A stretch of DNA of 64,000 nucleotides, taken from positions 992,001 through 1,056,000 of the forward strand of contig NW_024881599.1 of NCBI RefSeq assembly GCF_019059575.1, in the 5' to 3' direction. Positions 1 to 64,000 of the stretch are shown here, piece by piece (within the stretch, counting starts at the first letter, position 1; each line of letters opens with the position of its first letter). Under the pieces are notes generated by a model. The model was not told where the DNA came from, did no database searches, and saw nothing but the letters and a program-made list of their open reading frames with translations. This stretch comes from Amphibalanus amphitrite. Its lineage: Eukaryota; Arthropoda; Thecostraca; Balanomorpha; Balanidae. Made by a program: the position numbers and the translations under genes.

Positions 1-170
1 GATTAAATTGAGCTGGCGAGTCGGGACAGTCACCAATGGACTGAAGGCCGTCAAAATCGAAATAAGTTATACGGCCCTCTTAGATCAACGTGACGTAAGG
101 TCAGAATTCTAGGTTGAACTTATCCTAGCACAAGCATATCATCGACGCGCCTGAGCATGGTGACTAGGAT
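1..170 (+). repeat. Dispersed repeat fragment related to 59160-59350
   Basis: The first bases (a phrase like AGCTGGCGAGTCGGGAC followed by CACCAATGGACT) and the later CATCGACGCGCCTGAGC recur in the same order near 59168-59335. This is a fragment of a dispersed repeat cut by the window edge. No coding sequence is seen in it. Confidence 0.55.
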
Positions 171-214
171 AATGCCTATATCGCTAACGTCTATCAGCAA
201 ACTAGACGCTACTA

Positions 215-560
215 CATCAGCAACGCCCGTCCTGCCGTCGATGCCGCCACAGACGGGTGCCGCTGCTCCCTGGGAGCCGCCTCGGTGTCCGACCTGCCGT
301 CGGGGCCACCATAACCGGGTGCCGCTATTCCCTGTAGACTGCCTCTGTTGCCCGGTCTGCCGTCGGGGCCACCCCACACATAAACGTGTGCCACTGCTCC
401 CAAGGTGCCGCCCGGCCTGCTGTCGGGGCCGCTACAGACGGATGCAGCTGCTGCCGGAGTGCCGCCCGGCCTGCCCATCGGGGCAGCCACAGACGGGTGA
501 CGCTGCTCCCTGGGCACCGCCCGGCCTGCCCGTCGAGACCACCTCTGACGAGTGACGCTC
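215..560. repeat. GC-rich minisatellite, about 57-bp unit
   Basis: Five to six imperfect copies of a unit built around CAGACGGGTGCCGCTGCTCC followed by CGGCCTGCC.TCGGGGC. The recognisable starts fall near 250, 313, 382, 435 and 492. Long open frames on both strands here come from the lack of stop codons in the repeat and are not taken as genes. Confidence 0.75.
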
Positions 561-1537
561 CCTGGGGCGTGCTGTCCGGATCGACATTTTGCCGTTCTTG
601 TGTGCGTTTCGAGACTGCTTGGAACAGGCCAACGTCCTAGTCGCAGCTTTCTCTAGCCTTTGCTTCAGCCCCCGCTGCTCTGGCAGCTATCGAAATGGTC
701 CTGAGGAAAATAAAAACAACCAATCATGCCTACTTCTTAGTTCTCCTATAGGGATATAGCGATGAGCGGACTCGACACTGACATGCACACACTGCCATGT
801 TCACACACATTCACACATGAGACGATCAATCGTGGTCCATGGAATACAAATATTTATGAGCGAGAAAGAAATGAGATTGATTATCGAAAAATATTGATAT
901 AACTTCAAAAAATATCGGGTTAAATGAGTATGAACTGTCAAACTTGGTATCAAACATTCTAGAGAGGCCCATATATTTGCAGCCATACATGCTGTTTAGC
1001 AAACAGTTATCATGTTGTGTAGATTATCCATTCTTCCTTGAAATTACGCATTGTTGAAGCATTTGGGGAGTCAACTCGGCACGTTCCACCAGGCACTTAC
1101 TAAATCATCGGTGCCAAATCTGTTCTGTTTGCAATAACTCCTATTTAATGCCTGGACACATTTTGATGAAACTTTGTGTGTTGTTGGGCACCCACTTCCC
1201 TTGGCAATGCAATGAGAAATGTGGTTTGGGTGCAAGCACGTGCTGGGTATTTTCATGACTCCAGAATGGCAGGATGCATTGCATACAAAATTGGGACACT
1301 GGTTGGAGACCAATCTGATGAGTGGCTTATAATTAAGCAATCACTTGAGGCATACTATTGTATGTGTACAATTGTACATGTGCAGAGCACATATCTATTT
1401 CTCACAAACATCTGGAATGATTGTGCTCAAAGTTGGTATGGCATGTTGTAACAGTATAAACAGATCATAGGCTGCTTTCACATGTTAGCAATGACACAGC
1501 AGTGGACTCTGCTCACCTTGCACAACATGCCACTCAC
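561..1537. other. No gene recognised
   Basis: AT-rich sequence with only short open frames. A 91-codon + strand frame (1176-1451) and an 89-codon - strand frame (1071-1340) overlap each other, and neither has a motif I recognise. Confidence 0.5.
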
Positions 1538-2165
1538 CTGCAGGTGAGCAGGGAAGAAAGACCTGATGGGACTGCACCATAGCACAGCCAAACTGGTCTG
1601 TGCAATCGAAGGAGCCCTCATCATGAAGTGTGCCGCATGACCAAGCTTGCCCCCTTCCGACACATGTTGCCACCAGTCCATCTTCACCTGAATGCGCCAG
1701 TCCTTTTGCTGTACACACCTGGGTCTTGAGGAAACCTAGAAAGTGAAAAATGACAGGCATCTGTTAATGTGTTGAATAACTAGTAACAAGGGGCTTGGTG
1801 GAGGTTAGTTCAAATGAAATACCCTTTGTAACTATACATTTATATTCACTGCATCTTGATGCTACTGAGCTCTTAACAGACCATTGTATAATCAATTGTC
1901 CTTATGGCCAACTGTTGTTATGGATTGTGATGTATCCACATTAAAACATGAACAGAGACTATCTCACAAAACACATAAAAACAATACTAACTGCAATTTA
2001 TATCCATTTCTAAAGCATCCTCTCAGACTTAACTGAAAAAGAAATCTTCTATTTACCTGTGGAGAAACACACCCCTTCTTCCTTCAAACTGGTTGGAGCA
2101 GTTGCTAGCTAGGCATCTTGCAGCCTTTTTGAGCACAGTCTTGTGAGTTGCACATATAACTGAAC
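1538..2165 (-). pseudogene. Decayed THAP zinc-finger gene fragment (two exon-like blocks)
   Basis: On the minus strand, block 2165-2057 follows a TCTTGCAG acceptor and ends at a GTAAAT donor. Block 1735-1538 follows TTTCTAG and ends at GTGAGT. The first block encodes CLASNCSNQ and a conserved-looking FLHRFPQDP across the junction, which resemble the C-x(2-4)-C and FHRFPxDP parts of a THAP finger. After a two-base shift (a repeated GT) the frame reads QQKDWRIQVKMDWW and then KLGHAAHF, where THAP fingers usually have KLCSxHF. A further shift gives EGSFDCTDQFGC. At least two frameshifts and a lost zinc-binding Cys mark it as dead. It is not the same family as the THAP exon at 59459-59760. It could be part of an older transposase or a retired host THAP gene. 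Confidence 0.5.
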
Positions 2166-3700
2166 CTGCAAGATAGATACAATAATTGATTATTTTCTTG
2201 AGTCAATTACCTGGGCTACATTACCAAGTAACTACGCATCAGGAAAGGATTTTCCTACTCGCTCACCGCTGTACTCAGTTTGAAATATGCATTTACCAAC
2301 TTTGCTCATAAAATCCAGGTCAATGAAGACTTAGGTATTTCAAACCATTTAGATGGCAAGAGAAATATTGCAATATCTGTAAGGCTATAAAATGGTTCAC
2401 AATTTTGGAATTTCACATGTAGACCATCGTTTTTAAGGCGCCAACCACAGCCCAGACGGCAATGCCGATAACATATTGCCAGTGCAGAGGTGCTCATCAG
2501 CTGCACAGGGTGGCTTAGATTTGCAGCAGAAAGGTAAACATTTTTGTGTTGAGCATTGCTGGCCATAACATCATACAATGCAGATCTGCTGCACTAGCAT
2601 ATCAAATCTACTCCAAGAAAATGGTGAACAGATAGTCAGTCTTCAGAGACATAACGTAGTCACCGACTGCAAGTCAGCATGTGACTTTAATTTCAAGTCT
2701 AATATTGCAGCATTTCCTATCAACAGCGAAGATATATAAGCTTGTGGTAAAAATGTAGGCCTTGCTAGTCAGTGCAGCTAATATCTGTTGCAGATTTTCA
2801 GAGGAATGAAGCAGACATGTCGCCCCAGCTTGTGCGGCTTGCCGACTGTGTTGACGCGCTTTGAAGTCTGGCGCACAGTAACTTTTCAAAAGCTGAAGTG
2901 TTTTTAAATATGAAATGAGGATATATTTGACATAGTGCTATAATTTAACCTACCATAGGCCTACAATAAAACTCATTTTAGCACCAGCATTTTGCATCAC
3001 AAACTACATTTTTCAATGCCTAGATCTTTTGTTGTTTATATAGTAAATAAGGAAGAAAATAAAGGTATGAGATCCTACTGTGCTTCCACATAATGTTTTT
3101 CCAACAAAATGTACTATCAACCCCTTAAATACCCTCAAATGCAAAGCAGCATACCTGTCAGACAATGGCGCCATCCGGGTAACACTCCCTCCTTTCTATC
3201 TTCATATATCTAAATCAAAACTAGTTGAGCACCATTCAACCTCCATTTGACATTCTCCAAGCTTCAATCTATGAGCTGAACTCCAGAGACAAACACTATT
3301 CACTCTAAAAATACCAAAAAATTTGCCGTAAACTTTCCCATTTTCCCGTTCACTTACACAGAGCCGCCCCGCCGAGGGCTGCCCCAACATGGCGGCGCCC
3401 TCTGCATGCCGTCGCTAAACAGCTGCCCTATCTAGTCTGTATATCTATGGAATAAACCCTTCCATCACCCTTAATGACCAGACGTTGCAGTGTGCGTGTG
3501 GGGAGGGAGGGTGGCAAATACTGGCAGCTACGGTTCCAGGCGACTAGGGTGGCACTTGCTAGTTTGCCACCCTAGTTATATGTTAAGCGATTGCGCTTTT
3601 GCACCACTCTGCCATCACTTTTATCTTGCTACATTGTGCCACATATTTCATTGATCATGCTTTATTTCTCGTGTACCTTTGGTTCCTTAATAAACGTTTT
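2166..3700. other. No gene recognised
   Basis: Short open frames only. A CpG-containing patch with AACATGGCGGCG near 3388-3400 resembles a promoter or 5' UTR fragment but opens only a nine-codon frame. Nothing else can be supported. Confidence 0.4.
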
Positions 3701-3760
3701 GTGTGTGGGGGGGGGGGGTGTGCGTGTGCGTGTGTGCGTGTGCGTGGGTGTGTGTGTGTG
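3701..3760. repeat. (GT)n microsatellite with a G-run
   Basis: GTGTG/TGCGTG alternation interrupted by a run of about twelve G. Confidence 0.9.
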
Positions 3761-3918
3761 ATATGTTAAAATAGTCCCTGCTTAGATTCATCACAAGTAT
3801 GCTACTTTGTTAAAGTTTTTGTCATTTAGCCATAGTCATTTAATTGCATGCGACATGCACCAAACGAAGTTCACTTTCCCACAGAAATAAAGTTAAATCA
3901 GTTGAACTATCAGTTTAA

Positions 3919-5095
3919 CCCGCGCCCCGCTGGGCTATTCAGCCATACGCGCCCTGCTGGGGGGGGGGGGCAGATTCTGCCCCCCCCTGTCTAACTTCCG
4001 AACCGATGGTCGTAGAAAGACGGGGAAAACGGCAATCGAAAGCTCTCAACAAGGCGGATCTTAAGAGCCCAAAATTTTTTGCTTAAGTAGGTCAGAGGTC
4101 AGGTCAAGGTCAGGTCAAGGGTACAAAATGCAAGTTTCTACAGTATCGGCCTTGCACCGTAGTTGCCGAAGAATGGACTGAGACTGATTGCCAAAAACGT
4201 GTTCTTAGACTACCAAGACAATATTCGTTGCATACAATGTCATTCAAAGGTCAAGGTCAAGGTCAGGTCAGGTCAGGTCAGGTCACCAAAAACAAAATAT
4301 AGAAAAGGGCATGTGCGACACATGTTTTAGGGTTCATTTTACTCATAGAATTCAATAGGCACACTCAATAAGTGATATGGACCACCTCTGGATGAATTTC
4401 AGGTCGAGGTCAGGTCAAGGTCAGGTCAAGTGAGGTCAAATTTTGAAGTTGGTTGTTAAGGCCCAAAAAGGTGTCTATCTGATGCAGTTTTTCATGGCGA
4501 ATCGAATGGTGCTATTTTTGTTTCCGTACAAGGTCTAGAACTTCCAAAAAATTATTTTTCAAAAATTTTGTGTGTCGTGAGGTCATAAAATTTTGAATAA
4601 CTCCCACATTTTTGAACCGATTCTTCTGAAAATTGGTATGTAGATGCACATTGACCACTTCTCTGACATATATTCCGGTTTTTTCGATACACTCAAAATT
4701 TTGGATTTTATAACTATTTTCCCAAAAAAAATCAATTTTTTGAAAAATTTTGGGCCAAAATCCAAAATTTTCAAAAAACCGAGATAGCCATTTGATAGAC
4801 AACGTGGAATCACGTATAACCTTTTTTGTTACGTCTTGATTCCTTTAAAAATGAAGATGTTAGCGGCGTTTGAAATTTTGCCGTTTTTGAGGCGAAAATG
4901 GCGAACATGACGTCACTAAAACGTCAATTTCTCAAAAAATTTCCGACGGATTTCGTTCAAATTTTCAGGGAACGTGTCAAATTGATGTATGATAAGGTAC
5001 TGAAAGTTTGACGTCGCTGGCTTAACGCGTTTAGAAGTTATTGGCGAAAAACGGGAGGGGGGCAGATTCTGCCCCCCCCCCCAGCGGGGCGCGGG
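3919..5095 (+). mobile_element. TTAA-flanked MITE, family 1 (piggyBac-like)
   Basis: The element is bounded by TTAA on both sides (3915-3918 and 5096-5099). It begins CCCGCGCCCCGCTGGG and ends in the reverse complement CCCAGCGGGGCGCGGG. Just inside each end lies a hairpin of a G-run, CAGATTCTG or similar, and a C-run. The interior contains tracts of GGTCA/AGGTCA (about 4086-4130, 4250-4285, 4400-4437) and AT-rich palindromic sequence near 4560-4760. No transposase frame is present, so it must be mobilised in trans. TTAA duplication and CCC...GGG ends are hallmarks of piggyBac-type transposons; the family assignment is inferred. The inverted copy at 52597-53769 matches almost throughout. Confidence 0.8.
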
Positions 5096-5219
5096 TTAAA
5101 CTATCCTATGTAGTTCCGAAATCCGAACTACGATAAAAACGCTCATTTGAGCGTTTGAATAAATTAATAGTGCGAACGAACTTCCTACGCTAAAATGCTC
5201 ATACCAACGCTTCAATTAA

Positions 5220-6122
5220 CCCTCGCCCGCACATGGGGGGTGCCACCCCCCCCCCCCCCAGGTAGTCTTTCTGCTCTGCACTCAGCATTTTTAGAGCTAG
5301 AAGGCTGATTTTTCGTATAGCTGCTCCTCTATCCTTTCTTGATGTCCACTGAAAATTTCAAGTTTCTGTGGTTTTTGGTTTCGGAGATATGACCTTCTTT
5401 TTCAGGTCATGTCATGACCCAAATGGCCAATTCTCAACATCTTGCGTTGGCTATGGGCCTTGTGAGCTTTTAACACCTTGATTTCGGCCTTTTTTGCCAG
5501 TCTTACCTCCCACCTATCATGGAACATGTTGTTCGACGATGTACAGATGTCAAGGTCAAGGTCAAGGTCAACCTAGGTCATCTAAGATAATTGCGTTTTA
5601 GGCAAGCGGAATTTACTTTTTGTGAAGTTTTTTGACTGTATTTTTGGTAAAAGCTTCTCAGATCATGATTTCATGTAATATGGACACATAAACAATCGGT
5701 GCACACATCAGTATACACACAGACACACACAGACATACAAACACATATTATAATTGACCTTGACCTAACTTGACCTGAAATGACCTCAGCAGCAAAAACC
5801 TGGTCGGGTAGTGTGACAAAGAGGTTCTAGCTGGCTTGGCACCAGAAAACGGTATCGTCATCGGTATATGATAAGCAGCGCGCTTGATATCCAACGGTGA
5901 CCAAAAACAGCAACATTTTTTAGTTTGACCTGACCTGGAAGGTCAATGACTGACCTGAGAAGGTAAAACTAGGTAACATTGGATTCGTCTCTTCCCAAAG
6001 AATCTTTTTGGTCTTTACCGCTAAGCTCTATCTCCAACAGGAACGAAATGGCGCGGGGGGTGGCAACCCCCCCCCCCCCCAAGTGCGTTCTAGGATGGGA
6101 AAATGGCATGTGCGGGCGAGGG
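5220..6122 (+). mobile_element. TTAA-flanked MITE, family 2 (piggyBac-like)
   Basis: TTAA lies at 5216-5219 and 6123-6126. The termini are CCCTCGCCCGCACATG and its inverse CATGTGCGGGCGAGGG. Subterminal G-run/C-run hairpins of the GGGGGTGCCACCCCC type are present at both ends. The interior has TGACCT/AGGTCA repeats near 5550-5575 and 5755-5785. There is no coding sequence; the open frames over the G/C runs on both strands are shadows. Confidence 0.8.
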
Positions 6123-6126
6123 TTAA

Positions 6127-6610
6127 TGGATACTGTACCAGGCTTATGCTTTTCCATCTTTGGAACAGCGGCGTCTCCATTTTTGGAAAGAGTCTCCATA
6201 AATTGATATGATTCAGGTGCATGGTAAAGTGGTGAATTCGAATGTATACGACAGCTTTTCGTGCAAAAAGACGTGCTTTTGGTGTATCCGCGCTTGCTTA
6301 AGGGTGCGTTTCACGCGACCTTTACACCACCTGGCGAGGATCTTGCCATGGGCGCCGCCACCGGGGGGGACGGGGGGGACGCGTCCCCCCACTCTCAGAA
6401 TGGAAGGGGGACGTCCCCCTCAAACTCATTACGGAGCGAGCGAAGCGAGCGTAGTCTTTCGTAGGTTAACGGAAATTTCTGAGTATGCCGTGGTCACGCT
6501 TTTGCTAGGCTTATATCTCAGCAACCACTTGACAGATTTACATGCGGTAATTTTTGTAGGGTAGCACTAGATTCATTCCTTCTAACGAGCATCGGACTAT
6601 TCCCGATGCA
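6127..6610. other. Unclassified repeat-derived sequence
   Basis: A phrase AAGGGTGCGTTTCACGCG near 6300 recurs inverted near 15968-15988, and a G-run hairpin lies at 6365-6400. These look like repeat ends, but the element boundaries cannot be paired. No gene is seen. Confidence 0.4.
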
Positions 6611-7082
6611 TGTTAGTGACCCCATATGCAATGCACGTGCCACGTGAAAAACGAAGAGGTGTCAGTTTTGAGTTTTGTAACAATTTCAATATCTCGGCAA
6701 CTACTGGGCCGATTGCGCTGAAAGTTGGCATGTAGGTAGGTATACCCACTAGGCAATGCATATCCATGTGCCACAGTTGGGGTGCTGCTGCACGTGCGCA
6801 CATGCAGGGGTCGATTCCATATCTCGAGAACGGCTGAACCGATTGTGCTGAATTCAATCTGATACATGGTTGGGGACCGGTTAGTAGGGTGCCGTGCATA
6901 AGTCAGTTGGGACCCATTTTGCACGTGCGCACGTGCAGGGTGCCGCTTCCAGATCTCGAGAACGGCTAGGCCGATTGCGCTCAAATTTGGCACATCGTTA
7001 GGGACCGGTTAGAAGGGTGCAGTGCACAAGTTAGTTGGAGGTATCCCCTCGCAATTTCGCACGTGCAAGGCCCACCCCACCC
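6610..7082. repeat. Tandem array with GCACGTGCGCACGTGC palindrome
   Basis: About three degenerate copies of a ~130-bp unit. Each holds a CACGTGCGCACGTGCA-type palindrome (near 6790, 6921 and 7060), a phrase like ATATCTCGAGAACGGCTG, and GGGACCGGTTAG. It is the same class of array as 50632-51165. Long frames in it are not genes. Confidence 0.65.
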
Positions 7083-9780
7083 TCTCGCTCGCTCCGTTGG
7101 TCGCCCCAAAAGGCGTTTCACTGGTTGTTATCCTACTCGAAATTTGATGAGGCCCTTCGGTCCAATGAGACCATTTCAGAGCCGCAAGTATGAAAGAATT
7201 AGTGGGAGACATTGGTCGGGGCAGCCACCCCAGTGAGCCACTTGGGATGAACCCGACCAATTGAACAGGCAGCCCAGCCCACTGGCACTCACTGCACCCG
7301 GCAAAGGACTATAGCTCCAGTGGAGCCATTCCCGCATGGGATAGAGTTGCCCGTCCAGCCCGGAGCAGGGGGTTGCGGCGTGGAGGAGAAGGATTTGACT
7401 GTCCTGAGGATGGAAGAGATGGAACGGCCGGTGCCGAATCTGAGAGGGTCCAGGAGGTTTAGATACTCAGTATATGGGGTGTGGGCCTAGATGCATTGGT
7501 CTGACCCCTGCCACCTCGGCCAACAAAATCTCCAGCTCTTATCCGATCTGTCATCGCGGAACTGCCGATTTTTGATATCGTGATCAACGTGTGTCGTATA
7601 ACACGACTGGCCGAACACGGGCCTAATATATTTCGTCTAACCAGCCAAGAACATGACTTTACACCAATCCGACCTCGAAGTCAAAATCCGAACATTTTCG
7701 AAGACTTCAACTCCGACTCTGGCCAAAACTGGCCAAAACAGTCAACTCCGACTGATTCCGGCTCCGACCCCACACTTCTGCAGTCACGCTACACTAAATT
7801 TCCAGCTTCTAAGAAATAAGCTATACGGTTGACAGGACCACAAAACTTTGGGGCGACTTGACTACTTGACTTGGTCTTCCTGACCTCTAAGGTTTTCTGG
7901 TATCAAGCTTGTTACACGGGCTGCAAAATTCGTATTTTGGAGCAGTTTTGCCTAATGTTTTTTTTTTTGCCAATTTTCGCGGCGCTTCGCGCCGATTCGT
8001 GCACAGACCAAAAAGAGAGATTTGTGACTATACAACGCCCCCTCCCCCACGCGGGTATGCAATATGCATTACCTATGCAATATGCATTATCGATCATATT
8101 AGTGGCATACATCAGCAATTATACCGTGATAGAACACGATGCTTTGCCGTGTCAAACTGAATCGGACATCAGATGTGTATATAGGTAGGTACTCGGTGGG
8201 AGTGCGGTCTATAGCCATTATTTTAAGGAAATACCTAAACATGGGTGTCCATTTCCGCCAAGTCAGGGATGCCCGAGCTCTCCAAATTCCCCGCCGGCTC
8301 GGCCGGCTTGGCTTTGGAGCCTCAACAGACCGCGCGGGTCAAGGTCACCGCTAGGGCGGCGGCGGATTTGCTGCGCCCGGGCACCCCCAACTCGGTAGAA
8401 ATCGACACCTATCGACGACGACCTAAACTACTTTCCTCAAACCAGTTGTTTTGCCACAGTTTTATGAGTTTTTCAACATAAAATGGTCAGGAAATAATGA
8501 ATATTTGCAAAAGGATTTTATATTTATTTTTACATCACTAGGTAGGTATTTTCCATCTTTCGTAGAGGCTACTTACCAATATTGCAGAGGAAGCTGATTA
8601 CGCGTTGACCAAGCATAGTACGTAGTTCAAACCAGCTGAATGCTGATTGGCTAGTATTTTTCCGTAAGGGAATGGATTCCTCGGTAAGAGAATGACAAAG
8701 TGTAATCTATGGGAATGACTTCAGTCTTCAAACCTAAAATCGATACCGATATATTTGGTTAGGGTGATCGTTGGGCCATAAAAGCTCCTGATTTGTTTTC
8801 GTCTCGGCTCAAGCTACAAAACTGTTACTTCAGTTCAAAACCCTATGTTAAAAGTGGCATATTTGCTTTAAACGTTGAATGCATCCGACCGAAAAAGCCA
8901 CGGTAAGAATGTCTACTTTTGGGTTTTCAGTCGGTCAGTCCGTCCCCCCCAGTCAAAAATCCGTGGCGGCGCCCCTGGATCTTGCCGACATAGAGATACG
9001 TTTCTAGACCAGTAGATGGCCCTAGCGCTGAACGCCGGTTTGTTGTCATAGGACAAGTATCACATTTCCCCTGTCCATCCATCTGTTAGCGGGGAGGGGT
9101 TGGACTGCCGGGCCGCCCCTCCCCATCCGCGCCCCGGGAGTTCGGGGAGGAGTGGCACGGGTCCGCCGCGCCGGTCAGGCCGGGCGGAAAGGACCAGATG
9201 TCATGCTCTCAGTCGAACCACATTGGGCCGAACCCGCGCCGACACACACGGATAGGGAAAGACCGGAAAATGAAAGGGCTAACTGTCCTAACAGAATGGG
9301 GTACAGGAAAGCAGCTTCAGTCACATTCATAGCTTTAGCTTCATTAATCCTCGCTTGGGGAAGTGGGTCGTTTTTTGGTCAAACTTGCAAGTTTTTTTTT
9401 GCCCGTATAAGCGCCACGAAACTTGGCATAGCTTATCATACCTCAATTTCTCATCGTGTGTGAAATTGTGGAACCCCGGTCTCAGAAGTTTAGATCACCC
9501 AGTGCAGACATACATATGCTCGAATGCTCGGATGCTCGAAACTCGGGTTATTGCATGAGCTATCAGCTTGAGCTATGCACTGTATAGTGCCGCAGCCGGA
9601 CTATCGCATCAGAAGGCACAGAAGAATATGCTTTATACAACACTTTTTTGCAATTTTGTCACCGCTTCAGAGCTACAGTAGATGCCCGAGTCCTTTGAAA
9701 GTTGCAGTGCACGATGTACTAAGGCCATTGGTAGCTACAACTTGTATGTCTCGGAATCTTTTAAGTTCATCCGGACTTAA
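7083..9780. other. No gene recognised; decayed repeat sequence
   Basis: At 7640-7770 a degenerate run of CTCCGACTC-like words resembles the hAT-like repeat at 17592-17886. A GC-rich stretch around 8265-8400 opens a 78-codon frame with protein-like composition (ALEPQQTARVKVTARAAAD) that may be a fossil of a coding element, but I do not recognise it. A phrase GTGGCGGCGCCCCTGG near 8964 looks like a transposon end. Confidence 0.35.
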
Positions 9781-9782
9781 AT

Positions 9783-11968
9783 CCCCCCCCCCCCCAAGAA
9801 ATCGTTCGGGTCGAAGCTTTCGAATTCAGTCACGCACCGATGAAAAGGGTCAAGATCCACAACCCGACCGCGCCGCCAGTGTCTGATGACACGAAGCAGC
9901 TCATGGCTACTCGGCGGCGTGCGCTGCGTGACGGCGACACCGAGCTCTACCGCGAGGTGAATCGGCAAGTCAAGGCGTCAATCCGCCGTGACAGTCGAGA
10001 GCACATCAGCAACAAGATCAGGGAACAAGGCCCCCGCTCTACGTGGCGCAACTTACGGTCAGTGGTCGCTGGCAAGAAATCACAGGCAGTGCTCCCGTCT
10101 GTTGGGGCGGACGAGATGAACTCGTACTTTGTCCAGGTCGGGCCGCGGGTGGCGCGTGAGGTGCGGGAGCGAGACGGTGACCGCGTAGTACCGTGCCGGC
10201 TGCCGCGTGTGGGCTCGTGCGGGTTCGCGGTCCGGCCTGTGGACATCGATATGCTGCGCAGGGTGGTGTTCTCCATGCGAGGCACCTCTGCATGTGGACT
10301 CGACGGGGTGTCGATCAAGATAGTTAAGCTGTGTTTTGATGTGATTGGTCCGATCTTACAACATGTTATTAACAACTGTCTGACCCGAAACGACTTCCCT
10401 GGCTCTTGGAAGCATTCTGTGGTGCGACCCATTTTCAAGTCAGGTGACCCGACTTTGCCGGCCAATTATAGGCCGATATCGCTTGTGCCCGTCATCGCCA
10501 AGATCACTGAGCGGATCGTCCAGCGTCAGCTCCATTATTACCTCTCTAGCAACTTTCTTCTCTCGGACAGTCAACATGGATTTCGGCCCAACCATTCGAC
10601 TGCTTCCGCTCTTATTAACGTCTCCGATAGTATACTCTCAGCCATGGACAACAGCGAAATTTCTCTCCTGTGTCTCATTGACCTAAGTAAATGCTTTGAT
10701 ATCATCAACCATTCTAAATTACTTGACAAGCTCCAACTACTTGGGATTGACGCTGGGTGGTTCCGCTCATATCTTGAGGGCCACACACATAGTGTATGTA
10801 TCAGTGATGGTAGGGGTCACCGCGTACTCTCCAAGTCACTGCCAAACCATGTTGGTGTGTTCCAAGGCTCGGCCCTCGGGCCTTTGTTGTTCACTTGCTT
10901 TGCGAACGACATGAGCCTGCATGCCCTTGATGCGCGTATCGTTCAGTACGCTGACGATACGCAGGTGCTCGTCAGTGGACGTAGGACAGCGATGAGCGAC
11001 ACAGTGACTAGAATGGAGACGACCCTGGCAGCCCTCAGTGACTGGTTTGCGGCCAATGGGTTGAAAGTCAATGCCACCAAGACTGAATTGATTGCGTTTG
11101 GCAGCCGGCAGAGCATGCGTAACCTGCCTGACATAAATGTAAGATTTAGAGATGCCGTCTTGAAACCGTGTCAAAAGGTCAAGAATCTGGGCGTGACCTT
11201 CGATTCTTACCTCTCCTGGGATGACCATGTTGCTGCCATTGTGGGTAAATGTTTCGGAGCGCTGATAGGATTGAGCCAGGTGCGCCACTACATACCCGAG
11301 GATACGATTGTGACGCTTGTGACTGCCCTTGTTCTCTCACATGTGCGGTACTGCCTGCCCGTTTACGGGAACTGCTCGAAAGGGAACCTCGCACGACTTG
11401 ATAAGGTCATTAATTTTGCCGCAAGGGTTGTGTCTGGCCGTCGCAAGTATGAACACGTGGCTGATGTAAGGGACGCGCTGGGGTGGCTCTCGGCTGGTGA
11501 CCTATCGTCGTACGATACGCTGGTGCTACTGCACAAGGTTATCCGAACGGGCGAGCCAGCAGACATTGCCGCTATGTTTCGCCGAAATGAGGAGATGCGC
11601 GAGCGAGCGACTAGACGGGATAGCAGGCTGTGGCTACCTGGCATCCACACAGAGGCGGGGCGGCGAAGGTTCAGCTACCGTGCAGCCATGCAGTACAACG
11701 CTCTGCCCAGTGATTTTCCGGACATGTCAACAAACAAGTTCAAATCATCGCTCAAACGTCGCTTTCAACACTGATTTAGGCTTATGCATATTGGTTACAT
11801 GTATATCAGCTGTATATATTCATGCATAGCCATGCGTTTTGGTGAGTTTTGTGTGATATGTTGAGTGTGATGTCTTTTTGTTCCCTTCTCATATGACGCG
11901 GGAGCGTAATAGCCACAACTACCTGTGGATGCCCCCCAGATGTTAAATACAATACAATACAATACAAT
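9783..11968 (+). mobile_element. 5'-truncated LINE copy with (AATAC)n tail
   Basis: The element contains the RT frame at 9840-11774 and a ~170-bp 3' UTR, and ends in about four copies of AATAC (11946-11968), a short-repeat tail typical of CR1/L2-like non-LTR elements rather than poly(A). No convincing target duplication was found, so the left border at the C-run is approximate. Confidence 0.65.
9840..11774 (+). CDS. Non-LTR retrotransposon reverse transcriptase (5'-truncated ORF2)
   Basis: A 644-codon open frame encodes the endonuclease-RT linker, a full RT domain and the C-terminal thumb of a non-LTR (LINE) polymerase. Visible motifs in order are NYRPISLVPVIAKITERI, SQHGFRPNHST, LCLIDLSKCFDIINH, a fingers/palm motif FQGSALGP, and the catalytic YADD at about residue 370 (10947-10958). 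The C-terminal region follows without a recognisable RNase H. There is no apurinic endonuclease domain upstream, and the frame stays open 5' of the first ATG back to a C-run at 9783-9795, so the copy is 5'-truncated. It would reverse-transcribe its own RNA at a nicked target. The 3' tail lies at 11946-11968. A CR1/jockey-like clade is a guess from motif style. The RT motifs look intact, but the copy cannot act alone without its endonuclease. Confidence 0.85.
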   Translation: MKRVKIHNPTAPPVSDDTKQLMATRRRALRDGDTELYREVNRQVKASIRRDSREHISNKIREQGPRSTWRNLRSVVAGKKSQAVLPSVGADEMNSYFVQVGPRVAREVRERDGDRVVPCRLPRVGSCGFAVRPVDIDMLRRVVFSMRGTSACGLDGVSIKIVKLCFDVIGPILQHVINNCLTRNDFPGSWKHSVVRPIFKSGDPTLPANYRPISLVPVIAKITERIVQRQLHYYLSSNFLLSDSQHGFRPNHSTASALINVSDSILSAMDNSEISLLCLIDLSKCFDIINHSKLLDKLQLLGIDAGWFRSYLEGHTHSVCISDGRGHRVLSKSLPNHVGVFQGSALGPLLFTCFANDMSLHALDARIVQYADDTQVLVSGRRTAMSDTVTRMETTLAALSDWFAANGLKVNATKTELIAFGSRQSMRNLPDINVRFRDAVLKPCQKVKNLGVTFDSYLSWDDHVAAIVGKCFGALIGLSQVRHYIPEDTIVTLVTALVLSHVRYCLPVYGNCSKGNLARLDKVINFAARVVSGRRKYEHVADVRDALGWLSAGDLSSYDTLVLLHKVIRTGEPADIAAMFRRNEEMRERATRRDSRLWLPGIHTEAGRRRFSYRAAMQYNALPSDFPDMSTNKFKSSLKRRFQH

Positions 11969-12044
11969 TGTATCACAAAACTTCGTCAGCGTGTCGCAAT
12001 CGGGTTCGGGGGTATCGGTCGCAAAATTGAGGGCGTTTTGCGAC

Positions 12045-12640
12045 CGATTGGATTCCCCGTGATGAGGTATGTACATCGAAATAGGTACCTTTTTATGCAA
12101 AAGTATCAACTTTGAAATTTGATCTTTTTTACCAGACCTTGACCCAACCTCCACCAGAAAGTAACCTAAACCGTCCCTCATGGTCGTATAACCAAAACCA
12201 TTGAGTTGGAAATGAAAAATTGGTCACAAAAGATGCATCACACGGCCCTAATAAAGTTGGGCTCATGTGTTGACTCTTGGTGACCTGACCTGGTATTTTT
12301 AGTGACCTCCAATAGCAACATACATCTCCTCCTTTATGTACTCCTCCTCCTGTATGTACTAGGCAACCGACGCTTTATCGATGATTTTCGATAAAATGCC
12401 TTTTAATCAATGTTATAACGCATTTTCTAGAAGGCCCATGAATGGTGAAACATTTTAACTTTGACTTGACCTGTGACGACATCAGTGACCCTGAGGTCAA
12501 TGAAATCAATTTTCTCAAGGCAACAGGGCTATCGAACGCCTTTTGAATTATGCGAATTCGTCCAATAGTTTCGGAGATACGGGGGTGGGGGGCAAAAATA
12601 GCCCCCACCAGTGTGAGGCTTATGGTTATGTGATCCGAGG
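12045..12640 (+). mobile_element. Partial copy of the 46130-47321 TTAA-type element
   Basis: The sequence runs in parallel with about 46720-47285: TTTTATGCAAAA.TATCAAC, the phrase AAAGTTGGGCTCATGTG, and GTTTCGGAGATACGGGGG followed by a G-run/C-run hairpin. Neither end has an intact TTAA border, so this is a decayed or truncated relative. No coding sequence. Confidence 0.65.
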
Positions 12641-12715
12641 TCAACCTTTGACCTTGACCTTTCGAAGTCAACACATATACCTATGCTACGAGGCGATTAC
12701 GAGAGGACTACGGAT

Positions 12716-12977
12716 TAGTGATGCCAATTACGGAAAATCGGAATACCGATACCAAACCAAATACCAACCAAAACCACGGGAAAATACCGAAACCAAACCA
12801 ACTTGGGAAACTGAGGGAAATACCAACTTTTTACCGATTTCTTAGCCTCTTATACATTAGTGAGGGCTTATGATACCAACAAAATACCAAACACATTACG
12901 GTTGAAATACCAAATACCAAGTTGGTATCGGTTTGGTATCGGTATACCAAAAAGTTGGTATCCGATTGACATCTCTA
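12716..12977. mobile_element. hAT-like MITE, 262 bp
   Basis: It is flanked by an exact 8-bp duplication CTACGGAT (12708-12715 and 12978-12985). The ends TAGTGATGCCAAT and ATTGACATCTCTA are imperfect inverted repeats. The interior is filled with AAATACCAA/TTGGTATCGG words. An 8-bp target duplication and TAG-RGATG ends fit the hAT superfamily. Confidence 0.8.
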
Positions 12978-12985
12978 CTACGGAT

Positions 12986-13940
12986 GCTGCTAATTGCTGT
13001 TATGCAGTTTTTGCCTAGCTTTATTAGTTCAAAAGTGATACGTGAAAAACTATCTCTAGAGACGCTATTTTGACTGAAATGCAATCAATTATACCTCATA
13101 TTTTGTTGCTAATTCGTTGAGAAACACGGTCATGAAGGTTTCATGCCGCTATCTTTCATGATTCGCCAATATTGGCTAAGTAATTTGGATAATTGCAGCT
13201 TTCCCGAAATTTGACCTTTGACCTGCCATAACTGGGTCAAATATTGAATTAGGGTAAAAAAATATACCACCAATCGCGAGTAGGTACTCGTTGAGAGCAT
13301 TCGACTGCTCTTTGTTGCGAAGCGAGCTACGACGCTTAGTTTCGAGACGCCGAGGGAGGGGTATGAAAAATACCCTGCCAGGGCGAGGGTTTCGACATAA
13401 CAGTCGAACTGATATTTGGTCTCACGTCACGTAGAATCTATGTCTCCATTGAATTTGTAGGTATTGCTGGTTATTTTCATTATTTAGGTTCAGTACCGAC
13501 TGCCCAGGTCAGGTCAAATACCTAAATTGTCAAAATATACCTGTTCGCTGTTCGTAATACCACTCACACAAACTTGTGACTTCTTTCAAAGTTGTCAGTT
13601 TCTCACAAGCTCTTCCCGGCGTACTCCCGATCAAGAGTGAGAGGCGCGCGATAGCAGACGCCTGGCTGGGCGCCGCTCATGGATAGATCGTGGGATGAGT
13701 CTCCGACCCGTCTGGTCACGGCGAAACTTAGCAGGGAGGGTTCCGAGCACCTCGAAGGCAGCCGAACGCTAGCGGAGCGCCGTAACTAATGGGTGTGACA
13801 CTGTGTCAACAAACGTCGCTGAGTGACGAGCCGAGGGGACCGTCGAAACGCGCGGGCCATACAGCCAGAGACATCTCTCGGCGATTTTATGAACTAGCCG
13901 TGCAATGACTTTCAAATGAATAGAACTCCATAGTGATGCA
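12986..13940. other. Decayed TTAA-element fragment, then unassigned sequence
   Basis: The segment 13200-13395 resembles 41285-41495 (CCACCAATCGCGAG, GTTGAGAGCA and a terminal GGCGAGGG), but the terminal TTAA is gone (GAGGGTTTCG). From 13400 to 13940 there is no gene or repeat that I can assign. Confidence 0.5.
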
Positions 13941-13942
13941 TG

Positions 13943-15543
13943 CATAGGCGTCGCCAGAGATTTTCGGTTGGGGGGGGGGCAAAATAAACTTTTGTGTTAA
14001 AACTTGCCTTTCCCCAGTCTTTACTCACTCGTTTTACATATCATTCGACGCGCAATGGTGCGAGGAATCCGATGGTGACAAAGGTTTCCTTCTAGCTATG
14101 ACATGTAATTTTTTACAGAAAAATTCGAAATTTTGAAATTTCATGACAAAAACGACTGGTAGAATTATAGTATATAGTGGCTGCGATTGCCGACGCACTG
14201 CAGAGGGCCCCTGTGCAGACGCTCGACGCTCATGATCATTACCCAGAAAAAGGTGAAAAACGCTCCATTTAATCGGATCACCCTGCTAAAACCTCCATTC
14301 ACGCATGCATGGCGCATGCAGAGGTTTTACGTGAAATGCATCTTATCCCAGCCGCCGATCGTAGCTAAGTTGGGCATTCGGCGGAGAGTGAGTGTCGGAA
14401 GTGTGAATCGGAAGTAATTCATCTTTGCTCCAGTGAGAGGAAGTGTTTTGTTCACTCGAGTGTGAACAAAAGTTTCTCGTTTTCCGGGTGAAGGAAAGCG
14501 CTGCAAACGCGAACAAAACACTGTTTAACGGAACAAAAAGTTACGCACGGCATAGCGGCAAGGGATCCCTTAGAGATAGGTTTGGGACTTCCAGGCCATT
14601 TCAGGCCACTCAGGGTCAGTGCTGACTCTCAGAAGCATGCTTAGGATCCCGGAGATCGGCGTGGGTCACCTCAAATATTTACGTGTACGTGGTGCTTTAG
14701 GGCTTTCCGAGCCCAAGGTGGGGCCCTCAGAAGCCAGTGTGGGCGGCGGGCGCTGAGAGACTAGGCCCAGGGTGAGCCTGGAGCCCTCGGATAACAGTGT
14801 GAACCCTCGGGGTCTGTGTCGAATCCCAGTAAGGACCCTACGTAGGGACATAATAAACATGTGTTGCGGACCTCAGAGGGACACGTGAGCTGTGACCCCT
14901 CAGATGCCGGCTTGGGGTTAGCAAAGTCTGCCGCCTCAAAAGTTTGGCTGAACTATCAGAGGCCAGTTAAGGTTCTCAGAAATGTTCGAAGGCTCAGAGA
15001 TCCCTGTATGGGCTTGGGCCCTCAGAGAACATGGACACCAGTGGGACTTTCAGAGGCCGGTTTGGGCCCTCTGAAAGCTTCGTTAGGGCTCAGTGGAGCT
15101 CCTTAGGAGCCTTTGTTTAAAGCAAGCTCATGAGCCCTGCGACACTTGTACGGTACTTGAGCCTTTCGCAGACATTTGACGAGAGTTGAGAAAGGCCCCG
15201 AAGATTTCGTTTCACGCTTTGAACGAAAATTATGTCAGCACTCCAAAACTTATTAAAATCAGCTGTAAAATGTAATAAAGAACGAACTAGGAACATGGAA
15301 TGAATCACAGCATTGACATTTCCGAATCTGGACTCGGAGTCTTGAAGATTTTGGCGACTGCGAGTCAGACTCGTTTGAACTGCACGCTCCAACCGAGTAT
15401 GACCTCACAGGCATTCTCAGCAAGGTACCCCCATTTTTTCCCGACTCCAAAATCTCATCGGATCTGTATCGATCTCAGGGGGTGCCCGGTCCGAGGTTGG
15501 GGGGGCAAGCTGCCCCGCTTGCCCCCCCGTGGCGACGCTAATG
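13943..15543. other. Possible large element with GCGTCGCCA inverted ends; degenerate tandem repeat inside
   Basis: TAGGCGTCGCCA followed by a G-run at 13945-13980 faces an inverted copy with C-runs and GGCGACGCTA at 15500-15541. Within it, 14640-15110 holds degenerate copies of a ~30-bp unit resembling GGGCCCTCAGAGGCCAGTGTGG. A hairpin GGGGGGGCAAG...CTTGCCCCCCC sits at 15497-15527. The pairing of the ends is tentative, and no coding sequence is recognised. Confidence 0.35.
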
Positions 15544-16360
15544 GATGCATGCAATGATGATTCACTCTACAGGATTGTGTAGAGAATCGATGTCTTTATG
15601 ATTCCTAGCAGCCACATTTTTGAAATTGTTGTCATGGCTTTCATGCAATGCACTGCAAGATGAAAATTGTATCATGCAAAACATAGTACAAAATTTAAAA
15701 AAAGGCTTGCTAGGAAATGTTTTCCTTGACTTCGTCAGTCCAAAACTGCAAACAGCACAGTCGTAGGACAATCCGTTATTGAGTTCTATTCGTTTGAAAT
15801 TTTGATTTTGCAATATGTTTGTCTCAATTGCTCAGTATATGTGGATTGCAGAACAACGGTAACCACTCTGTGATGACGAGGTTAACGTCCTTCATAACAT
15901 ATCCAAAAACGAAGGCAATCGAAGCAACGATGCTCTAGATATTCACGAAAAACGTTTCTCATAGCGTTACGCGTGAAACGCACCCTTAAAGCGAAACATC
16001 AGTTATGCATCAAATCCAGCCTCACTTGGCAAAAAAAAAATTGTGCAGATATGTTAGCGCTTCTATTTATGGATCGAACGTTTCCATTTTTGGAACAAAT
16101 GAGTAGTCAAAATTGGAAACGTTTCCAATAATAGAAACGTCTCCATAAATGAATCGAAGATACAACAGTGCGCCCGACTGTTGTCACTCAAATATTTATG
16201 GCACTTGCCATTGACTCGTAATGTTAACTGTTTTTCCATCCCGGATAGAGGCTTTCATACGTCATGACACTAGGCCCCGCTCACGAAGTCGACGGTTACC
16301 TGTGCCCATCAGCGACCCTCCCTCCAGAGCCGACTGACTGCGCCCTAGGGCTGGAGGGAG
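15544..16360. other. No gene recognised
   Basis: Contains a palindromic stretch around 16077-16150 (GAAACGTTTCCA words in both orientations) and an inverted copy of the 6300 phrase near 15968-15988. The 90 bases before 16360 may be the 3' end of a non-LTR element whose tail follows. Confidence 0.4.
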
Positions 16361-16362
16361 AC

Positions 16363-16363
16363 C

Positions 16364-16406
<43 letters not shown>

Positions 16407-16430
16407 GCAACAACAACAATAACAACAACC
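16363..16430. repeat. (CAA)n microsatellite, possible LINE tail
   Basis: More than twenty CAA units with two interruptions follow CTGGAGGGAGAC. The RNase H LINE at 47545-49022 ends in the same kind of tail after GAGCGGAGGGACTA, so this may be the tail of a related, strongly truncated copy. Confidence 0.75.
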
Positions 16431-16513
16431 TCTGGACAAACGACACTCCTCTCCTGCCATCTGTAATGGTCTATGACTCTATGAAGTTCGCTGATGCTTC
16501 ACATGGTATGACT

Positions 16514-16947
16514 CAGAGGTGGCAAAATGTGGACCCGATGACCCGGTACAAAGAACCAGTTCGGACCCATATGGGTCCAGACCGGTTCCTGGAAATTTGT
16601 CTGACGGGTCCAACCGGGTCCTACCATAAACCATGCACCTTGCACACTACACATGATTGCAAAGTATGAAGTGAATGGAAAAAATCGTTTGCTTATGTAT
16701 GTTTCTTTCCACACTGTAACTCATTGAGTATTTCCAATGGGAAAAGGCTGGTATCCATGATGCCACTAATGGTACCTACTGCCTACTATTTCCTACTACC
16801 TACAAATAGTTTGAATTAATTGGCTTTTGGGGAACGGGTCCAACTGGTTTCGATTCCAACTTAGACCGGGTCCGACTGGTTCCAGAAATGTCCAGTCGGG
16901 GCTGGTTGGAGTCTGGTTTCCAAAATTTTCACCTTTTGCCACCTCTA
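16514..16947. mobile_element. hAT-like MITE, 434 bp
   Basis: The terminal inverted repeats are CAGAGGTGGCAAAA and TTTTGCCACCTCTA. Near-identical 8-bp flanks, GTATGACT (16506-16513) and GTATGAAT (16948-16955), look like a target duplication with one substitution. The interior is rich in GGGTCC/GGACCC words. No coding sequence. Confidence 0.75.
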
Positions 16948-16955
16948 GTATGAAT

Positions 16956-17583
16956 TTAATGTAATACGGTCATGAGAAAGATAGCTAAGCAAATGTTAGA
17001 CTACAGATTTGAGACGATCAACCCCTCAACCTGCCACTCACACATGATCAGAACAAACAATTTCAAACGATTCCTAGCAGAGCACACTTATGAATAAAAT
17101 AATATAGAAAATGGCAAACTTAAAGGAACTATCCCACCTTTAACATGGGTTTTGAGTTGAGATAGCCAAGTTTGCGGCGAGGCTCAGAAACCACTGGCAC
17201 TATCTATCTAGGTTGCAACCAAGGCTATAGAACTCCAGGTAAGGACACCAGCCGTTTGACCTTGAACGCCGCCGGCCGGCCGATGACGTCATTGGAGGCA
17301 AGCCGGCTCGGCGGACACAGAAGGCGAATGCGTAACGGAGGGGCGTTGGAACGTTGCGGGAGCCGGGGAGATATTGTGGTTGCATACCACCATTGTTATG
17401 TTGATTGATCAACAGACTGCATTCTTTTAAACCTCGATGCATCCTAGGCGTGGATGGTGCGTACCTACATTCGTGGAACGATCACCCCGTCCGACGTCCG
17501 TGGTCGAAGCTGTCATAGTATTAAAGACACTAAGACGGGTGCAATAACGGCGATCCGATCCCGTCTCTGGCGAATCTAGAGGG
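16956..17583. other. No gene recognised
   Basis: The phrase AAGGAACTATCCCACC near 17125 is mirrored by GGTGGGATAGTCCCTTT at 19485-19501. CAAGGCTATAGAACTCCA occurs at 17218 and again at 19518. These may be pieces of one older, interrupted repeat. No CDS. Confidence 0.35.
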
Positions 17584-17591
17584 GTCGTAAG

Positions 17592-17886
17592 CAGGGCTGC
17601 GGAGTCGATGGATTTTCGGCGACTCCGACTCCGACTCCGACTCCGGCTTTCAAAAACCAGCTCCGACTCCGACTCCGACTCCGGGCAGAATTGTCGACTC
17701 CGACCGACTCCAACTCCCGACTCCGACTCCGCAGACCTAGCAGGGCTGCGGAGTCGACAGATTTTCGGTGACTCCGACTCCGACTCCGGCTCGGGTTTCT
17801 AAAATCGACTCCGACTCCGACTCCGACTCCGGTCACAACTGTCGACTCCGACCGACTCCGACTCCGACTCCGACTCCGCAGCCCTG
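17592..17886. mobile_element. hAT-like MITE head-to-tail dimer built of GACTCC repeats
   Basis: An exact 8-bp duplication GTCGTAAG flanks it (17584-17591 and 17887-17894). The ends are CAGGGCTGCGGAGTCG and the inverse CGACTCCGCAGCCCTG. A second internal CAGGGCTGCGGAGTCG at about 17751 and a partial right end just before it show two copies inserted in tandem within one target duplication. The body is mostly (GACTCC)n. Confidence 0.8.
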
Positions 17887-18445
17887 GTCGTAAGGACCCA
17901 GGCCGAATCTGACCGTCTATTTTTAGGGAAACGGGGTGGGTGAATTGACAACCGATGGCTTAAGAGATGATGAGAAGGGATCCCGTCGTCGATTGTTGTT
18001 TGACAGACAACACATGTTGTACCCACGGTGACTATAAATAGTTGTACCGGGCGTATGACCATCAGAGGTAATGCCTGAACGTAGGCAAGCATAATTATTC
18101 TGTCATGCTGTTTAGGAATATAAAATGGTAATGGAGATCATTGAGGATATGATCTCTACATTACGGGAATTCACTAATTACTACGGCCCATAGGGGCACC
18201 GCCGGAGCTGTTGTTTTGCCATCGGTCCCAGGCAACTCCAGGGAGCTGCAGTACCCGGCGGCCAAAGCGGCCACGTCGACTCGCAGGTCCTGTGGGATTC
18301 CGTGATGCTTTAGTGCTTCACCCACAGAAGCACGGGCATAGCAGTAGGATGTGGGGCTAGGTGTCTGTCCACCTCTTCATTGAAAGAACAACGTATACAG
18401 CGCCTGGTCCCGCCGAAGCTCGTTATCGACCGTGACTTATTCACA

Positions 18446-18680
18446 ACTGGCGGATCCAGGAAGCGGTCTTGGACACTGCTGGGACTTACCCCAAAAAGGT
18501 TTCTCGGAATTAATTTAAAAACTCGGATTTCGATTCCTTGCGCACTGCTGTGCAGTGTGATTAACCAACATTTCCTCAGAAGAGTTCTGAAGTTTTCTTT
18601 TATTCTCGAAAAGCGATTTCGGGCGCTGCCAATGTGGGGGAAGACATTTGCCCCAAATGCCTTCCCCTGGATCCGCCAGT
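18446..18680. mobile_element. MITE with ACTGGCGGATCCAGG inverted ends
   Basis: ACTGGCGGATCCAGG at 18446-18460 and its exact inverse at 18666-18680 enclose 235 bp. The target duplication is not clear. The 190-codon - strand frame (18310-18882) crosses this repeat and two diverged copies of a downstream ~130-bp repeat, so I do not call it a gene. Confidence 0.6.
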
Positions 18681-21133
18681 GGGTTGCCCCATTCCGAGCT
18701 TGACTAAAAACGTCTTCAAACCCCACCAGAAACCGATGGTAAGGTGAATTTAAATCCAATAACTCATCTCTGTCTGCCCGCCTAAATATACAACACATGG
18801 TACCCCTGTCTGACCAGAGCCGATCGTGATATTTTCGGCTTTCCCCATCCCAAGCTCGATTAGAAACGTTCTCCTTCCCCACCCGATTGCTGATGTCAAT
18901 TCAAATTCAATACCTCATCTCTGTCTGCCCGACCATAACTCATTCATTGCACACCGTTCAGCGCCCGGCCCCGCCAGAAGTATCCTAGCGCGCTGAGCAG
19001 TTGCCTCCAGCCGCGTCATCGCGAGGCCCCGCGCGGCCCATAAATTAATACATTGCGCGAATAGCCGTGTCGCCCCCCTGGTTGCAACCCCCGCGGCCTC
19101 TTGGTGTTGAAGAAATTCGTTCCCTTCATTTGAAAATGGGCCTTGTGCAAGGCCCTATCTTCAACATGGAGCGACCGTTAGTGTGACGTCACCTCGTTTA
19201 GTCATTCTGATTTAAATGGGTTTGTTCGTTGAAAAATCGCTTAAAACTTGGTCTGAACTTTGTTGTGGTGCCTACAGAGTAAAAAGAATCAGCTTTATGA
19301 CAGTAATGTGGCCTGGGGAAAGAGGTAATTTTGGGCTGTGACGTCACATATTTGAAAGTTTGTGTTTGGAATATGGGAAGCCTAAGATGTTTAATGAAAA
19401 ATAGATGCCAGAACCGTGTTCCTGGTCATCCAATCTATAAAGTCGGGCACAATTTAACTGGTTTTAACAACATTTTAGAAGGTGGGATAGTCCCTTTAAG
19501 CGTTTGTTACGAAACCCAAGGCTATAGAACTCCACGAAACCATGCATTAGGTGTTATTATTACGTCAACGTACAATAATTCAAGGAAATTCTGGAAAATC
19601 GCAGAAACCGATATCAAGGGAGTCTCGCAATCACGGGTCTGTAGATCACGCCCGTAATTTCCTGGACGATCACTGATAGTGTAGCTTAACCTAAACTGTA
19701 CTGACTGACGACTGCTCCTGAGTTTTCTTCGGTGGTGCCAACGCCTTCTTTCGACATTGCGACAGCTGAAAACCTACGTTCGCACATAGCAGCACCATGG
19801 CACAAGCATGCTTGTCGCACCTCATACTCAGGAGCGTGTACCACAGTACATGTGAGGGGCGTGTCCTTGGCTGATTGAGGAAGAACTCGTCGAAGCGCAT
19901 CCGACAGAGAGCCAAGAGGATCTGTCTTCGGTCGCAAGTGGGGCGACCGCCTATGCTCGTTATGGTCAGGTTACGCGAATAAAGCAACATTAGAAAAGTC
20001 ACTCTCAGTTCAGACTCAACGCATAGCCAGTCAGTGAGACACATTGCAGGAGCATATTTATCACTGAGGAATTAGCCTGCAAAACAGCTTATAGTATGTA
20101 GGTGCCCAATGGAAGAGTGATCGTCATGTCCCTGCCCTGAGCGGTGACGACATAATGGCTCGAGCCGCCCCGGAGCGGCGCTTGCCATTAGCGCCCGATA
20201 GACATGGCCTGCAATCAGCGACAACGGTACAGAACAGATGAAATCGGTGAGAGAAAGTAGACTCCACGACGGAAGTGGCTGACTTGCTTCGACTCTATTC
20301 TGAAATCGACTAATTTCTGCTGGTGGCCCGCGTACCTGAAATTTCCTGATCTATGAATATCCTGATCCATAATATATAATATGACCAGAATATGCTGATA
20401 TTTTGATATCAAATCTATATTTCCAGATCTGAGATATAGCTATACCTACACGGAATTCAGGGCCTGTGCAAAACTGCTTAGAATGAGTTTGATTCTGGGA
20501 AACCGCTTTCAAACCACTCATAGAATGTTAAAAAAACAAATAAAGATATTAGATCACGAGCCACGGTGGACGCAACAAACATGACGAAGACGTCGTTTAT
20601 CATTTTTGGGAAAGATGATAACAGACAAGAAATGGGGGAGAATCAGAAAAAATATATTGCTTATTGTTTGATTTGAGTAAAAAGTATAGTTTTCAAATAT
20701 CAGTTGACTGACAAGAGCGCTCAGTCAGCACTTGCACTGTCATTTGTCCGCGATAGTCTGGCTTCACGGAAAACGTTTGCCATATGAGTCAGGGGCCGAT
20801 TGAGGGGGTCATGACAGGGCTGTAGGTCGCCTTCTGCCGATGCACTTTATATCACTTTTTATAAATAAAAAAATAGGTCATAAAGAAAAATGCGGATGAG
20901 CTCTTACAAATTCCAAAGAAGAACGTTGGTTCCAATTCCATAGCAATGTCCCACATTTGACATAAAATCATTAAAGTCTTCTCCCATGAATATATTAGTG
21001 GAAAAAGGGCAAAATGTCGAGGCCAGAAAATATGTAGATCAGGCTAGTGTCTACATAGAGGCTACCGACGTAACTACAGATGCCGCTTTTAAAAGCGTGA
21101 CAGGGTCTTCTGAATTATAGTGATTCCTCTGTG
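18681..21133. other. No gene recognised
   Basis: Two diverged direct copies of a ~130-bp unit lie at about 18690-18955 (shared phrase TCATCTCTGTCTGCCCG). The rest, including 19500-21100, holds only short frames without a recognisable product. Confidence 0.4.
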
Positions 21134-23594
21134 ATGTTGATCAAGACAGCCCATATTCAGCCCAGATTCAGCCCGGATTCAGCCCAGATTCGGGACATCT
21201 CCGATCAAGTTGAAACTCGCACACAATGTAGGTCCTGACATGCCCAATCCACAGTCCGAGTCATTTGGCGGCACTCCCAGCCGTTTGACCTACAGAGGTC
21301 AGCAAAGGTCACGTGGCCCAAATTTGCACAGCAGATTGTGGCCCACCCAGTAGAGCTAGAGCGCTAAAAATGGCACCAATCGACTCGCCAGCATCTAATC
21401 TTACTTTCTCAACACTCATTTGACCTCTCAAGGTCATGCGATGACCCAAGGTCATTGGTGGGCTATGTCGAAAATACACTTGCACAGCAGTTTTCGAGTA
21501 GAGGAATTGACCGAATGCCAAATCAAAGCACATCATTGGGTAGCCCACAGGCCGTAGTAACTTTCCTTAAAAACCGCTTCTCGATATGTGACCCCGTTTG
21601 ACCTCGGCAGGTGACACTCACAGCCGTTTGACCTACAGAGGTCAGCAAAGGTCACGTGGTCCAAATTTGCGTCACGTGGTCCAAATTTGCACAGCAGATT
21701 GTGGCCCACCCAGTAGAGCTAGAGCGCTAAAAATGGCACCAATCGACTCGCCGGCATCTAATCTTACTTTCCCAACACTCATTTGACCTCTCAAGGTCAT
21801 GCGATGACCTAAGGTCATTTGTGGGCTGTGTCGAAAATACAGTTGCACAGCAGTTTTCGAGTAGAGGAATTGACCGAATTCCAAATCAAAGCACATCATC
21901 GGGTAGACAATAGGCCGTAGTAACTTTCCTTGAAAACTGCTTCTCGATATGTGACCCCGTTTGACCTCGTTAGGTCAAAATGTACAAATAAACGACACTC
22001 CATACGTCTCAGTCCGGATTCAGCCCAGATTCGGGACATCTCCGATCAAGCTGAAACTCGCACACAATGTAGGCCATGACAGGCCCAATCCACAGTCAAA
22101 GTAATTCGGCGGCACTCCCAGTTGTTTGACCTACAGAAGTCAGCAAAGGTCACGAAGCCCAAATTTGCACAGCAGATTGTGGCCCACCCAGTAGAGCTAG
22201 AGCGCTAAAAATGGCACCAATCGACTCGCCAGCATCTAATCTTACTTTCCCAACACTTATTTGACCTCTCAAGGTCATGCGATGACCTAAGGTCATTGGT
22301 GGGCTATGTCGAAAATACAAAATTGCACAGCAGTTTTCGAGTAGAGGAATTGACCGAATTCCAAATCAAAGCACATCATCGGGTAGTCCATAGGCCGTAG
22401 TAACTTTCCTTAAAAACCGCTTCTCGGTATGTGACCCCGTTTGACCTCGGCAGGTCAAAATGTACAAATAAACGACACTCCATACGTCGCAGCCCGGATT
22501 CAGCCCAGATTCGGGACATCTCCGATCAAGCTGAAACTCGCACACAATGTAGAGCCTGACATGCCCAATCCACAGTCCGAGTCATTTGGCGGCACTCCCA
22601 GCCGTTTGACCTACAGAGGTCAGCAAAGGTCACGTGGCCCAAATTTGCACAGCAGATTGTGGCCCACCCAGTAGAGCTACAGCGCTAAAAATGGCACCAA
22701 TCGACTCGCCAGCATCTAATCTTACTTTCTCAACACTCATTTGACCTCTCAAGGTCATGCGATGACCTAAGGTCATTGGTGGGCTATGTCGAAAATACAC
22801 TTGCACAGCAGTTTTCGAGTAGAGGAATTGACCGAATTCCAAATCAAAGCACATCATTGGGTAGCCCACAGGCCGTAGTAACTTTCCTTAGAAACCGCTT
22901 CTCGATATGTGACCCCGTTTGACCTCGGCAGGTCAAAATGTACAAATAAACGACACTCCATACGTCGCAGCGCGGATTCAGCCCAGATTCGGGACATCTC
23001 CGATCAAGCTGAAACTCGCACACAATGTAGGCCCTGACATGCCCAATCCACAGTCCGAGTCATTCGGCGGCACTCCCAGCCGTTTGACCTACAGATGTCA
23101 GCAAAGGTCGTGTGGCCCAAATTTTCACAGCAGATTGTGGCCCACCCAGTAGAGCTAGAGCACTAAAAATTGCACCAATCGACTCACCATCATCTAGTCT
23201 TACTTTCCCCACACTCATTTGACCTCTCAAGGTCATGCGATGACCTAAGGTCATTTGTGGGCTATGTCGAAAATACAATTGCACAGCAGTTTTCGAGGTC
23301 AAATGAGTGTTGGGAAAGTACGTGTAAGATTAGATGCTGGCGAGTCGATTGGTGCCATTTTTAGCGTTGTAGCTCTACTGGGTGGGCCACAATCTGCTGT
23401 GCAAATTTGGGCCACGTGACCTTTGCTGACCTCTGTAGGTCAAACGGCTGTATGTGCCGCCGAATGACTCGGACTGTGGATTGGGCATGTCATTGCCTAC
23501 ATTGTGTGCGAGTTTCAGCTTGATCGGAGGTGTCCCGAATCTGGGCTGAATCCGGGCTGAATCTGGGCTGAATATGGGCTGTCTTGACGGACAT
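21134..23594. mobile_element. Foldback-type element: 479-bp tandem repeats ending in an inverted copy
   Basis: Direct copies of a ~479-bp unit start near 21134, 21966, 22446 and 22924, with one shortened copy at about 21612-21966. The unit carries CCCAATCCACAGTCCGAG, GTGGCCCACCCAGTAGAGC and CAAGGTCATGCGATGACC. From about 23296 the sequence turns round, and 23296-23594 is the inverted copy of the left end, so the block has ~300-bp terminal inverted repeats. The outermost bases pair as ATGT...TCAAGACAGCCC. TTCCTCTGTG occurs directly outside both ends (21124-21133 and 23595-23604) and fits a 10-bp target duplication. Drosophila Foldback elements have the same plan and 9-10 bp duplications. There is no transposase; open frames of about 80 codons repeat with the unit and are not genes. 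Confidence 0.75.
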
Positions 23595-23838
23595 TTCCTC
23601 TGTGTTGTGTGCTACTTGAAATCACTTCTGAAAAAGTGATTTGAAGTCGGGTCATTCAAAGTGACCTGGCGGCGATCTGACCTTAAAAGACAGGAAGCTA
23701 TAACTTGCACACTATGTTGAAATTGATGCGGGAATAGTCGTGACAAATTTCAGAGCTTTTTTCGATATTTTCGAAGACCTCAGGACTCAGGAGGATAGTG
23801 CGCAGGTTTACAAGAGGTAGGTCAAGCAATAATATTAA

Positions 23839-24978
23839 CCCGCGCCCCGTTGGGCTCTGCAGAGCAGCGCCCTGTTGGGGGGGGGGGCAATTTGCCCCCC
23901 CCCCCCCCCTAAGATCTCGAGAACCACGCAACCTAGCGACAAGCGGCAAACGGTGATCAGGGAACTACCTTGTGACCCAATTTTATTGACCTAGGTCAAA
24001 CAGATGACGTCACAGGTCAGGTCAAAGGTCGAATTTTCACCGTTTACAGGCATTTCAAGGAATACGTTGTAAAATCGAGTAAAATGCATTTCAATGAAAA
24101 TCATCGATGGGGAAACGTTCTTCAAACACATATTTTGCTATTTGAGGTCACTGATACCAGGTCAGGTCACAGAGGTCAGGTCACTGAGGGCCACAATATG
24201 AAAATATCATGTGATGCATGTATTATGGTCCATTTTATGTCAAATACGATTATGTGGGTCAGGCAGCCTTTGGGGTCAGTTAAGATTATGTTCTGGTGAA
24301 GGTCAGGTCAAGGTCAGGTCAAATTAGGTCAAATTTCAAAGTTGATATTTTTGCATAAAATGGGTATCGATTCGATGCAGCTCGTCACGGGGAATTCAAT
24401 GGTGGTCTTTGTGTTGCCCTACGTGGTCTAGAATCGCTAAAAATTGAGTTCAAAAATTTGACGTCATCATTTTTGAAGTTTTTTCGCTATAACTTGGCCA
24501 AAAACGAGATATCCATCTGAAATTTGGTATGTATATAGAAGAGCGCAGGGACTATCACATATATTCCGGTTTCTACGAAATTCGGAAAAAATTGTTTTTT
24601 TAGTTTTTCTAAAAAAAATCAACTTTTTTGAATTTTTAGGGGTCAAAAACCAAAAATTTTGAAAATCCGAGAGAGCAGTTTTGTAGCGCCGCTTTTTTTA
24701 CTGGACCATATAAAGAACTTTGAAATTGCTTGGTAACTGTAGATTTGGTGAGCGTTTCAAGATTGCATGTTTTTTGCTCATTTTTGCTCGAACATGACCT
24801 CAGTTTGACCTCAATAACTCCTGACCTAAGGTGACCTAAGACTTGAAATTTGGTGTGAAGGTGTCACATTGATGCCCGGGAAGGTACTAAAAATTTGGCG
24901 GCGCTGCGCGCCGCCGTTTTCTTGCTATTTAGGAAAAACCACAGGGGGGCCAAATTGCACCCCCCAACGGGGCGAGGG
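23839..24978 (+). mobile_element. TTAA-flanked MITE, family 1-related
   Basis: TTAA lies at 23835-23838 and 24979-24982. The left end CCCGCGCCCCGTTGGG and right end CCCAACGGGGCGAGGG are inverted repeats with one difference. Subterminal G-run/CAATTTG/C-run hairpin on the left and a GGGGGGCCAAATTGCACCCCCC-like one on the right. AGGTCA tracts lie at 24000-24030, 24160-24190 and 24298-24335. The middle resembles 46480-46790 in inverse order. No CDS. Confidence 0.8.
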
Positions 24979-24982
24979 TTAA

Positions 24983-25995
24983 AGCATCACATCTTTGAAG
25001 TAGGAGATAGGCAGATAACTAGGTGAAACACATTTATTTGTTATAATAATTTAATCACAACCATTGGCGAATAAGCAATTCTTTTAAATCCAGTCAGACA
25101 TACATACAGTGAAATACATGCATCCGGACACATATGATACTGGCTTTTAAATGTCGGTGCAACATTTGTCAAAGTCCACCCTGCAGTGACATTTAATTCA
25201 CGGAAGAGTGACGGCCAACAAAATGTTATTCCTGATTTTTCCGGTTAGATTGAGGCACACATGAACTTCACATGAACATCCGCATATGTACAATTCACAC
25301 TTAAAAACTTTCGAAAAGATGTACTTTAAAAATGAGCAATCGGAACTTTTATGCCTAATGCACGGAGCGAAATGATCTCGCACATCTCTTGTTATATTTT
25401 CTTCTAATCTTAAGTGATTCATATCACCTTGTAGTCTTCTTAGGACTGCAAGGCGTCCCTATAAGCACATATACTGGGAAAGATATGCTTGTTTTACATA
25501 AAGTGGAAATCATTCTAGCTTACAACATATGCTTAGTCCCTAACTGGGTTATATGCTATTTGATGTTATGTTATGTTACATACCATACAGCTTTATGTTC
25601 TGTAATTGAGGTCCGCAATTCAGCCAAAATGGAAAAAAACGATCTTTGAACTATCTAATCAAATGGATGTAGAAAACTGGATAAGCATTAATGTTACCAC
25701 TATAAGTCATTTTTATGCGTCATACTTTTTATCAATCGTAATCTTCACAAATTATGCAACCACGTTATGAAATGGACAAACGTCAAAGTCACAGCACATG
25801 TGCCGGTCACTTTTCACATTTTGTTTCGGCCTGCACGTGCGATGCTGGGGGCGCGGCGCGTGTATAAGGACCTCGCCCTACTCACCCCTAAATGTCAATT
25901 CGTCTGTCAGTTAGTGGCGCATGCCTAGTGCTGCGTAATGGCCGGGCCTCTGACGTGGCGTGGGCGGCTTCTGATTGACACACCCTCCGGATTCG
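24983..25995. other. Upstream region of the cysteine-rich gene; no gene recognised
   Basis: Short frames only. A TATAAGG at about 25863 precedes a TCAGTTAG initiator-like word near 25906, which could mark an alternative transcription start for the gene beginning at 26055. Confidence 0.4.
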
Positions 25996-26001
25996 GGTGA
26001 G

Positions 26002-26007
26002 TATATA
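26002..26007 (+). promoter_or_regulatory. TATA box of the cysteine-rich modular gene
   Basis: TATATA lies 53 bases before the ATG at 26055, which would place transcription start near 26030 and give a very short 5' UTR. Inferred from sequence and spacing only. Confidence 0.55.
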
Positions 26008-26054
26008 GCGGTGAGCTGGCGCAGCCACGGCAGAGCTCTCTGAGCGCTATCAGG

Positions 26055-26109
26055 ATGCGTCTCCTGTCGATTCTCCTGCTGCTCTGCGCGGCGGTACTCG
26101 CCGCACAAG
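26055..26109 (+). CDS. Cys-rich gene exon 1 (signal peptide)
   Basis: The ATG opens 18 codons of hydrophobic signal sequence, then a phase-1 G before the donor GTAGGG. Cleavage is predicted around the AAQ-A junction. Confidence 0.8.
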
Positions 26110-29100
26110 GTAGGGGTGTAAGGACGGGTACCTATAGGGCGGAGTTCGGCGTTTTTTTTTTAGGAGATTGGACACGCCATACTGTGCGGCGGACTTGGTG
26201 TGATTTGGATTGGACTTGCGTTTGATTGTGCAGAGGCTCTGTATTTCGGTAGGGATATGGCAATCAACAGCAGCCTACCGAAGTTGAAAGTTCGTGAATC
26301 CCAAATGTGATCCGGACGAGCTGCTCGTGGCAAGTAGCCTTATTGTTGCGATACCACAACTAGTTTACAGCTGATGCTATATTGAAGCACATGAGTCCGG
26401 CATTATCGTAATATGCGTCCCGATTTTTTTTTTTTATTGAGGGGGAAAGGAACTTTCTCCGGGCTAATGATAACAAAAATCCTAAACGATATTGTTCTTC
26501 AAGGATAGCTTGTTAGGTATTGAGTGCATTGATAGCTAGCCGCACTGATATAAAAGTTTTGTGAACGTTATTAGGTCTGTCGAAAATATCTCATCCTTCT
26601 ATGTAGTCCTCAGATGCCGTCATCCAGTGACTTATGTACAGCTACTTGCCAGCGCTGATTCGTGAGGACATCTTAGCTAAGAGTGTGATCTGTTTCAGCG
26701 GACATCGTCAAGTACCGGCCATGCAAGCACGTCGGCCAGTCCTGCGGATCGTACAATAAGAACGTCTGCGTGCGGTGTCCCAAGGGCGTGGGACTGTGCT
26801 GTGTCGCCCGACCAGTGCCCGGTACGTGATGACGTCCACTTCACAGCCTCCCCGGCGGTCTCACACACAGCCCCACTCAGTATGGTGACTCACTCCTTGC
26901 TCTTCCTGGATCCCTTCGAAATTTTACCTGACAGTCTTCTTTCCATCAAATTGTTAGCGTTTTTGTTACCGACCAGCGACCAGACTAATCACTTCTTAAT
27001 CACTATGTGATGGACATCAGACATGAAGACCTTTTACGTCATTCGACGTCATGCAAAGTAGGTATAGGTACACAAAATTCCTGTAAGTGTAAACGCATAT
27101 GTTAACTGTGCACGACAGGTTGGGTGAGTTTGACTATTCACAGTGTGAAATCTACATCATGCAGCTTTGCGCCTAATTTCGTTATTGCACCATCACAGTC
27201 TAACCGCGCATTGTTGTCACAATTCCAGTCTACCACTGCAAACATCCCGGTCAGAAATGCGGCACTGGAGTCTGCGGCAGGTGCAAGAGGAACCCCAAGC
27301 AGCTCTGCTGCAACCCCCGAATCCGACCGAGGCCCAGACCCATTAGTAAGCATGCATCAGTCCGAATTTTTATTGCTTAGGTCAAGTTTCAAACGCAGCA
27401 CACGTATGACAGCAGCCTGCATTGACGGGATGTTAGCAGGAACAGTGACCTGTCACGCTCGGCCAGTGTGGGTGGGGGGTGGGGGGGGGGGACAACTCAT
27501 TTTCGATCAGTAAGGCGGCATCCCCGCGCATGTTAAATATGCGAGCTCCAAGTCCTTCTTCGAGTTGCAGCTTCGATGACCAAATATTAGCGCCGTATTC
27601 CACTGAGAGTCCGCTTCTGTCAATAATAATGAAAAACAAAATAAACACAGCAGTTCACTTCACGTAACAAAAAGAAGCGAAAGGGTGCACTCTCATAGTT
27701 AAACTACGAATCTATTCAAGCTTTTTTCTGGACGGTATGCTGAATACTGACACGTACATATCATTCGTTACAGTTGAAAAGTGCACGCGCATTAATCAGA
27801 AATGCGCCTATGGAGTTTGTCGCAGGTGTCGGAAAAACCCCAAGCAACTCTGCTGTATCCGCAGGAGGCCTAGGCCCGGTAAGTACCCAGACAAAATAGT
27901 CGTTTTCACGACGGCCATCTGGTACACATTTGGTTCACATCTGGTGCAGATTAGGTGCAGATTTGGTCAAATTAGGTTCAGTGTATCTCTTAGTAGCTAT
28001 CAGCTAGGGTTGCACTAATTGCTTATATGCCTGCTTTGTCATATTATCAGAGAGCATCATCGATTAAAACACTGAAATAAATTCATAAAATAAAGACATT
28101 TGCTGTAAAAGAGATTAGGTGCAGATTTGGTCAAATTAGGTGCACTCGCCGGATAGCCCGTCGTGAAAACGGCTAATGTGAACATAGATATCAATTAACC
28201 TTAATAAGTATACGCCCTTCCACAAAGTGCATAAAGAGGATCCAGTCACTATTTCAAATTTCAATAAAAATAATCTCGAACAGCTCTTCGACAGCAGAGA
28301 CACAACTCGCTCAACCAAAAGTGGAAAAAGTTACCCCGGCCGCGCCGGGGTCGGCTGAAAGTTACCCCGGCCACGGCCGGGGTGGCCGGGGCAGGTTCTC
28401 CACCCATGCGCTCAACTGGTATCCTAGCAGAGAGTATGTTTTAGGGCCTTGGCAGAGAGCTTACAAGTGATACATGCACAGTTGGATGAACTAATGAGAT
28501 CGACCGCTGCCCATTTCGTACAAACGAAAAACAACAGGGAATGGGGCGTATAATCAGAAACCAATGCGGAAAATATGCATCATTAATCAATTAGAGTGCA
28601 CGAAGTAAATTTGAGGCTTTGGATCATGTTGTCATTTATTCATACCGTCAAATGCCGGTGTAAAAACGATGGGTTACATTCGAATACATTTCTTCCTTTC
28701 TAGCGAACCATATGTATACGACAAGAATGAAACTCGCATTTGACGGACACTGTTTTGTTTCAGTGAAGTGCACGCAAGTTGGCAAGAAATGCCGCCGAGG
28801 TGTGTGCAAAAGGTGTCGGAAGAACCCCAAACGGCTCTGCTGTGTTCGCAGGAGGAGGCCCGGTACGCAAAGAAAAACAATACAACAAACGCCTTGTATT
28901 TGAAAATAGGCAAAATATACCGAAGCGTCAGCTACAAAACTACCTTGCTCTGTTAATTAACCGCTCATTGTTATGTTTCAGTTAAGTGCTTGAAGAAAGG
29001 CCACAAATGCCGACGCGGTGTCTGCGGAAGGTGCCCGAAAAACCCCAAGAAGCTCTGCTGTATCCGCAGGCGCCGGCCACGCAGATCGCCCAGTAAATGA

Positions 29101-31275
29101 GCCCAGCCTATGACATAGCCTTATGGACATAGCCTTTATTTATCCCGTAAAACCACAAACAGGCACAGTTCTCGCTTTGAACTGCTGCTGAAATAGTTAT
29201 AAGTTGGAAGTCTTTTTGCGACACAGTATTTTTTTTTTACAAAAAAACAAACAAATTTGTGATAATCTATTTCACTTGAATACCATTGGACACAAAGTTG
29301 CTTTTTAAAACTGACCATTCTTTTCTTGCAGTTGTAAAGTGCAAGCAGGTTGGTCGGAAATGCGCCTATGGAGTCTGTGCCAGGTGCCGGAAAAACCCCA
29401 AACAACTCTGCTGTATCCGCAGGAGGCCTAGGCCCGGTAAGGACATGCATAGGCGAACCGGTTGAAAAAGAAAACTTTTTTATTCGACTCTTCCTTTAAA
29501 TCAAAATGTGTTCTCCATCAGGTGGATTGAAAATGTTCTATTCGTTTCAGTCCAGTGCAAGCGGATCGGTCAGACCTGCAGACACGGAGTCTGCGTCCGG
29601 TGCAAGAACAACCCCAAACGGATCTGCTGTCAGCGCCGCCGGCGACGGAGGTCACTCGGTAAAACACAATGACCTAGCTCCTCTAAAAAATAAAAATGGG
29701 ATAAAAAATAAAATAAAATAAAATATAATAAAATAAAATAAAATAAAATAAAATAAAATAAAAAACAACATAAAATTATGTTAAGAAATACGTAACTAAA
29801 GAGCGCACTCCTTCAAAGAAACAAAAGCAATCAGTGAGTTTTTATATTGTACTAATCAAGTGGTAGCTCGGCGATAAATCGATAAATCGATAAATAGTGT
29901 CGTGGTAGAGCGGATCACACTAAACGTCGATGTGTCTGTAACGCCACACATTTCCGCACTGTAGCTGAGCTGTCTATGTTCCGTTGAGGTTTGCTGTCAG
30001 TTGAAGGCCACCTCATGGACAATATGTATAAATCGTGTGCAGTGTAGGTACTATGTAGGCATTACTGTTGAAGTGTTGACATGCTAATATAACGTGCGAT
30101 GAAATAAAATAAAAGGCTAAATACAAAACCAATTTAAAAGTCAATGATAAAACATAATATTATTAATATTTAATCATAATAGCTCCTCCCATCCAGCGTT
30201 TGTGCCCATATAGGTAGTGCAACAACTGCTACCAATGAACACTGCTGAATGGATCCAAAACCAAACTAAGCCACCGGTTCTGGTTTCAGCCCAGTGCAAG
30301 AAGAGATGTAGAGGTTACGACAGGTACTGCACCCGTCGCGGGTGTCCCAGAGGGTACAAGGGCGGCTACTGCTGCCGCCGGCGGGTCCGTCCCAGCACAC
30401 TGAGTGAGTGACATAGTGGTCCACACTGTGCACCACCATTGACTAACTTAAAGAGGCTCTAAAAAATCACAACGCTATTGATGCCATTCTTATCATGATG
30501 TTTAATCTAGGTCAAAACATTGGAGGCAGTGTGCTAAAAGAAAACGTATAAGCATGAAAGATCACTGCGAGGAATGTATCCTGCTAATTGAATGCACTTA
30601 TTGCTGAGACCGAACCAAAGACCTCTTTACAGGTCACCTTCAGCTCGTTTCTCCCAGACAGTTCACTTTTCGTCCTTTCTGACGTTTGTTGTCTCCCGCC
30701 TCAGAGCAATGCAAGGCTAGGTGTCGGGGCCGCTACCAGTACTGCAGCACGTCCGGATGCAGGAAGGGCTACAAGGGCTACTGCTGCCGCACGCGTCGCA
30801 ACATCTCCATCCGTGAGTCTTTTTAAACATATACCTACCTATTGTCTATTGACCTTATTATTTTTTACCAAACACATTCTTGGAGTGCATTAAAGATGCA
30901 TATAAAAGCCAGCCGGAAAATTTTATCAGCTTTCAACTAACTCATGTGTCAATACATATATCGCTAAGATTTATTTCCTTTTGAACAAAATCCTAAGCTG
31001 TGCGATCGCCGATCCTAAACAATAAACAGCCATTAGCCGAGCTGGATCTTAGAAGACGATGCACACAGTATGTACCTTTCCTCTGACATTCTCGTCTGCT
31101 TGGCTTATCCACATGCGTGATGGATGTCATAGATGTTATGTTCCACCTTTCTGATTCCCTCTTCTCGATTCCAGATGAGTGCCAGAAGACCTGCAGAGCT
31201 GGAAGCTACTGCACGACTAAATGCCCTAAGCACATCAGGGGCTACTGCTGTGTGCCCAAGTACTACAAGGGCTAA
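26055..31275 (+). CDS. Secreted protein of ten tandem cationic six-cysteine modules (11 exons)
   Basis: I assembled eleven exons from consensus splice sites. They join into one 1146-nt frame (381 residues) with every intron in phase 1. Exon 1 encodes a signal peptide (MRLLSILLLLCAAVLAAQ). Exons 2-11 each encode one module of 33-41 residues with six cysteines ending in CC. Modules 1-7 follow C-x6-C-x4-C-x2-C-x6/7-CC (x7 in the second gap of module 1), with a GVCxRCxxNPKxLCC core. Modules 8-10 follow C-x3-C-x5/6-C-x3/4-C-x7/8-CC with a GYCC-type end. Arg/Pro-rich linkers such as RRRPRPG separate them and make the protein very basic. The terminal CC recalls beta-defensins, but the spacing differs from the textbook defensin, WAP, penaeidin and inhibitor-knot patterns, so I assign no family. 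A host-defence or extracellular structural role is inference. A TATA box precedes it and AATAAA follows at 31789. Alternatives are a precursor cleaved at basic linkers or a matrix/adhesive protein. Confidence 0.8.
26699..26821 (+). CDS. Cys-rich gene exon 2, module 1
   Basis: Acceptor TGTTTCAG and donor GTACGT. The module spacing is C-x6-C-x7-C-x2-C-x6-CC, the most diverged of subfamily A, with a long second gap. Confidence 0.8.
27229..27345 (+). CDS. Cys-rich gene exon 3, module 2
   Basis: Acceptor AATTCCAG and donor GTAAGC. Spacing C-x6-C-x4-C-x2-C-x7-CC, with core GVCGRCKRNPKQLCC and an Arg/Pro tail. Confidence 0.8.
27774..27878 (+). CDS. Cys-rich gene exon 4, module 3
   Basis: Acceptor TCGTTACAG and donor GTAAGT. 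Core CAYGVCRRCRKNPKQLCC. Nearly identical to exon 7 in both DNA and protein, including the donor. Confidence 0.82.
27899..28173. mobile_element. TA-flanked MITE inside intron 4 of the Cys-rich gene
   Basis: The inverted ends are G(T/C)CGTTTTCACGACGG and lie between TA dinucleotides (27897-27898 and 28174-28175). The interior holds repeated GGTGCAGATTTGGTCAAATT phrases. Tc1/mariner-type MITE, 275 bp. Confidence 0.65.
28330..28402. repeat. GC-rich hairpin/short direct repeat in intron 4
   Basis: GTTACCCCGGCC occurs twice (28331 and 28370), each followed by a self-complementary CCGGGG arm. Likely a small foldback in the transcript; function unknown. Confidence 0.5.
28764..28862 (+). CDS. Cys-rich gene exon 5, module 4
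   Basis: Acceptor TTGTTTCAG and donor GTACGC. Spacing C-x6-C-x4-C-x2-C-x7-CC with core GVCKRCRKNPKRLCC and tail VRRRRPG. Confidence 0.82.
28982..29092 (+). CDS. Cys-rich gene exon 6, module 5
   Basis: Acceptor ATGTTTCAG and donor GTAAAT. Core GVCGRCPKNPKKLCC, then a basic tail. If the donor is skipped the frame ends at a TGA two codons later (29098-29100), so this exon could also serve as a terminal exon. Confidence 0.8.
29332..29436 (+). CDS. Cys-rich gene exon 7, module 6
   Basis: Acceptor TTCTTGCAG and donor GTAAGG. Core CAYGVCARCRKNPKQLCC; near-duplicate of exon 4. Confidence 0.82.
29551..29658 (+). CDS. Cys-rich gene exon 8, module 7
   Basis: Acceptor TCGTTTCAG and donor GTAAAA. Core GVCVRCKNNPKRICC followed by an unbroken run of six arginines. 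Confidence 0.82.
29700..29763. repeat. (AAAAT)n microsatellite
   Basis: About a dozen AAAAT/AAAT units in intron 8 of the Cys-rich gene. Confidence 0.9.
30290..30403 (+). CDS. Cys-rich gene exon 9, module 8
   Basis: Acceptor TGGTTTCAG and donor GTGAGT. First subfamily-B module: C-x3-C-x6-C-x4-C-x8-CC. Unspliced reading stops at TGA after two codons. Confidence 0.8.
   Translation, partial: PSARRDVEVTTGTAPVAGVPEGTRAATAAAGGSVPAH
30705..30812 (+). CDS. Cys-rich gene exon 10, module 9
   Basis: Acceptor CGCCTCAG and donor GTGAGT. Spacing C-x3-C-x6-C-x4-C-x7-CC, with a GYKGYCC end shared with module 8. Confidence 0.8.
31175..31275 (+). CDS. Cys-rich gene exon 11, module 10 and stop
   Basis: Acceptor CGATTCCAG. 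Spacing C-x3-C-x5-C-x3-C-x7-CC, then a short tail VPKYYKG and TAA at 31273-31275. It lacks the basic tail of the other modules. Confidence 0.8.
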
Positions 31276-31788
31276 AGTCACCGTTAACAGCACCACCAGC
31301 TCATCGAAGGCCGGATATCCAGGGAGGTGTCCGACAAACCTCGATGATGATGCAAAAAGGAGCCGTCCGACGTGCTTTTAATTGAAAGTGTGTTAAAAAA
31401 GGTACTTTCCATCGTCATAAATTGCGAAGTTCTTTTGAAATACATACGGCAATACATGAGCAAAGCAAGGCACGCAAGAGTTTTTCTGTTTGGTGTTCCA
31501 TCAAATCACCATGTTTTTCGTTTAAAAAATACCCAAGATACGTAACATATCGTTACTAAACCAGTGAACATAAGGATTTAGATATGGGTGTAACGAAGGA
31601 GCATAAGGCCAAACCGCAATGTTATTTCAACGAGTACTACTTGATTAAGCTACAACGTGAAGCAGCGCAGCTTCCTCGAAAAAGGTGAAATGGATCAGGA
31701 TCACAGGAAACCGAAACCCAATCAAAGGCGCATGAGAAGTAGTAGGTGATATACATGCATCATTACATGCAATGCACGATTGAGTCGA

Positions 31789-31794
31789 AATAAA
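31789..31794 (+). terminator. Candidate polyadenylation signal of the Cys-rich gene
   Basis: AATAAA 514 bases after the stop codon. It is the first clear match I see downstream; usage is inferred. Confidence 0.4.
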
Positions 31795-31799
31795 AATCA

Positions 31800-33435
31800 C
31801 TTACATTACAAGCATCATATAACCTCGTATACGCATCATATAACCTTGACCTGTCAGCCACCACTTAGAGAAGCCTGGCCAGCTGATGTTCTTTAAAACA
31901 TATAACAAAGCGCAAGTATGTGAATTGTGAGGCGTTTGCTCAGTGCTCAATATTTCAGTGACAGTCACACAAACAAGGCTATTACACAAAGCTCGACCGC
32001 CGACCCGTTCTGATAACTCCACACTGTGGCACTGGCGACATCTATAACTGCAAAAATAGCACAGTTCCAGTACAGATGACAGCACAAGCCAAGCACTGCC
32101 CCTGTGCTGACCCTCTACAAAACAGGTTATGGTTGGTCTTGTGGAATGCGATGGCATGTTTTGTTTTAGCACCCTGCACGCCCAGCATTTCAACTCGGTA
32201 CAGCTGAATGGTTTTCAGGTTCGCTTTAGAAGAGGATGAAACTCGAACAATCAGATGTAGTTAGCAGTGAACTTCAGTGGTTCACTACACTACCAGTTAC
32301 CCTGCCGCCATGAATAACTATTGACCATCTACACGTTTGCTTATAAAAATCAAACTGAAAACGTCAGTGAGTGGATGGTGGTTTTATGGGCGGAACTGAT
32401 GTAGCTTTACATATTCTACAAAACTCAGCTACCAAACGCTATAGATCAAAAATCAGATTATCTTGATGACAGAGGCCAATGGGTCCACTCGGCTCGGAGA
32501 AAGCCATCTGCCATGGTTGAAGACTTAAAAAATAGCGGCAGCACCTTACTGCTTGTATACAAATACGTGAATGCCCACATGAGGTAAAAAACGTGATATG
32601 TGTACATCAACCACTGATTGGAGATGTACAGAAGACGGTGAGAACTACATAACTGCCAACTGTTAACGGTTAAAAGGTGTACATATAGGTAACTGTTTGC
32701 CAACTTTCAGCTGTATGTACCGAGCCGAGCGCGTTAAAATGACTTCGAAATGCGATGCAATTTGCAGAAAATGCACGGCATGCCACCTGGGGTATATGCA
32801 TGTATGATGTAAACATGACTTGGCAGCAAGTAGCAACGCCCCGGCGCGGCTCAGATCGCTGGCCAGATCATAAACTTGTTCAACATGCAATAAGTCAAAC
32901 TTGTTCTGGTAAGAAGTTGATTTTGTTTGGCATGCAGAACGGTCAGCAACTAGGTGAAAAATGGGTTCGAGTATAAAATAAGCCGTCAGATAGACACGAT
33001 TGTCGAGTGGGTAAAAAAAAAAACGATAAATAAGTGAGAGTGAATGTCGTGAACGAAGTGAAGTATAATTAGTTTTCGGATTATTCTCTGGGATAATAAT
33101 ATCTAACTGGCAGAAGTCCATATATTTCGGATGATGTTGCTCAATGCTCACCCTTGGTCACTGGACAAAACATAAAAAACAATTACATATATGAAAAAAC
33201 GAAGTGAAGCTAGTTGAGGGTATGCATATGAATACCTAGATGAAAATAAGTGATTGAGTGAAGGCGTGGCCGAATTGAACCTCAGCTGAACCGCAGAGAA
33301 AAGGGTGGATATATGACAAGCAATGGGGTGAGAGAAATACTGGCTAGGTGAATAAGTGAGCAGGTCAAAGAAGGAGCTGGCGAATGAGTGTGCAAAATAA
33401 CTGATGACATCAAGTGAGCGAATAAGTGGCTGAAT
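31800..33435. other. No gene recognised
   Basis: Overlapping short frames of up to 162 codons on the minus strand (32663-33151) lack motifs and have AT-rich, repeat-like composition. Confidence 0.4.
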
Positions 33436-33440
33436 CAATT

Positions 33441-33545
33441 AATGAGTGAGTAAGTGAGTGAGTGAGTTAGTTAGTGAGTGAGTAAGTGAGTGAGTGAGTG
33501 AGTGAGTGAAAGATTGAGTGAGTGAGTGCCTGAGTGAAAGTGAGT
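33441..33545. repeat. (GAGT)n microsatellite
   Basis: GAGT/GTGA tetranucleotide run with a few AAGT and TAGT variants. Confidence 0.9.
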
Positions 33546-33559
33546 TAGTGTGGGAACGA

Positions 33560-33835
33560 ATGAGTGAATAAATGAAGGTTCAAATTTTCCAAAAAGACAT
33601 GTTGTGACATACCTACCAGTAAAACGTCCGAAATCAGAAGGAATAAAGGGAGCAGTTGTAAATGTGCTTATTCGAACTATACGATTTTGACCTCGAACCG
33701 AACGATGCCTCGATGTTTTGTATTACTGTTTTTTAAGTGTTTGTTGTGTGACTTGGCTGAAGAAGGGAGCCGAAGTGCTCTTGAAAGTTTCCGTTTAAAT
33801 AATAAAGCTGGTGTCAAAATAACGTTTTATACACG
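33560..33835. other. Possible retroelement 3' end
   Basis: The phrase GAAGAAGGGAGCCGAAGTGC followed by a late AATAATAAAGC gives this stretch the look of a retroelement 3' UTR. No coding part is seen nearby, so the call is weak. Confidence 0.25.
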
Positions 33836-33899
33836 GAGAACAGGACGGTAAGAACCAAGGCCGTATATCAGACAGGCAGAAAATCACTGGCGGAGACAG

Positions 33900-34301
33900 C
33901 GCGGCGCCGTCTTTACCAAACCGGCCTCTGACTTCAGCGGCCTCCTGACCCATCCAATGTCACCGTATCTCCATAATGGAGAGAGCCCCGTCCCCGTCCC
34001 TAGGGTCGCTTCCCCTCCCACATTCCAGAGCCCATCCGGTCCCCGGCCGACCCCTCTCGACCCTCCCCATCCCCCTGGCCGGCCCCCGACGACCGTCCCT
34101 GTCATTACGTCCCGACCTGTCCGTCCGTCACCGCCGGACCTGTCACTGCGCCGCTCGCTAACATTAGACTCCGCCAATGGGTCAAGGTGTGCGGCTCAGG
34201 TGCGGGCCGGTGCCGGCCGGTGCGCCGTCTGGAGACTGCGACGCCGACAGTGGTCGCTAGCCGGCTCCGTGGGGCAGCCGCGGTGCGGGCGAGGTGCAAA
34301 A
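33900..34301 (+). promoter_or_regulatory. CpG-rich promoter/5' UTR of the BMP gene
   Basis: Strong rise in GC and CpG content just before the ATG at 34302. The frames open in all phases here (for example 33957-34751) reflect composition. No clear TATA box. Confidence 0.5.
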
Positions 34302-34566
34302 ATGCGGCCCCGGTGGCTGTGGCTGCTGTGTGCGCTGTGGGGGGCGGTGTGCCCCGAACACTCGCCCATCTACGTGGACAATCACAAGGGTCAGACGGTG
34401 GCTGGAGAAGAGATATCCGATGTGGACCGAGCGGAGATCCAGGAGGACCTGCTGCTGCTGCTAGGGCTGCACCGGCGGCCGCGGCCCGCCTTCCAGGAGG
34501 TGCAGAGCTCGGCGCCCCAGTTCCTCATGGACATCTACAACAGCATGGTCGACGACGAGGACACAG
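34302..34566 (+). CDS. gbb: BMP gene exon 1
   Basis: Signal peptide and N-terminal prodomain, ending MVDDEDT plus a phase-1 G before GTGAGG. The ATG is the first in frame after the GC-rich leader and sits directly before the signal sequence. Confidence 0.88.
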
Positions 34567-37500
34567 GTGAGGAGTCCAGTGGTCCTCAGGTGAAGAGTCT
34601 CAGACTCTCAGCGGTCCTCAGAAGAGGAGTCTCAGACTCTCAGCGTTCCTCAGGTGAGGACTCGCAGCCATGCTGTGGTGAGGACGGGTCTCAGCCGACA
34701 GCCGTCCTGTGGCCACTGGCAGGTCCAGGGCCACGCGGGGTCATGAAGTAGGTAGTGGGTACCCTGTGCGTGACTCGATCTGATGGTCTGTCAGTGCAGC
34801 ACGCGAACTTGAACTACATCCACTTTCTGCGGCCTGCCAGCAGTCAGTTCCATGAAATGTCACCCCTCAAGCACGTGAAAATGCCGGACGACGATTCTCA
34901 TTTCTATGGGCGTAGGAAACTCACAAAAAGTGTGTGTGGGGGGGGGGGGGAAGGGAGGGCAGCGAAACTTCAATGTCACTTCGTGGAAGCCCCAATACCC
35001 TATGAAGAAATTCGTTGCAGTTTTTCGCTCATCTCACCTTGCTGAACCGTTTCCTGCTCTTAGTTTTGTATTTAAATCAAAAATAAAGATTTTTCTTAGA
35101 AAAATGGCTGAAAACTGGAGGGGGGTATGACCCCCGGTCCCCCTGTTCCTAGCCTATGCTCAACGGCACGGCCAGTAACCCATATCGAACTAAAAGTCAA
35201 AAGCATTGGGAGAGGCCGCGTGCTTTAGAAATCGCTACAGACCTTCACCAATATTTTTGGCGCTCCTACCCCCATGATCACATATATTCCGGTTTTTTCG
35301 AAATTCAAATTTTTTTGGATTTTTCGGCTATTATATTTATACAATCTATTTTTTTATTTCTGGGGGCAAAATCCCAAAATTTCGAAAATCCGAAATAGCA
35401 GTTTGTAGCCCTTTGATTCTACATATCTTATGGCTGAAACATTTTTTCTGTATCTCTAAAACTGTAGGCCTGAGAGCTCTTCCCGCGAAACCTTTTTTGG
35501 GTCGAAAATGACAGAAATGACGTCACTCTGACGTCATTAGTGGCCAACCTATCATAGCCTTTGGAAACTTTTTGGTCACAATGTGCAAAAGCTATTCACG
35601 GGGGGTACCGAAAGTTTGGTGACGATCGGCGCAGCGGTTCTGGAGATATATATCGGAAAAACTAAAGGGGGGCAAAAAAAATGTCCCCCCCCCCACCGCC
35701 TGGAAGGTTAACCCTCGCTCGTATAGGGGGTTTGAATGGACCCCCTCGGTTTTTCGTGAATGACTCGCGTAAAAAGCGGCCGATCGCGACACTTTTCAGT
35801 ACCCTCGAGATGATCAATTTTACACCCACCCTGAAAATTTCATGACCCTGACCCAAATAACCTTTGACCTGTGACCTACTTTTTGAGACCATGTTTGGCC
35901 GGAATCGCGATTGGGCGTATGTTGGCTCGCATTAGCCGCGCTTTTGCAGTCTTTTCGTGGTTTGAAACCACGAAACATGTGAAATGATGTTGGTCCCATG
36001 CATTAGGGTGGGTGTCAAGGTCACCTGAAGGTCAGGTCAGGTCAGTGACCTTTGATGACCTCGGTTCATTTTTCGAGTTTTACATGTTGCTAGGCCAGTT
36101 TTTGGAGCTGATTTCGAATTTATGAACATTTACGAGTAGTTGTGGTGCCTTCGTAAGATGTTACGAAGCCTTCAGAGGCGGTTGACACCTACTACGAATA
36201 CCCGGCAGGACCCCTACTGGTTGACCTGACCTGACCTGACCCGACCTGGCCTAAATGCATGAATACATCATCTGTGCTCAAAACTTATATGATATTCGTG
36301 ATCAGCACCCCGAAATACCCCATAGCAGCCACACTTTGCGACGTTCTAACTTTTAACAGGTCCCGATTTTCCCACTTTTGGGTCATTGACCTGACCTAGA
36401 AGGTCAGCCAATGACCTAGGACCTTAAAATTCGTCATTCGTCATCGTCACGGGCAACACGCTCGCTGTTTCCGCAAAGCTCTAGCTCGATCAGGGGCGAA
36501 ACGGCAAGGGGGTCCAACGGACCCCCCCCCCCCCATACGTTCGCGGCTGGAAAAACACCAATTACGGGCGAGGGTTAAAGTGTGTCAGGTCTCGATCACG
36601 CTACATTCAGAAATACACCTTTTCACGGCCAAATATGGAAATAACCAAATATAGTTAGTGCACACAGTTCAGAAACAGTGCAAGCGATTTCGACGGTTGG
36701 GCATAGTGCACTGCTAATTCGGCCGAATGCATGATATTCAGTAATAGTGCACACGTTTCCAAACAGAGCAATCAATTTAGAAGATAGTGCGTTTAAATTC
36801 AGTGGACCGTAGGCTCAATTTCGCCAGAGTGCACGGTTTTGTCATGTGACATGATATTTGGCGTCCCGCAAAGCAATTTAGGCGATGTTCAAGTGAATTC
36901 TCTGCTGGATTGGGAAAATATTTTGAAAGCCCCCTATCGGTGTGTCAAGAGCAGCACGAAACCTGGTCAAAGAGCTGCCGAAATGCAGCCTAAGCTCTCA
37001 GGAATTTATCTTATCGTAAATCTCACTCAAGAACTCGGTGACACGGTCACGTGGCATTCAGGGCTTCTGAATCGGCTCCATAACTTCGTTGCTGGTTCAA
37101 AAAGATCAGGAATGCTATAGATTTTTGTTATCGCCTTTCAGTATCGTGGGGAATTTAACTGAGCGAAGCCGAAACACAGGGTTTGGTGTTTGTTTAATTT
37201 TTCAAATAAACAAACATAAACAAACTGTTCACGAACAAATGTGTTCGCGAACAAGTGACGTCATCGGTCAAATTTTGGTAAACAAACAACGAACAGTTCG
37301 CGAACGTTCATGAACTGTTCGCGAACACGGTAAAGAGGGGGTAGATAAGACCCCCTCCTTAGCCATTTCGCTCCTAATTGAGATAGAACCTTGCGGAAAA
37401 AGCCAGCGTGTGCGTCAGTACGAACCACAGCGATTGGCATCCGATTTCAAGGTCTTACACCAACCGATGACCCCTGAGGTCAGGTCAAGTGTCACAAAGT

Positions 37501-40500
37501 ATGGGTTTGGTTTTTGGTAAATAACTTCTCCACAAATAGTGGCAGAGCCGCGATTGTGGCACCATCGTGCTCGTCGTGGCCAGGCGCTTCGAATGATATA
37601 CTTTTTGTTTGGATTAGGTCTTTTTAGGATGTTGCCCTCAGGTCAAGGCCAGGTCAAAGCCCCTCGGGTCACAAAGCTCCATGAAGGATGTCATGCTGCA
37701 TATCAATCGATTTGGCAGTTCTTTCTGAGTCCATTGAAGGCTCAACCGACTCGCTAGCTCAATTTGATCGGAAGTTATTAGCGAAAAGCTCCTACTGCAC
37801 CTAACAACCTTATTGGCGTCCTATATGACGTCATGCAAGGTCTGAAATGCACAATTTAAGCCTCAGCGTTGCAAGAATAATTATGAATCACGATTCCCTG
37901 TGCTTGAGATATGACTGGTGCATTTTTCGCATGTAAAACATGCCTGCAGTCATGTCTGCACCGTATGATAACAATTGCTCGAAAGATATCAGAAATGATG
38001 ACTTGTTCATGAACGTTCACGAACGTTCACGAACTGTTCGTGAACAGAGAATGGTTGGTGAACATATGACCTTGAATGCCAAAATTCGTAAACTATCAGA
38101 TAAACAAACAAACATTGTTCACGAACTGTTCATGAACAAATATACAAACACCAAACCCTGCGAAACAATACCTATTGCTCACGCCGAACTTTAAAGCACC
38201 CGACCAATAATGTGCACTATGTGTTACCTATATGTTTGAAACCATATGAAACATCAAATACCCTCTACCTTTTGCATCAAGAACAGTGCAGCTGGTTATG
38301 TGACTTTTTTTGCGTCGCTGACCGTCTACGAATGCCATTGGAGGCTTAGGTAGCGTGAAATGTCTAAAAATGTTATTGCTTATTAATGCAATGCCGGACG
38401 TACCGAACAGTGCCTAAATTACATACATGCAGCACCCCGAAATTGAAACGACCTGACGAATAATGTGCACTATGTCTAATATGCCTGAATTTGGGCCACT
38501 TTTACCTGCACTACCGCGAAATGGTGCCGCGATTCAATATACGAATGCACTATGCCGTAATGTCGAAATCGCCTGCTCTATTACTGAAATATGTGCACTG
38601 CCGCCTGAATTGGGCGTAAAAAGGTGCAGAACTTCTGTTTGTGTTTGCCTGGTTAGTGCACCAGAAATCAGTCTCGAATCGGTCACGGTCTCTGTATGGG
38701 CGTCGATGTCGCTGTCACACTGTCGTCTCGTCCCACGCCATTGTCTCGGACCCAGGAGTTTGTCTCGGTTCCATTATGTGTCAGTTTTTGTTGTGGTGCT
38801 GGCCAGGCCTGGCCCTTCGCCAAGACTAAGGACGCTCATGACTGAGCCACGAACTAACAGTTCACCCACCGACCGCCAGGTGACCTCAAGCTGGACCCAG
38901 AGGGCGTCGGCAGTGCCTGGAAGGACTTCAACATCACCACTGTCGACAAACAGGTCATCGACGAGAGCGACCTCATCATGAGCTTCATCAACCACGGCAG
39001 CAAGCTGTTCAAGGAGCTGGAGCTGCCGCGGAGCCAGCTGCTCTGGTCAGTCCGTCGGCGGGTCAACGCCCTTAGAAAACAAATCAGCCGTTCCAGAACG
39101 GCTGCTCAGTGCACAGCGTTGTTCCACTTCAGATCAATTTGAACCTGAGAGCATCCGGTTCTATCCTCAGGACCAACCATCTTACGATGGTTTGGGATTA
39201 TACGGCGTTCAGAACTCAGCGCAGACATGATATAACGCTTAGGTACACCAAAATCATACGTTCAGCCCATCGATCGGATGCACGATTCAACCATCCATGG
39301 TGGTTTACTTGTAAAACTTTTGAATCACTTTCAAGCATATGAATTTCGATGAGCAAAGATATCTCTTCATGTGTACCGTACGCACCTTTAAACAAACGAC
39401 CCCTCAAGCCCTCAGTGTGACCTGGGCCTCGTTTCATAAAGCGAGTCCGTAACTTACGCTAGTTTTTGGGCTTGTATTGCAAGTGCATGTTAAACGATAA
39501 ACTTATTTCACCTTCTCCCTTCTGTTCTTGCTTGCAAGATAAATAAATTCAACGATTCAAACTGTCGTCATATTCGCTTCACATGCACTTGCAATACAAG
39601 ACCAAAAACCGGCGTAAGTTACGGACTCGCTTCATGAAACGAGGCCCTGATCGCAGCTTGTCTTTGTCCAGGTTCGACCTAACTGAGGTACCGATGGACG
39701 AAAACCAGCTGGACACCAGTCTACGGGTGTACCAGGGGTACGCCGAGGACGCCCTGTTCGACTACCAATCGGTGACGCTCAGGATATTCCAGCTGATCGG
39801 AGGTGAGCGGACGATTGTCGTCGTTGTTGTCGTCGTCGTCGGCGCCGCCGTCGTTGTTGTTGTTGTCTTTGTAGTTGTTGCTACTGCTGCTGTTGTGTTT
39901 GCATACGTTATTCTTAACTCTAACTCTTCACTCTTCACTTCACTCTTCACTCACTCCTAGTTGATGGCATGTAGACGTGGAACGGGTTGCATAAAATAAA
40001 CATGTGTTAGGCTAACAACTGAAGGAAGGGCAAAATGCCCGACCCGTACAATGGCATTGGCTATTTATAGTAGCAGTTGGTACGTACGTTCCGAGGATGC
40101 GGAAGGGTGCTATGCTAGTGTCTTGGCCGCCGGCCGGTATTCGCTAGGTTAGCGACATAGCACCTGCCGGGTGTAGGCTGCTCGGTACTCAACATCCCAT
40201 ATCACCATTTTTCAACGACTCAAATTTATGTTCAACAAAATCTTACCACTGAAAGTGGAGCTGGCGAAGAATGGTAGGTGGCGCCCAGCCAGCAATCCCA
40301 CTCCGTTCCCGATCGGGATTTTTGGACTCAGCCCGCACCACCCCGATCGGGACCGGAGTGGGACGGGATTGGGAAATGAGACACTTTGTACGGGCTGGAA
40401 CGGTCCGGATATCCCAACCTATCCCGCACGGCCGGTTGGGAGATCCCGCACGTATCCGGACCGCCTTATGACGTTTTAACAAGCGCTGAACTCCGATCCC

Positions 40501-43500
40501 GATCGGGATTCCCCAAATCTCCCCGTACAACCGGTTCGAAAATCCCGCACGCATCCGGACCGCCTTATGGCATTTTAACCCTAGAACGCCTAGGGGGGGG
40601 GGTTGTATCAACCCCCCCTGAGGTTTTTTCGAAGTGCACGCTAAACGGCTTGTCGTAGCGGGCTGAAATTTTCAATACCCTCTGGGGCAACCTTTGCGCA
40701 TCTTTTGCCGAAAAAAAATTGATCGGGTCATGTCAGGTCACGGAGTTATGACGTCATAAAGGGAACAACCTCCGGCCAGATTTACGCTAAATTGGAGATT
40801 GCTTCACATTGGTATAAATGCCGACTGACCTGACACACTGATGGATTGTTTTAGAACCATAACTGGCTGATTTGACATTGGCACAATGTCCGTTGACCTT
40901 TTCAAGGTTACTAAAGGTCAAGGTCAGGTCAGTGACCTCGGTTGACCTGTAATGACTTCTTGCACTTGTATGCCTTTTCGGGGTATTTTGATGCCCTGAA
41001 TTCGAATTTGCTATCCATTTCAGGCATCGTCGGTTGTTTCTTGTAGTTCATTTTGGGTCAGGGTCAGGTCAGTGACGTCACACGCCTGACGTGACCCAAT
41101 GCACAAATGACCTTGCAGACTTCCGATGCTCCCAACGCATCATTTTTAGAGTTATGACATCGAAATACGCACCAAACGATAGAGAATTGATCAAGGATCA
41201 CGATAGTGAAAGTTTCAAGTCGATATCTCTTACCGTTTTGCCGCAATCGGCGCGGAAATCTGAAAAAGTTAGATTTTTCCGAAAATTTGACCTTTGACCG
41301 GTCATAAGTAGGTCAAATGTTGACCTAGGACCAAAAAATATACCACCAATCGCGAGATCTCGTTGAGAGCAATCCGTTGGTTTTTTCCGCTAAGCTCTAC
41401 GACCTTCCGTTTCGAAACGCCAGGGGGGGGGGGGGTCGTAACAACCCCCCCCCCTGGTCGTTCGTGTTATGAGAAATGGCCTGGTCGTGCGAGGGTTAAC
41501 AAGCGATGAACTCCGATCCCGATCGGGATGTCCCAACTCGGCCCGCACGGCCGGTTTGGGAATACCGCAGGCATCTGACATATTAACCGCAGTCTTATAA
41601 CCCCAGATTGTTGTTATGCAGATGCGACCACTTTGCTTGCGCCACCGCAACCCCCTCGCCTCTTCATTATTCTCCAACTCAACCTTTATAATGCCTGCAC
41701 GACAAAATGAATTACATTGGACACTGAAATATATTCACAAATTTACTGGTTGCACACAGGTCAAATTTTCACAAATTCACAGCCTGGCCAGCACATTCGT
41801 GGCGTCGGCCATCATCTTAGCGCCGCTGCAAGGCGCTGGCACAGCGGACTCACTTCCGGTGTTCACAGTCATTATAGCAGGCCTGCGCCTTGTTCGTGTC
41901 GGCTCCTCTGCGGACAGTGTGTCCGTCTGCCGTCACGAGCTTCAGAGAGCCACCGCGAAACTAGACGGTTGGCATCTGGTCGGGCGGTTCACCACTGTGC
42001 GAAGAGAGCATCTGAAAATGACCAAGAGGTTATTAATCAAAGTCTGGGACACACTAAAAATCACTAAGAAATAACCCACATCTGACATTTCACATGGTAT
42101 GCCTGGTAATTCAGGTTTCAAACCTACAATGCAACCATTAACGACACTTGACAATGAGACCAAACATCTTCTGTCCATGATAACTGATCAAACATGCGAC
42201 AGCACGAGTGTAGTTCACATGCCGTACAACCACAACGAACATAACAATTTCTATTACCTATAGCTTTCCCGCTCCCTACATCACGGATGAAGTGTGCACT
42301 ATACTCACCCTGTTCTCAAATACGGACTGATTTCTCTGCAACGACAACAGTTGAACCGACCGCTTGCTAGAGCCAGTTCAAAAGCAATATCCTGAGGCAG
42401 CAGCTCAAAGGAGGGATCGACACTTGACCAACGCGGCAGCTAGACTGGCCGCTGCGCTCAGAGGACGCGTCTGCCTGCACGCGGCCCATCTGATTGCTTT
42501 TCCAGGCTTTCTGGGCCACCGGATATGGTGCCCGAAGCGCCTTCTCAGATCGGTTGGGATAACAACGTAAATCACAAGCCTGTCTAAACATTGGATTCGA
42601 TTGGGCTATCCGTACCGCGTCCCAACCGATTAAGCATGCGGTCCGGAAATCCCGAGTCGCCCCTACCGCCGGCCATCGAGGTCCGGTATCGATTGGGACA
42701 ACCCAAGCCTACCCAACCCTGTAGGGACAAGTCGGGACATCCGGAGCCTATCCCGACCGTCCCCAACCGCATCCCGGACGAATTGCTGGCTGGGCGGGTC
42801 CTTGGCGGGCATCGAGAACCACAGCCAGCAGCTCAATTATTCAGACTTAGTTTCTGATACACAATTCAGAAAAAATAGCCACTAGGAGACCATTGCATTT
42901 TTTTCTCCAGCATGTACAAAGGCACAGGTCTCACGGGTTTTAGCGGTAGGTTTTGCACCTAGAAAATTTAGTGTACGTACTTCAGACTGTATCTTCTCGT
43001 CTTAAGCTTTTAAGTGTTGAAGATGCGATCGACTTGTTGGTTCATAAGCCGGCCTTGATCGCGTAAAATGGCTTCATCGTAGATCGATTAGTTTCTGAGA
43101 TATGACCGAAAATGTAAAGGTGCAAAACCTACCGCTTAACCTCGCGAGAGCCGTACGTGTCTTTGATTAAAAGCATTTATCCTTGAAGCGAACCGTATTC
43201 AAAGGACAAATGTTCTGCCCTGTAAAACATAATATTTGCTTTAGAATCACCTACTGTGCGTCATCCATTATCATTTCTTATTGTTAGCGTCGTTTCAAAG
43301 TGCCTTTGGAATTGTGAACGTATGTACATTACACAAAAGCTCATATAATATTCAGTATGTGCCTTGCAACTTGCCCAATTCTGCCGACACGGCAGTAGAC
43401 CAAACACGCTGGTAGTTGAGCGCCTCTGACCTTGCTGGTTCTAGTCTATTGACGCACACTTACCAAACAATGGCTAAAATCAACAAAGGACGGAATAATA

Positions 43501-45885
43501 CCGGCACAATTTTAGATGAAATAATTCCGAATTGCGGTTTCTGATGACATTTTCTTCTGACATTACTTTATGTGCAGGCACAAATACAGCAATTTTTGTT
43601 GTTTAATCGCATTGGCTTTTAATCACAAGATACCGTAGGCGACAGGTGCAACTTGCAGCGTTATTCCTGACAAAGTGATCGGCACATCTGTCTGTCTGGC
43701 CTGTTAGGTTCGTATGCGTAATGCAACATTTCATAAGGCTCTACATTGAGTGCATGTTTGAGGTGCCGATATATCGACCTCTCACCGCGCGGGTTATATT
43801 TATCAGATTTTCTGCCTGTCTGCCTAATTGAATGATTGACTTCATCCGTCTATCTCCGCTGTCTGTATTTATTTAGTTGAACATAACCTGATTATCTACC
43901 TTCCACCCAGTATATGTCTGTCTAACGCCGTGCACCTCCGCCCAGGCGAGGGCGAGACGCGCCCGGACGACATCCAGCTGAAGGAGGTGGGCGCCAGGGT
44001 GCTGGAGCCCGGCTACGTCGGCTGGCTGACGTTCAACGTGTCCAGCGCCGCAGACCTGTGGCGCATGTTCCCCCACTCCAACCTCGGTCTCTTCATGGAG
44101 GTCAGTGCTGCAGGCCGATCTTACAATTACAAATATATAGGTACACAAAGTGGATTGGGAAGGGTCTCGCTGAGGGATAGCTATTCAGCAATAAATGGGT
44201 ATTGATATGACTCTTTCCGACGACAGCAGATCAGTCGCTAGTTGATTGGCAGGACTCGCCGTCCGTTTAGTGCCTGATCCATGGTACGGATTAGCCTCAG
44301 GCACAGCCTGAAGCTATAGCACAACCGGGACTTGGCCAAAAATGGCTCCTCTGAGAAGACACACGGAACCGCCTTAGTCTGAAGCTTGACGCTGACGCCC
44401 CTTCAGTGCGCCTCTGCAATTGAGTTGAGTGTCAATCAAATAATATGGCAGAAGACGTACAGATGAGAAACAAGATGAATGGTATTTTTATCGAGGGCTC
44501 TTTGTAGCGATCCGGCTAAGGCCGGCTTGTGGCTTTTTCGCGGTGGTATGGTATTACCATTGCGAGAACAACTAGGATCTGCTGGATGATCCTCGATAAT
44601 GGCAGTGACGATGCTGCTGCCTGAACTCGGGGAAATTCCAGATGGGCCACGCAGGAGAACGAATTAATGTGCGGGTATTCGAGCATAAAATTCTGAATCT
44701 TCCACCAACGATTATAAGACCCTGCCGGCTAACGACCTCAGCGACCTTTAAAAATTAAAATAATTAATTTGACCTCATCCTCCCAAAACGCTTCGTTGAA
44801 CCAAGCACAGGTAATATGCAATGCAAAAAAAACTGTAATTACTAGTCCCCACTAAAATCTAAAACATAGCCTTATGCTAATGAATTAAACAAAAAAAAAA
44901 GATGAAGAGAGATCACTTCAGTGACGATCATCAGCTATGCTGAATTCTACAAAATGCTTATCATGTTTTTAAAACAGGCAAGTTGCTGAGTGCTGACCTT
45001 TACCAACAGCTTAGCTGTTCTGTATACGGTGTCCAGCTTCCACAATCGTCCGTGAACGAAGATGTTTACAGACACTTAAAGCTGCAAAGCCGTCTCGCTT
45101 TATGACCTTTGGTGACCTCTGTTGAGCTGGGTGTCTCCGGATGATCCCCGAGGGCCCTAGCCTCTAACACCTCTCATCTGACCTTTGCTAGCCTCTGGTG
45201 ACCTAGGTGTCCCCAGGCGAGCTCCAAGGACTCTAACGTGTCTCATCTGACCTCAGCTGACCTCTGGTGACCCATGTGTCCCCAGGTAACCTCCGAGGGC
45301 CCTAACGCCTCTCATCCGACCTCTGTTGACCCGGATGTCCCCAGGTGACCTCCGAGGGCGGAGAGCAGCTGGTACCGGGTCAGGTCGGACTGGTGGACGC
45401 CTACGGAGAGCAGGCGCGCCAGCCGTTCATGACTGCGTTCTTCAAGCAGCAGCAGTTGAAGCGTCCGCTGCCGCGTCTCTCCCGCTTCAAACGGTCCCCG
45501 AACGGAAAACGGTCAGTACTGGGAGCGCCCTTGAGTCGGTCAGGCGGTGAAGAAACGGGCTGATTGGTCCATTAACACTCGTCAGGCCAGTCCCTTTTCA
45601 ATAATGCGACCGGCCAGCATTGACCAGCTCAGGTAAGGCCAGCATGTTGGTATGATTAGTGCAGCAGTCGGCACGCCCAAAAACCCCAATAAACAAACAA
45701 TGCATCAACCCCCGTCTGCGGCTTTTCAGGGGCAAGAAGAAGCGCAATCGCAGCAACTCCCAGACGAGTTCGTCCAGTCTGAAGGACTACATACAAAAAC
45801 AGGAGTTCAGCGTCTGCCAGAAACGCAACCTGTACGTCAGCTTCCGGGACCTCGGCTGGCAGGACTGGATCATTGCACCCGACGG
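34302..45885 (+). CDS. gbb: BMP5-8 / glass-bottom-boat type TGF-beta ligand, last exon(s) not found
   Basis: Six exons (34302-34566, 38880-39045, 39672-39802, 43946-44100, 45345-45511, 45730-45885) join without frame conflict into 346 codons. The N-terminus is a signal peptide ([13 protein letters not shown]). The prodomain shows the BMP5-8 signature HRRPRPAF...[12 protein letters not shown], then [23 protein letters not shown] and [16 protein letters not shown] and GKKKR are basic cleavage sites for a proprotein convertase. The mature domain opens with the first conserved Cys in [18 protein letters not shown] and ends at WIIAPDG, the usual exon border. The ligand would be secreted, dimerise and signal through BMP receptors. 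The remaining cystine-knot exon (YYCxGEC...CGC) was not found up to base 64000. Coding DNA is GC-rich compared with the flanking repeats, and a CpG-rich stretch covers the promoter. The family is clear; gbb orthology rather than another BMP5-8 paralogue is inferred. Confidence 0.88.
34900..35290. other. Intron 1 repeat debris
   Basis: Contains G-run/C-run pieces near 34928 and 35118-35140 and runs into the inverted partial TTAA-type element at 35270. No CDS. Confidence 0.4.
35270..35707 (-). mobile_element. Truncated TTAA-type element (relative of 46130-47321)
   Basis: Matches 46130-46580 in inverse orientation, from ATATATTCCGG to the G-run/C-run hairpin and CCGCCTGGAAGG, ending at TTAA 35708-35711. 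The other end is missing. Confidence 0.7.
35712..36574 (+). mobile_element. TTAA-flanked MITE, family 2-like
   Basis: TTAA lies at 35708-35711 and 36575-36578. The ends are CCCTCGCTCGTATAG and inverse-like TACGGGCGAGGG. G-run/C-run hairpins with GGTTTGAATGGACC or GGTCCAACGGACC loops. AGGTCA tracts at 36018-36060 and TGACCTGACC at 36220-36250. The TTAA at 35708 is shared with the truncated element on its left. Confidence 0.78.
37177..38160. mobile_element. hAT-like element with GTTCGCGAAC palindromes, 984 bp
   Basis: The ends CAGGGTTTGGTGTTTG and CAAACACCAAACCCTG are inverted repeats. CGAAACA lies immediately outside each end, a 7-bp match, perhaps an 8-bp duplication with one loss. Both subterminal zones are packed with GTTC(A/G)CGAAC palindromes. 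The centre (about 37330-37500) is a decayed TTAA-type fragment with a G-run/C-run pair and AGGTCA words. No transposase. Confidence 0.7.
38880..39045 (+). CDS. gbb: BMP gene exon 2
   Basis: Acceptor CCGCCAG, donor GTCAGT, phase 1 in and phase 2 out (TG of a Trp codon). Encodes the prodomain segment with [20 protein letters not shown]. Confidence 0.85.
39672..39802 (+). CDS. gbb: BMP gene exon 3
   Basis: Acceptor TTGTCCAG, donor GTGAGC. Completes LW-FDLTEVP and LRVYQGY of the latency-associated domain; phase 1 out. Confidence 0.87.
39818..39895. repeat. (GTT/GTC)n trinucleotide repeat right after BMP exon 3
   Basis: Interrupted GTTGTC/GTTGCT run starting about 15 bases inside the intron. Confidence 0.8.
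40290..40578. repeat. ~101-bp repeat with CCCGATCGGGAT palindrome, also at 41500-41580
   Basis: Copies carry CCGATCCCGATCGGGAT, GCACGGCCGGTT and CGGACCGCCTTATG. The array is interrupted by the TTAA element at 40579-41495 and continues at 41500. A diverged relative lies at 42590-42780. Confidence 0.7.
40579..41495. mobile_element. TTAA-flanked MITE inserted in a tandem repeat
   Basis: TTAA lies at 40575-40578 and 41496-41499. The left end is CCCTAGAACGCC, the right end inverse-like TCGTGCGAGGG, with subterminal G-run/C-run hairpins. The neighbouring repeat unit has an uninterrupted TTAA at 40476-40479 in the same context, which serves as a paralogous empty site and shows that TTAA was duplicated on insertion. 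AGGTCA and TGACCT tracts at 40915-40955 and 41055-41090. No CDS. Confidence 0.85.
41600..43945. other. BMP intron 3 sequence, no gene recognised
   Basis: Two overlapping + strand frames at 41616-42074 (152 and 116 codons) lie in different phases without recognised motifs. A diverged copy of the GATCGGGAT repeat is at 42590-42780. From 42800 to 43945 nothing can be assigned. Confidence 0.4.
43946..44100 (+). CDS. gbb: BMP gene exon 4
   Basis: Acceptor CCGCCCAG, donor GTCAGT, phase 0 out. Encodes [17 protein letters not shown], the conserved end of the prodomain core. Confidence 0.87.
44101..45105. other. BMP intron 4, no gene recognised
   Basis: No recognisable repeat ends or coding exons apart from the 69-bp repeat that follows. 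Confidence 0.4.
45106..45372. repeat. 69-bp tandem repeat containing copies of the exon 5 splice acceptor
   Basis: Three to four copies with period about 69 (CTCATC at 45173, 45242 and 45311). Each carries TGACCTCTG-like words and GTGTCCCCAG followed by a copy of the first bases of exon 5 (CTCCGAGGGC). The last copy is the acceptor actually used, at 45343-45344. Confidence 0.8.
45345..45511 (+). CDS. gbb: BMP gene exon 5
   Basis: Acceptor GTCCCCAG, donor GTCAGT. Encodes [17 protein letters not shown] and the basic RFKR site that separates prodomain from mature ligand; phase 2 out. Confidence 0.87.
45730..45885 (+). CDS. gbb: BMP gene exon 6 (start of mature domain)
   Basis: Acceptor GCTTTTCAG, donor GTAAGT. 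Holds a second basic site GKKKR, a Ser-rich spacer, then [18 protein letters not shown] and WIIAPDG. Only the first cystine-knot Cys is encoded here. Confidence 0.9.
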
Positions 45886-46129
45886 GTAAGTGGTATTGGT
45901 CATGTTGGCTATGAAAGTTTATTTTACATATTCACATGCATCCTAATCTTTATCAGAAAACATTTTAGCGAGTCAATACATCGGAATTCTTGCTAAGAAA
46001 AAAATGTCGCTGAAACCTAACATTCTTATTACTATTGCGCGTTGAGCTTGTCAAAGTAAAAATTATCAGTAGGGCTAAACGGATACGGACTGTATGCATG
46101 GTCTGCTCTTCCATACCTAGGCAGTTTTA

Positions 46130-47321
46130 CCTTCCAGGCGGTGGGGGGGGGGGCATTTTTTTGCCCCCCTTTAGTTTTTTCGATATATCTCGAGAACCGC
46201 TGCGCCGATCGTCACCAAACTTTCGGTACCCTCCCGGGAGCAGCTAGCGCACATGGTGACCAAAAATTTTTCCAAAGGCTATGATAGGTTGGCCGCTAAT
46301 GACGTCAGAGTGACGTCATTTTTGCCATTTTCGACCCAAAAAAAGGTTTCGCGGGAAGAGCTGTCGGGCCTACAGCTTTAGAGGTATAGAAAAATGTTTC
46401 AGACATAAAAGGTGTAGAATCAAAAGGGCTACAAAACTGCTATTTCGGTTTTTCGATTTTTTTGGATTTTGACCCCCAAAAATCAAAAAATAGATTTTTT
46501 GAATATAATAGCCAAAAAATCCAAAAAGTTTTTTGAATTTCGAAAAAAAAAACGGAATATATGTGATAGCCCCTACCGCCTTCTACCTACATACCAAATT
46601 TGAGATCGATACCTCTTTTTTTAGCCAAGTTATAGCGAAAAACTGTTCAAAATTGATGACGTCAAATTTTCAAACTCAATTTTTAGCAATTCTAGACCTC
46701 GTAGCGCAAAACAAAGACCACCATTAGACTCCCCGTGGCAAGCTGCATCGAATCGATACCCATTTTATGCAAAAATATCAACTTTGAAATTTGACCTTTT
46801 TTGACCTGACCTTGACCTGACCTCCACCAGAAAGTGACCTAAACCGTACCTGATGGTCTTATAACCAACACCATTGAGTTGGAAATGAAAAACTGGCCAT
46901 AAAACATGCATCGCATAACCTTAGTAAAGTTGGGCTCATGTGGTGACCCTTGGTGACCTTTGGTGACCTGACCTGTGACCTGACCTTGTATGAACAGTGA
47001 CCTCTAATAGCAACATATATACTAGACAACTGACGCCTTATCGCTGATTTTCGACAAAATGCGTTTTACTCGGTGTTATAGCGCTTTCCCTAGAAGCCCC
47101 GTGAACGGTGAAACATTTTATCTTTGACCTGACCTGTGACGTCATCGGTGACCCCGAGGTCAATGAAATTTGGTTTCCCTCAACAAATTTGACAGGGCTA
47201 TCGAACGCCGTTTGAATTTTCCGGATCCGTCCAGTAGTTTCGGAGATACGGGGGGGGGGCAAAAAAGTGCCCCCCCCCCACACCGCGCGGAAGTTGGCTG
47301 GTAGGCCCACCGCCTGCCGGG
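46130..47321. mobile_element. TTAA-type MITE with one decayed border
   Basis: The right border is intact (CGCCTGCCGGG then TTAA 47322-47325). The left border reads TTTTACCTTCCAGGCGG, where the inverse end at 35708 has TTAACCTTCCAGGCGG. G-run/C-run hairpins at 46141-46167 and 47250-47279. TGACCTGACC tracts at 46800-46830 and 46955-46990. No CDS; the 47038-47310 minus frame is a shadow. Confidence 0.72.
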
Positions 47322-47327
47322 TTAAGC

Positions 47328-47544
47328 GTGCTAGTAATTTTAATTAGCGTTCATGTTACTGGACTACTTACATACGAAGTCAGGGGTAAACCTTGTTGCC
47401 GTGCGTTTAGCCGCTTTAATTTCTCATCCGGCGAAACTTGTAATCTAATGAAAGTCCTGAGGCACTGTGGGTACCTGAGATTATCACCATGTCGTCGGTA
47501 TTTAATTACGCTGCGTACCTCCGGGTCTGCGACCTTCAGGCAAC
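47328..47544. other. Host sequence 5' of the LINE insertion
   Basis: Open in the frame of the following LINE ORF only by chance. The LINE coding part begins after the target duplication at 47533-47544. No product recognised. Confidence 0.4.
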
Positions 47545-48995
47545 TCAAAAAGCTGTCCGGCCGCAGCTGGGGCCTGGAAGAGCGCCAGCTCCGTGTGGTG
47601 GCCCAGGGGTACATCCGTGGGGCCATGGAGCACGCGGCAGCAGCGTGGCTCCCGGCGACGCCCCCCTCGCACGTGGAGCTGTTGGAGAGAGAGATGAGGG
47701 CGGTGGCGCGTATCATCGCCGCATGCCCAATCTCCACTCCGGCCCACGCGGTGATGGCGGAAGCGGGCCTAGTGCCAGTCGCAGCTAGAAGGGAGTCCCT
47801 AGCGGCGAGATTCCTGGCCAAAGCACTGGCTCTACCCCCGGAAGACCCTCTGAGGAGAGTAGCGGAGGCCTGTCCCACCGTACGCCTGAAGAGTACCGGG
47901 GGATGGCGCTCTCTGGGCCGGGAAGTCTGGACGGCGGCCGGTGTTGCGGGCCCCATCGAGCCGATGATCTCCCGCCGCCCCCCGCCGTGGACGGGTGCGG
48001 CTGGTGTCTCGCTGGCCCTGGATGTCGGCGAACTGCCGCTGGGCGCGTCGGCGGCGGACAGAAGACGGGCGGCGGAGAGGTGCCTGGGAGGCCTAACCCA
48101 GTGCGCGACCTGGATCTGGACGGACGGCTCGGCGGAGGGCGGAGTGGACAATGGAGGCGCTGGCGCGCTGGTGGTTCGCCCGGGAGGAGAGGAGCAGGAA
48201 CTGCGAGCTCCGGCGGGCCGGCTGTGTTCCAGTTACCGGGCCGAGATGGTGGCTCTGGCCACGGCGCTGAGCTGGCTGCTGGACCACCCAGAGGAGGACC
48301 CGGGCGACCCGGTGATACTGTGCACCGACAGCCAGTCGGCTCTATCGGCCCTGCGCGCGGGACCGGCGGCCCAGCGATCACGGCTGGGTGCCACAATATG
48401 GCAGGCCCTGCTTATGCTGGCGGAGCGGGGCCGCCGGGCCCATCTACAGTGGGTTCCCTCCCACTGCGGGCTGGAGGGTAACGAACGCGCGGACATCCTG
48501 GCTAAGGAGGCGGCACAGCTGCCGCAGGAATCAGCCCCACTGGACGTTCAGACGGTCCACCGAGCGGCGGCAAGATCGGCGCGGGCGCGAGCGACGGCGC
48601 GGTGGCCCGAGGGATGGTACCGGGACCTCATGGGTTCGCGCCCCCCGCCGCCGGTGGCCGGCCTGGACCGTACGAGGGCGGCCGATGTCCACCAGTTACG
48701 AGCCGGTCACTGGTCGGCGTCGGCACAATATCTACACAGGATTGGAAGAAACCCTGGCGGGCGCTGCGAACAATGCAGTAGCCTCAGGTGCCCGGCGGCG
48801 CGGTGCATCATCTGCAAAGAAGAGGCGGACACACCGAGACATGTCCTGGCGCGCTGCCCGGCCCTGATGGGAACCCGCATGCGCGTGCTGGGGACTATAC
48901 ACCCACATCTGAGGGACCTGCGGGACGACGACGTGGTGGCGGCCCTGGCGGCCGCTGCCAGGTCCCTCCAGAGCCGTTCGGCTACGCTCGACTGA
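47545..48995 (+). CDS. RNase H-bearing non-LTR retrotransposon ORF2, 3' part
   Basis: This frame encodes the RT thumb, a full RNase H and a C-terminal zinc knuckle of a LINE polymerase. The RNase H catalytic acids are in WTDGSAEGG, the Glu of SYRAEMVAL, ILCTDSQSAL, and the final HCGLEGNERADILAKEA. The knuckle is CIICKEEADTPRHVLARC, preceded by CEQC. RNase H after the RT is known in the I, R1, LOA, Ingi/Vingi and Tad groups; which one applies here cannot be decided by eye. The copy lacks endonuclease and catalytic RT, so it is 5'-truncated and inactive. Its coding DNA is very GC-rich compared with its surroundings. The frame extends back to 47328 through the insertion junction, but that part is not LINE-derived. 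Confidence 0.85.
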
Positions 48996-49022
48996 GCGGA
49001 GGGACTACAACAACAACAACAA
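47545..49022 (+). mobile_element. 5'-truncated LINE with (CAA)n tail and 12-bp target duplication
   Basis: CCTTCAGGCAAC occurs at 47533-47544 and again at 49023-49034, right after the CAACAACAA tail. Both borders are therefore exact. Confidence 0.88.
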
Positions 49023-49034
49023 CCTTCAGGCAAC

Positions 49035-49560
49035 ACATCCACTGCATTCTCAATAGCAAGACACGTGACAAAGGTCGCCTTCTGCGACGCTGACTATCGC
49101 ACGACTCCGTCGCCGTTCGTTACAAAATACGCATCAATGACGCGCGACATCAACACCGGAAATCTGTGCTAGACTACTCATGCTTTCTACTTATCATACA
49201 AATGTCGCGTCCGCTTCCGACTGCTCCGTGACGATATATCATCTGGCCTGACATTTCGCCTGACCTCTGAGGGCAGTCCCGTCTAGTCCCGTCCTCACTC
49301 ACAAGTCTTTGATCTCGCGCGACGTCTTAGCCAGAAGTACCACCCTGGAGCAGTAATTGCTCAGCCCTACCCCACCTGGGAGCTCAGTGCCAGCGAGTTT
49401 GTCCCCAGCTGACCTATCACTGACCTTTCCACCGACACAGACAGTGACAATGTCACGGCACACTAAACTTGTCCGGAACACAGTGGCGCACAAATTTATG
49501 TAGAACGCCGCTCACATGAGATGTTACTTCACCCTCAACATGCCACAACATACCAGACTT
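49035..49560. other. No gene recognised
   Basis: Short frames only, with no repeat ends that I can pair. Confidence 0.4.
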
Positions 49561-49564
49561 TTAA

Positions 49565-50400
49565 CCTTCACCCCAGTGGGGGGGGGGGGGCATATGTTAC
49601 CACCCTGTCGCGTTTTTTGCGTGTGAATAAAAAACCGCAGTGCGTAGCGCCGCGCCGCTTGGGGTAGCTTTTGTACATCAATTTTGGACAATGTGTGAAA
49701 TTTTTGACCCCAGGTCATGTCAGGTCAGGTCACCAGGTCAATTTAACTGAGCAAGCCTAAAAAAGTTTGCAAACATGTCCAGCCTGCAGTGTTTGACAGA
49801 AAGGTTTTAAACTTGGTGGATTGCATGATGTAATGGGCGCCTATAATTTGTATATCTCGGATTTTTTATATCCGTGCCCTAAGGTCAGGCCAGTGGCGTG
49901 ACCTTACCATTATAAGTCAATGGAGAAAAATGAAAAAGCCTCTAGATCCGTGTGTACGCATAGGAACAGTCCAAATATTTCAGAATCACAATGATTTGGA
50001 CCACCCGTGACGACCAATGTGTCTTTTTTGCTGATAAGCTCTAGAAAGGTCATCCGAGGTCATTTGAGGCTACAAACAGATGTTTGCCAATAACTCTCGA
50101 TTGGAAAGAGATAGAACGCTGGGGATGGTCTCATTGTGTTTGTATTGCCGAGACGCATCGACTGATATGCAACATGACCTTTTCCGGTCAGGTCATGACC
50201 CTGACCTGAGGTCAAATTTTCAAGTTGACCTTTCAAGGTCAAATTATAGTTCATTCGATGCGTATCGGCGAGAGGAACACGATTCTGGCAATAGATATGT
50301 CGTGGCATAGACCTCTGTATACCTGGACTGGACACAGAAAATCTGGCCATGACCACAATGGCCCTAAAAGTAAACGCTTATAACTTGAGTGTCAGGTTAC
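49565..50400 (+). mobile_element. One-ended relative of the TTAA elements
   Basis: TTAA at 49561-49564 is followed by CCTTCACCCCAGTGGG, a G-run, and later AGGTCAGGTCAGGTCA (49720-49740) and TGACCTGAGGTCA (50195-50215). No matching right border was found. Confidence 0.45.
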
Positions 50401-50631
50401 ATACGACGTCCATTTTTTCACCGTCGCATAGCCCCATTCATTGAAAATGATGAGGACCATCCGCCGAACCGATGCGGTGTGATGGGGGAGGTCCTGCACG
50501 TGGCGCGTGAGAGATGTTTATGAAAATGGCAAGACGGTATCTCGGGAACGGCTGGGCCGAATGAGTCCAGATTTGGAACACAGCTAGGTATAACAAATTG
50601 GTCAATAACGTAGGGCCCAATTTTGAGGTAC

Positions 50632-51165
50632 CAATGCACGTGCGCACGTGAGCACCCCTTTTCTGTATCTTAGAAACTACTCGTCCGATTTTGCTGAAAT
50701 TTGATATATAGCCAGACACTCAGCAACCAATACGGGTGCACACCTCAAATATGAGGTGCAGCTGCACGTGCGCACGTGCACACCCCTTTTCTGTATCTCA
50801 GAAACTACTCGTCCGATATTGCTGAAATTTGCTATATAGCCAGACACTCAGCAACCAATACTGGTGCACACCTCAAATATGAGGTGCAGCTGCACGTGCG
50901 CACGTGCACACCCCTTTTCTATATCTTGGAAACTAGCGGTTCGATTTTGCTGAAATTAACTATGCAGCAAGATAGGCACTAAGCAATATTGCTGGTGCAC
51001 ACCTCAAATATGAGGTGCAGCAGCACATGCGCACGTACACACCACTCTTCTATGTCTCGGAAACTAGCGGCTCAATTTTGCTGAAATTAACTATGCAGCA
51101 AGATACTAAGCAATGACGCTGGAATAATAATGCTCAGCAATGATGATGCTGGTGTTAGGTGTACC
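50632..51165. repeat. ~128-bp tandem repeat with double E-box palindrome
   Basis: Four copies (palindrome near 50636, 50764, 50892 and 51023) of GCACGTGCGCACGTGC followed by CACCCCTTTTCTGTATCT, GAAACTA and TTTTGCTGAAATT. The array resumes at 52387 after an inserted element. Confidence 0.85.
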
Positions 51166-51167
51166 TA

Positions 51168-52384
51168 GGGGAAAGTGGGTGTATTGCGCCCTCCTAACCA
51201 ATTGCGCCCACCAACATTCCCACGAATTCAATGGCATGTTTATAATTTTGTGTTCGAAAACAACATTTTCATCACCTGATAGTTCATTTTATGGCCCAAG
51301 CTCTCCGACGAAGCCAATCAGCAGGGCTCAATTACGCCATCAAAGATATTACGGCGTTTTCTTAGCTTTCTTGCAGTATTTTGAACCGTTGGCTATAAAA
51401 ATATGTTATACGTGTGTGATTTTCAGAGTGATATTTAGAAAGAAAGACCATTTTTTCATTATATTTCACTTAAACAGTAAACTTCCTTCAGCATATTTAT
51501 GAAAACTTCTACGCTTTTATTAAAAAGTACCTCAATTCTAATTGCGTCCATGGCAATTGCGCCATGGGGGCGCAAATAGAATAATGGTGTAGCTATTGTA
51601 TCACGACAGTATGAATGCATCATTAACTGATTGCAATAAAGAAGAAGTTTAATGCCAGGCAGGGGAGCAGCCCGCTGTCGCCAGTCCGCAAATTATTTCT
51701 CTCGTCAAACTTATAATGCAGCTGCCATTTAGGCTGCGAACTTGTGGTATAATTGACAAAATATGGCATTTTCAACATTGACTCGGGCGTGAGGGGTGAC
51801 AGCTATGATCAAAAAGTAAAAACTGATGTCAACAAGTTGTCGAAACGATGAAAATGAATAATTTTGAGAGAAACGATTGAAAATTTAACCGTATAGGTGC
51901 ATACTTTCACATATATCTCGTCGGTTACATAAAACGTTTTCGTTGCACTTTTACAAACATACGGACACATGTAAAGTTATTTACCTGGGCAAAAAAACAT
52001 CGCGATTTATATCTACATTTATTATTTACCCAGCCTGATTAACATTATAGATGTTTAAGTAAGCCGCAATGACATTACACTGCCGGGGTGTATGCATTCC
52101 GTCTCATTCGCTTAGCCATGTTTAAGTATAGGGCGCAATTGGATTCTAATTGCGCCATCCCCCTGGCGCAATTTACAGCAGTTGTCGGTAAATGCGCCCT
52201 TTTGCATGTTTCTGAAAAAGCAGCTGTCGGAAGCAAACGAAACATTCTTAATTGATCGGGAGGCTCTTAAATCGTAGCTAATGAGTTCCTCTTTGAAGTG
52301 GTTACCAGTGCATGCTTATATCTCCAGCGGTTTTCTTACAATTAGCGTTTTTTCTTAAGGTGGCGCAATTCACCCTCCTTCCCC
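51168..52384. mobile_element. TA-flanked element rich in TTGCGCC, 1217 bp
   Basis: Inverted ends GGGGAAAGTGGGTGTATTGCGCC and its inverse-like partner at 52358-52384, with TA on each side (51166-51167 and 52385-52386). Internal ATTGCGCC/GGCGCAAT words recur near 51541-51575 and 52135-52195. It splits the 128-bp array, whose sequence resumes without loss. No intact transposase frame; the 120-codon frame at 51140-51502 crosses the border and is not called. Confidence 0.75.
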
Positions 52385-52386
52385 TA

Positions 52387-52475
52387 CATCTTAAATTTGG
52401 GATGCAGCAGCACGTGGGCATGTGCAGTGTGCACACTCTTTGTTGTGCCTCGGAAACTGAGCGTCCTCGCTCATG
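52387..52475. repeat. Continuation of the 128-bp array
   Basis: AAATTTGGGATGCAGCAGCACGTG and GCCTCGGAAACT match the array consensus left of the insertion. Confidence 0.65.
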
Positions 52476-52596
52476 CTTTTAGTCGCCTTAATTGATAGTC
52501 TGAGACACTGATCGCTTATTTTTTACGTTCAACGGGTCTGCTAGAGGCACGGGAGCACAGGAAAATAGTCACCTTAAGCCAGGTTCTTGTTGTTAA

Positions 52597-53769
52597 CCCG
52601 CGCCCCGCTGGGGGGGGGGGGGCAGAATCTGCCCCCCACCCGTTTTTCGCCAATAACTTCTAAACGCGTTACGCCAGCGACGTCACACCTTCAGTACCTT
52701 ATCATACATCAATTTGACACGTTCTCTGAAAATTTGAACGAAATCCGTCGGAAAATTTTTGAGAAATTGACGTTTTAGTGACGTCATGTTCGCCATTTTC
52801 GCCTCAAAAACGGCAAAATTTCAAACGCCGCTAACATCTTCATTTTTAAAGGAATCAAGACGTAACAAAAAGGTTATACGTGATTCCACGTTGTCTATCA
52901 AATGGCTATCTCGGTTTTTTGAAAATTTTGGATTTTGGCCCAAAATTTTTCAAAAAACTGATTTTTTTTTAAAATAGTTATAAAATCCAAAATTTTGAGT
53001 GTATCGAAAAAACCGGAATATATGTCAGAGAAGTGGTCAATGTGCATCTACATACCAATTTTCAGAAGAATCGGTTCAAAAATGTGGGAGTTATTCAAAA
53101 TTTTATGACGTCACGACACACAAAATTTTTGAAAAATGATTTTTTTGGAAGTTCTAGACCTCGTACGGAAACAAAAATAGCACCATTCGATTCGCCGTGA
53201 AAAACTGCATCAGATAGACACCTTTTTGGGCCTTAACAACCAACTTACAAATTTGACCTCACTTGACCTGACCTTGACCTGACCTCGACCTGAAATTCAT
53301 CCAGAGGTGGTCCATATCACTTATGGAGTGTGCCTATTGAATTCTATGAGTAAAATGAACCATAAAACATGTGTCGCACATGCCCTTTTCTATATTTTGT
53401 TTTTGGTGACCTGACCTGACCTGACCTTGACCTTGACCTTTGAATGACATTTTATGCAACGAATATTGTCTTGGTAGTCTAAGAACACGTTTTGGGCAAT
53501 CAGTCTCAGTCCATTCTTCGGCAACTACGGTGCAAGGCCGATACTGTAGAAACTTGCATTTTGTACCCTTGACCTGACCTTGACCTGACCTCTGACCTAC
53601 TTAAGCAAAAAAATTTGGGCTCTTAAGATCCGCCTTGTTGAGAGCTTTCGATTGCCGTTTTCCCCGTCTTTCTACGACCATCGGTTCGGAAGTTACACAG
53701 GGGGGGGGGGCAGAATCTGCCCCCCCCCCAGCAGGGCGCGTATGGCTGAATAGCCCAGCGGGGCGCGGG
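52597..53769 (-). mobile_element. TTAA-flanked MITE, inverted twin of 3919-5095
   Basis: TTAA lies at 52593-52596 and 53770-53773. The reverse complement follows 3919-5095 almost base for base, including the second GCGCCCTGCTGGG block and the AGGTCA tracts. Non-coding. Confidence 0.85.
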
Positions 53770-53773
53770 TTAA

Positions 53774-54850
53774 GGTTTAATGGAAGGTTTGTAAAACAGA
53801 GTTCTATATTTCTGGTACTGTATTTTGTGATATGCTCTTAATTTGTATCGCCATTTCAGTTCAATTCCATCGAGTGTTGTAAAGATTGTAGTGTAAATGT
53901 TGAAGAGCTGTATTGTCGAAATGTCTGTTCCGGTGACAAAAGAAGTGCTCACTCATACGACTGCCTCTGTCCTGCACCAGGACAAAGCCTTATAAGAGGC
54001 GACCCCCGGCGATGTACAGTCATCGGGGCGTGGTGTGGAAACAAATATCATATAACAATAACAGGTAACATGTGAACAACATCTCTTAGGGACAATAGGC
54101 CATAATTCACGAGTAGACTTCACACAATACGCCTTTTCCCACCCCTGGAGGCATCGCATGGTAGGGCCGCAGCGCTCGCGACTCGACCCAGGAACGGCCT
54201 TCGCGAGGGGCGGACGTTAAAGACAGACGCGCGCCGGTCGACTAATGAGGGGCACTGCAAATGCATCCGCACGAAGAGCCGACGCGCGGTGGCGGCGACA
54301 GTGGGAGTCACGTGCGTCGCAGCTTCTGTCAAGAGCGGGAAGCGGTTGACATGACCTGCCCGCTGACGACGGGACAATTTACACACACATATGTAAGTGT
54401 ACGATAGCGACTCCTCTCTCGAGCACCACACACCACAGACTTCTGTTACTTTGCGCCGCTCAGCTTTCTCACTTTGTTTTCAGTCTGATCACGTCGACGC
54501 ATCACTACTGGACTTGTCGTACGCCTTTTGCTTGAGTGAATAGCGCTGTTCACTTCTGAAGCGTAATTGGACGTGAAGACGTTGAAGAGTGCGCGCGCCA
54601 TCTGTCCATATAATGTAAGAAAGCTGTGGCCTCTGGCGCACTGGAGGCTTATCAGCCGGCTGTCCTGCTGAGCGATGGAAATCGAGACTTGCTCAAAAGT
54701 TGAGCGCGGCTCAGAACAGCCGAGAAGGGCGCGCCTCGATGCCTCATCCTGCATCAGCGACCTGTGAAATACAAGAGAAAATATTGAACTGACATATGGT
54801 ATATTACATAGACCTCTGCATACCGAGAATTCTGTGGTATACAGGGGTCT
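53774..54850. other. No gene recognised
   Basis: Minus-strand frames of about 100 codons (54120-54431 and 54446-54754) have no motif I know. A CpG-rich patch lies at 54150-54300. Confidence 0.4.
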
Positions 54851-54851
54851 A

Positions 54852-55822
54852 CGAGGTGTGGCTAAAAAGAAACCGGACTGCTCGTGCTGGCCATAAACTA
54901 GGGGACCCGAAGACTAGCGAGACACTTGGCATTAATCTTCAGCATATTGTCGTGATGTGTGCCAAACGGCATCTCGATGTCGCAATTATTCTCTTTTCTA
55001 CAGCTCTTTGTTTTATCGATGTTCGGCGGCCTTGTCATCGCCAGGCTTCTACAATGAACTTCGAAAAAAAGAGGGAACATCACGTTCCTTGCCAGACTGG
55101 AGAAAAGTCCAACAGAGACGCTGAATCTGTTCAAGGCTGTTAATGGGGAGCAAGTCATGTGTTACATGCAAGTGTTTGAATGGCATACGAGGTTCAGCAC
55201 TGGTCGTGAGGATGTCGGTGATGACCCCAAGGTCTGGAGGTCCATCAACGTCCGCGCGCATGTCGAAGTCGAGAGTGGAGATGACATTGATCGTCTTTTT
55301 CGATCATCGGGGATTCGTTCACCGCCAGTTCGTGCTGGAGGTGTAACACAGTCGACCAGCCACTTCTACAAGGAAGACCTGGGACGCCTCATTTCACGAG
55401 TCAGGCGCACCAAGTGGAGTTTCTGGGAAGCCAAGAACTGGGTGCTCCATCACGACAACGCTCCCGCGCAATCTGCCATTAGCGTCCAGCAGTTCGTTGC
55501 CGAAAAGCAGGTCGCGGTGCTCAAGCACCCCCTTATTTGCCAAACCTCCCTCCCTGTGACTTTTGGCTGTTCCCTGAAATGAAAAACGTCGTCAAGGAAA
55601 CCCATTTTCAATCAGTCGAGGACATCCAGACCGGAGTGACCAGCGTCAGCGTCATCAATAAAACAAAGAGCTGTGGAAAGGAGAATAATAGCGATATCGA
55701 GGTGCCGTATGGCACACATCACGACAATATGATAAAAATTAATGTCCAGTGTCTCGCTAGTTTTCGGGCCCCCTACTTTATGGTCAGCACGAGCAGTCCG
55801 GTTTCTTTCTAGCCACACCTCG
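54852..55822 (+). mobile_element. Internally deleted mariner with 170-bp terminal inverted repeats
   Basis: TA borders at 54850-54851 and 55823-55824. The ends CGAGGTGTGGCTA...CCGGACTGCTCGTGCTG pair over about 170 bases (54852-55021 with 55653-55822), far longer than the ~30 bp usual for mariner. The interior is a mariner transposase remnant (see the pseudogene entry). Confidence 0.87.
55070..55582 (+). pseudogene. mariner transposase remnant
   Basis: The N-terminal helix-turn-helix region is readable (EKSPTETLNLFKAVNGEQV, then FEWHTRFSTGREDVGDDP). The frame then jumps to a catalytic-core segment (VFFDHRGFVH in another phase) and to the C-terminal HHDNAPAQSA motif. Much of the middle, including the linker and first catalytic Asp context, is missing, and at least two frame changes occur. 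A full mariner encodes about 345 residues; no more than about half remains here. Not functional. Confidence 0.8.
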
Positions 55823-55854
55823 TATGCATATGATTATTGATTTTCATAACTCTG

Positions 55855-55950
55855 CCGTGCAAAGGCAAAAACCATATACGTTCGGGTGACCTCTGACCTG
55901 ACGTAATGACCTCTGACCTGACGTAATCGTTTTTGCCTTTGCACAGCAAA
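55855..55950. repeat. Small inverted repeat enclosing a 20-bp duplication
   Basis: GTGCAAAGGCAAAAAC and GTTTTTGCCTTTGCAC face each other; between them TGACCTCTGACCTGACGTAA-type sequence is doubled. Confidence 0.65.
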
Positions 55951-58510
55951 ATTGAAGCGTATCCGATGAACACTGAAATGCAATCATAATGCAGGTTTAT
56001 ACTAAATGCTACAAATACTGCAAGTTCAATTGAGATAACAATTTCGTACCAAAGCGCTGTCTCCAATCAACAGACTTGTTCTGAAACTAGCTAATACACG
56101 GGTTCTTTCTGCCAAACCAGTACACAAAGTCCCTAATATTTGACACGAAAGTGACCAAAAGGTTGAACTTATTCAAACAAATTAGGTATGTAAACGAACT
56201 GGGTGATGGTGATTACCTATAAGCGTGGCAGATGTTCATCGACAAGTCCACGGTGAGCTCTGAAGGGCAGAGCAGGCCTCCCCGGTTCAGAAGAGCAGTA
56301 AATGACTTCACGGCTTCTGTTAGTTCGGATGCTGTTTCTGGTTGGCTGTCCTCCGCATCGACTCGCACTTCTTGAACCTGGTTCAGCTCCTTGTTGACCA
56401 AGAGAGCGTGGCATGCATGACACTGCCTCCTCTTCAGCGCTGAGCGGGCAAGGTAGCCAGCCACGTGTGTGATGGCCTGTTCTGCTCCCTCGGATAGAGG
56501 CTCGTGCTACGCGCTGGCAGCGTACTCCACCAGGGTCTCAGCCACCTCGGCGTCGTCCTGCTGTCGCTGTTGACGCGCCTCTGCCATGACAGCAGCCACT
56601 GTACCGAGACTGTAGCCCGATAGCCAAACAAGACTTTTGACCCGGATGACTGCTTCTCCTTTGAAGAACTGTCTGACGCTCGCCCAGAAGTTTCCGCCAG
56701 CCAACTTCCTTAGGTAGCCGAAGCGGCCTTCGATTCTGTCCGACTGTATTTTTCCTAGAAGGACATAATCGATCATGTCACCGTGCTCTTCCAGCAGGTA
56801 CCTAGCCACACCGACTAGACCTCTGCAGGTGTAGATGGCGGCCTGCGATGTGTCGATCGACATCTTTCCACCTCCTTTCCTGCCCTGCCAGACTCGAAGC
56901 ATAGCTGCAAAGGCAGTGAGGAAGTCCAGACCCATGCAGCTTTCCTCATTCCTGGGTGGGGCCCTGAGAGGGTCTCGCAGGCGCACGTGCGTGAATGCCG
57001 TCTTGACATTCACAACACTGAACCACCTCCTCAGCATCTCGAGGAAGTCGGCCGTCTGTCCAAAGTCGCGGTACGCGTCCTTCTGGCTGTAGTACCTCAG
57101 TGCTGCCACAGTTGACTCGTGGGTGGCTGCCACAGCCAGCTGAACGTTGACACGCTCGATGCTCGTGGGGTTAAGCACCCTGTCTGTCAGTTTGTAGGCC
57201 ATTTTGACCTCTTCTCCCATCTCCAGCTTGTGCAGCTGTTGCAGGTGCTTGAACTGGGCCTGCACGGTCGTCTCGAGGCCTGGAAGTGTACAGACGAGAG
57301 TCTTCTTGTTCATTAGGTTGAAAAAGAAGTTCTTGTAGAGGTGCACGCTGTCGTACATCGTGTAAACTCTTGTTTGAGAGTTGAAGGGATTCACGATGAA
57401 CTCCGGATGACGCCCGTCTTCACCGAGCGAGTTGTGGAAAGCTTGGTTTGTCCGGTGTCCGTCGGTGGTGCATGATACGACCGTAAACCCTACTTCCGTC
57501 AGGGTCTTCAGCACCGTGAAGAATATGGCGCGAATGTCTTCAGTGGTGATGCTGCATACCGGTGACATTGAGATGGTGTCCTCGTAGGTGCCAGCCACAG
57601 AGGAGATGAGGGTACAGAAGATAGTACTGGCGACACCGTCTCCGCTCTCGCCAAAGACGCGCCCTCCAGCCACTTCAACTGTTCGTGCGGTGTACACTTC
57701 ATCCATTGCCAGATTGACTAGTCTCTCTCTCTCTTGGTCAGTTTTTCGATCCTCATTTGGAGATACTTAACTGTGCCGATCTCCAAACCCTCTCTCACGC
57801 TGAGCGCGGATGTGAGGCGTCGGAGGGTTTTCTTGTGCGGCAGGAACAGAACAGAGCAGCTACACAGCTCTTCGTATAACTTCGGGCTGGTTCTGTCCCA
57901 CACCACAGCCAAACTCATCAGCGCTTGACTATATCGCCGTCTGTTCGCTGGGACCGAAGCCAAGCGCAGCTGCTCCGCGACGAACTGACAGATGGTGAAC
58001 TCATCACCACTGTCGGCTTCCGCTGCTAGATCCACAACGCTGGCAGCAGAGGCCATCAAGTCCTTAGCACTGATGGTGAACGACTTCAGGCGAGCAAGCA
58101 CGTTCAGGACCTCTGTGGTGCTTTGGAATAGTCCAGCTCTCGCAGTTAATCCAGCAAATTGGTGGACAGGAATTTCAACTCCTGTTACGTGCGTCCGAAA
58201 GTGAAGATCTTCATATACCGTTAGGGTTCTGGTGATGACTGGGTGCCCTGACTTCTCATCAAGCTGCTCTAATCGGACGCTCAGTACAAACTCGACTCCG
58301 TCTGAGTGTGACATCTTCACTGCCGTATACCCTGAAGGAAGCTTTTCGTTCTCAAGCTTGGCATACATTTCCTTCAGAGTGGAGAACTTCTCCGCCTCCA
58401 TCATGTCGACGCACTGTTGTTGCAGCTGCTCCTCGGCAACTTGGCGTCTCGATGATGCTGTTGCCAGCACTGTCGTACGCTGCCGCTGGGCATCGTTGAG
58501 CGGGACAGGA

Positions 58511-59458
58511 CTGAAAGAAATGAAGAGAAAATAAGTCAGAAATGAAGAAACCAGTTTTCTCATCCACTCGGTGTAACTTAATTCACTTTATCTCTAGCTC
58601 ATAGCATATAAGATTGCATTCCGTAATGAAATTTTGACACCATTTCAAAATACCTATAATTAACCTCAGGCCAACGGTGTTTGAACACCGTTTGAAAACT
58701 GTTTGAAAATTAATTGCTGACATTTTCAGCAATTGATAAAGGCAACAGTACGTGAAAAATGTTAACCTCACTTTTTACCTTAACCTCACGTTAAGGTAAA
58801 AAGTGACCTTTCCGTTAACCACTCCTGTCAGGTCATGACCTTGACCTGAGGCTTGACCTTGGCCTTGACCGATTTATTTATTAATTTTGTTATTTTTGAC
58901 GCTCTATCGAACGTCACATGAAAGGTCATTTGAAGTCAGGTCATTTTCGTGACCACTGACCTCAACATTATCAATGGGGAAAAATGAAAACTGCTATTCT
59001 GGCGCCGGGAACGATCTGCAACTATCCCAAGCACACAGAATCGTGATTTCATGCACTGCTTGCAAGGTTCGATGCGTCAGTTTTGCAATGTGGACCTCGC
59101 GCGACGTCGCATGACGTCATTTATGACGTCATTAGGGTCATATCAGTTTTTCGTTAATAACTCCCGATCAAATTAAGCTAGCGAGTCGGGAAAGCCACCA
59201 ATGGACTCAGGAAGACCTGCCGAATCGCATGATATGCGATTCGAGGTCAACATCGCATCCGTTTACCCGTCCTCCGAGGTCAACACCCTAAGTTGACCTC
59301 ACCCAAACAACAAGGTATATCATTCGACGCGCCTGAGCGAGGCGCCAAGGGATGCATGTGTGACATGTAAAGGTCGTGAGAAACATGTTTTATATCATTA
59401 TATCACACGGCACATGTTCTAAAACAAACGCTATGAGTACCTAAAGGCTCCTACTCAC
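58511..59458 (-). other. Intron of the P-like gene with repeat debris
   Basis: Contains AGGTCA-rich sequence (58830-58870) and the dispersed repeat shared with the first 170 bases of the window (59160-59350). Confidence 0.55.
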
Positions 59459-59760
59459 CATGCGTGTGATTCGAAGACTGACGGAACGGCGCCGCTCTTC
59501 AAGGATTTTCTTTTACGTTCGTTCTTTCTTCTGGTTGTTTGATGAAAGTCTTCCTCACGGAAATGGAGCTCACAGACACCACAGTGATCTGGGTTCCAAG
59601 CTGAGTCATTACGTCCTATCGCCTGCACCCAGCGAGCGCGTAACTCTTTGTCATTCGGAAAGGTAAACAAAGAAATAGTACGCTGAACTAGCTTGTTTGC
59701 CTTCTCTGCCTTTGTAAGCGCGTAGCCTGAACGACATAAAGGAGCGGCACACTTAACCAT
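59459..59760 (-). CDS. THAP domain exon of the P-like transposase
   Basis: Start chosen at the ATG that puts the first zinc Cys at residue 4, as in other THAP proteins; an ATG 17 codons upstream is possible. Ends at GCATG before GTGAGT. Intact in itself. Confidence 0.78.
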
Positions 59761-59811
59761 CCTGCACTTAAAAAGGTAAATCAACAAGAAAATGCACGAT
59801 AAATGATACAA

Positions 59812-60680
59812 AATACATATTCACTCAATTTCAAAAATGTTTAAAGTCCCTATACCTACTACATTTTACCTATAGGTATAGGCATTACCATTTTCTCAAA
59901 ATAAACACAACCACATTTGTGTCTATTTCAGCTAAATTTTGTTGTTTTACTGAAACTCACGTGATTTTACTGTTTTGTATAAATACGACGTCCTAAGTAA
60001 CGTGGGAGTTAAATTTCTAATTGCCCTCTTTCATTGCGGGAAACACGATTTCATTTTTTCGAATCTATAGGTACACAGTAAAATTCAATAAAATCATAAC
60101 AAACAACGAAATACCTGACGCAGTATTTCCAAAATACTTGCATTGATAAGCAATATAGAGTAAGCAGAATTATTCGGCTCACCACAGTGTATATAAATAG
60201 GCTCACCTTCATTTGCAGTAAATATCTACTTCAGTTGCTGTGCCAAAGCAATTTTTTTTCTCTCTGTCCGGTTTCCCACCGGCGGTGTATTCCTGATGAA
60301 TAACAAAATAAATAAATTAATAAATAAATGGCATAGACAAACAGAAGTAAATCAGATTCGTACGCATAAAAATAGATGGCGCTGCCGACAGGCTGGGAAC
60401 TTTAGGATGGTAGGATGAACGACAGTTAGTTATGTTAGTGTGTTTAAGCGTTGTTAGTTGTTAATGTTAGGGAGGGGTCTCGGTAGCGCCACACAAGTAA
60501 ACGAGTGCACATATAAGACGACAAATCAATCTCCCGCGTCAGATCACGCCGCTGGCGTTCCAACAAACAACAAACCGCGTCATACCATCAACCACCACGA
60601 CACGGTCTCGCAGTACATGTGTCAGCCCTCGGCTGAGGTCCGGGGCTGACGACCTCACATTACACCGTCCTCGGCCGCAG
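59812..60680. other. No gene recognised; possible retroelement tail near 60250-60330
   Basis: TTTCCCACCGGCGGTGTATT followed by GATGAATAAC and (AATAAAT)n at 60300-60330 has the look of a LINE/SINE 3' end. No coding sequence. Confidence 0.35.
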
Positions 60681-60814
60681 CAGCGCCCGGTGTCGCCGTC
60701 TACACGCAGCGGCGATGAGGCAGACCGGCGGCGAGCAGCGCCGCTTCACGGGCTCACCGATGGCGAAGCAGCATCTCCAGTTCTCACCCGCAGGCTGCCG
60801 TTACGCACCTGTTG

Positions 60815-60945
60815 CACATCTGCCACTCGCCGTCCATCGGTACACGCCACTCGCCGTCCACTGGCACATGCCACCCACCGGCACACGCCACTCGCCGACC
60901 ATCGGCACATGCCACCCACCGGCACACGCCGCCCGCCGGCATAAC
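60815..60945. repeat. ~21-bp minisatellite (CACACGCCACTCGCCG...)
   Basis: Six or so alternating copies of CACTCGCCGTCCATCGG and CACATGCCACCCACCGG. It makes both strands open over 60690-61360, so those frames are not called genes. Confidence 0.75.
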
Positions 60946-61790
60946 CTCGCCGTTCACTGTTACACAATCGCCGCTAGCGAGCACACACCCGCCGCTCATC
61001 ACATGACCACCGATGCAGCGATGACCCGAACACGGCGGGTCCGATGTCCTAGTCACCAGCAGCATCGTCCGCATCCATTCAATCAGTGATCCTCCATCCT
61101 CATCACCATCCTCATCAGTCGCATCCGAGAGCACGGCGCGTACGTCCTCATCGCATGTCCGCGGCGTTTGAGCTCCTTGTGCACTCTGGTGCCAGTAGGA
61201 GCGGATCTTGTCAGATTTAGACGCGTGATACAGGGTCCAGCCAGAGGGCGCCAGCTGAGTCGACCCCCCAACCGCCGCCGCCCCCCCCCCCCCCGCCGCA
61301 GGGACATCCAGCGTCAAGCCACCAACGCGACCGTCCGCCCCGAGACCACAGCACACGCGCCCAGCGGAGCGCGGCTAGAGGTGTTCGATCGACAGCGAAT
61401 GAGGTGCACAGTCCGCCTCTCGATGCAGGAGCCGTGCACCTGCTCCAGCGCAAGCATGACCCAGATCTTGGTGCTGTTGTCATGGTTGATTAGCGGCGCC
61501 GCTGAGGTGTTCAGACAGGAGGCGCCAACGTCCAGCCCCGCCGATCGTCCATCACACCGTCGATCCACTCCAGTGATAGATCCTCAGCGGTCGAGTCCAG
61601 CGGGACCGCCTGCCTCAGGTACGGCGCCCATGCCTCCAGTGGAACAGGACACAGCCAGAAATCCAGGCGGCATCACGCAGCGCTCGAGCTGTGCGCACGC
61701 TCTGGTGCAAGTAGAAGCCAGGTCCCGGTTGATGCGACTACGTCAGAGCTGTGGCGCCGGCATATGCTGCGGATAATGAGCAGGGTTAAC
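60946..61790. other. GC-rich sequence without a recognised gene
   Basis: Frames of 190 and 202 codons on opposite strands overlap; both have low-complexity composition. A phrase GCACTCTGGTGCCAGTAG at 61182 recurs in altered form (CGCTCTGGTGCAAGTAG) near 61697. Confidence 0.4.
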
Positions 61791-62121
61791 TAGGTCCGTA
61801 CGATGGGCGGAGGGGGGGCCGCGAGGGGGGCATTGGTGGGCAGCGAGACCGATTGGCCACTTAAGAAGTACGTGACGAGACAAAGTGCAAATTCACAACG
61901 AGACTGAACTACATAAACATAGAGAAACAAACTTGTTGAAAGAAAATGAGACAGCGTTTAATTAAACAAGGCAATGTTCAGAATAAAACTATGCCATTCT
62001 GGTGTCTGGAGGGCAGGGTATAGGGCTACGAGATTCCTGAGGCCCGCCCTCCAGCACCAACAGAAAGTTAAAAGATTAATAGCAATGAGCATGGTGGATT
62101 TTTGGATGAGTTAATGAGACA
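61790..62121 (-). mobile_element. Probable 3' UTR of the edge LINE
   Basis: Directly follows the RT stop. Contains two CTGGAGGGC words in opposite orientation (62010 and 62050), able to form a hairpin. The 3' border is not exact. Confidence 0.4.
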
Positions 62122-64000
62122 TTAATACTGGTCGAGGAAAATAATTTTGACAACTTTTTTGAAAAATGATTTACTAAATGGAACGTCCTGGATATCAGGT
62201 ATTCGGCTTGCTATTACAGCATTCCACACCTTTGGGGCTCTAGCGAATAGGGTGAACTCACGGTAGTTGTGAAGCTTGTAATTAGGAATCGCACGACCTG
62301 ATGAGGATCGGGCTTGCTCACTAAAATGCTGAGAAATTCTGGTGACACGCACCGGGTTACTAAGGGTGAATTTGGCAGCAATGGGCTCGGGGAGCCTATC
62401 ATGTAGAAAGTCGTGAAGCACATTTAGGAGTTGGTATTTTACAAGGTCACTGAATTTAAGAATCCTCAGTTCTCGGAATATAGGAGAGGTGTGTGCCATA
62501 GCGGGTGCGCCAGCAATCATGCGGGCTGCCCGCTTCTGGGCAACAATGATCGGTTGGATAGTCGTAGGATAATTGGAACCCCAGATACTCACACAGTAAG
62601 TGAGATATGGCAAGATCATGGAATTGTACAGTAACATTAATAACTGTGCGTTGAGGAGATATCTAGCTCTGCCCATGATGCCAATCTGCCTACTAATTAC
62701 ACCAGAAACCTTGCTGATATGAGACTTAAATTTGAGGTTCTCGTCTATCAAAACGCCTAAATATTTAACTGTATCAGCATGCAAAATAGTACCATTAGAT
62801 ACCGGGATGCAAATATTTTTATCAGCATTGTTACCTGAATACACTTGATAAGTAGTTTTATGAATAGACAAGGAGAGCCTATTTGCATGCAACCATACGA
62901 CTATTTTTGGAAACGATTGATTTATTATACTTTCTAATTCATCTTTAGAAGACGCCGAGTAAAAAATTGCAGTATCATCTGCAAAAAGCAAAAACTTAGC
63001 AATGGGGCAGACTTTTTGGAGATCATTAATATAAAGCAAAAAGAGAATTGGCCCTAGCACAGAGCCCTGAGGGACTCCACAAGTGACCTTTTTGGGACTA
63101 GATATGGTATTATCAAATTTTACTCGATGAGTTCTATCAGTTAAGTAAGAGGTCAAGAAACTAAGGGCATTGCCAGATATGCCATAAATATTTAGTTTAC
63201 TAAGTAATATGTCAGTATTGACAGTATCAAATGCACGAGCTAGATCCAAATAAATGCCCACAGTAATTTTATTTGAAATCAAATTATCTGTAATAAGGTC
63301 ATGTAAGATCGAAATGGGCATATAAGTAGAGTGGTTAGACCTAAATCCAAACTGAAAATCATACAGAATATTATGATCCTTAATGAATGCAACAAGTTGA
63401 TTAAACATTATAATTTCTAAAACCTTTGAGATGACTGGCAAAACGGAGATGGGTCTATAGTTGCTAAATTGAGTACGTGAACCACTTTTGAAGACAGGCG
63501 TGATCACGGCCATCTTCAAAGGGGAAGGAAACGTATGGCTGTTAATGCACAGGTTAAGCAAATGAGTAAGCTGTGATATTACAGCAGGGATAATTTTCTT
63601 AAGTAACTTCGCGTTAAGACCATCAAAACCCGCCCCGGCATCTTTCAGACTGAGTACAATTGGCAGAACTTGTTCCTCGGTGACAGGACTAAAGGTCAGA
63701 GACACAGGGACAGCTAAATCATCCATATGGGCAAGTGGGTCAGTATCACATGGTCCTAGGGCGGAGTCAAGATTAGGCGCAACTTTACTGAAAAAGTCAT
63801 TGAAAGACTCGGCTATTGGCCGCTGGTCAGTAATGAAAGCACCATTGACTTCAAATTTTGAAGCGGGTCTTGGTTTTACCTTAGGTTTCTGAACAGCCTC
63901 CAATAAATCTTTCCACAGTAACTTTGGATTATGCTTATTTTTAGCAAACTGCTTGTGAAAGTAATGCTTCTTAGAATGACGTATGGTCAGTCTGAGAGTG
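62122..64000 (-). CDS. Non-LTR reverse transcriptase, open to the right edge
   Basis: The minus-strand frame is open from the window edge (64000) to a stop at 62122 with no break; at least 625 codons are visible and the protein starts outside the window. Motifs in order are NPKLLWKDLLEAV (linker), FSNYRPISVLPVISK, FQFGFRSNHST, GIYLDLARAFDTVN, GVPQGSVLGPILFLLYINDL, catalytic FADD (62985-62974), VKYLGVLIDENL, and the thumb/C-terminal region YNSMILPYLTYCVSIWGSN. No RNase H is present. These fit a LINE of the jockey/CR1/L2/RTEX group; the exact clade is inferred. The coding DNA is AT-rich, unlike the other LINEs here. Endonuclease and ORF1, if present, lie beyond the window. Confidence 0.88.
   Translation of the reverse strand, partial: TLRLTIRHSKKHYFHKQFAKNKHNPKLLWKDLLEAVQKPKVKPRPASKFEVNGAFITDQRPIAESFNDFFSKVAPNLDSALGPCDTDPLAHMDDLAVPVSLTFSPVTEEQVLPIVLSLKDAGAGFDGLNAKLLKKIIPAVISQLTHLLNLCINSHTFPSPLKMAVITPVFKSGSRTQFSNYRPISVLPVISKVLEIIMFNQLVAFIKDHNILYDFQFGFRSNHSTYMPISILHDLITDNLISNKITVGIYLDLARAFDTVNTDILLSKLNIYGISGNALSFLTSYLTDRTHRVKFDNTISSPKKVTCGVPQGSVLGPILFLLYINDLQKVCPIAKFLLFADDTAIFYSASSKDELESIINQSFPKIVVWLHANRLSLSIHKTTYQVYSGNNADKNICIPVSNGTILHADTVKYLGVLIDENLKFKSHISKVSGVISRQIGIMGRARYLLNAQLLMLLYNSMILPYLTYCVSIWGSNYPTTIQPIIVAQKRAARMIAGAPAMAHTSPIFRELRILKFSDLVKYQLLNVLHDFLHDRLPEPIAAKFTLSNPVRVTRISQHFSEQARSSSGRAIPNYKLHNYREFTLFARAPKVWNAVIASRIPDIQDVPFSKSFFKKVVKIIFLDQY

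Follow-up and report, generated by a model that had tools for sequence, protein, structure and literature searches.

A predicted secreted, polycationic protein of ten exon-encoded six-cysteine modules in the barnacle Amphibalanus amphitrite, with module gain and loss between gene copies

The window analysed here is the whole 64-kb stretch C102:992001-1056000 of an 807.55-Mb Amphibalanus amphitrite assembly comprising 2,644 contigs. Positions 26055-31275 of the window hold a plus-strand gene of eleven exons, whose joined frame encodes 381 residues. The first exon corresponds to a signal peptide, called from hydrophobicity and by eye, and each of the other ten encodes one module of approximately 32-40 residues. 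AG/GT splice sites are present for all eleven exons, which are given here together with the putative flanking elements:

26002..26007, plus strand: TATA-like box, putative by position only, 53 bases upstream of the ATG
26055..26109, plus strand: exon 1, signal peptide MRLLSILLLLCAAVLAAQ, with the sole ATG start in 25900-31400 above the hydrophobicity cut used
26699..26821, plus strand: exon 2, A-type module, spacing 6,7,2,6,CC
27229..27345, plus strand: exon 3, A-type module, spacing 6,4,2,7,CC
27774..27878, plus strand: exon 4, A-type module
28764..28862, plus strand: exon 5, A-type module
28982..29092, plus strand: exon 6, A-type module, furin-like RPRR/S at the linker end
29332..29436, plus strand: exon 7, A-type module, intact in the window copy
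29551..29658, plus strand: exon 8, A-type module, linker RRRRRR/S at the boundary between A and B modules
30290..30403, plus strand: exon 9, B-type module, spacing 3,6,4,8,CC
30705..30812, plus strand: exon 10, B-type module, spacing 3,6,4,7,CC, linker RTRR/N
31175..31275, plus strand: exon 11, final B-type module, spacing 3,5,3,7,CC, then the stop codon TAA
31789..31794, plus strand: AATAAA, first match to a poly(A) signal 3' of the stop codon, a weak indication

All ten introns lie in phase 1, exon 1 stopping one base into a codon, and the nine internal exons (exons 2-10) are phase 1-1 with lengths divisible by three. Nine module exons were returned by a mechanical scan for phase 1-1 exons with six cysteines; once the first and last exons are added to these, the frame is complete. 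The presence of a single ATG above the hydrophobicity cut fits one gene rather than a row of small genes. Intron retention was considered as a source of additional modules and rejected, since read-through past the donors of exons 2-10 yields tails of 2 to 46 residues and no further module. The window contains 5 kappa-B-like motifs, where chance alone would give 6.6, and the closest of them is approximately 9 kb from the gene. The 64 kb contain no tRNA and no Rfam family at gathering score.

Six cysteines are found in ten of ten modules, which fall into two types. The A type is encoded by exons 2-8, where exons 3-8 follow the pattern C-x6-C-x4-C-x2-C-x7-CC and exon 2 is a variant (6,7,2,6), and the B type by exons 9-11, which follow C-x3-C-x5/6-C-x3/4-C-x7/8-CC. 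A first-pass annotation of this DNA had described an eleven-exon, 381-residue gene with a signal peptide, ten modules and phase-1 introns throughout, which the splice sites and the joined frame confirm; the one cysteine pattern that it gave is that of exons 3-8 and thus holds for six of the ten modules, but not for exons 2 and 9-11 with their other spacings. The three spacing patterns occur 10 times in the locus and twice elsewhere in the window, as opposed to no occurrence in 40 simulated (Markov-1) sequences of 64 kb, and in a looser listing of pattern matches both of the off-locus ones are poly-Cys frames. In pairwise comparisons among exons 3-8, dS exceeds dN in all 15 of 15. The module exons are therefore coding and, as a set, under purifying selection. 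Exons 4 and 7 share 87.5% identity over 120 nt, with the edges of the match lying within approximately 10 nt of the splice sites. One alignment suggested that a single "migrated cysteine" separates the A from the B modules; this was rejected, as a second alignment and the structure models favour a one-to-one order, and Cys3 is placed in a strand in both types by these models.

The mature part of the protein contains 60 cysteines, 116 lysines and arginines and only 4 acidic residues (D+E), corresponding to a computed pI of 10.6. The linkers between the modules are for the most part basic and arginine-rich. A furin-like R-x-[KR]-R site that is not followed by proline is present in three of the nine linkers (after exons 6, 8 and 10), partitioning the modules into those of exons 2-6, 7-8, 9-10 and 11.

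A search of 5.8 billion protein sequences, which reaches only relatives of similar length sharing exact words, so that other barnacles may still have the family, retrieved two distinct relatives, with one of the matches at E 7.7 only; both are hypothetical proteins of A. amphitrite. One of these, FJT64_004221 (termed P0001 here; 309 residues), is 37% identical over 73% of the query and has no R-x-[KR]-R site in its linkers. The other, FJT64_004513 (P0002; 128 residues), equals exons 1, 2, 10 and 11 of the window gene at 125 of 128 residues, a match that by itself points to A. amphitrite or a species very near it. These exons are joined exactly in frame, with the junction residue predicted from a phase-1 join, and exons 3-9 are missing from the model. 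When exons 1 and 11 are held fixed, three ordered exon subsets have the length of P0002; the combination 1-2-10-11 fits at 125/128 and the next at 98. The model could be an annotation product, a deletion haplotype or a real isoform.

Neither the proteins nor their modules could be placed in a described family. The full-length protein and three of its modules had no Pfam match at E up to 1. When E values up to 10 were allowed for P0001, P0002 and two stretches of three modules, CBFB_NFYA (E 4) and DUF6248 (E 8) were the only families returned, both far under the cut-offs. Credible matches were likewise absent from NCBIfam and from the sequences of the PDB, searched with single sequences and with a profile; weak PDB matches to succinate dehydrogenase (E 1.1) and a conotoxin-like peptide (E 7.9) were set aside as coincidences of cysteine spacing. 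AlphaFold2 modelled a single A module, from an alignment of seven window rows, as a beta-hairpin at a mean pLDDT of 83. For P0002 (six rows) the mean pLDDT was 73, rising to approximately 90 in the last B module, which was modelled as a short helix bearing the start of the CxxxC motif followed by strands. Foldseek and VIA-align searches with the A-module and P0002 models, built on these alignments of 6-7 rows, gave no usable match among solved structures, although a family's absence from these results does not count against it.

Three groups of cysteine-rich antimicrobial proteins were compared by their cysteine arrangement. Invertebrate CS-alpha-beta defensins follow C...C-x3-C...C...C-x-C, the final C-x-C lying in the last strand. 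None of the ten modules has a C-x-C end, all of them ending in CC, and the predicted helix with C-x3-C in the B modules resembles these defensins in shape only. In beta-defensins and big defensins, which have six cysteines and a CC end, approximately 9-14 residues separate Cys3 from Cys4; the corresponding spacing is 2 in seven of the modules and 3-4 in three, and no Pfam defensin was matched. Crustins and other WAP proteins are built on an eight-cysteine four-disulfide core, as opposed to six cysteines in all ten modules, which have no Pfam match to this domain at E up to 1.

The whole gene is present a second time, in reversed orientation, on contig C902 (299,923 bp). Ten 10-kb stretches of C902 were compared with the window and with twelve 10-kb stretches of C102 (740-860k), matches below 400 nt or 88% being dropped; C102 860k-990k was outside the comparison, so the middle of C902 is uncovered. 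Among the 26 matches kept, 20 run in reverse order along both contigs and span approximately 280 kb of C102, both near the gene (C902 36-55k against C102 1,026-1,013k) and towards the opposite end of C902 (C902 223-299k against C102 811-745k). The remaining six, at C902 60k, 106k (twice), 142k, 148k and a second match at 223k, lie off the diagonal and may be repeats. The C902 copy is read as the other haplotype, with a recent duplication as the alternative. In the congener B. improvisus, diversity is approximately 5% in coding sequence and 20% at fourfold sites (PMC8270832), so that two divergent haplotypes would be expected.

Eleven of eleven exons map to C902. Ten of these keep their splice sites and all cysteines and differ at 29 of 1041 nt, compared with 194 of 3789 aligned intron bases. 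The differences in these exons amount to 14.5 synonymous changes on 232.5 sites and 14.5 non-synonymous changes on 778.5 sites (pN/pS 0.30), a ratio of purifying rather than diversifying selection between the copies. The eleventh is exon 7, where AT replaces the GT donor, apparently via a small deletion, the first cysteine is changed to arginine, and 11 of 105 bases differ. Its excess of change (p 0.0005 against the other exons, 0.02 against the introns) is post hoc, since the exon was singled out after the loss of its donor had been seen. Skipping of exon 7 keeps the frame, and the C902 copy can thus still encode a nine-module protein. In a tree of the modules, the window and C902 copies are sisters for seven of ten exons; exons 4, 7 and 9 do not resolve, and the tree was therefore not used for history.

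Searches with P0001 and P0002 identified three further groups of matches on contigs C541 and C895, in an order common to both:

C541:42.7-50.1k, minus strand; C895:155.6-160.3k, plus strand: related locus 1 (long)
C541:74.6-81.9k; C895:116.8-110.2k: related locus 2
C541:95.6-96.1k; C895:100.7-100.3k: related locus 3 (short)

Locus 1 was read in its 3' part on both contigs and in its 5' part on C895, where a signal exon MKLLSLLALLCVAVLS at C895:154104 is similar to that of the window gene. Upstream of its array of B modules, five places are matched on each contig. The array itself comprises 11 exons on C541 and 7 on C895; an AG acceptor precedes 18 of 18 of these B exons, and all 16 that are not terminal have a GT donor in the homologous position. 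The ends of the array, including the first and last B exons, are shared between the two contigs (94.6% over 1364 nt and 94.8% over 713 nt). As with C902 and C102, a recent duplication is the alternative to reading C541 and C895 as alleles. On C895 approximately 400 nt recur at an offset of +702, eight bins agreeing at 399 of 400 bases, which would be the signature of a recent tandem duplication or of a repeat error in the assembly. Locus 2 has 11 match places on C541 and 10 on C895, and five six-cysteine matches were read in C541:79300-82800; locus 3 has two match places on each contig. A clear difference in number is thus seen at one of the three loci. P0001 has four B modules, fewer than the array on either contig. 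Set side by side, the counts are 10 and 9 modules at the window gene and 11 and 7 B modules at the related locus, and the exon 1-2-10-11 model hints at skipping.

On balance, the account we favour is that the window gene belongs to a small barnacle gene family and encodes a secreted, polycationic, disulfide-rich protein of several modules that binds microbes, its frame-neutral array being prone to turnover. Secretion is suggested by the signal-like first exon. Each module would fold independently, its core a beta-hairpin that carries Cys3 together with the CC pair; in the B modules a CxxxC helix would be added to this. The secreted protein would perhaps be cut in part at the three R-x-[KR]-R linkers. 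The polycationic modules could then attach to the anionic surfaces of microbes and either damage or agglutinate them, and the presence of several modules per chain, or of a few multi-module fragments cut after exons 6, 8 and 10, would raise avidity. As furin-like sites occur in a minority of the linkers of the window gene and in none of P0001, little points to cutting into single peptides. Charge, secretion and cysteine content make an antimicrobial role probable, and the purifying selection counts against an arms race conducted by point mutation. The lack of a kappa-B-like motif close to the gene weighs against this account.

Charge, secretion and cysteine content would be much the same in a polycationic protein of matrix or cement. 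Repeat-number variation is expected in structural proteins too. The main rival to the antimicrobial account is accordingly a structural or adhesive polycation of cement, cuticle or shell matrix, in which the disulfide modules would bind anionic surfaces and cross-link, and module number would tune length rather than immunity. The adhesive proteome of A. amphitrite does contain a cluster of cysteine-rich proteins, and cysteine forms with lysine one of the amino-acid groups driving the clustering (PMC8371367). However, no solved structure gave a credible sequence match, and the proteins of the window gene are not named in main-text passages of that study or of a second one (PMC8371367; PMC11293433), which weighs weakly against a use that we consider unlikely.

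In plan, with a signal peptide followed by tandem homologous modules, the gene follows the multipeptide antimicrobial precursors known from insects, although none of its modules has a named relative and every module occupies an exon of its own. The hymenoptaecin precursors of ants likewise consist of a signal peptide and tandem peptide modules, which in the ants are separated by basic cleavage sites; for one ant genome as many as 23 such peptides in tandem were deduced, module number differs among ant species, and an amplification of antimicrobial peptides has been proposed (PMC3415428). The hymenoptaecin gene of Camponotus floridanus has a single intron, located in the pro-region, and variation of its repeats by splicing was ruled out (PMC3415428). 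The barnacle modules differ in having six cysteines, one phase-1 exon each and a furin-like site in only three of nine linkers, hymenoptaecin being set apart here by its description and by the family-library searches. Baramicin A of Drosophila is a modular secreted antimicrobial precursor whose repeats are cut at furin sites; its copy number varies among flies, a truncation segregates, and immune induction and antifungal activity are supported by evidence (PMC9246212). The barnacle gene shares this modular secreted plan, as known from sequence alone, and differs from Baramicin A as described in carrying one six-cysteine module per exon (PMC9246212).

Secreted antimicrobial proteins are also described from barnacles, namely the crustins AaCrus1 (PMC8877177) and PpCrus-SWD1 (PMC11678330), from which the modules are set apart by their six cysteines, their other spacing and the lack of a Pfam match. 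A further one, PpRcys1 of Pollicipes pollicipes, is a cysteine-rich secreted protein with 12 cysteines and a net positive charge that is membrane-active in vitro; it differs in its net charge of only +4.5 and its 104 residues, and its description includes no module array (PMC12195476). Its identity with the window peptide was rejected, its printed tryptic peptides being unlike the window modules by eye (PMC12195476). In the literature on barnacle peptides, cement, genomes and modular precursors, in which subscription journals are thinly covered, the module is not described in the titles and beginnings of abstracts among the matches listed. The claim of the first-pass annotation that the module matches no nameable family thus holds against Pfam, NCBIfam and PDB sequences. 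Its wording of an undescribed system is too strong, since multi-module antimicrobial precursors are a known kind; what stands is that the module and its one-exon-per-module layout are absent from the searches made.

Since the internal module exons are frame-neutral, unequal crossing-over, splice-site loss and skipping would alter module number without destroying the protein, and the array could therefore turn over quickly. The first-pass annotation had proposed many peptide combinations, arising by splicing or by module gain and loss. For gain and loss there is support in the assembly, namely exon 7 of C902 and the unequal B arrays of C541 and C895, and combinatorial splicing is possible. Tentatively, the module repertoire may be a property of haplotypes, such that individuals would secrete differing numbers and kinds of cationic disulfide modules, a variety that regulated exon skipping would multiply further. 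That regulated skipping is instead the main function, with one gene giving rise to a repertoire of secreted combinations that is set at the RNA level, seems improbable. In its favour, the internal module exons have phase 1-1 boundaries, the P0002 model runs in frame through exons 1-2-10-11, and P0001 has fewer modules than its genomic locus. Against it, tandem repeats are frequently mis-modelled in gene annotation. Odd and split models as well as PCR ladder artefacts are documented for ant hymenoptaecin (PMC3415428). It is more doubtful still that the additional copies are assembly duplicates or paralogues of recent origin, with one module number fixed in the population. Repeat arrays are error-prone, approximately 400 nt recur nearly identically on C895, and 6 of the 26 kept matches between C902 and C102 fall away from the diagonal in a comparison that leaves the middle of C902 uncovered. 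On the other side, C902 is collinear with C102 around the gene and at its opposite end (20 of the 26 matches, approximately 280 kb of C102), and C541 and C895 share three groups of matches in one order.

These findings add an unnamed family of six-cysteine modules, with no Pfam, NCBIfam or PDB-sequence match, in a major fouling animal, where a public gene model fits the window gene without seven of its eleven exons. If the arrays are effectors, they would provide a clean case of innate-immune diversification by frame-neutral gain and loss of exons, seen between apparent haplotypes of one genome. Should the haplotype-level repertoire prove true, innate effectors would be diversified in an inherited and population-wide manner, via the gain and loss of whole modules and not by point mutation.

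Downstream of the gene encoding the six-cysteine modules, window 33852-44202 on the forward strand holds a TGF-beta/BMP-type gene, in which two ORFs match the TGF-beta propeptide. The contig C902, which carries the second copy of the module gene in reverse orientation and is read as the other haplotype, also holds, in order, part of the first of these ORFs (window 33840-34457). Intron 1 of this second copy is about 1.4 kb longer than its counterpart in the window, intron 7 about 0.86 kb longer and intron 10 about 1.0 kb longer. The following mobile-element matches lie in the window:

9765-11774, forward strand, reverse transcriptase ORF of 669 residues, retroelement piece
47238-48995, forward strand, RNase H ORF of 585 residues, retroelement piece
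55058-55582, forward strand, Mos1-type HTH domain (21.3 bits, slightly below the curated cut-off of 24.1 bits)
56507-59820, reverse strand, THAP domain close to TNP-like RNase H and GTP-binding domains

Both retroelement pieces are probably of non-LTR type, and the Mos1-type match is perhaps a mariner-like remnant. The THAP-containing set has the arrangement of P-element/THAP9-type transposons.

At the related module locus (C895:153300-160800), further cysteine-rich exons of other cysteine types lie near C895:156191 and 157075, where they are interspersed with A modules, the type encoded by exons 2-8 of the main gene. Within the main gene itself, the exon 4 region (27764-27883) and the exon 7 region (29323-29441) share 87.5% identity over 120 nt, and this identity ends no more than about 10 nt from the splice sites. 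Such a pattern would be expected after gene conversion or a recent exon duplication.
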